DNA of 28,507 bases from a virus. Where the stretch lies: the IMG/VR virus record IMGVR_UViG_3300048033_001438, positions 1 to 28,507 of that record; one strand, given 5' to 3'. The notes under the pieces are model-generated. The model did not search any database and was not told where the DNA came from. It saw nothing but the letters and a program-made list of their open reading frames with translations. This document shows positions 1 through 28,507 of the stretch, piece after piece. Both the position numbers and the translations under genes were made by a program. Numbering within the stretch: the first letter of the stretch is position 1; every line of letters begins with the position of its first letter.

Positions 1-106
1 CCTTTCAAGTTTTTCTGAGCTTTCATAAGCTTGGTGAGTTCTTCTCTGGCTTTAGCTTTTTTAGGATTTAATTTATCTTTGATTTTGCCAAGAATACCTT
101 CGTCAA
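1..106 (-). repeat. Coding repeat unit, copy 2
   Basis: This stretch is nearly identical to 286-391, with an offset of 285 bp (95 codons). It encodes the second Lys-rich unit of the truncated polyprotein, beginning at the LDE^G site. Differences are few and mostly at codon third positions, which suggests recent duplication or gene conversion. More copies may lie beyond the window edge. Confidence 0.85.
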
Positions 107-899
107 GTTCTGCTTCTTCTTCTTCTTTCACTACCCGAATACCTTTAAAGTTTTTTCTAATCGCGGCCATCTTGGATTCTATATCATCAAGTTTTAGCCA
201 CAGCTTATCGCCTTTGTCAAGTATCTCTTGGGCCTTGTCACCATCTTCTTCTTTATCAGCTTTAGCTTGTATTTTATCAAGTACTCCCTTCAAGTTTTTC
301 TGAGCTTTCGCGAGTTTAGTAAGTTCTTCTCTGGCTTTAGCTTTTTTAGGATTTAACTTATCTTTGATTTTGCCAAGAATACCTTCGTCAATTGATTCAA
401 ATGTCATTATAGCATCTTTAGCATTTTTAAAGTATTCTACTCCACTAGATGAACCACCATCAAGTTTAATCTTATCTTTTTCGATAGATACATCAATTAC
501 TGATCCCATGCCAAAATCAATTTGATTTCCTTTAACAGTGCCACCAGCCTTTTTCGCTGCAGCTAGGACCTTTTTAATGTCTGAAGCAGAAGCTTCTTCA
601 AGTTCTGCTGATTCAACTTTATACTCTTTTCCTTGAAACTTAAATTTTTTCTTACCAGCCTTTTTAGCATCAGTAACAGCTTGTCCAAAGGCGTTACCTT
701 CTTCAACATCGTCTTCTACTTCGTCTTTAGATTCAACCTGCTTTTTTTGTTCAGGATCTTCTTTATCGTCAACAGCGTGCAAATCTACAAAGTCCTTATT
801 GGCCTTTTGTACTTCAGTTTCGGTTTTGATTTTATTTTTTTCTAAAAGTTCTGCAACTGTTTCGGCCACAGACTTTGTGATTTCGTCATTCATTTTCAT
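1..899 (-). CDS. Repetitive polyprotein with prohead-protease-like sites (3' end outside window)
   Basis: I do not recognise a named family. The frame opens at ATG 899 (ATG 893 is an in-frame alternative) and is still open at base 1, so about 299 residues are visible and the C terminus is missing. The N-terminal third is acidic. Two copies of a Lys-rich helical unit starting (L/I)DEGILGKIKDKLNP begin at residues 170 and 265, 95 codons apart, separated by an acidic linker. Sites of the T4 prohead protease type, (L/I)xE before a small residue, follow E102 (LEE^A), E172 (IDE^G) and E267 (LDE^G); the last two lie exactly at repeat starts. A late promoter at 918-925 lies just upstream, with GGAAA about 10 nt before the ATG. 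Inference: a cleaved internal head protein. Confidence 0.72.
   Translation of the reverse strand, partial: MKMNDEITKSVAETVAELLEKNKIKTETEVQKANKDFVDLHAVDDKEDPEQKKQVESKDEVEDDVEEGNAFGQAVTDAKKAGKKKFKFQGKEYKVESAELEEASASDIKKVLAAAKKAGGTVKGNQIDFGMGSVIDVSIEKDKIKLDGGSSSGVEYFKNAKDAIMTFESIDEGILGKIKDKLNPKKAKAREELTKLAKAQKNLKGVLDKIQAKADKEEDGDKAQEILDKGDKLWLKLDDIESKMAAIRKNFKGIRVVKEEEEAELDEGILGKIKDKLNPKKAKAREELTKLMKAQKNLK
286..391 (-). repeat. Coding repeat unit, copy 1
   Basis: First copy of the 285-bp-period repeat inside the truncated polyprotein gene. It encodes the Lys-rich unit that begins at the IDE^G site (residues 170-173). Confidence 0.85.
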
Positions 900-917
900 A
901 GTAGGTATTTCCTTTGT

Positions 918-925
918 TATTTATA
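918..925 (-). promoter_or_regulatory. T4-type late promoter for the repetitive polyprotein
   Basis: Exact TATAAATA on the minus strand, the T4 late promoter element read by the gp55 sigma factor. It ends 18 nt before ATG 899, so the predicted leader is about 13 nt and starts near GGAAA. It lies only a few bases beyond the stop codon of the preceding gene. Confidence 0.75.
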
Positions 926-927
926 TT

Positions 928-1302
928 TTAAGCGGATTCTGTGGCCGCCATTTGTTTTAGTTTTTTAAGTCTTTCTTGCTCTGCCTTTTTCATTGCAGGG
1001 ACAAGTTTTCTAGCAAGTTTTTTGGCTAATTGCGTTTTTGCTTGTAGCTTTTTGTCAATTGCAGATTTAGCTGCAAAAGTCATACTGTTATAGTCTTTTC
1101 CTCCCGAAAGTTTTTTACGGACAATGTCTCTTGCCTTTTGCTGAGCTCTCTTTTTAATTTTTTCAGAAGAAGCTTTTTTCTTCATTGCGATTTTTCTTTT
1201 CATCGCAATTTTAGGAGCAAGCCGCTTCATAATACGACTACGCTTTATTCTTTGTTGAGGAGTTAAAGGCTCTTCAATAAGATATTCTACAAAAGTAATC
1301 AT
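928..1302 (-). CDS. Highly basic putative internal head protein
   Basis: 124 residues, dominated by Lys and Arg (for example KRKIAMKKKASSEKIKKRAQ), with few acidic residues outside the first 12. Such a composition fits a DNA-binding protein. ATG 1302 is chosen because its A is shared with the TAA of the upstream gene (TAATG coupling); a longer frame back to 1380 would lie inside that gene. The N terminus reads MITFVEYLIEEP, which resembles T4 capsid-targeting peptides ending in an (L/I)xE cut site. I recall similar KIA(R/M)KRKIAMKK proteins in other marine phages, usually without a function. Inference: packaged with DNA in the head, like the basic internal proteins of T4. Confidence 0.75.
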   Translation of the reverse strand: MITFVEYLIEEPLTPQQRIKRSRIMKRLAPKIAMKRKIAMKKKASSEKIKKRAQQKARDIVRKKLSGGKDYNSMTFAAKSAIDKKLQAKTQLAKKLARKLVPAMKKAEQERLKKLKQMAATESA

Positions 1303-1607
1303 TATCCGGCTGTTCCTCCTAACATAAAAAGAGTACTTCCAATTATTCCTGTAATAATTGCTGTAAGCGCAATCCACCAAATTTTATTGAGTACTCCCAT
1401 TGATAATTCAACATCGTGTACTTTTGTTTCAACCGTGCGTAAACGGTCTTCTACATCTTGAAGCTTACGATGCTGTTCTATATTTAGCTGTTCAAGACCT
1501 GACAATTTTTCTTCTGCTCTCGCAATAGAAACTACAGCATCGGCGAGCTTATCTATTTTCTCTTCGATGCGGTCTAGTCTTGTTGATTCGCCTTTATTCA
1601 TTGTCAT
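1302..1607 (-). CDS. Coiled-coil protein with C-terminal membrane anchor (XhlA/holin-like layout)
   Basis: 101 residues. Residues ~8-68 show heptad-like spacing of Leu, Ile and Val with charged residues, indicating a coiled coil. Residues ~77-97 form one hydrophobic segment (IWWIALTAIITGIIGSTLFM), followed by a short Gly-rich tail. This cytoplasmic coil plus C-terminal anchor is the arrangement of XhlA-type haemolysin/holin-associated proteins, but the resemblance is in layout only. ATG 1607 is the first start; ATG 1601 is an alternative. No Shine-Dalgarno sequence is visible upstream. It lies between two putative head proteins in the operon fed by the late promoter at 2975-2982. A role in lysis or at the membrane is inferred, not shown. 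Confidence 0.7.
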   Translation of the reverse strand: MTMNKGESTRLDRIEEKIDKLADAVVSIARAEEKLSGLEQLNIEQHRKLQDVEDRLRTVETKVHDVELSMGVLNKIWWIALTAIITGIIGSTLFMLGGTAG

Positions 1608-1614
1608 AGAATTT

Positions 1615-2961
1615 TTATTTTACTGCTTTACCTTTTAGCTTAGATAGAACATTCATGATTACACGTGGATTTAAACCTGAACCTGACATGGCGTTATTAA
1701 TGTCACTCCACATATACTTATCTTTATTAGATTCTTCAATTGATTCTTTTAGTTTAACATCAACTTTACCAGTGATAAGTTTATCATCTATTTTAAATAG
1801 TTTCGCGGCTTTCTTAATAGCAGTTACAGTGTTAGCCGCTTTAACAACAACCTTTTGATTCTTTTTAAGTTTGTTGACTGGTTTAATAACTATTACTTCC
1901 CAGCTTTTAATCGCTTCATCGAGCTCGGTGGCTTCAAGCTTAGCTAGCTTAGATTTAAGCATCTTAATATACTTATCTTTTCCACCATATTGTTTAATCA
2001 TCTTGGGTGATGGGTTCTTAATCAAATCTTTTAAAGATTTAATATCAAGTTCTTTGTCAGATGCTTCTTCAAGATCAGTAGCTTCGCCCATTAGCTTAGC
2101 CTTATTGTCGTGGTACCACGCCTTATCGGCCACTTCAGCAGCTCCACCAATCTTAGAAGCAGCCATTTTAGCGCCTTGCCATTTTCGCCATGCCTTTGAC
2201 GGGCTTAGTCGCTTGCCTGTCTTTTTATCATAAATAATCCAATCCGCGGTTGCTTCTTCAAGATCAACTGAGTCTTTAAGTACAAACTTAACTTCTTTTG
2301 CACCTTTAAAAAATTTAATTAACTTAGGATCGTTTGGAAAAATAATTTCATCGTCTTCGAGTTGCTCAATTTCACCTTTATACTGTGGAAACTTTTTCTC
2401 TGCTTGTTTAATAAACGCTTTAATACTTCTTGGATTATAAACAATGGCTCGATTTTCGTCTATAAATTTTGTATATGCTTCTCTAATAACAGAAGGTTTA
2501 GTAAAGTCTACATCTTCATAAATAAAGTCTTTATTAAAATCTTTACCTAATGCAATCGAACATACTTTTTCGATACGAAGCTTTTTCATTTGTGTTGATT
2601 CAGTCATATCTCCAAACATACCATTTGTGTAATCTTGAATTTTTTTCAACCTATTTTTATCATTGGGATTATCAATGTATTTAGCATAAGCTTTTTGGAA
2701 TTCAGCATCATCCATGACTTTATCAATAATTCCGCCAATCTTTTTAGCAGAAGCTTTAAGCGATTTAATAATATCTTTAACAGAAGCTTCAGCGACTTCT
2801 TCATTTTTACGACCTCGTAATTCCAAAGATAGATCTCTTACGATCTTTTTAGCCTTTGGATTAGATACTCCTTTAAAAATATCTATAAACGCTTGAAGCT
2901 GTTTTATATCAAGTAAAGATAATTGTTTTTGGTTGATTTCTGTAATTTCCATAGTTCCCAT
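1615..2961 (-). CDS. Putative internal head polyprotein with four prohead-protease-like sites
   Basis: 448 residues; no family recognised. The protein is rich in Lys and Glu and appears built from several small modules. Candidate prohead-protease sites follow E236 (LEE^A), E299 (LEE^A), E349 (LDE^A) and E410 (IEE^S). The segment after E349 looks like a compact alpha/beta unit, and the segment around 238-285 has a Trp-rich KTGKRLSPSKAWRKWQG patch. ATG 2961 is in frame with a second ATG at 2952. The intervening GGGAACT and the shared start sequence with the ATPase gene at 9927 make either start possible. It is the first gene after the late promoter at 2975-2982. Inference: cleaved during head maturation; function of the fragments unknown. 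Confidence 0.75.
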   Translation of the reverse strand: MGTMEITEINQKQLSLLDIKQLQAFIDIFKGVSNPKAKKIVRDLSLELRGRKNEEVAEASVKDIIKSLKASAKKIGGIIDKVMDDAEFQKAYAKYIDNPNDKNRLKKIQDYTNGMFGDMTESTQMKKLRIEKVCSIALGKDFNKDFIYEDVDFTKPSVIREAYTKFIDENRAIVYNPRSIKAFIKQAEKKFPQYKGEIEQLEDDEIIFPNDPKLIKFFKGAKEVKFVLKDSVDLEEATADWIIYDKKTGKRLSPSKAWRKWQGAKMAASKIGGAAEVADKAWYHDNKAKLMGEATDLEEASDKELDIKSLKDLIKNPSPKMIKQYGGKDKYIKMLKSKLAKLEATELDEAIKSWEVIVIKPVNKLKKNQKVVVKAANTVTAIKKAAKLFKIDDKLITGKVDVKLKESIEESNKDKYMWSDINNAMSGSGLNPRVIMNVLSKLKGKAVK

Positions 2962-2974
2962 TAAGTTATAAATC

Positions 2975-2982
2975 TATTTATA
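2975..2982 (-). promoter_or_regulatory. T4-type late promoter
   Basis: Exact TATAAATA on the minus strand, 13 nt before ATG 2961. The predicted +1 leaves an 8-nt leader to the first ATG or 17 nt to the second (2952). The promoter is followed by GATTTA, as is the one at 9959-9966. Confidence 0.8.
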
Positions 2983-2988
2983 CGATTG

Positions 2989-4938
2989 TCACCCTCCAAA
3001 TTCATGGCCGGCAACTCTTTTCATTTGTTTTTTATATTCGTCAAAATCTGGTTTTTTCTTATAAAGCTTAATTGAAATTTCATTGCGGTCCTTACCTTTA
3101 ATTCGCCATTTAAATCCCTTTTCCAAATGTTCAGGTTTAGTTGTCTTAACTACACGCCGTTTGAAACCATCTTCCCAAGGTTCGCTTTTGCCTTCACCTT
3201 CATTTAAGCCTGCTCTTTTTCCCCAATCAAGAGATGTGTCGTCATCTTTAATTGGTCCACCTTTTGCCCAGGTATGACAAGAACGGGCAGAATGGCATTT
3301 GAAATGATGCATCCAGCAATAACCAAGTTCTCCATCTTTATCAGATGTTTTTCCTGGCATGCAATCTTTCATTCGAGAAGATATATCAAAAGCTACACAG
3401 TTTTCACATAGTGATTTTTTTGCTGCAGTTTCTGTTGTCTTCCAATACTTCGCAATATCTTTCCAATAAGTTCCTGGTTCATCAACATTTAATGGACCAT
3501 AGTTATATTTTTTAATTGTAGCATCGCGATTCTTTGTATTAGTTTCTAAATCTTGTGTTGCTACAGGACAAGATTCGCCTTCGTTCATATGCTTAGAACC
3601 TGCACCCATGTACTTATTATTTACAGGATCCCATTCAATTTCATCTAACTTTTTAGAAGATTCCTTTTTGACTTTTGCGGCTAAGTCTTTATCAGCTCCA
3701 CCCCAAGTACCTTTGCTTTTAGTAATAAAGGAATTAACTCGAGCAAATGCCCATTGGTGTGGTGTTGCTCCTGGGCGATGCCCTGTTTTCCAAGCAGCCA
3801 TTCCACGATCAAATACTTTTTTGAGAATACCATAAGGCATGCCAGATTTTTCTGCTTTCTTTTTCAATCCAGCAATTTGCTTTTCTTCTAAAGGAGTAAG
3901 TTTTTTGTATGCTTTAACTAACTCGTCTGTACCTTGTTCTAGAGCTTCTTTTTCTACAAACTCACTGAACTTTTTACGATAAGCAATCGTATGTTTTGAA
4001 AGTTTTGTTTTAGCTCTTGCATCTCCAGGTGCAGGCTTATATGCCTTTGGATCGTCATCATCTAATTTAGCTTGTTTATTAAACTGTGCTTGACGCTTAG
4101 ATTTAGTAGATTTGGATAAACCTTTACCATAAGCTTTATTTAATTTTTCGCTTAACGAGTCAATAAAATACTTATCACCTTCTTCACAGATAATGAAGTT
4201 TGACTTACGTTCTTTTATGACTACTGGTACTTCACCGATATATGCAGTATCACCAATGTTAAATAATTCACCTGCGATATAGCGTTCGCGCTTTTCTGAA
4301 ACAGGTGGTAATTCAACGTGTTCACGGAAGTTTTTCTTTTCCTTTAATCCCATTCTTTTACGAAGCAGATTAAAGAGAGTCATGCCTTTACCGTATCCTT
4401 TTGGTATACCAAGCATAAACGATTTGAAGTCACCATCAATAGCTGCTTGACGCATTTTAGATGCACTCATTCCAGATACACCTTCAGCATCAGGATCACG
4501 TTCACCAGCAGATATTACATCAATACCATCTTTAAAGTCATAATATCCATGACGACCTTTGGCACCATTATATGTTGTAAGTAATTTTTGAAACTCCTTT
4601 ATACGATCTGAACCAACGACCATTATCAATTTAGTAAATCCTTGGTCATGCAAAATAGATGCGATATGCAATGCGGTCTTAGCGTTTTTATCTTCAACAA
4701 TGTTTCTTCCATGATTAGGAAACATTTTACGCATTACTTTAATTTTTTCTTTATATTCTAAAGGATTCTTTTTTGGATCGCTTGATTGAGAAGCGTAAAT
4801 ACGATAATCATTTCCAATTGCTGCAGCTGCAACTTTCGCTAACAACTTACCATGACCAATTGTAGGCGGATTAAAGCGACCAAAGGTAAAGACTACTTCT
4901 TTTTTCTTTTCTTCACTAAACTGTTTAAATGATTTCAT
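2989..4938 (-). CDS. Nucleotidyltransferase fused to further modules, putative packaged polyprotein
   Basis: 649 residues. Residues ~14-195 look like a cytidylyltransferase/NMNAT-type nucleotidyltransferase: FTFGRFNPPTIGHGKL carries the GxFxPxxxGH nucleotide-binding signature and GMSASKMRQA (156-165) matches the SxTxxR-type motif. Residues ~365-420 (YGILKKVFDRGMAAWKTGHR) form a module I recall from other phage proteins. Residues ~505-565 are Cys-rich (C511, C514, C526, C541, C548, C554), suggesting a zinc or Fe-S site. Candidate protease sites are LDE^I (433), MNE^G (453) and LNE^G (580). The N terminus MKSFKQFSEE closely resembles the T4 capsid-targeting peptide. It lies 7 nt after the ligase-like gene, in the same transcript. 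Inference: several activities delivered in the head; the substrate is unknown. Confidence 0.82.
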   Translation of the reverse strand: MKSFKQFSEEKKKEVVFTFGRFNPPTIGHGKLLAKVAAAAIGNDYRIYASQSSDPKKNPLEYKEKIKVMRKMFPNHGRNIVEDKNAKTALHIASILHDQGFTKLIMVVGSDRIKEFQKLLTTYNGAKGRHGYYDFKDGIDVISAGERDPDAEGVSGMSASKMRQAAIDGDFKSFMLGIPKGYGKGMTLFNLLRKRMGLKEKKNFREHVELPPVSEKRERYIAGELFNIGDTAYIGEVPVVIKERKSNFIICEEGDKYFIDSLSEKLNKAYGKGLSKSTKSKRQAQFNKQAKLDDDDPKAYKPAPGDARAKTKLSKHTIAYRKKFSEFVEKEALEQGTDELVKAYKKLTPLEEKQIAGLKKKAEKSGMPYGILKKVFDRGMAAWKTGHRPGATPHQWAFARVNSFITKSKGTWGGADKDLAAKVKKESSKKLDEIEWDPVNNKYMGAGSKHMNEGESCPVATQDLETNTKNRDATIKKYNYGPLNVDEPGTYWKDIAKYWKTTETAAKKSLCENCVAFDISSRMKDCMPGKTSDKDGELGYCWMHHFKCHSARSCHTWAKGGPIKDDDTSLDWGKRAGLNEGEGKSEPWEDGFKRRVVKTTKPEHLEKGFKWRIKGKDRNEISIKLYKKKPDFDEYKKQMKRVAGHEFGG

Positions 4939-4945
4939 TTTGCTA

Positions 4946-6190
4946 TTATCGTTCCCAGCCTTTAATTACGTCTTTGCTGAAATTGTTCATAGAGAATTCC
5001 ATACGATCAACTAATTTAACTGCTCCATTTGTTGCTCGGTCAATCGCAACAAATCCTTCTGAACCTGTTACTTTAAAACCATTGCGAGTACGAACAAACG
5101 TATCAATCTCTTTTAGCTTATCTAATTTATTTATAATGATTAATTTGGCATCAACTATTGCGTTCATTAAGTCAAACATAAGAACTAGATTTTTTCTGTT
5201 TTCCTTTGAAAAGAATTTCATTTCTTCTTCTTGCTTTTTTAACACGGCAAGCTTACCCTTTTCACTTTTACGCTTTTCGTATTCTTTCTTATACTTTTGA
5301 TCAAACCAAGCAATAAGATCTTGAACGTGTTTAGTAGTACTTGCAATTCTTTCACCTTTACGAACAAGAGTATTATTGAATGTTTCAATCTTAACCGCAA
5401 GATCTAAATTGTTTTCAAGTTCTGTAAGTGTAGTTGATTTAATCTTTTGAAATATTTTACCTGCCTTTGAAAGTGCTTCAGTTACTTCTTCAGTATCAAC
5501 CTTTGTTAACGTTGCAGTACCAGAAAGATCTTGTAAATCAGCGTCTTGGTACCATACACTTGGTTTCTTTTTGAGTCCTTTTATGTTAACACCAAAGGAT
5601 GCTTTCATCGAAGAAAAGTCTTTACCTTTATAGGTTGTATGCCATACAACACCAAGATTTGCCTTAAGCATTGTTTTAGCAAGATCTGATTTAGCAGGAA
5701 CTGCATAAACAATTGTGTTAGGTTGAAAGGTGATAAACTTTTCGCCGTCAATTGTTTCGCTATTTAAGTCACCCTTTGTAAACATTACATCACCCTGAAT
5801 AACATCTTTGATTCCAAGATCTTTTAATTCGTTAAATGCTGTAACTAACTTTTCAGCAAGATCTCCAGATGTATCTGCACGAACATCTGCTTCTGATTTA
5901 TAGACCTTAGGGTCTTTATTGAAGATGCCTTTTTTAGCAACAAAGAATTGACCATCGCTAGGATCGGTGCCAGCGAAAACTGCAGGTGCTCCATCCCATT
6001 TTACAGTAACATCAGTTGAAGAATTAGTATTACCCGCAAGCATATCCCTTAGTGAACGTAATGCAAGGATTGCTTCCCTTGCACCTTTTACACCAGCATA
6101 AATTACGCGGTCTTCGATATGTGTCATATGAACATTCTTACCTGCCTTAGATGCTTCTAATAATTCTATGTATGTGCTAAATGATTTCAT
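4946..6190 (-). CDS. KxDG ligase/nucleotidyltransferase-like protein with capsid-targeting-like N terminus
   Basis: 414 residues. VTVKWDGAPAVFAG (61-74) matches motif I (KxDG) of the covalent nucleotidyltransferase superfamily, which includes ATP-dependent DNA and RNA ligases and capping enzymes; K64 would be the adenylated lysine. FFVAKKG (82-88) and DVIQGDVMF (129-137) are placed like later nucleotide-binding motifs. I believe phage proteins of this kind are catalogued as a DUF (DUF6267), but I cannot confirm that. Residues ~300-335 are a charged coiled coil. The N terminus MKSFSTYIELLEAS ends in an LLE^A cut site. The start is fixed by TAATG coupling to the cupin gene. Activity on nucleic acid is an inference from motif I. 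Confidence 0.8.
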   Translation of the reverse strand: MKSFSTYIELLEASKAGKNVHMTHIEDRVIYAGVKGAREAILALRSLRDMLAGNTNSSTDVTVKWDGAPAVFAGTDPSDGQFFVAKKGIFNKDPKVYKSEADVRADTSGDLAEKLVTAFNELKDLGIKDVIQGDVMFTKGDLNSETIDGEKFITFQPNTIVYAVPAKSDLAKTMLKANLGVVWHTTYKGKDFSSMKASFGVNIKGLKKKPSVWYQDADLQDLSGTATLTKVDTEEVTEALSKAGKIFQKIKSTTLTELENNLDLAVKIETFNNTLVRKGERIASTTKHVQDLIAWFDQKYKKEYEKRKSEKGKLAVLKKQEEEMKFFSKENRKNLVLMFDLMNAIVDAKLIIINKLDKLKEIDTFVRTRNGFKVTGSEGFVAIDRATNGAVKLVDRMEFSMNNFSKDVIKGWER

Positions 6191-6486
6191 TAAATAAACT
6201 CTTTAAATGATTTAAACTGTGGTTCTTCAATTTCTAAAACTAAATTACTATCACCTGCTTTATAAATTCTGTGATATTCCATTTTAGGAATAGTTAAAAC
6301 ATCGCCTTCTTCTAATTCAATAGGGATATTATTATCCATTTGAAAAAACCAGCCGTTACCTTCTAATACTGTAACGATACGATCAGCTTTGTCACGATGC
6401 CAAACTAATTCGTGAGAATCGGTATTTGACTCAAATACGCGTGTTTTAAAACGTCCTTTTACTGTGTCTGTGTATGGTTTGCTCAT
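6190..6486 (-). CDS. Small cupin-fold protein with C-terminal SFKEFI tail
   Basis: 98 residues. The WHRD segment with a downstream VLEGNGW, then EEGDVLTIPKMEYHRI, follows the two cupin motifs: metal-binding His/Glu, a Gly-Asp turn, and a C-terminal His. ATG 6486 is chosen because it follows the upstream stop by one base; longer frames would run inside that gene. The last residues are FKSFKEFI, strikingly like the N-terminal SF(K/S)xF targeting peptides of neighbouring proteins, but at the C terminus. The stop overlaps the ATG of the ligase-like gene. Similar cupins occur in other marine phages in my memory, with no assigned substrate. Confidence 0.8.
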   Translation of the reverse strand: MSKPYTDTVKGRFKTRVFESNTDSHELVWHRDKADRIVTVLEGNGWFFQMDNNIPIELEEGDVLTIPKMEYHRIYKAGDSNLVLEIEEPQFKSFKEFI

Positions 6487-6487
6487 A

Positions 6488-7012
6488 TTACCAAAAAAAC
6501 GACCCTCCGCCTTGTAAACCCAATTGATCAGCGTATCGTGGAAGATTACACGACCAATATCCTGGTTTTGTTTTATCTTTCTTAGCAGCACAATTGTGAC
6601 GTGCTGCAAATGATTTTCGTGCAGCTGGATCACTTATCTTTGCCTTAAGGCCAGATGTATCTCCAAACTGAACTTTAATTACGTTACCTTTATCATTTTT
6701 AACATAGACGAAAAACTTTTTCTTACCGCCTCGTTTTGGTTTGTTAAGTTCAACCTTTTTACCTTTATACTCAGCAGCTTCATCGATGAAGGGATGATCT
6801 AATGGTACTTCTTCACCTTCGTATAAACCAAATTCACCAATATCAGTTGATAGTAAATAATCATCAAACTCAGTTAATTGAACAGATTCTTTTAAACTTC
6901 TAGCATAAGAAAATAGCTTATAGTAGTTTTCAGAATGAGGACGAAAAATATTATGAGCCAATGGAATTTGGTTCTCCTTATGGAATCTTAATGCTGCTTC
7001 AAGTTTACTCAT
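6488..7012 (-). CDS. Two-domain phage protein with a predicted protease site at the domain junction
   Basis: 174 residues; I recall the family from other phages but no function. Residues ~17-65 contain an IPLAHNIFRPHSENYYKLF-type domain. Residues ~82-174 contain KGKKVELNKPKRGGKKKFFV, then KSFAARHNC (C141) and PGYWSC (C155), a basic domain that may bind metal. IDE^A (after E78) is a good prohead-protease site and falls exactly between the two. ATG 7012 gives an 8-bp ATGAGTAA overlap with the upstream stop, the same overlap used by the dCMP deaminase gene; ATG 7024 is an alternative. Inference: an internal or assembly protein of the head. Confidence 0.75.
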   Translation of the reverse strand: MSKLEAALRFHKENQIPLAHNIFRPHSENYYKLFSYARSLKESVQLTEFDDYLLSTDIGEFGLYEGEEVPLDHPFIDEAAEYKGKKVELNKPKRGGKKKFFVYVKNDKGNVIKVQFGDTSGLKAKISDPAARKSFAARHNCAAKKDKTKPGYWSCNLPRYADQLGLQGGGSFFW

Positions 7013-8384
7013 AAATTTTAACATAAGCTGAAGAGTCTTCAGTCTTACTTCCTGCGTAATTAATTAGTTTTGTAATCCAACGATTAGTCTTTCTTCCTCC
7101 AAAACGTTCAACCGCTTCGATCATATAAAGTGTACCAAGTTTAGCGTGAATCCAAGGGCCATCTTTTGTTTTAATGTTTTCGTCGAATTCTTTACGAGGT
7201 GTTCCTTCGACCTTTTCCATTAGTTTAAACATTTTTTCTGATTCTTTTTTATCACCTTTTAAAATTTTCTTTGCGGCGCGGGAAATTGTTTTAACTTCAG
7301 GAAGAACGATTCTTAAAGTTTGTTTTGCAGAGTCTTTAATATAACCCCAACCAACACCTCCACCACGTGCAGTTTTACCTTCAATTTCCGCTTTAATAGA
7401 ACCATAGGCGCTATTGTCTTTAATCATTAAATAACCGTCATCATATTGAATGGTACCACCTTTTGAAGACCAAACATCTCCACGACCGGACTTAATTGCT
7501 TTAGCGCCAGTCTTTAATACTTTGTAGTCATCAGTATCAGGCGGAAGTTCAACGTTAAGTTCTTTAGACTTTGCTTTCTTATTAATTTTCTTAAGCGAAA
7601 TACCTACACACGTACGATTTACAAAATGTTCTAAAATAGATTTTTGTAAACCTCTAACAGTTCCTGTATTTAAAGACTTAATATCAAAGTTTGGTGCAAC
7701 GGCCCAGATGTCACCAGGATTCCATTTATCATCGGTGAACTTTGGAAAGTCGTTGTTTTTGAATGCTTCATTCTTTGCTTGATAAATTGCTTTCATCAAT
7801 TTAGAATCGCGGTGGAATGTCATACCCTTTTTAATATAACCTTCTTTAATTAGAAGTTGCGATGAAAGATATGAACTGTTTTTCCAAGCATCATCAATCG
7901 CCAAAATTTCTTTTAATGATGTCTTACCAACATCAACTTTTTTAAATGCACTTGTTAAAACTTCATCGGTATAATCATCAATTGGAGTAGCAACTCCTAA
8001 ATCTAACATTGCTGCACACCAAACGCATTGTGCCGCTTCTGCAATTGCTGTTTGTAGTGTACCTCCACCGGCACCTGCTCCTCCACCACCAAATGGTGCA
8101 GACTTTTTCAATTGACTAATCTTAATAGAATTGCCTTTAGTATCAAGCATAGCAAAGATGTTTCCATCTTTTTCGTATTGATCGATTGCTTTCATAGCGC
8201 CATCGATATCACCCACGATTATTGTACCACCTTTTACAAGTTCAAGTGGTTTCTTAGCTTGAATTAATTTACGAAGAATATCAGTACGAGCTTCACCTGT
8301 TTTTGAATTAGGTTTCCCTAATTCGCCAGATCCAAGGTTCGTTCCTTCTTCTAAATATTTTGCAAATGATAATAGTTTAAGCAT
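7005..8384 (-). CDS. Putative packaged head protein of unknown activity
   Basis: 459 residues. The N terminus MLKLLSFAKYLEEG resembles the capsid-targeting peptides, with a clear LEE^G cut site after E13. Residues ~95-130 contain a Gly-rich stretch (FGGGGAGAGGGTLQTAIAEA) followed by CVWCAA; residues ~222-235 contain KWNPGDIW. I recall both motifs from other phage proteins without a known role. The C-terminal third is rich in Lys. ATG 8384 overlaps the ATPase gene by 8 bp, so the two are probably translated together. The fold may be enzymatic, since the Gly-rich, CxxC and WNPxDIW motifs look like active-site rather than scaffold sequence, but this is conjecture. Confidence 0.75.
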   Translation of the reverse strand: MLKLLSFAKYLEEGTNLGSGELGKPNSKTGEARTDILRKLIQAKKPLELVKGGTIIVGDIDGAMKAIDQYEKDGNIFAMLDTKGNSIKISQLKKSAPFGGGGAGAGGGTLQTAIAEAAQCVWCAAMLDLGVATPIDDYTDEVLTSAFKKVDVGKTSLKEILAIDDAWKNSSYLSSQLLIKEGYIKKGMTFHRDSKLMKAIYQAKNEAFKNNDFPKFTDDKWNPGDIWAVAPNFDIKSLNTGTVRGLQKSILEHFVNRTCVGISLKKINKKAKSKELNVELPPDTDDYKVLKTGAKAIKSGRGDVWSSKGGTIQYDDGYLMIKDNSAYGSIKAEIEGKTARGGGVGWGYIKDSAKQTLRIVLPEVKTISRAAKKILKGDKKESEKMFKLMEKVEGTPRKEFDENIKTKDGPWIHAKLGTLYMIEAVERFGGRKTNRWITKLINYAGSKTEDSSAYVKIYE

Positions 8385-9927
8385 ACGTTTCGATCATTCG
8401 TGTTAAATCGCCATCTGATATATTTACTCCTGATTTAAGAGTACCTGCCTGCATGTTCAAAGCGCGGGAAAGTTTACGTAAGTTAGCAGTTTGTTTAGAC
8501 GTACCTTTACGAAGTAAGTCAACTGTCTTTTTACGTGCTGCGGAATCAAGTTTTAAGTCACCGTCTAATTTAATTTTATCAACAATGGTTTCCATGAAGT
8601 CATAGATTTCGCTTTCAGTTGGATCGATCTCAATCATAAATGCTCGAGTACGTAATGCGCCATCAGGATCAAGTTTATCCATCTTCAAATTAGAGATAAA
8701 AATAACTTTACCCGTAAATTCGAAGAAGCGCGGTATTTTGTTATCATCAATTAGTTCTTGAGGATCTTCATAATCGTCAGGCTCAACAACATTTTTTCCC
8801 ATTTTATTCCATACAAGCTTTCTAACTTTCTTAGTATCAGTTGCTGCTTTAAACATATTACGAGATTCTTGATCTTTTAGCGCATCGTCAGAATCATCAA
8901 AGAAAACAATTTCGTTTTGATGTTTAAACAACAGTGAGTAGATACCTGCAGCAGATGCTGTACCAGTATTTTTGAAATAGCCATTTCCATCAGAAAGGCC
9001 CATACCATTTAAAACTTTTTCGACTGTAAATGTTTTACCAATACCACCTCGACCTGCAACAAATAATGCATTCGACGCGCCAGATACAGTCATCTTAATT
9101 AAATTTTCTAAGTCAGCAAGTTGCTTTTCATATGTAAGCTTTTCTTTGTTAGCTTCTAACTCATCAAGTTGTGAGTCGTGTGCATAGGTTTCTTTGGCTG
9201 AACCACTACGAATAGTTCCTGAAGTTGCACCAATAGCAGTAAGAATATTTGACTTCTGTGAAAGAAGTTTCTTTTCATCTTTCTTACTGCCTTTCCAAAT
9301 ATATTGTCTACCTACCTTTTTAATAATAGCAGGATTCTGTGCTTCCATTTCATCAAAGATTTTAATACCTACAGACTTCCAAACTTTAAATACCTTTTGC
9401 TTAGTAAATCCTGGACTTGAAATAAGACTTACCACATTGTCGTAAGCATCGTCAGGATCAACTGCTTCTGTAATACATTTAAGATCTTCAGGGGCAAAAT
9501 CTTCTTTTAACGAAATATCGCTTGGATAAGAAACAAATTTACCACTTTTCACTTTACCGCTTTTTACCATATCAGCGACTTGAGGAAGTACTTGGACCAA
9601 TGACACGTCTCTATCAAATGAGATGTGATATGTTGGTCCTTGTGTTGAACCATTCCACATATCAATCGATGTTAAGTTTTGTGAACTAGCTCCACCAACA
9701 CTTTTCCAATTAAAGCGAATTGATTCAATCTTTTTACCAGGTGCATAATACCTTAAGCCGTATCCTGCACCATTTGAGTTCTTAAATTTTTCTAATCCTA
9801 AATTAGCAAACATGGACTTAATACCTGTTTTCTTTCTTAAATATTTTAGGATAATATTGCCAGCCTTTTCTAAAGAGCTAGTTGCGAGTTCTTCCGTAAT
9901 ATAATCTTTAAATTGCATAGTTCCCAT
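8377..9927 (-). CDS. P-loop (AAA+-like) ATPase with capsid-targeting-like N terminus
   Basis: 516 residues. The C-terminal half is a P-loop ATPase: Walker A GRGGIGKT (292-299), Walker B IVFFDDSDD (340-348), sensor-1-like IFISN (409-413) and an arginine-finger-like LRTRAF (425-430). The first ~150 residues are a separate domain. An ITE^A site after E154 would release the ATPase part from it. The N terminus (MQFKDYITEEL from the second ATG) resembles T4 capsid-targeting sequence with an ITE cut. ATG 9927 is followed in frame by ATG 9918 with GGGAACT between them. It is the first gene after the late promoter at 9959-9966 and heads the largest late operon. The ATPase fold is clear; head packaging is inferred. 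Confidence 0.85.
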   Translation of the reverse strand: MGTMQFKDYITEELATSSLEKAGNIILKYLRKKTGIKSMFANLGLEKFKNSNGAGYGLRYYAPGKKIESIRFNWKSVGGASSQNLTSIDMWNGSTQGPTYHISFDRDVSLVQVLPQVADMVKSGKVKSGKFVSYPSDISLKEDFAPEDLKCITEAVDPDDAYDNVVSLISSPGFTKQKVFKVWKSVGIKIFDEMEAQNPAIIKKVGRQYIWKGSKKDEKKLLSQKSNILTAIGATSGTIRSGSAKETYAHDSQLDELEANKEKLTYEKQLADLENLIKMTVSGASNALFVAGRGGIGKTFTVEKVLNGMGLSDGNGYFKNTGTASAAGIYSLLFKHQNEIVFFDDSDDALKDQESRNMFKAATDTKKVRKLVWNKMGKNVVEPDDYEDPQELIDDNKIPRFFEFTGKVIFISNLKMDKLDPDGALRTRAFMIEIDPTESEIYDFMETIVDKIKLDGDLKLDSAARKKTVDLLRKGTSKQTANLRKLSRALNMQAGTLKSGVNISDGDLTRMIETYA

Positions 9928-9958
9928 AGTGTGTTGAATTTAATGTGTTTGTTAAATC

Positions 9959-9966
9959 TATTTATA
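9959..9966 (-). promoter_or_regulatory. T4-type late promoter heading the large late operon
   Basis: Exact TATAAATA on the minus strand, in the gap between the metalloprotease gene and the ATPase gene. The predicted leader of about 26 nt is A/C-rich with no Shine-Dalgarno sequence. Seven tightly packed late genes (9927 down to the NTase gene ending at 2989) lack another intergenic promoter and probably depend on this one. Confidence 0.82.
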
Positions 9967-9978
9967 ATAAAACACTCT

Positions 9979-10455
9979 TTAATAGTTGGCCCATTTGCAA
10001 TTTTTCCATTGACTTTGTTCAAACCATCGTATAAATAATCCTCGTTCACGGCCGTGCGCTTCAATTTCCCAAGGGTGATCATAGTAATTTAAAGACTCAA
10101 GATCGACTGTTTTGCCTTTCCACTTACACAATTTGATTGTTCGAGAAAAATCTTTTAGCTCTCCTCGAGCGTATTGCTTTACGTGGACCATCTCATGCGC
10201 TACAGTTGAAAGCATTTCTTGTAAAGGCTGCGATGAGTTAACTCGCATAGTAAATTCACGAGGTCTATTGCACAATTCATCTTCCCATATGCAGTCGCCA
10301 GATACACCATCCTTTTCATCAAGCTTATTAATTAGTTGAATATTAACAAAAAGTTTATTTTGCAGCCGAGGCATTAGATGTAACCCAATCCAATGAGCAA
10401 TATCGCCAGCCATTTCCCTTTTCTTTGAACCTGAACCTATTACTGTAATAAACAT
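9979..10455 (-). CDS. SprT-like zinc metalloprotease
   Basis: 158 residues. The motif VAHEMVHVKQY supplies the zincin HExxH signature (H87, E88, H91), and HPWEIEAHGRE about 40 residues later supplies a third, acidic zinc ligand, the layout of SprT/Spartan and WSS1-like proteases. Known family members degrade proteins crosslinked to DNA or engaged with it. There is no signal peptide, so it acts in the cytoplasm. ATG 10455 shares its A with the TAA of the helicase 41 gene, so it is translationally coupled to the replication operon starting at uvsX. Inference: removal of protein from replicating or damaged phage DNA, or host protein turnover. Confidence 0.82.
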   Translation of the reverse strand: MFITVIGSGSKKREMAGDIAHWIGLHLMPRLQNKLFVNIQLINKLDEKDGVSGDCIWEDELCNRPREFTMRVNSSQPLQEMLSTVAHEMVHVKQYARGELKDFSRTIKLCKWKGKTVDLESLNYYDHPWEIEAHGRERGLFIRWFEQSQWKNCKWANY

Positions 10456-11819
10456 TATATCTTAAATGCGCTAAAGTCATTGTTCACCGGTGCAGAAGGT
10501 GTAGTAATTTCATCGCTTGATAATGTTTGTGCTGAATCTTCTACATCGTATAATCGCATTTTAGATCGATCAATTCCAACGACGAATCTTTTATCTTGTG
10601 TTGGATCGTTATATCGATTCTTAAGCTGTTTGACCATAAGCTGATTCATACTTTCAAGTTGTTCTGTTGAAATAAGAGCAAGCATTAAGTCGGCAGTTGC
10701 TGGTAAACCAAATGATTCTGATGTATCAGTAAGTTCAACATCGGTATTACCAAATCCTGTACGAGTAACCTGTGTTGCAGACCAAATAGGAATATTGTTT
10801 TCAACCGCAAGGCCACGTAGTTCTTCAGCAATTGCTTTAATAAGTGAATACGTATTCACTGAACCGCCAAGGCCTTTCATTCGAGAACTACCACAAATAT
10901 TCAAATAGTCAATATAGACTACATCTGGTTTGAAATCTTTCTTTAGCTTAAGTTCATCTAAGAGCGCTCTGAAATGTCCAACATGAGCTGTTGCGGTTGG
11001 ATATTCTTTAACAATAAGTTTTCCTCGTGTTTTTTCTTTGAGCTTGTGCACTTTGGAATTAAATAGTTCCCGAGGCAACGTCTCAAGCTGATCAATCGGC
11101 ACGTCAAATAGGTTTGCATCGATTCGTTCAGCAATCCTTTCTTCTGCCATTTCCAAGGTGATATAAAGCACGTTTTGTCCTGCGGCGAGATTGGCAGAAG
11201 CAAAGTGGCACATAGCCAAAGACTTTCCAACACCTGTACCTGCAAGTATGATATTGAGAGTTTTGTTTGAAACACCACCTTTGGTAATAGTGTTGAACAT
11301 AGATAAGTCAAAAGGTATTTTATCTTCTTGAAGATGATAGAAATCAAATCGTTTTTCTGAGTTTTCAAAATAATCGTGACCAACATTAGTATCAAAAGAC
11401 ACCTGTAATGCCTTTGATAAAATACCGGGGATAGCACCGTCGGTTAACTGTGTGTCCTTTCCATCTATGATGCCAATTGATTTTATGATTGCAAGATATA
11501 CTGCTCTTTGCTTACACCATTCCTCGGTCGAGTTCAGTAGCCATTCTCGTTCCACTTCTTCATGATTTTTCAAGTCAACAATGAGATTATGAATTTCATT
11601 ACGAATTGATTTATTTATATAATCAGACTTTTGGAACTCAACATCAAGTGCTGACGATGAAGGTAGCTTATTAAATTTTTGTAAAAACTGCAAAATAAGC
11701 TCGTAAACAGGCTTATGCTCGTTTTCAAAATAGTCTGCCTTTATATGTGGCAGAGCTTTTCTACAATATTCTTCGTCGTGTGTTAAGTTTTTAAGTATTA
11801 GCGTTTGTAGATTTGTCAT
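10455..11819 (-). CDS. 41: Replicative DNA helicase (T4 gp41 type)
   Basis: 454 residues, close to the 475 of T4 gp41. This is the hexameric 5'-3' replicative helicase of the DnaB/RecA-like class, which unwinds DNA ahead of the polymerase and works with the primase. The N-terminal domain opens like T4 gp41 (LTHDEEYCRKALPHIKADYF). Walker A is AGTGVGKS (193-200), followed by the YITLEMAEERIAERIDANL helicase motif, Walker B VVYIDYLNI, and SATQVTRTGF. The first 29 bp overlap the small gene downstream of uvsX. The context uvsX - small gene - 41 is conserved in T4-like phages. Confidence 0.96.
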   Translation of the reverse strand: MTNLQTLILKNLTHDEEYCRKALPHIKADYFENEHKPVYELILQFLQKFNKLPSSSALDVEFQKSDYINKSIRNEIHNLIVDLKNHEEVEREWLLNSTEEWCKQRAVYLAIIKSIGIIDGKDTQLTDGAIPGILSKALQVSFDTNVGHDYFENSEKRFDFYHLQEDKIPFDLSMFNTITKGGVSNKTLNIILAGTGVGKSLAMCHFASANLAAGQNVLYITLEMAEERIAERIDANLFDVPIDQLETLPRELFNSKVHKLKEKTRGKLIVKEYPTATAHVGHFRALLDELKLKKDFKPDVVYIDYLNICGSSRMKGLGGSVNTYSLIKAIAEELRGLAVENNIPIWSATQVTRTGFGNTDVELTDTSESFGLPATADLMLALISTEQLESMNQLMVKQLKNRYNDPTQDKRFVVGIDRSKMRLYDVEDSAQTLSSDEITTPSAPVNNDFSAFKI

Positions 11820-12096
11820 TATTTAGTTGTTCTTCAAGTAACTGAGTCAATATGTCTCCCATAAAATTCTTAAAATCTTCTGAATTTTGAAGTTCTTCTT
11901 TGTTAAGATTTTCGGGGACTTCATCAAGTTTAAAGTCAAATTTCACGTTAAGTTGTGCGTTGGCCTCATCTTCGTGTAATGTAACTTTACCATAAGTATA
12001 TACTACACCAAGATAGGGACCTTGTACAACCTTAAGTGAATAGAGTTCACTCGAAGGTTTTTCAACGAATTGAACTGTTTCGTCAATATTAATCAT
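11791..12096 (-). CDS. Small conserved protein between uvsX and gene 41
   Basis: 101 residues, acidic, with no recognisable domain. The first ~60 residues alternate in beta-strand fashion (SSELYSLKVVQGPYLGVVYT), and the C-terminal part is helical and polar. ATG 12096 overlaps the uvsX stop by 8 bp, and its own end overlaps helicase gene 41 by 29 bp, so all three are coupled. Its place suggests a recombination or helicase-loading accessory role (T4 encodes gp40 next to 41), but the sequence gives no support for a specific function. Confidence 0.8.
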   Translation of the reverse strand: MINIDETVQFVEKPSSELYSLKVVQGPYLGVVYTYGKVTLHEDEANAQLNVKFDFKLDEVPENLNKEELQNSEDFKNFMGDILTQLLEEQLNNDKSTNANT

Positions 12097-13147
12097 TATT
12101 TTCTACCACTGCCACTTCTTCTTCACCGAGAATAGACTTATAAGCTACCTTATAACGCTTTTCAATGTGTTGAGCAAAATCTGTATTATTAAAGACGTTA
12201 TCCCAAAATTCTTTTTTCAAGGTGTCTTTCATGCGTACATTGCCAGAAAGTTCTTCACCTGTTTCGGGATTCTTTGCTTGATACCAACCATTCTTAGGTT
12301 TAATAACGTATCCTGTTTCAAGGGCAACTTCTGTAAGGCCTGACCATTTTTCAATACCACCTTCCCAAGAAACTGAGATTGGAATCTTTGACTTTTCCTT
12401 TACAAATCGTGACTTTTCGACATTGACTACAAAGTCGTATCCTACAACTTCTGTACCAACTTTGTCTTGACGACGGCCAATAATCCATACGTTATCTGCT
12501 GAGTACATTACGCCAGTACCACCTGAAACGATTTGCTTAGGGAATAACCCTTGTTCCATATAAGTATGATTAATTGCTAACAGTGGTACATCTTTGAGCG
12601 TAAGCATAGGAGTAATCATACGGAACAATCCTTTAAGTGCTTTTGCACGTGTCATGTCCGCAACTGACTTCATATTTTCAGCATCTTCAACTTCCTTTTT
12701 AGAAGCGATATTACCTACTGAGTCAATAACGACAATTACTTTTTCTTTACGTTCAATTTCATTTAGCTGATGAACAAGATCAAATTTAAGTTCTTCAATG
12801 TTTGTAACAGGCGTATGAAGTACACGACTTGTATCTACGTCGAATGCTTCGAAATAAGACTGTGGTGAACCAAATTCTGAATCATAGAATAGTAGTACTG
12901 CGTCCTTGTGCTTTTTCAAATAAGCGCTTGCCATAAGCAATGCAAATGAAGTTTTAAAGTGTTTTGATGGACCAGCTAAAACCGTAAGTCCTGAAGCCAA
13001 TCCTCCATCGATCGATCCTGAAAGTGCAACGTTTACCATTGGCACTGATGTGGTGGTGAGTTCTTTTTCACCGAATAGTTTCGAATCTGCAAGCACTTCA
13101 GCACCAGTAGTTCGAGATGATTTTTTTAGTTTTTCTAATAGTGACAT
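12089..13147 (-). CDS. uvsX: UvsX, RecA-like recombinase
   Basis: 352 residues (T4 UvsX is 391). It forms filaments on ssDNA and drives strand exchange for recombination-dependent replication. Walker A is GPSKHFKT (59-66), matching the T4 UvsX GPSKSFKS form; Walker B is KVIVVIDSVGNI. The RecA-type L1/L2 region lies around LAINHTYMEQGLFPKQIVSGG. Its promoter (13171-13199) leaves a leader of about 16 nt with AAGGA placed 5 nt from the ATG, one of the few good Shine-Dalgarno sequences in the window. Downstream genes follow without gaps. Confidence 0.96.
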   Translation of the reverse strand: MSLLEKLKKSSRTTGAEVLADSKLFGEKELTTTSVPMVNVALSGSIDGGLASGLTVLAGPSKHFKTSFALLMASAYLKKHKDAVLLFYDSEFGSPQSYFEAFDVDTSRVLHTPVTNIEELKFDLVHQLNEIERKEKVIVVIDSVGNIASKKEVEDAENMKSVADMTRAKALKGLFRMITPMLTLKDVPLLAINHTYMEQGLFPKQIVSGGTGVMYSADNVWIIGRRQDKVGTEVVGYDFVVNVEKSRFVKEKSKIPISVSWEGGIEKWSGLTEVALETGYVIKPKNGWYQAKNPETGEELSGNVRMKDTLKKEFWDNVFNNTDFAQHIEKRYKVAYKSILGEEEVAVVENND

Positions 13148-13170
13148 ATATTTCCTTAATTAATAGCTAT

Positions 13171-13199
13171 ATTATACCATAAGTTATGATATTTGTATA
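13171..13199 (-). promoter_or_regulatory. Early-type promoter of uvsX operon
   Basis: Minus strand: TATACA, 17 nt, TATAAT. The spacer ends AACTTATGG, the element shared with the other early-type promoters here. The -10 ends 23 nt before the ATG, leaving a normal leader with AAGGA. Confidence 0.85.
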
Positions 13200-13202
13200 C
13201 CC

Positions 13203-14393
13203 CTAAATAAAAGTTTCTAGGGTTTGAGGAGTTTCTTCGTAATCTACAACTCCAGTTTTATTGTCGAAAACCGCGAATTCGGCTTCTCTTGTATCTAGTT
13301 TTCCATCCAACCAATCGTGAATATTTTGAGCCATATCCTCCGCGGTTGTAACCGGAACATTTTGACAAATCATATTTAGATTTTTTCTTCCACCTTGAAG
13401 TTGAAAATCGCTTGGCATTTTCATAATTGCTAAACATTCACGAACGGTAAGATATCGATCTTCATCAGGATGAGTTAAGCACGTAGGCATATGACCAACA
13501 AAAGCTCCAATATAGTCTTTTGGTATTTCGGTTGTTTTCCTCATAATGTTACCACCTGATTCAAGCTTTTTATGAATTTCTAAGCAGCGCTTAGCCTGTT
13601 TGTCAAACCCATTTGCAGCCATCCATTCTGAAACTTCATCGTATTTAATACCACGGTTTTCCAAATAATCAAGAGGATTAATTGTTTTCTCAATCTTTTC
13701 TTGAAATTGCTTGTGAGTAATTCCACCTTCAAGCTCTTCCAAAACGTACTTATAGAACGGGTTATCGCTTGGCTTATGCTTATTAGTAAGCTCATTCATT
13801 GGATCGTCTTCTGAAACAAATGCATTTCGAATAGTATCTTCAATCTTTTCGTGTGGACGACGATAAAAAAGCATATGAGGAATGTGGTTGCCTTGCCAAA
13901 AGAAATAAAACGATCTATCGCGAGTTTGACTTAACCCATGCATTTTTGATTTTGTTTTATACAACGACATAGTATAACCATTTTCCTTTGCTATTTTACG
14001 GAGTTGCTTAACAATTGGTGCACCCATCTTAGACGCAAGTCTTGGTGCATTTTCTCCCCAAAATACTTTAGGTTTTACTTTACTTAAAACATATTTTGCA
14101 GATTCAATCATCCAATCATTCGCTTTATTATCAGTAGAAGCTGATGGGCTAAGAGAGGATAACCCCGCACAAGGACAAACCGCGTTAACAACATCAACAT
14201 GATCTGTTCTACCATTACCTTCATCAATTACGTGATAAGGCACTTCATGATTATAGTGTTCCAATAATTGAGAATCATTCGCTGCAAAAGCGCTGTATGA
14301 TAAAATATACTTAGGCTTTTTTGCAAAGACGTTTTCCATTGCTAGGGTTTCACCACCAATAAGTGGTACACATGATGCGTAACTATATGACAT
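13203..14393 (-). CDS. C5-cytosine DNA methyltransferase-like protein
   Basis: 396 residues. Methyltransferase motifs appear in order: catalytic motif IV CPCAGLS (73-79, catalytic Cys75), motif VI ENAP (114-117), motif VIII QTRDR (156-160), a variable region, and a C-terminal motif IX/X block (RYLTVRECLAIMKMP and NVPVTTAEDMAQNI). The N-terminal SAM loop (VPLIGGETLAMENVF) is less canonical than usual. The gene overlaps alpha-glucosyltransferase by 11 bp and ends the modification operon. This is odd: gene 42 should supply hydroxymethylcytosine, leaving few unmodified cytosines to methylate. It may act before replacement, on host DNA, or with altered chemistry. The fold is secure; specificity is unknown. 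Confidence 0.85.
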   Translation of the reverse strand: MSYSYASCVPLIGGETLAMENVFAKKPKYILSYSAFAANDSQLLEHYNHEVPYHVIDEGNGRTDHVDVVNAVCPCAGLSSLSPSASTDNKANDWMIESAKYVLSKVKPKVFWGENAPRLASKMGAPIVKQLRKIAKENGYTMSLYKTKSKMHGLSQTRDRSFYFFWQGNHIPHMLFYRRPHEKIEDTIRNAFVSEDDPMNELTNKHKPSDNPFYKYVLEELEGGITHKQFQEKIEKTINPLDYLENRGIKYDEVSEWMAANGFDKQAKRCLEIHKKLESGGNIMRKTTEIPKDYIGAFVGHMPTCLTHPDEDRYLTVRECLAIMKMPSDFQLQGGRKNLNMICQNVPVTTAEDMAQNIHDWLDGKLDTREAEFAVFDNKTGVVDYEETPQTLETFI

Positions 14394-15588
14394 TTTTAAT
14401 ATTCTCCATTATATCTTTAAACGTATATGATGCATCTTGGTGAAGTTTATAAAACTCATAAGCATCATTTCTCATTTTATTGCGTTTTTCGGTGTTATCG
14501 TAAAGTTGTAACATCTGATCGAGCGTTTCATCAAAGTTGTTTTCATCAAACCAAATTGTTCCAGAGTTTTCGTGTTCTGAAAGTTTTCCGCCATAGTGTC
14601 TATGAGTACAAGCATCACCATACCTTTTATTGAATACTGGTATTGTTCCTGTGCATACAACTTCACAGTGAGTGTATTCAATTGAACGTTGAATGAAGTG
14701 AGGTTTCATTCTTGAAAGCTGATATCCAAAGCCAACCTTTGACATTCTTTCAAGCATTTCCTCTTGAACGTATGGGCCAAAGACTTGTACATGTGAGCCA
14801 TGAGCTTCTGACAAATCATATTCATTGGGGTTTTCTGCAAGTAGATTTTCAAATTCAGATAGTTCTCTAAATCCTAAGAAAGCAGGTGAACGCTCAATGC
14901 CTTCGTACGTAGTAAGCATGTCGTTTAGCATTAAGTAGTTGTTATGGTACTTAAACATTTCGATATAGCCTTTCCAAGAAGTTGTTCTGCCAATCCACTT
15001 ATGATGATGTTGATCTTCACAGGTTTCTTTCCAATACTTTTCTTTTACTTCATCGAAATACATTCCAGGCTGAAAGGCCACAATAGGTGTTCCTTCTTCT
15101 TCACCAAATAGTGTAACACTGCCTCCTACTTTTTCACCTGCGTATTTTGCAAAATCATTTGTTGTTGAATGAACAAATATAATATTAGCTCGTTCAATTG
15201 CTTCATCTAATCCACCATTGCGACGAATAGATGCCATCGCGTGGTCGTGTTGAATTAAAGCAACCGGTACTTTAATTTCAGACAACATCCTTTTAAAATT
15301 TTCAATTGCTTCTTCTTTTAAGCTTAAAGCAGGCAATGAATTTATAATAGCAATATCAGATTGATTTACTTCTTCAATCATCGCATCAACTTCATCATCT
15401 TTTGAGAACTTAAGCTGATGGATGTTATCAGTGTTATGAGCATTTTTTCTTGTCCAAGATTTATCTTTAGACGCAAATACCTTATACGTATAATCATTGC
15501 GCTCGTAATACTTACATTGCTCAATGGTAAATTTAGTCACTCCGCAGCCTTCAATGCCGCGGCCCATTATAATTGATATATTTTTCAT
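14383..15588 (-). CDS. agt: Alpha-glucosyltransferase for hydroxymethylcytosine DNA (T4 Agt type)
   Basis: 401 residues, similar in length to T4 Agt. It transfers glucose from UDP-glucose to 5-hydroxymethylcytosine in phage DNA, protecting it from nucleases. Several blocks match my memory of T4 Agt closely: MGRGIEGCGVTKFTIEQ at the N terminus, then INSLPALSLKE, QHDHA, WIGRTTSWKG, EGIERSPAFL, and EEMLERMSKVGFGYQLS with the following RSIEYTH and CGTIPVF-like segment. ATG 15588 is chosen because it aligns with the T4 start and forms an ATGA overlap with the upstream small membrane ORF. With gene 42 upstream, this is strong evidence for glucosylated hydroxymethylcytosine DNA. Confidence 0.93.
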   Translation of the reverse strand: MKNISIIMGRGIEGCGVTKFTIEQCKYYERNDYTYKVFASKDKSWTRKNAHNTDNIHQLKFSKDDEVDAMIEEVNQSDIAIINSLPALSLKEEAIENFKRMLSEIKVPVALIQHDHAMASIRRNGGLDEAIERANIIFVHSTTNDFAKYAGEKVGGSVTLFGEEEGTPIVAFQPGMYFDEVKEKYWKETCEDQHHHKWIGRTTSWKGYIEMFKYHNNYLMLNDMLTTYEGIERSPAFLGFRELSEFENLLAENPNEYDLSEAHGSHVQVFGPYVQEEMLERMSKVGFGYQLSRMKPHFIQRSIEYTHCEVVCTGTIPVFNKRYGDACTHRHYGGKLSEHENSGTIWFDENNFDETLDQMLQLYDNTEKRNKMRNDAYEFYKLHQDASYTFKDIMENIKNVI

Positions 15589-15659
15589 AAAGTCATTAGC
15601 CAACATATCGCAACACCGAGTGCTACAAATAATGCTATTGTCATATCTATTGGAATCAT
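15585..15659 (-). CDS. 24-residue membrane microprotein
   Basis: A tiny frame, MIPIDMTIALFVALGVAICW followed by LMTL, forming a single hydrophobic helix from about residue 7 to the end. The ATG at 15659 overlaps the stop of the preceding gene as ATGA, and its own TGA overlaps the ATG of alpha-glucosyltransferase the same way. It exactly fills a gap in a tightly coupled operon, which argues for translation. The function is unknown; it could be a membrane effector or a device for coupling translation. Confidence 0.62.
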   Translation of the reverse strand: MIPIDMTIALFVALGVAICWLMTL

Positions 15660-15949
15660 AGTTCGTCGTCTTCGTGTGTATAGATTTCTTCGTTAATCGT
15701 CAAACCGCTTAAGTTTTCCCATAAGGTGCATTCGAAAATTAAGTCACACCAATCATCTTCGCCAATTGCAAGAATCCAATCTGGTGGACTTTCAGACCAA
15801 CCTGTTCCATGTTTATAATGAATATGGCTTTCGTTTGAATCTTCTTCAAGTCGAATAGTCAAAGGTTTACCATCAACCTCCAATTCATAGTTTGTAGTCT
15901 TTTTGAAATAAACCTCATTAGGTTCTTGTGTTAGTTTAATTTTTGCCAT
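15656..15949 (-). CDS. Small acidic protein of unknown function
   Basis: 97 residues, acidic (many Asp and Glu, especially near the C terminus), with a likely beta-rich N-terminal half (YELEVDGKPLTIRLEED). No motif recognised. It sits between dCMP deaminase and the membrane microprotein, and its stop overlaps the latter's start. An imperfect late-promoter-like GATAAATA lies just upstream (15955-15962) but has one mismatch. A role in nucleotide or DNA modification is only suggested by position. Confidence 0.78.
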   Translation of the reverse strand: MAKIKLTQEPNEVYFKKTTNYELEVDGKPLTIRLEEDSNESHIHYKHGTGWSESPPDWILAIGEDDWCDLIFECTLWENLSGLTINEEIYTHEDDEL

Positions 15950-15963
15950 AAATTTATTTATCG

Positions 15964-16401
15964 TTATTTAAGGTACGTTACTTTTACGCCGGCTTCTTCT
16001 AGATAGTCCATTCCTTTTCCACAAGAATCGTTCCATCGTATGTTGCTGGCTTCTCCCATAACAACTTCTTTTATGCCGACTTGAATAATAGCTTTAGAAC
16101 ATTCATGGCAACAGGGTAATCCGTGCACATACATTGTTGCACCATTAAGTGAAACTCCGTTATGTGCACAGTTGTATATTGCATTCATTTCAGCATGGAC
16201 AATGCGATCATATTTTGTTTCGCGGTTCTTATATAATTCATCACTATCGTCCATGCCTCGAGGAAAGCCATTATATCCCTGAGACAACACTTGTCCTGAT
16301 TCGCCAATAACTACTGCACCGCATTGCGTTGAAGGATCTTTCGACCATTGCGCAATATCGCGAGCTAAATCTAAATAGCGTTTATTCCATTTATTACTCA
16401 T
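15964..16401 (-). CDS. cd: dCMP deaminase
   Basis: 145 residues. It deaminates dCMP to dUMP, feeding thymidylate synthesis. The zinc-dependent deaminase signature is complete: HAEMNAI (H69, catalytic E71) and PCCHEC (C98 and C101 as zinc ligands). The N-terminal DPSTQCGAVV and GYNGFPRG match phage and bacterial dCMP deaminases. ATG 16401 overlaps the upstream gene by 8 bp (ATGAGTAA); an upstream TTG would add one residue. It shares an operon with alpha-glucosyltransferase and so contributes to reshaping the pyrimidine pool. Confidence 0.95.
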   Translation of the reverse strand: MSNKWNKRYLDLARDIAQWSKDPSTQCGAVVIGESGQVLSQGYNGFPRGMDDSDELYKNRETKYDRIVHAEMNAIYNCAHNGVSLNGATMYVHGLPCCHECSKAIIQVGIKEVVMGEASNIRWNDSCGKGMDYLEEAGVKVTYLK

Positions 16402-16777
16402 CAATGTATTCTGACTTTAAGTCAAAAAGACTTTGAGTCTCCTTTGGTTTTTCTCGATTCAAAAAATCTTTGTTAGGATCTTGACCTTCGATACCACCTC
16501 TTGCGTACGCACCAATAAAGGATGCATAGTTGATTAAGTCTTTACAAGAGTCTTCGATTGATTCGAAGTTTTGCTCGTAATCAGGATCATTTTCCATAGC
16601 TTCAATTACGGAATACATTCTAAGAACTTTAGCGTACACAATATCTAATATCGTAAGAGCACCTCGAGGATAGTAGTCAGCTTGACTAATACGAGATTTA
16701 TCGTTTTGATAATCGTTTGATTTACGCAACTGCAAAGCAATTGCTTCGTTAATAATTTTGATTGATTCTTTATCCAT
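16394..16777 (-). CDS. Nucleotide-modification-associated domain 1-like protein (Nmad1/DUF1599)
   Basis: 127 residues, all-helical. The arrangement DYQNDKSR, then GALTILDIVYAKVLRMYS, then ESIEDSCKDLINYASFIGAY fits the Nmad1 (DUF1599) pattern, a family found in phages with modified DNA. The E-D/D-L-I-N-Y-A helix probably forms an acidic site, as in all-alpha NTP pyrophosphatases. It is first in the operon fed by the promoter at 16787-16815, whose predicted +1 lies only about 3 nt before the ATG. Adjacent dCMP deaminase and alpha-glucosyltransferase support a role in nucleotide modification. Confidence 0.72.
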   Translation of the reverse strand: MDKESIKIINEAIALQLRKSNDYQNDKSRISQADYYPRGALTILDIVYAKVLRMYSVIEAMENDPDYEQNFESIEDSCKDLINYASFIGAYARGGIEGQDPNKDFLNREKPKETQSLFDLKSEYIDE

Positions 16778-16786
16778 TATCTATAT

Positions 16787-16815
16787 ATTATACCTTAAGT
16801 TTAGTGTTTTGTAAA
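16787..16815 (-). promoter_or_regulatory. Early-type promoter of the modification operon
   Basis: Minus strand: TTTACA, 17 nt, TATAAT, with AAACTTAAGG before the -10. It overlaps the 3' end of the upstream gene. The -10 ends 9 nt before the ATG, so the transcript should have a leader of about 3 nt. Confidence 0.88.
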
Positions 16816-17309
16816 TGGTTAACGTTTAAAACTCGCCATGTATCGCCTTTTCTTTCTGACAAATTAACTGCTTCTCTAAGAGGAAGGATTCCTTTAAACT
16901 CAAATTCTAAAACTTGTCCAATCTTATAATAGTTTTCTATGTTTTGAGTATAGCCAACGATATGAGTAAGTTGCTTACGCTCATAAGACTGAATCATTTT
17001 AGGAATATCGTTTAGACAAATATTGGGCCATTGGGCTGGTTTGCGTTTTAAGTCGATGAAAGTATTGTCGTCATACTTCCAATCGTGACGCCATTGGTAA
17101 TTTTCCTCTTCGCCTGTTTCCGGATTAGTTGCGATTTTATCTACTTTCATTTTACCAGCACGACGTGCGGTGAACTCAAGTGCAAGTGCATCTACGTTTT
17201 CACGACTGCTATACGCTGGTTTCTTTGCCTCTTCATCGAGTCTATTGAGCAACCATTCGTCTACTACGTATGTATGATTATTAATTATTTCTGCAATCTC
17301 TTCAATCAT
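16788..17309 (-). CDS. Unknown protein, possibly PD-(D/E)XK nuclease-like
   Basis: 173 residues; no confident family. Residues ~38-105 contain ALEFTARRAGKMKVD, then DDNTFIDLKRKP, which could be the E...D...(D/E)xK core of a PD-(D/E)XK nuclease, with a following helix IPKMIQSYERKQL. The rest (LEFEFKGILPLREAVNL) is beta-rich. The ATG overlaps the stop of gene 42 as ATGA, so it is coupled to hydroxymethylcytosine synthesis. A nuclease distinguishing modified from unmodified DNA would fit this position, but the catalytic reading is tentative. It could equally be a small phage-specific protein. Confidence 0.72.
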   Translation of the reverse strand: MIEEIAEIINNHTYVVDEWLLNRLDEEAKKPAYSSRENVDALALEFTARRAGKMKVDKIATNPETGEEENYQWRHDWKYDDNTFIDLKRKPAQWPNICLNDIPKMIQSYERKQLTHIVGYTQNIENYYKIGQVLEFEFKGILPLREAVNLSERKGDTWRVLNVNHLQNTKLKV

Positions 17310-18064
17310 GTGTGTTTTGAGTTTGTAGGAAATGTTATCGCTTCCATAGTATTACCAAAGCATTCGTCAGCGATTGAAATAGTTTCTTGTCGTTTATTTT
17401 CAGACGCAATAAACTCGTCGATGAATTTGAAGTGGCGTTCGTAAACGTGCATTGAACCAACATTCCAATAGATGTTACCAAGTTCAACTTTAAGTTCGTG
17501 GCACATCATATCTGCCATGTACTTTTGCCAAGCGAAATCATTACGATAGCCAAAGACTACATCATTACTACGCATTTGAACAACTACTTCGAGTTTGTTG
17601 TCGCGAATCATATATTGAACTGCGTTAGTACAGATAAAGTCAGACATACCATTTTTGTTGTATTCTTTCCAAATACTTGGACGCGTATAAATCATAACTG
17701 CACGACGTGAGTCTGGATTCTTGTGAAGTTCCATTGCGCAATTATAGTATTGACTGAAGTTATCTTCGTGAAAAGTAAGATAACCATAGTTGGAATTAAT
17801 CATACCTTTTTTATCAGATATCATTTGCCAAATTTGTGGAACATCACCTTCGATGTCATTGACGTTAAGTGAACGAGATAAGTACCAATCGAGTTCACGA
17901 TTGATATAGTCTTGATTAATTTTACCAAAGACTGTGGGTTCGTCTGCTACAAAATTAGCATTAACGATTTCAATTGTTTTTACGCCAGTTTTATCTTGAA
18001 CGTAATCTTCTGATTTGCGTTTACGAACAAATTCGTTGCGTATATTTTTTACGGAGTTTTGCAT
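17306..18064 (-). CDS. 42: dCMP hydroxymethylase (T4 gp42 type)
   Basis: 252 residues (T4 gp42 is about 246). It converts dCMP to 5-hydroxymethyl-dCMP with methylenetetrahydrofolate. The family is related to thymidylate synthase: NSNYG (91-95), NPDSRR (116-121), catalytic Cys145 in DFICTNAVQYM, and RSNDVVFGYRNDFAWQKY. In the last block Asp176 aligns with the Asn that selects dUMP in thymidylate synthase; Asp there marks dCMP use. VDKTGVKTIEI-like, FVADEP and MIYTRPS blocks match recalled T4 gp42 rather than ThyA. The promoter at 18072-18101 places +1 at or one base before the ATG. Its product is the substrate base for Agt after incorporation. Confidence 0.94.
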   Translation of the reverse strand: MQNSVKNIRNEFVRKRKSEDYVQDKTGVKTIEIVNANFVADEPTVFGKINQDYINRELDWYLSRSLNVNDIEGDVPQIWQMISDKKGMINSNYGYLTFHEDNFSQYYNCAMELHKNPDSRRAVMIYTRPSIWKEYNKNGMSDFICTNAVQYMIRDNKLEVVVQMRSNDVVFGYRNDFAWQKYMADMMCHELKVELGNIYWNVGSMHVYERHFKFIDEFIASENKRQETISIADECFGNTMEAITFPTNSKHT

Positions 18065-18071
18065 ACGGTAT

Positions 18072-18101
18072 ATTATACTCTAGGTTTAGATAGTCTGTAA
18101 A
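18072..18101 (-). promoter_or_regulatory. Early-type promoter of gene 42
   Basis: Minus strand: TTTACA, 18 nt, TATAAT, with the AACCTAGAG spacer variant. The -10 ends 7 nt before the ATG, giving a leaderless or 1-nt-leader transcript. Confidence 0.82.
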
Positions 18102-18105
18102 CCTA

Positions 18106-18366
18106 TTAATGCCCTTTTTGTACAAGTGTATAGCTTGGAATAATTGGAGCATTTTCTCCATTGAAAAATGTTTCTACCCATTCAAGGCGGGTTTCTTCTG
18201 GAAGGCGATCAAAAATACGATCTGCCATAGGTGTGAAGTGTGTGACTTCAACCGTAACGCTTCCAGTTTTTTTGTTAGTGTCTACATTAATGGAATGATC
18301 TCGAGTTGAGTATTCATCTCGAGTTTTAGTGAGTGTTTCAAATTTTATGTGTTTTACTTTTTGCAT
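18106..18366 (-). CDS. Small protein of unknown function
   Basis: 86 residues. No family recognised. The sequence suggests a beta-sheet region (HSINVDTNKKTGSVTVEVTH) followed by a helical, acidic stretch (LPEETRLEWVETFFNGENA). ATG 18366 is chosen because it falls 7 nt after the stop of the preceding gene, whereas longer frames would overlap that gene. It is the last member of the small-gene cluster following tRNA-Ser. Confidence 0.7.
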   Translation of the reverse strand: MQKVKHIKFETLTKTRDEYSTRDHSINVDTNKKTGSVTVEVTHFTPMADRIFDRLPEETRLEWVETFFNGENAPIIPSYTLVQKGH

Positions 18367-18373
18367 ATTAAAT

Positions 18374-18565
18374 TTATTTATTGAGTTTTTTACTATCAAC
18401 GAAACACTCTGGCTTTTCAGCAAATACGTTAATCGGTGCGCCAGGACTTCCCCACCACTTTTCAGCTTGGAGTTTTACTTCATTGGTAAGAGCACGATCG
18501 CAGTCTTTTCCAAAGCTTATGCAACCGCGTTCGGTGCACCAACATCTATCTTTATATCCTATCAT
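18374..18565 (-). CDS. Small Cys-rich protein
   Basis: 63 residues with a CWCTERGC cluster followed by C22 and C54, suggesting a small metal-binding fold. No family recognised. It starts 3 nt after the preceding gene's stop and fills the space before the next one, consistent with the packed operon. Function unknown. Confidence 0.65.
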   Translation of the reverse strand: MIGYKDRCWCTERGCISFGKDCDRALTNEVKLQAEKWWGSPGAPINVFAEKPECFVDSKKLNK

Positions 18566-18568
18566 AAT

Positions 18569-18835
18569 TTACATGCTCCAATAAGTTTCACTTGAGGGTG
18601 AGCAATAATAAGGCGTGTCATATCGCTCTTGAAAGTCTTTTCCACTCATCATATTTTTTCTTGTGACGTACGTTTCGTGAATTTCGTATCGCTCGTTTTC
18701 TGCGATTGAATCTTTAACACCTTTTTCCAAAGAAGATTTTTCCATGTTTGGCCAATCATCTTTAGTGACCAACTTTTCTCCTCGCTTACAGCGTTTGTCG
18801 CTGCGATAAATTTCAACTGTATAATCTTTAAGCAT
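18569..18835 (-). CDS. Small phage protein of unknown function
   Basis: 88 residues. The N terminus YTVEIYRSDKRCKRGEKLV is a beta-strand-rich, basic segment that I recall from other T4-like marine phages without a function. The C-terminal part is polar with Tyr clusters. ATG 18835 overlaps the upstream gene by 8 bp. It lies in the early-type small-gene operon. Confidence 0.75.
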   Translation of the reverse strand: MLKDYTVEIYRSDKRCKRGEKLVTKDDWPNMEKSSLEKGVKDSIAENERYEIHETYVTRKNMMSGKDFQERYDTPYYCSPSSETYWSM

Positions 18836-19166
18836 TTTTAATTAAAGGATAAATAGGATTTTCGATCTTTTTCCAACCAAATGACTCGCATAAAAAATAC
18901 TCTCCATCTACTACGACTATATCACCAGTCGATAAAGAATAGTGCCTTTGTGCTCGAAAATCATTTGCAATGTTGAGCTCGACTTCGCTTAGCATTTCTT
19001 CAGGAGCGTTTAAGATGTGAAACACGAGTTCAGCAGCTTCTTCGGCAAAACGTTCCTTTTTAATTTGAGGAAGATCGCATTTAAAAATCAACTCTCGCCC
19101 TGCATGTTCGTCTGCGTCAAACGCCCCTCTAGAATTATATGGTCGATGTATTTCGATCTTATTCAT
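18828..19166 (-). CDS. Small protein with a STGDIVVVDGEYF-type beta motif
   Basis: 112 residues. The C-terminal half contains YSLSTGDIVVVDGEYFLCES followed by FGWKKI, a beta-barrel-like motif that I recall from other phage and archaeal-virus small proteins, possibly YodL-like. The N-terminal half is helical and acidic. ATG 19166 is chosen, one base after the upstream stop; a TTG at 19175 is less likely. Function unknown. Confidence 0.75.
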   Translation of the reverse strand: MNKIEIHRPYNSRGAFDADEHAGRELIFKCDLPQIKKERFAEEAAELVFHILNAPEEMLSEVELNIANDFRAQRHYSLSTGDIVVVDGEYFLCESFGWKKIENPIYPLIKNA

Positions 19167-19167
19167 A

Positions 19168-19449
19168 TTAAGCAACCTTTGTTAAAAGTGAAGGAGAAAC
19201 GCGCCAGTTCTGAGTGTGCGTTGAGATGTTAATCGTTTTGCGATTTACCTTTTCAACGATTCCTTCGATGAGTCGTGAACCCGAAGTAAATTGAACCGTG
19301 TCACCTACTGTGAATGTCGATGCGACTGCAGCAATAAGTTTTTTGCTTTGAATTTTGTGTAGTTCAACTACGTGATTCAGATCGTCGCGATCCATTTTTG
19401 CAAATAGTACGTAGAGATCTTTCATTTCGTTTTGTGTGAGTTTAGCCAT
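19168..19449 (-). CDS. Small KOW/SH3-like barrel protein
   Basis: 93 residues. The first half is helical (MKDLYVLFAKMDRDDLNHVV). The second half, FTVGDTVQFTSGSRLIEGIV followed by EKVNRKTINI and WRVSPSLLTKV, looks like a KOW/Tudor-type small beta barrel, which often binds nucleic acid or ribosomal and transcription partners. The leader before ATG 19449 is A/C-rich with no Shine-Dalgarno sequence. It follows the tRNA gene in the same transcript. Confidence 0.78.
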   Translation of the reverse strand: MAKLTQNEMKDLYVLFAKMDRDDLNHVVELHKIQSKKLIAAVASTFTVGDTVQFTSGSRLIEGIVEKVNRKTINISTHTQNWRVSPSLLTKVA

Positions 19450-19493
19450 AATTTTGTTTTTGTGTTTTTGTGAGTGCCATGTTTAGGAAAAAA

Positions 19494-19583
19494 TGGCGGA
19501 GATAGTAGGATTCGAACCTACGGAAGCGATTAAACTTCGGCTCTTTAGCAAAGAGCTACCTTAAGCCTCTCAGTCATATCTCC
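19494..19583 (-). tRNA. tRNA-Ser (anticodon GCU)
   Basis: A complete 90-nt class II tRNA. The acceptor stem pairs GGAGATA with TATCTCC, followed by discriminator G and an encoded CCA. The anticodon arm is GCTCT-TTGCTAA-AGAGC, so the anticodon is GCU (reads AGC/AGU). The long variable arm has a GAAG/CTTC stem, and the T arm is GTAGG-TTCGAAT-CCTAC. It is transcribed from the promoter at 19617-19645 together with downstream small genes. Confidence 0.96.
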
Positions 19584-19616
19584 ATATAATTTATCTTTAT
19601 TAATTATTATAGAACT

Positions 19617-19645
19617 ATTATACCATAAGAAACACGGTGTGTGAA
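19617..19645 (-). promoter_or_regulatory. Early-type promoter of tRNA-Ser and small-gene operon
   Basis: Minus strand: TTCACA, 17 nt, TATAAT, with CTTATGG before the -10. The -10 ends 33 nt upstream of the tRNA 5' end. Confidence 0.82.
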
Positions 19646-19674
19646 CCGTTATTTTCATCCCACAAGCCCTTAAG

Positions 19675-19698
19675 TCATCTAAGTAGTTGATAGACAAT
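19675..19698. repeat. Direct repeat, copy 1
   Basis: TCATCTAAGTAGTTGATAG followed by ACAAT. It matches 19727-19750 at 23 of 24 positions, 52 bp apart. It lies in the noncoding gap between the primase-like gene and the tRNA promoter. Confidence 0.85.
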
Positions 19699-19703
19699 CA
19701 GAT

Positions 19704-19719
19704 AAAAAATGCATTTTTT
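19704..19719. repeat. Perfect 16-bp AT palindrome
   Basis: AAAAAATGCATTTTTT, a perfect inverted repeat located between the two direct repeats. It could act as a weak terminator for the primase transcript, a protein-binding site, or a melting element. Confidence 0.7.
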
Positions 19720-19726
19720 TGCACTT

Positions 19727-19750
19727 TCATCTAAGTAGTTGATAGTCAAT
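19727..19750. repeat. Direct repeat, copy 2
   Basis: TCATCTAAGTAGTTGATAG followed by TCAAT. It overlaps the last 5 bp of the primase-like gene. Confidence 0.85.
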
Positions 19751-20690
19751 TACTTACGCTTCGAAGGGCAAAATCAATTGCTCGTTGAGCTTCAAGCCTC
19801 ACAGGACGGCTTTTGTACCATCCGCCGGTTTCCCTATCCAACTCTCGTACGAGGGCTTCTACCTCCTCTGAGGTGATTGGATATCCACGCTTAATGGCAT
19901 TTGCAGAGATTGACATCATAATCTGATACATTTTGGAGTACCAGCCCGATTCACCAATCGTCATATATTCGTTGATCAACGTTTTGTTTACAAAAGGACA
20001 ATCACGATATGATGTCCAAGAATAGTTACTATTCGTCAATTGTGTTTTACGATATTCGTCAAGCTGTTTTTGAATTGCTTCAGGAAATTGAGATCCAAAA
20101 CTATTATGAGTATTCTCATTCACGAAATGGTGCTTATCCATCAATTCATCAGGATCAAGTATAGGACCATTGTGTTTAAAAATAAATTGATAAGAATTTG
20201 GATAATCCGCAGGAACGTAGTACATGCGAGACAAGTCTTTGGTCTGCGGATCGCCAAGAGAATTAAATTCTTGATTCACTGCAAACCAAAGATGTTTGAT
20301 TTTATTTGCTTCTACGTGTTTCGTTAACGGAAATACTATTCTGAACTTTGGTTTTTCTTTTGTGCTAGATGCTGAACTATAGCAAACGAATCGATTTCTT
20401 TCGAATGTTTTAATAGCTTCTTCAAACGTACCTTCGTATTCGTCGATGTCGAGTGCCACCCAACCACCCCACGAAAGTACATTGCGATTTGCTCGTGTAG
20501 TTCCTTTTTCGTAAACTGCTGGTGTAATAAGCGCTGATCCATTTTTTCGTTCTCCTTTTTTAGGTTTGTATCCTGGTTGTTCGCTTAACATATATAGCAA
20601 CTCCTCGAACTTTTCCCAAGTGGAAAAAGTCATTTGACGGTGTGTCTTATTGTCAAATATTGAGTTGAATATTGTTAGACTATATTCCAT
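19746..20690 (-). CDS. Primase-like protein (archaeo-eukaryotic primase / PrimPol-type)
   Basis: 314 residues. GWVALDIDEYEG (76-87) supplies an hDhD metal-binding motif (D81, D83), followed by FVCYSSASSTKEKPKFRIVF and later DLSRMYYVPADYP. This is the pattern of the archaeo-eukaryotic primase/PrimPol fold, not of the TOPRIM primase gp61 used by T4. The C-terminal third is helical. ATG 20690 is chosen (11-bp overlap with the upstream gene and a GGA 8 nt away); earlier starts at 20711 or 20726 overlap more. Next to the polymerase gene, and with no gp61 in the window, it may be the replicative primase. The fold assignment is moderately confident. Confidence 0.75.
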   Translation of the reverse strand: MEYSLTIFNSIFDNKTHRQMTFSTWEKFEELLYMLSEQPGYKPKKGERKNGSALITPAVYEKGTTRANRNVLSWGGWVALDIDEYEGTFEEAIKTFERNRFVCYSSASSTKEKPKFRIVFPLTKHVEANKIKHLWFAVNQEFNSLGDPQTKDLSRMYYVPADYPNSYQFIFKHNGPILDPDELMDKHHFVNENTHNSFGSQFPEAIQKQLDEYRKTQLTNSNYSWTSYRDCPFVNKTLINEYMTIGESGWYSKMYQIMMSISANAIKRGYPITSEEVEALVRELDRETGGWYKSRPVRLEAQRAIDFALRSVSN

Positions 20691-21093
20691 TAAGCAATCC
20701 GTGATTTCCATCGTGGCTAGGCGCAATCCAGCCTGTAGGCTTTACCAAATCTGGCAAACCTAAAGGATTAGGACGTGTTTCTTTTACGCCAACCTCTTTA
20801 GACATATTTGCTTGATGAACTTCATCCCAAGCCTGATGGGCATCTACGCCAAGCGCGTCAAGTGTACCAATAGCAACCACACACAAATCAATCAATCCAT
20901 CGACAACTTCTTCAGCGTCGATTGGAATACCTGCTTTTGCGGCGTTTTCAGTTTCACCTAATTCTTCGTGTAAAAAATCTAATCTAAAACGTAAAAAAGA
21001 TCGTAGCATAACACTATCGAAGTTCTTTACGGCGTTTCGCACACCATACTTTGTGTGCATATCATTTATATCTTGTACCCAGTCTTTACTCAT
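20680..21093 (-). CDS. All-alpha NTP pyrophosphatase-like protein (MazG/HisE type)
   Basis: 137 residues. FLHEELGETENA (E43, E44, E47) and DAEEVVDGLIDLCVVAIGTL (acidic residues E62, D65, D69) form the EExxE...ExxD metal-binding site of all-alpha NTP pyrophosphatases, followed by DEVHQANMSK, a tail typical of the PRA-PH/MazG group. T4 removes dCTP with gp56, a different branch of the same fold, so a dCTP/dCDP-cleaving role that favours hydroxymethyl-dCTP is plausible but unproven. The promoter at 21103-21131 gives a near-leaderless transcript. Confidence 0.83.
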   Translation of the reverse strand: MSKDWVQDINDMHTKYGVRNAVKNFDSVMLRSFLRFRLDFLHEELGETENAAKAGIPIDAEEVVDGLIDLCVVAIGTLDALGVDAHQAWDEVHQANMSKEVGVKETRPNPLGLPDLVKPTGWIAPSHDGNHGLLNGI

Positions 21094-21102
21094 TATCTAT
21101 AT

Positions 21103-21131
21103 ATTATAATCTAAGTTTATTGTTTTGTACA
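21103..21131 (-). promoter_or_regulatory. Early-type promoter of the NTP pyrophosphatase-like gene
   Basis: Minus strand: TGTACA, 17 nt, TATAAT. From the -10 to the ATG it reads TATAATATATAGATAATG, the same as at 16787. The predicted leader is about 3 nt. Confidence 0.86.
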
Positions 21132-21134
21132 CTC

Positions 21135-23609
21135 CTAAAAGAAGAATTGTTGTAAGTCTGCTTTAGGTTCGGCTGACCAACCAATGGCATTGAGTATGAT
21201 ATCAATTGGATCAATGAAAGTTTTTTGAAATTGTAAGTTGTAGTCGATGTATTTTTTGATCTCCAATTCTTCTGGCAAAAAGTCGGGAAACGCGATTACG
21301 TTTTCTTGAATAGAGTTTGGAATAAGCAAATACACGAATTTGACTTTGTCGCCATTCTGAATGAGTTGATATTTTTTATCAAGAGCTTTTGCTTTTAAGT
21401 GATGATTGTAAAGTAGCGAACCACGTACATGGATTGGACTACCTTTACGATAAATACGACCTTTTTCTGAATACGATGAGACATCAGTTACGCCACGAGG
21501 GAATGCTACTTGATCAGGACTTAGTGTTTTGAAGTGTTCTTTAAATAAACTAATTGCTTCTTGTGTTTTTGATTCGTCGCCCGTGACAATAACCTTAAAC
21601 AGCTGATTCATTGCACTACGACACGCCTGTGGTGTAGAAGACTTAACGGCTTCAATCCCCATGATCTTAATCTTAGGTTCAGCATATTGGACACCTTCGT
21701 TATTATGTACATTTAGTATGTAACGTTTCTTTGCAGTCCAAATACCACGATCGGCAATCGCCTCACGTTTCATGACCATACGATTTGAATACGCTTTAGT
21801 ACGTTCTGCAAACTGATCAAATGCTTTTGCCAACATAGGTTCAATTGCCTTAGAACCAAATTCGTCGAGGAATGATACAGGATTGTTTGGCTTGAATTTA
21901 TCAACAACATCTTTTACACCAATGTAAAGAGAGTCAGTATCCATCGCAATAACGCGATCCTTAGATTCGCCAAGGAAATCGTCAAGGTAATTGTTGACAT
22001 TTGTTTCGGCGTATTTGATAACCTCTTGGCCTGTTAATGTAATTGCTGATGCGATTCGTAAATCAAAGTAACGGAAGTACTTGTTGCCCATTGCGCCATA
22101 TAGACTATTAAGGAGAATCTTAATCGCGGTTTGGAGTGTTTCGAGACGAGCAACTTGACCAGAGGTTTGAGCGTACTCGTTGCGTTGACGTTTTGAAATA
22201 GTTTCAAGTTTAGTTTTTGCTTGGAGCATGTCACCTTTAATCGTGACACGTTTAGCATATAGTTCTTCAACAATTTCGGGAATAATACCTTTCTTGTCCT
22301 TACGAAAGACTGCACCATTAGACGCAGTTGCGCCATCAGCATTAGTAACACCAATCAAAGTTTCAGGTGACATGTTGTATTGAACAATAAGATTAGGATA
22401 AAGTGAGTTTAAGTCAAAAGACATTACCCAATCATGCATACCGACATGAGGATCTTTTACGTATCCGCCTGGAAATTGTTCAGTTTCTTTTGGTACACTT
22501 GGAAGGATCGCGATCTTTGAACGTGCTAGACGACGGAAAATAATTGAGTCCCATATTGCTGTTGTACCAAGAGTGTCTTGATAGTTTACACCGCCAAGAT
22601 AAGCCATAGTCAATACCAATGTGATAAGGCCAAGCTTTTCTTCCATACGTTCAATAAGCTCAACGTCTTTGATGTTGTAGTCAACAAACATTTGAAAGTC
22701 TACATCGTATAGATCACGCAAGGTACCAACCTCAGAATAGTCAAGTTTCTTTTCACCGAGTACTACACTCGAAATATGATTCAAAGAATAAGATTCTTGA
22801 TTGCCATACGTATATGCAAACTTTTTAAAGAGTTCCATATAGTCAAGGTGTTGAATACCCATGATGTCAAAGGCAATTTGTTTACGACCTTTGATAAAGA
22901 TTTCCTTACGTTCAATCTTACGCCAAGGTGATAAATTGCGAACCTTTTCTTCACCAAGCAAGAATGCCATGCGAGCAACCATGTATGGAATATCAAAGAA
23001 ACGAGTATTCCAACCTGTAATGATATCAGGCGTATTTTCAGGATCTGACCAAAAGTCAATAAAAGCTTCAAGCATCGAAGATTCAGCAGTGAACTGACGA
23101 TAGTCGATTTTTAAGTGTTTAAGCGATGTAATAGCTTCGTCATAAGGTTTCATACCCCAAACGCGATAAGTGTCATCCTTTGAGCTTTTGTACGCAATTG
23201 TAAGAATCTGATTGACAGGATTGTCAACCTCAGGAAAACCATCACCATAAGATGTTTCAATATCAAGTGAAGCAACGTCAACTAAATTGCGATGATAAAC
23301 AATTTCGTTTGGAAATTGATTTTGAATAAACGCTGGGATGTGACGTGTATTTCCATAAAGACAAAAATCAGGAACGCCATTATAGGACTTTTCAAATTCC
23401 TTGACTTCTTTCATTGAGCCAAACTGCAAAGGCTCGACTGGCGTACCATCGAGAGCTTTCCAATCTGTAACAGTCTTTTGAGACTTAAGATAAAGTGTAG
23501 GTTTGTACGCAATGCGATGAGTAATTTTTTTACCATCTGCGTCATAACCGCGATATAGAAGTTTGTTACCTAGTCTTTCGACACTAGTGTAGAATCCTGT
23601 TAAAATCAT
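21135..23609 (-). CDS. 43: Family B DNA polymerase (T4 gp43 type)
   Basis: 824 residues (T4 gp43 is 898; marine relatives are shorter). This is the replicative polymerase with 3'-5' proofreading. Exonuclease motifs are D116-I-E118 in VASLDIETSYGDG, Exo II GWNTRFFDIPYM (199-210) and Exo III YNIKDVELI (D315). Polymerase motifs are A DLNSLYPNLI (399-408), B KILLNSLYGAMGNKYFRYFD (497-516) and C MDTDSLYIG (D557, D559). The N-terminal and C-terminal parts are intact, ending in a LQQFFF tail that resembles the clamp-binding C terminus of T4 gp43. The promoter at 23616-23644 puts +1 exactly on the A of the ATG. Confidence 0.98.
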   Translation of the reverse strand: MILTGFYTSVERLGNKLLYRGYDADGKKITHRIAYKPTLYLKSQKTVTDWKALDGTPVEPLQFGSMKEVKEFEKSYNGVPDFCLYGNTRHIPAFIQNQFPNEIVYHRNLVDVASLDIETSYGDGFPEVDNPVNQILTIAYKSSKDDTYRVWGMKPYDEAITSLKHLKIDYRQFTAESSMLEAFIDFWSDPENTPDIITGWNTRFFDIPYMVARMAFLLGEEKVRNLSPWRKIERKEIFIKGRKQIAFDIMGIQHLDYMELFKKFAYTYGNQESYSLNHISSVVLGEKKLDYSEVGTLRDLYDVDFQMFVDYNIKDVELIERMEEKLGLITLVLTMAYLGGVNYQDTLGTTAIWDSIIFRRLARSKIAILPSVPKETEQFPGGYVKDPHVGMHDWVMSFDLNSLYPNLIVQYNMSPETLIGVTNADGATASNGAVFRKDKKGIIPEIVEELYAKRVTIKGDMLQAKTKLETISKRQRNEYAQTSGQVARLETLQTAIKILLNSLYGAMGNKYFRYFDLRIASAITLTGQEVIKYAETNVNNYLDDFLGESKDRVIAMDTDSLYIGVKDVVDKFKPNNPVSFLDEFGSKAIEPMLAKAFDQFAERTKAYSNRMVMKREAIADRGIWTAKKRYILNVHNNEGVQYAEPKIKIMGIEAVKSSTPQACRSAMNQLFKVIVTGDESKTQEAISLFKEHFKTLSPDQVAFPRGVTDVSSYSEKGRIYRKGSPIHVRGSLLYNHHLKAKALDKKYQLIQNGDKVKFVYLLIPNSIQENVIAFPDFLPEELEIKKYIDYNLQFQKTFIDPIDIILNAIGWSAEPKADLQQFFF

Positions 23610-23615
23610 ACTATA

Positions 23616-23644
23616 ATTATACCATAAGTTTTATGGTATGTACA
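23616..23644 (-). promoter_or_regulatory. Early-type promoter of DNA polymerase, predicted leaderless
   Basis: Minus strand: TGTACA, 17 nt, TATAAT, with AACTTATGG before the -10. Six bases separate the -10 from ATG 23609, so the expected +1 is the A of the start codon. Confidence 0.87.
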
Positions 23645-23648
23645 CTGC

Positions 23649-24101
23649 TTATTTTAGCGATATGAGTGTATTTTTTCCCTTTTTGCTCCATTCATAATCG
23701 CCATAAAACTTCTTAAGTTTTGCGATAACTGCTTTATTTACAGGATCAACCTGAATCGTATTAAGCTTTTTAGAATCTAAAACAAATTGTTTTTCATAAG
23801 GATAAACTAAATCTAAAACACCTAATCCTTTTATGGTATTGCCATCATCATCTCTTACAATGGTTTGGTCCATAACAAAGGTAGAACCTTTAATCATACG
23901 ACTAATACGGAAACGTTTTTTACCAGTCTTCTTATCAACTACGACACGCGTATTTTTGTCAACAGGATTGCCAAAGGTGTCTGTTCCATTCGGATCAATA
24001 TTCCAACCTCGAGTAGCAATTACTTTTTCGAATCCTTTCCAATACGTTGGCATATTGTTTTCAAGTAATACTTCAAGCGTTGTTTCTACCAATGATTTCA
24101 T
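23649..24101 (-). CDS. Putative late head protein with targeting-like N terminus
   Basis: 150 residues; no family recognised. The N terminus MKSLVETTLEVLLENN resembles the capsid-targeting peptides of the 1-9.9 kb block, with an LLE^N cut site after E14. The remainder is beta-rich and basic (DKKTGKKRFRISRMIKGSTF). It has its own late promoter directly before the ATG (24107-24114), so the transcript should be leaderless. It lies alone among early genes, away from the main late block. Inference: an internal head protein. Confidence 0.78.
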   Translation of the reverse strand: MKSLVETTLEVLLENNMPTYWKGFEKVIATRGWNIDPNGTDTFGNPVDKNTRVVVDKKTGKKRFRISRMIKGSTFVMDQTIVRDDDGNTIKGLGVLDLVYPYEKQFVLDSKKLNTIQVDPVNKAVIAKLKKFYGDYEWSKKGKNTLISLK

Positions 24102-24106
24102 ATATC

Positions 24107-24114
24107 TATTTATA
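24107..24114 (-). promoter_or_regulatory. T4-type late promoter, predicted leaderless
   Basis: Exact TATAAATA on the minus strand with only 5 nt to ATG 24101, so the expected +1 is the A of the ATG. Its upstream edge abuts the T-run of the terminator-like repeat at 24120-24158. Confidence 0.82.
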
Positions 24115-24119
24115 AAAAA

Positions 24120-24158
24120 TCCCCTTTACTTCATAGGCGAAAGAGGCAAAGACCAATA
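24120..24158 (-). terminator. Terminator-like hairpin, repeat copy 1
   Basis: On the minus strand CCTCTTT pairs with AAAGGGG (one T-G pair) around a 12-nt loop, followed by ATTTTTT. It lies just after the stop of the 79-residue gene. The 39-bp element recurs at 24431-24469 with one mismatch. Its T-run runs into the late promoter at 24107-24114. Confidence 0.7.
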
Positions 24159-24160
24159 CG

Positions 24161-24400
24161 TTAGCCGTTACTTACAAACTCATTGAGTTCGCGGGCTTTT
24201 TTAACTATATCACTATCACTCGGAAACGGTAGTGGCTCATAAGGAGCCGGGATTTCATAATCATGATCGAGTGCTCGACTAGTTAAAACTCCGTGGTGTT
24301 CTCGCAATGCATCATTGTTTGAGTGCCACTTTTCGACTGTTAATTCTTTTGACATATTCAAAATGTCAAATCGGATTTCATACGGGTTTTTTTCGCTCAT
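24161..24400 (-). CDS. Small conserved T4-like phage protein
   Basis: 79 residues. The N terminus NPYEIRFDILNMSKELTVEK matches a small protein I recall as widespread in marine T4-like phages (NPYEIRLxxLxMA...), function unknown. It is helical, with a Pro-rich central segment (PAPYEPLPFP). The leader before ATG 24400 is an A/C-rich run without a Shine-Dalgarno sequence. The gene is bracketed by two near-identical terminator-like hairpins, and no promoter of its own is visible. Confidence 0.82.
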   Translation of the reverse strand: MSEKNPYEIRFDILNMSKELTVEKWHSNNDALREHHGVLTSRALDHDYEIPAPYEPLPFPSDSDIVKKARELNEFVSNG

Positions 24401-24430
24401 TGTGTGTGTGTTGTGTTTGTGTTAATAAAG

Positions 24431-24469
24431 TCCCCTTTACTTCATAGGCGAAAGAGGGAAAGACCAATA
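24431..24469 (-). terminator. Terminator-like hairpin, repeat copy 2
   Basis: Same 39-bp element as 24120-24158 (38 of 39 identical), directly after the Hsp20 stop. The following CTTTATTAAC is a weaker T-run than in copy 1, so this copy may process or attenuate rather than end the transcript, which would let the next gene be read. Confidence 0.6.
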
Positions 24470-24472
24470 GGA

Positions 24473-24907
24473 TTATTCTGCCAAAAATTCTGGCTTCGAA
24501 TTAATAGAGAAGCTCTTTGGCTTTTTCTCTTCTGGAATATTTTTCACCAGATAGACAGAAAGAATACCATCGACAAGCGCAACAGATTCTACTTCAACAA
24601 ACTCACCAAGTGTGAATGTCTTTTTGAATTTGCGTGTTGCAATACCTTTGTGAATGTATTCTTTATTGCCGTTCAAATCTACATCTTTAGATGCAATTGT
24701 AAGAACGTCTTTTTCTTGCTCAACGAATAAATCTTTTTCGTTAAAGCCTGCTACGGCGAGAGCAATTTCAAAATTGTCTTTGCCGTGTTTAACAACATTA
24801 TGAGGTGGATAACCTTCTTGTTGTGATTGTAATTTTTCGAGTCTATCAAACATAGACTCGAAACCGATTGTCCAGGATTGGCCTGGCCATGTGTATGCAT
24901 TTGTCAT
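24473..24907 (-). CDS. Small heat shock protein (Hsp20 family)
   Basis: 144 residues. The alpha-crystallin domain spans ~40-130: VVKHGKDNFEIALAVAGFNE opens the beta-sandwich, and ALVDGILSVYL carries the AxxxxGxL signature near its end. The C-terminal tail SFSINSKP contains an I-x-x-like anchoring segment. It is an ATP-independent chaperone holding unfolded protein; Hsp20 genes are common in marine T4-like phages, where a role in virion assembly is suspected. A late promoter (24972-24979) provides a ~60-nt leader with a strong GGAGG 10 nt before the ATG and a 5' hairpin. Confidence 0.95.
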   Translation of the reverse strand: MTNAYTWPGQSWTIGFESMFDRLEKLQSQQEGYPPHNVVKHGKDNFEIALAVAGFNEKDLFVEQEKDVLTIASKDVDLNGNKEYIHKGIATRKFKKTFTLGEFVEVESVALVDGILSVYLVKNIPEEKKPKSFSINSKPEFLAE

Positions 24908-24939
24908 TTTATTTTTTCCTCCGTTAGGCAGGTTAAGGC

Positions 24940-24963
24940 GACAACCCCATTGTGGGCATTGTC
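24940..24963 (-). promoter_or_regulatory. Hairpin in the Hsp20 leader
   Basis: On the minus strand GACAAtgCCCa pairs with TGGGGTTGTC: outer GACAA/TTGTC, inner CCCA/TGGG. It lies near the predicted 5' end of the late transcript, upstream of the GGAGG. It may stabilise the mRNA or tune translation. Confidence 0.55.
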
Positions 24964-24971
24964 TATAAAAC

Positions 24972-24979
24972 TATTTATA
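24972..24979 (-). promoter_or_regulatory. T4-type late promoter of Hsp20
   Basis: Exact TATAAATA on the minus strand. It contains the TAA stop codon of the Ntn-hydrolase gene. The leader to ATG 24907 is about 60 nt. Confidence 0.78.
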
Positions 24980-25907
24980 CAATTACTCGTGTATTTTTTG
25001 AAAAAGTGATAAACTCTTTAAACGATAAAAGTTTACGAGATGAAATAATTTCAAAAAACGTCTTAGCTTCAGGATTATTTAATTTATCATATTTAAATTC
25101 AACTGAAGAATAAATTGGTCTATAGTGAAGTGTTCTATCTTTTGGCGTTAACATCAATTGTCCTGTTGTAACCATTTCAGCTTTTTTAGTGTCACCAACA
25201 CGAATGGGATTCATAAAAGGATCTTTATCTGGTGACTGCGCAATAGCATCAATCATTTCACTCGGTTCTTTAAAATCGGGCTTTAAAAATTTAGTTGCAT
25301 ATTCATAGCGCTGTTCAGAACTTTTACGCGCTTTAACTAATTCTTCATCTTCAGGGTCAACCTTATAACCAAGTTCAGGTATTAATATTCCATGATTTGT
25401 TCTAACAGATATTTCGTCATCTTTTAACTTCACCATTTTAGAAATAAACTTACGAGGATTATCTTTAGTTGCATCTTCTTTGCGTACTAAAAATCCACCT
25501 TCGATTAAATAACATTCTTTTTCGTTAAAAACATACGTACAACCAGAAAGTTCATAAGCAATTAATTTTTTTGCAGCTGCTTCTGGTGTTTTTTCTAAAA
25601 GTGCTTTACGAATAGCTTTGCCATCAGGAGAATAATAACCATCAGCGTTCCTACGAGCCATTCGTTGGTTAGTAATTTTATCACCTTCTTTTTCATCACT
25701 CTTTACTGATAATGACGCCGATAAAACACAAACGCCATACTCATTTAACCCTTCTGTCCAACGACTTAATTTATCATCAATATATAAGCGCTGCATACCA
25801 TCACGGTTGTTTTGATTAATAACGACTTCCGTTTTGTAGTTTCGGTCTCGATTTTTTACACCAACCCAACCAAATTTATTTATTCTCTTAACAGCTACTA
25901 CACACAT
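24975..25907 (-). CDS. Cysteine Ntn-hydrolase (C45/NRDE-like) with C-terminal SFKEFI motif
   Basis: 310 residues. Met1 is followed by Cys2, which becomes the N-terminal nucleophile after Met removal, as in C45 and penicillin-acylase-like Ntn hydrolases. Supporting motifs are NRD (19-21), WTEGLNEYG (50-58, with the oxyanion-hole Asn55) and RTNHG (169-173). Family members hydrolyse or transfer linear amide bonds; the substrate is unknown here. The tail contains KLLSFKEFITFSKN, very like the N-terminal targeting peptides of the head proteins but C-terminal. A late promoter (25913-25920) 5 nt from the ATG predicts a leaderless transcript, needed for nothing but striking, since the nucleophile is codon 2. 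Confidence 0.82.
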   Translation of the reverse strand: MCVVAVKRINKFGWVGVKNRDRNYKTEVVINQNNRDGMQRLYIDDKLSRWTEGLNEYGVCVLSASLSVKSDEKEGDKITNQRMARRNADGYYSPDGKAIRKALLEKTPEAAAKKLIAYELSGCTYVFNEKECYLIEGGFLVRKEDATKDNPRKFISKMVKLKDDEISVRTNHGILIPELGYKVDPEDEELVKARKSSEQRYEYATKFLKPDFKEPSEMIDAIAQSPDKDPFMNPIRVGDTKKAEMVTTGQLMLTPKDRTLHYRPIYSSVEFKYDKLNNPEAKTFFEIISSRKLLSFKEFITFSKNTRVIV

Positions 25908-25912
25908 ATAAC

Positions 25913-25920
25913 TATTTATA
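25913..25920 (-). promoter_or_regulatory. T4-type late promoter, predicted leaderless
   Basis: Exact TATAAATA on the minus strand with 5 nt to ATG 25907, so the expected +1 is the A of the ATG. Confidence 0.82.
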
Positions 25921-25923
25921 CGA

Positions 25924-26346
25924 TTATGCTTTCTTAACGTTGCCTATAGAGTATTTTGATTCAAGGTTCCACTCGTTTTTGTCACGGTGGGATATAATTT
26001 TTATTTGTCTCAACGAGGTTTTTGTTTCAGCCTGTAATTCATCTACGATTGTAAGTAATCCCCAATCAGATAAAAGAGTAGTGATAGTATTCCGACGTCC
26101 AATATCGTCCTCTGTAAAATTAGATGGTTTACCATCAAGCATAAAAAGCTCTTTAAAATGAACGATAAAGTATCGACCTTGTTTGTGAAGTATGTGACAG
26201 CTTTGAAATAAAGTGTTATGTTCTTTTTTCGAAGCAACTCCGATACGCGTAAGAGTTTCTTTAATCTTAAGAAAGTCGTCGGGTTCATTTAGTAATACCT
26301 CCAACATATTTGAAGGTGTCCATTCAATAGGTGTCTGTGTTTGCAT
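25924..26346 (-). CDS. regA: RegA translational repressor
   Basis: 140 residues (T4 RegA is 122). RegA binds the start region of early mRNAs and blocks ribosome loading. PDDFLKIKETLTRIGVASKK, QSCHILHKQGRYFIVHFKEL and DWGLLTIVDE match recalled T4 RegA almost word for word. T4 RegA begins at the equivalent of Met14 here, so ATG 26307 is an alternative start. ATG 26346 is kept because a GGA lies 7 nt upstream and a late promoter precedes it. The gene order 44-62-(small gene)-regA-(…)-43 follows T4. Confidence 0.95.
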   Translation of the reverse strand: MQTQTPIEWTPSNMLEVLLNEPDDFLKIKETLTRIGVASKKEHNTLFQSCHILHKQGRYFIVHFKELFMLDGKPSNFTEDDIGRRNTITTLLSDWGLLTIVDELQAETKTSLRQIKIISHRDKNEWNLESKYSIGNVKKA

Positions 26347-26368
26347 AATTTATTCCATTGTAAAGAAT

Positions 26369-26376
26369 TATTTATA
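26369..26376 (-). promoter_or_regulatory. T4-type late promoter upstream of regA
   Basis: Exact TATAAATA on the minus strand, 22 nt before ATG 26346, in the gap between the small gene and regA. It would allow RegA synthesis late, in addition to read-through from the gene 44 promoter. Confidence 0.72.
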
Positions 26377-26394
26377 CAAAACACTATTTACGCT

Positions 26395-26661
26395 TTATAC
26401 CTCCTTTTTAAATGATTGATACCAATATTGAGAAGAATCACGTAAGGTCTGATTTGAGGATCTGATGAATTCTAATTGTGCAATAAGCTGTCTCTGTATT
26501 TCGCTGAAAAAGTCTTCGTCTTTTCCTGAAATAAGAGGTTTAATTTCGTCATCTAATACTTCGATTATGTGATCAATATACTTGCATGTTGGTCCTACAT
26601 ACGTGGGAGATTTAAGTTTATATGTATCTATTTTAATTTGTTTTGCATTTTTTCTTGCCAT
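26395..26661 (-). CDS. Small protein between gene 62 and regA
   Basis: 88 residues, basic at the N terminus (MARKNAKQIKIDTYKLKSP) and helical after that (IDHIIEVLDDEIKPLISGK), ending in KKEV. No family recognised. Translation is strongly supported by a perfect AAAGGAGGT placed 8 nt before the ATG, embedded in the last codons of gene 62. Position between clamp-loader genes and regA suggests a replication accessory role, without direct evidence. Confidence 0.82.
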   Translation of the reverse strand: MARKNAKQIKIDTYKLKSPTYVGPTCKYIDHIIEVLDDEIKPLISGKDEDFFSEIQRQLIAQLEFIRSSNQTLRDSSQYWYQSFKKEV

Positions 26662-26662
26662 A

Positions 26663-27097
26663 TTATTTACCTCCTTTGTCTAAAATTTTGTGAAGTTGCA
26701 TCATAGCTGATTTTGAAAAAAGCGGATAAACAGCTTCGGCTTTTTCCTGCGAATAGTTATAATACTGTTGAATTGCCTTTATATCTTCAGAAGACTTTGA
26801 CTTCTTACCCCACTTTGAAAACCTTTTTTTAGGTGTTACAATATTGCGATAAAAGTCATACTGCATTCGCGGTGGAAGTTGATTTTTCACATTCATTTCA
26901 TTAGCAAAAAGTGCGGTATCTTTAAAGTAAGACAACCCACGATTAATGATAAAGGGAACATATTGTTTGTCCGCTGCATCAGGATTAACCATTTCAAGTG
27001 AATCATCAGCAGTGCAATCTTCTAAAAGGTGTTTACCCCTTTTTCCTTCATTGATAGACTTTATAAAGTCAAATGGTGATAGCTTTTTTACTTCCAT
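26663..27097 (-). CDS. 62: Clamp loader small subunit (T4 gp62 type)
   Basis: 144 residues (T4 gp62 is 187). It joins gp44 in the ATP-driven loader that opens the sliding clamp gp45. The N terminus LSPFDFIKSINEGKRG, then QYVPFIINRGLSYFKDT, LFANEMN, and RFSKWGKK match the gp62 family of marine T4-like phages. ATG 27097 is chosen: it overlaps gene 44 by 10 bp and gives the usual N terminus, whereas a GTG at 27127 would add ten poorly conserved residues. The 3' end carries the ribosome-binding site of the next gene. Confidence 0.93.
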   Translation of the reverse strand: MEVKKLSPFDFIKSINEGKRGKHLLEDCTADDSLEMVNPDAADKQYVPFIINRGLSYFKDTALFANEMNVKNQLPPRMQYDFYRNIVTPKKRFSKWGKKSKSSEDIKAIQQYYNYSQEKAEAVYPLFSKSAMMQLHKILDKGGK

Positions 27098-28035
27098 TCT
27101 GATGATGCCATGATTTCGGTTAGACACGCAACAGTATTAAGTTCCTTGTCTGCTACGAAGGCCGTTTTAAATTGATAGTCTGCAAGAATAAGAATGATTG
27201 CAGGAATAGAATGAGGTTGAGCAAAGTCGTAAAGAGTGTCATAAATTCTACGAAAAATAACGGATGAATCGATATCAGTATTATTAGTAACCCAAGAACG
27301 CATGCTTTTAAAGTCTTTGTCCTTTAAGTGATGTACTAGGGCTGCAATGTTTTGATCTGATAAACCAATCAATATGTCTGATGTAATTTCACCAGATGAT
27401 GAATAGCGTTGACACTCGTTGAGTACGCGCCGCCAATCAGGAGCATAACGCATAATAAGTTCAGCCACGATTTTGTTGTTAAAGTCAACCTCTTCAGACT
27501 TTAGAATATGCTGCAATCGTTTCATGAACTGCGCAGCTAATTCAGCAAGTTGCTTTTTAGTTGTGTTGAATTCAATTACAGCACAACGTGAATGAAGAGG
27601 TTCGATGATTCGATTCTTAAAATTACAAGTAAGAATAAATCTGCAATTAGAACTAAACTCTTCGATGAAACCACGTAATGCTGGTTGAGTTGATTGAGCA
27701 TTGAGATAATCAGCCTCATCTAAAATAACAACCTTGTATTTACCACCATTCAATGAAACGGTAGATGCAAATTGTTTAATAGTAGAACGAAGAGTATCAA
27801 TGTTACCTGATTCGGAAGCATTGATAAGTAAATAATCTAAGTCAAGTTCATTACACAGCGCACGGGCAACTGTGGTTTTACCTAACCCTGCAGAACCAGT
27901 GAGTAGCATATTATGCATTTCACCTGTATCTACGATTTGCTGAAAAGTCTTTTTTAGACTTGACGGAAGAATACAATCTTCAATAGTTTGAGGCCGATGT
28001 TTTTCGACCCATAAGAACTCGTTTTGTTTTGTCAT
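27088..28035 (-). CDS. 44: Clamp loader ATPase subunit (T4 gp44 type)
   Basis: 315 residues (T4 gp44 is 319). The AAA+ subunit of the clamp loader. Walker A is GSAGLGKT (47-54), Walker B VVILDEAD (102-109), the SRC arginine-finger motif is HSRC (148-151), and PALRGFIEEFSSNCRFILTC (118-137) leads to sensor 1. The N terminus WVEKHRPQTIEDCILP matches the family. The promoter at 28042-28070 puts +1 on the A of the ATG, so this mRNA should be leaderless. T4 gene 44 mRNA is a classic RegA target, which makes the missing leader notable. Confidence 0.97.
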   Translation of the reverse strand: MTKQNEFLWVEKHRPQTIEDCILPSSLKKTFQQIVDTGEMHNMLLTGSAGLGKTTVARALCNELDLDYLLINASESGNIDTLRSTIKQFASTVSLNGGKYKVVILDEADYLNAQSTQPALRGFIEEFSSNCRFILTCNFKNRIIEPLHSRCAVIEFNTTKKQLAELAAQFMKRLQHILKSEEVDFNNKIVAELIMRYAPDWRRVLNECQRYSSSGEITSDILIGLSDQNIAALVHHLKDKDFKSMRSWVTNNTDIDSSVIFRRIYDTLYDFAQPHSIPAIILILADYQFKTAFVADKELNTVACLTEIMASSEWK

Positions 28036-28041
28036 AATATA

Positions 28042-28070
28042 ATTATACTCTAAGTTAGAGTATTTGTAAA
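28042..28070 (-). promoter_or_regulatory. Early-type promoter of gene 44, predicted leaderless
   Basis: Minus strand: TTTACA, 17 nt, TATAAT, with AACTTAGAG before the -10. Six bases separate the -10 from ATG 28035. The spacer contains an inverted repeat ACTCTAACTTAGAGT. Confidence 0.88.
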
Positions 28071-28507
28071 TTTAAAAGTGTGAGGGAGTCGACCGCTACG
28101 CAGTCCTTATCCTCATTATCAACCTCCGCCGTCGCAGAGGAATTACGAACTCAATCAATAGTTACCCAATAGATGACGTAGAGAAGTTACCTTGTATGAC
28201 AAATGATTGATCTAACAGCATGCCGCTCAATCAACGCCTATTCCACAAGCCTCATATCCTAGTACGTTCTACACTACATTTTCTATAAACACCAGACAAA
28301 CCATACGGTTCTACTCATGTGTTAATGCCCCGTTATTGGAATGGTGGATCATTACCCAATACTTCTTCAAAAGCATTGGAACTATTAAAATTAAAGAAAC
28401 GCCCCAGCGGTGATCAACTCCACTGCTCCCCGTTGCTCCTCGCAAGGTCTTTCGGGTGAGTAACCTATACTGCTCGTATGCAGTAGGAAGATATAGGACA
28501 AGATGGT
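28071..28507. other. Unexplained hairpin-rich, apparently noncoding block
   Basis: About 440 bases with no convincing gene and visibly more G+C than the neighbours. Short open frames exist on both strands but lack start codons and protein-like composition. Hairpins include 28091-28105 (GACTGC/GCGGTC, loop GTA, minus strand), 28123-28140 (CCTCTGC/GGCGGAGG-type, loop GACG) and 28468-28485 (TACTGC/GCAGTA). TTACCCAATA occurs at 28162 and 28352, CTCAATCAA at 28150 and 28226. It may hold a structured RNA, an origin, or the decayed end of another gene. Confidence 0.6.

Follow-up and report, generated by a model that had tools for sequence, protein, structure and literature searches.

In an uncultured marine relative of phage T4, leaderless mRNAs, with predicted leaders of 0–3 nt that leave no space for a normal ribosome-binding site, very probably arise from five early and at least two late promoters. 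The DNA analysed (hereafter the window) comes from IMG/VR (IMGVR_UViG_3300048033_001438, positions 1 to 28,507); this viral contig of 28.5 kb has 36% G+C and nearly all genes on the minus strand, where every feature given below also lies. Its T4-type replication block comprises gp44, gp62, RegA, Hsp20, gp43, MazG and primase, together with a gp42-like dCMP hydroxymethylase, dCMP deaminase, alpha-glucosyltransferase, UvsX and a gp41-type helicase. The T4-type core set of gp44, gp62, RegA, gp43, gp41-type helicase and UvsX is present, and the 28.5-kb fragment showed no genes for gp55, gp33 or gp45. Among annotated phages C48C1 is closest (48.5% identity), and a host-assignment scan of genome contigs gave no close relative, the best match having 52% identity and belonging to bins of doubtful purity.

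Early promoters of the replication genes

The preliminary description of this DNA had reported that the −10 hexamer TATAAT ends 6, 6, 7, 9 and 9 nt before the ATG of gp44, gp43, gp42, the gene starting at 16777 (the 16777 gene) and the gene starting at 21093, here identified as MazG-like, and all five gaps proved exact. A −35 hexamer, TTTACA or TGTACA, stands 17–18 nt upstream of the −10 in each case. The gene for the clamp-loader large subunit gp44 (27088..28035; Pfam Gp44_lid and AAA) is predicted to be leaderless, since its sigma-70-type promoter (28042..28070; TTTACA, 17 nt, TATAAT) has its −10 at 28042–28047, 6 nt from the ATG at 28035. The DNA polymerase gene, gp43 (21135..23609; Pfam DNA_pol_B and an exonuclease domain), is likewise predicted to be leaderless, with a promoter at 23616..23644 (TGTACA, 17 nt, TATAAT, and the TG of an extended −10) whose −10 at 23616–23621 is 6 nt from the ATG at 23609. 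For the gp42-like dCMP hydroxymethylase (17306..18064; thymidylate-synthase fold, Pfam PF00303; 57% identity to T4 gp42), also predicted leaderless, the promoter occupies 18072..18101 (TTTACA, 18 nt, TATAAT), and TATAAT at 18072–18077 leaves 7 nt to the ATG at 18064. Leaders of 0–3 nt are predicted for the MazG-like nucleotide pyrophosphohydrolase (20680..21093; Pfam PRA-PH, PHROG 671; promoter 21103..21131, TATAAT 21103–21108, 9 nt to the ATG at 21093) and for the 16777 gene (16394..16777; weak matches to PHROG 1485 and a hydrolase family). The promoter of the latter (16787..16815, TATAAT 16787–16792, 9 nt to the ATG) has a −10 that overlaps the stop codon of the upstream ORF. The early promoter of uvsX (13171..13199) served as an internal, leadered control, with a 23-nt gap to the ATG at 13147.

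These promoters stand out by their position relative to start codons and not by the number of TATAAT or promoter-like sites. Bare TATAAT is not over-represented in the window (39 seen, 32.7 expected), nor are promoter-like sites (53 against 66.6 expected). When ~36 gene starts of the window were compared with 2000 dinucleotide-preserving shuffles, TATAAT with a −35 at 5–9 nt preceded 5 starts, against a shuffle mean of 0.066 and a maximum of 2; four of the 36 coordinates in the start list are not start codons, and the five early genes are unaffected.

Short gaps of this kind could arise if the start codons were mis-assigned and the true starts lay downstream behind normal leaders. This is a frequent error in phage annotation, and the MazG-like gene and the 16777 gene, whose starts are less constrained, have other in-frame candidates at codons 12 and 15, respectively. 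Against it, the next in-frame ATG, GTG or TTG is codon 40 in gp44 and codon 61 in gp43, and gp42 has no other in-frame start among its first 80 codons. In-frame stops lie 13, 8 and 6 codons upstream of gp44, gp43 and gp42, with no start between. Homology to relatives begins at residues 1–7, and the FYT motif of gp43 (residues 5–7) is invariant among them. Given the lack of alternative starts and the N-terminal homology, the short gaps of gp44, gp43 and gp42 are not a wrong-start artefact; mis-assignment is nearly excluded for these three and very improbable as an account of the whole pattern. The codon is ATG at every case in the window, and in the relatives at gp44 (28/28), gp42 (19/19), the 16777 gene (16/16) and gp43 (39/41).

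Conservation of the early spacing

The relatives were 80 related contigs retrieved by gp43. Across its two closest clades, 36 of 37 distinct regions upstream of gp43 contain a promoter matching at least 10 of 12 positions with a −10 ending 5–9 nt from the ATG; by a slightly different cut the count was 34/37, compared with 0.5 in shuffles. Spacing was 5–7 nt in all 20 regions of the closest clade (70–100% identity), being exactly 6 in 18, and 6–9 nt in 16 of the 17 from the next clade (56–62% identity). The C48C1 clade has 23 of 28 at 6–7 nt, with the remaining 5 at 27–28 nt, and the pelagiphages show mixed spacing at gp43. Short-spaced promoters were also found at gp44 (13/26 distinct relatives versus 0.3 in shuffles; 15/26 when the distance is taken as 5–10 nt), gp42 (10/19 versus 0.25), the 16777 gene (8/14 versus 0.1) and MazG (9/27 versus 0.5), so that for gp44 and MazG only part of the relatives keep the arrangement. 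No early-type short-spaced promoter was present at gp62, hsp20, regA or the dCMP deaminase gene of the relatives.

When the gp43 set is numbered with the A of the ATG as +1, information content peaks at −35 to −30, −15/−14 and −12 to −7, and the spacer is unconserved. These are the standard positions of a sigma-70 promoter, which places the ATG where +1 belongs. That transcription would start there, that ribosomes would initiate on a 5′ AUG, that this might bring any advantage and that selection may have set the spacing, rather than its being a by-product of compact intergenic regions, we infer from the sequence.

The leaderless RNA might instead be a minor side product, with most protein made from longer read-through transcripts by SD-less or coupled initiation. 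The window has little space between its genes, most of which share one strand; gp43, MazG, gp42 and the 16777 gene closely follow other genes, and at many internal genes no SD can be recognised. Transcription reading through from promoters further upstream could yield leadered mRNAs for these genes too. Against this, the 6-nt spacing and the full promoter are sharply conserved while the spacer diverges, which suggests that the promoter itself matters, and no other strong promoter match occurs on the gp44 strand within the several hundred bases upstream of that gene. We regard dominant read-through as possible but unlikely. Counts of SD motifs at the genes with these promoters are distorted by GTGA or AGGT within the promoter, which scores as an SD.

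An unbiased scan for strong early promoters with an ORF within 40 nt, covering the window and its 80 relatives (81 contigs), found 161 early promoters preceding an ORF, 78 of them at 5–9 nt and 36 at exactly 6. The distribution is two-humped, with a trough at 10–20 nt and a second, broad mode at 21–34 nt, as expected if genes either lack a leader or have one that can hold a ribosome-binding site. Leadered genes are represented by uvsX, with a −10 about 15–30 nt upstream in relatives, and by hsp20, which is always leadered and carries SD-like GGAGG or AAGGAG. Together with regA, described below, these exceptions indicate that leaderless and leadered genes are mixed within one phage.

Late promoters with the same placement

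The preliminary description was exact on the early spacings but incomplete, having missed T4-type late promoters with the same placement. A late promoter TATAAATA at 25913..25920 ends 5 nt before the ATG (25907) of a 310-aa gene that matched no family (24975..25907), and the gap is 6 and 7 nt in the relatives L001 and L002. Another TATAAATA at 24107..24114 ends 5 nt before the ATG (24101) of a 150-aa gene of unknown function (23649..24101) and is kept in the relative L054. Both genes are predicted to be leaderless. A late-type GATAAATA at 15955..15962, 5 nt before the ATG at 15949, is a weaker case: it differs from TATAAATA and is not kept in the few relatives found. Over the same ~36 starts and 2000 shuffles, NATAAATA lay exactly 5 nt before an ATG three times, compared with a shuffle mean of 0.027. 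The gene for the translational repressor RegA (25924..26346; Pfam Translat_reg, E = 4.6e-43) has its late promoter TATAAATA at 26369..26376, 22 nt upstream of the ATG in the window; in most relatives the gap is ~5 nt, and by this spacing 21 of 34 distinct relatives would express regA as a late, leaderless gene.

Among the contigs, TATAAATA peaks at exactly 5 nt from the ATG, a distance found at 62 of 247 raw sites and, when distinct contexts are counted, at 28 of 122; none lies at 0–4 nt. The genes with TATAAATA at 5 nt are mutually unrelated and include RegA, a homing endonuclease, a prohead-protease-inhibitor-like protein and several unknown families. It could be objected that A+T-rich sequence ahead of starts mimics TATAAT and TATAAATA by chance, as the contig has low G+C and bare TATAAT is not in excess. 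The shuffle tests, the contrasts between gene classes and the single-nucleotide peaks at 5 and 6 nt all speak against this; the late peak persists once contexts at least 80% alike are removed, most other A+T-rich 8-mers have no such peak, and T4, of similar base composition, has none. We consider coincidence very improbable.

Placed 5 nt from the ATG, TATAAATA has A at −12, −9 and −8 if the ATG is +1, and would then lie about one helical turn upstream of +1, as in a T4-type late promoter. In the gp55 structure, A is read at promoter positions −12, −9 and −8 (PMC7892883). Two different box geometries thus converge on one +1, and without a transcription start on the AUG this is hard to account for. 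The base at −1 is a pyrimidine in 73 of the 76 genes with late boxes at 5 nt or early boxes at 6 nt, as expected for initiation at A, but this adds little, since leadered starts in the same phages also mostly have T there (55/66).

Taken with the conservation, the two-humped spacing and the contrast with T4, this canonical numbering in two promoter classes supports the earlier reading of 0–3 nt leaders. We propose that host RNA polymerase with a sigma-70-type factor would recognise TTTACA-17-TATAAT early in infection and that a T4-type gp55 system would later recognise TATAAATA, both classes placing +1 on the AUG's A or no more than ~3 nt away. The ribosome would then start on the 5′-terminal AUG without a Shine–Dalgarno sequence, a known route for leaderless mRNAs, which the antibiotic kasugamycin spares (PMC5230787). 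Ordinary leadered initiation would serve the genes whose promoters lie 20–35 nt upstream and also hsp20, whose leader carries GGAGG.

Known systems and possible consequences for RegA control

T4 and the window share sigma-70-type early promoters, TATAAATA late promoters and genes 44, 62, regA, 43 and 42. The claim that the arrangement is unlike T4 was borne out: T4 lacks the late pattern (0/32 TATAAATA at 5 nt, and every one at least 13 nt from the next ATG) and has a single early case, 14 of its 15 strong promoter matches lying at least 20 nt upstream and 1 at 5–9 nt. Genes 43 and 44 of the window, at 6 nt, depart from the T4-like leadered layout with a promoter at least 20 nt upstream. Cyanophage Syn9 resembles T4 (0/9 TATAAATA at 5 nt, the nearest at 15; 1/14 early at 5–9 nt), and C48C1 has 1/25 TATAAATA at 5 nt. 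In HTVC008M, a cultured Pelagibacter (SAR11) phage, 5 of 21 TATAAATA sites fall exactly 5 nt before CDS starts that were annotated independently by the depositors; these CDSs are at 6280, 7562, 31132 and 49760 on the plus strand and 18916 on the minus strand. Only 2 of its 20 strong early promoters are at 5–9 nt, and its gp43, 40% identical to that of the window, has a promoter with the −10 12 nt upstream.

The leaderless gene of phage lambda is cI, whose mRNA, made from PRM, starts at the AUG. It is one regulatory gene of a temperate phage, whereas the genes considered here form the replication core of a T4-type lineage. Leaderless initiation was first found in lambda, and a TA-like signal ~12 bp upstream of the start is an established means of recognising leaderless genes (PMC3160421). 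The bacterial ‘TA-led’ genes so defined resemble those of the window in having a TATAAT-like −10 ~12 bp from an ATG start with no SD between, and all five early genes have such a −10 ~10–12 bp upstream of the start. The TA-led genes come from cellular genomes, whereas the window belongs to a T4-type phage in which sigma-70 and gp55-type promoters both have a predicted +1 at the AUG. Phage transcripts are said often to be leaderless, though AR9 itself has long leaders (PMC5312081). Leaderless genes, their recognition from sequence and the lambda case are already known, and the use of such genes by a T4-type lineage is apparently new; we found no report of leaderless replication or late genes in a T4-type phage in the literature searched, which is not exhaustive. 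If this reading is correct, leaderless expression would be a systematic strategy in this T4-type lineage, clear-cut and open to test, and for the late part a cultured relative is available in HTVC008M on SAR11.

The textbook example of replication genes controlled in translation, at their ribosome-binding sites, is T4. In T4 and RB69 the RegA sites are rich in A+U and located at the AUG or immediately 5′ of it (PMC3014915), a stretch that would be largely missing from a leaderless mRNA. The same properties would fit an A/U-rich element acting mainly as an RNA feature on longer mRNAs, such as an operator for RegA or a ribosome enhancer. An RNA operator needs neither the −35 hexamer nor the extended −10 TG, both of which are conserved at exact spacing, and the two different boxes each keep their own promoter-specific distance; we consider an RNA element quite improbable. 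Under leaderless expression, the preliminary description's suggestion that RegA regulation would be altered is logically sound and a reasonable prediction. Should these messages begin at the AUG in the marine relatives, control of the T4 kind must work differently. The RegA of the window keeps the residues equivalent to T4 K14, T18, R21 and W81. In this clade RegA could bind inside the coding start, act on read-through RNAs or spare these genes.

More tentatively, a marine T4-type lineage as a whole might have put its early replication genes, and some of its late ones, on leaderless mRNAs, giving core genes a different route of ribosome initiation from that of leadered genes, bypassing or altering RegA control and favouring phage messages as ribosomes or initiation factors change in the course of infection; we think this broader scenario doubtful. 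If these phages do use leaderless mRNAs, many of their promoters may escape searches that assume normal leaders. In a survey of pelagimyophages, middle and late promoters could not be predicted (PMC7029224). Ribosomal protein bS21 was considered as a link to leaderless translation; it was not found in the window or in most relative contigs, which are fragments, and is encoded by HTVC008M and one relative contig.

Leaders upstream of regA, gp43 and hsp20

Upstream of the translational repressor gene regA (25924..26346, minus strand), positions 26347-26376 of the window hold a late TATAAATA followed by a tiny ORF, ATG GAA TAA; the regA ATG lies 12 nt downstream of the tiny ORF. The equivalent site reads ATG AAA TAA in one related viral contig (L001) and ATG TAA in three others (L007, L031 and L044). 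The tiny ORF was seen only where regA has a leader.

Among contigs of the C48C1 clade (L276-L355), named for the closest annotated phage, the distance from the gp43 (DNA polymerase) promoter to the ATG falls into two groups, 6-7 nt and 27-28 nt; a leader may therefore have been gained or lost within this clade.

The hsp20 leader (24908-24990) is kept across relatives, with AACCTGCCTAAC-GGAGG or AACTCGCTTAAC-AAGGAG immediately 5′ of the ATG, and may be structured or regulatory.

Repeats

Two near-identical intergenic copies of ATTGGTCTTT(C/G)CCTCTTTCGCCTATGAAGTAAAGGGGA occur at 24115-24165 and 24425-24475, one of them immediately 5′ of a predicted leaderless late promoter. This stretch could form a CCC...GGGG stem and may be a terminator. 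Positions 19690-19760 contain a second kind of repeat, the direct repeat CTATCAACTACTTAGATGA, which precedes the promoter of tRNA-Ser.

Putative DNA modification genes

The window encodes a gp42-like (dCMP) hydroxymethylase (17306-18064; 57% identity to T4), with no gp42 match in Syn9, HTVC008M or C48C1, and an alpha-glucosyltransferase family protein (14383-15606). Their co-occurrence suggests glucosylated hydroxymethylcytosine DNA.
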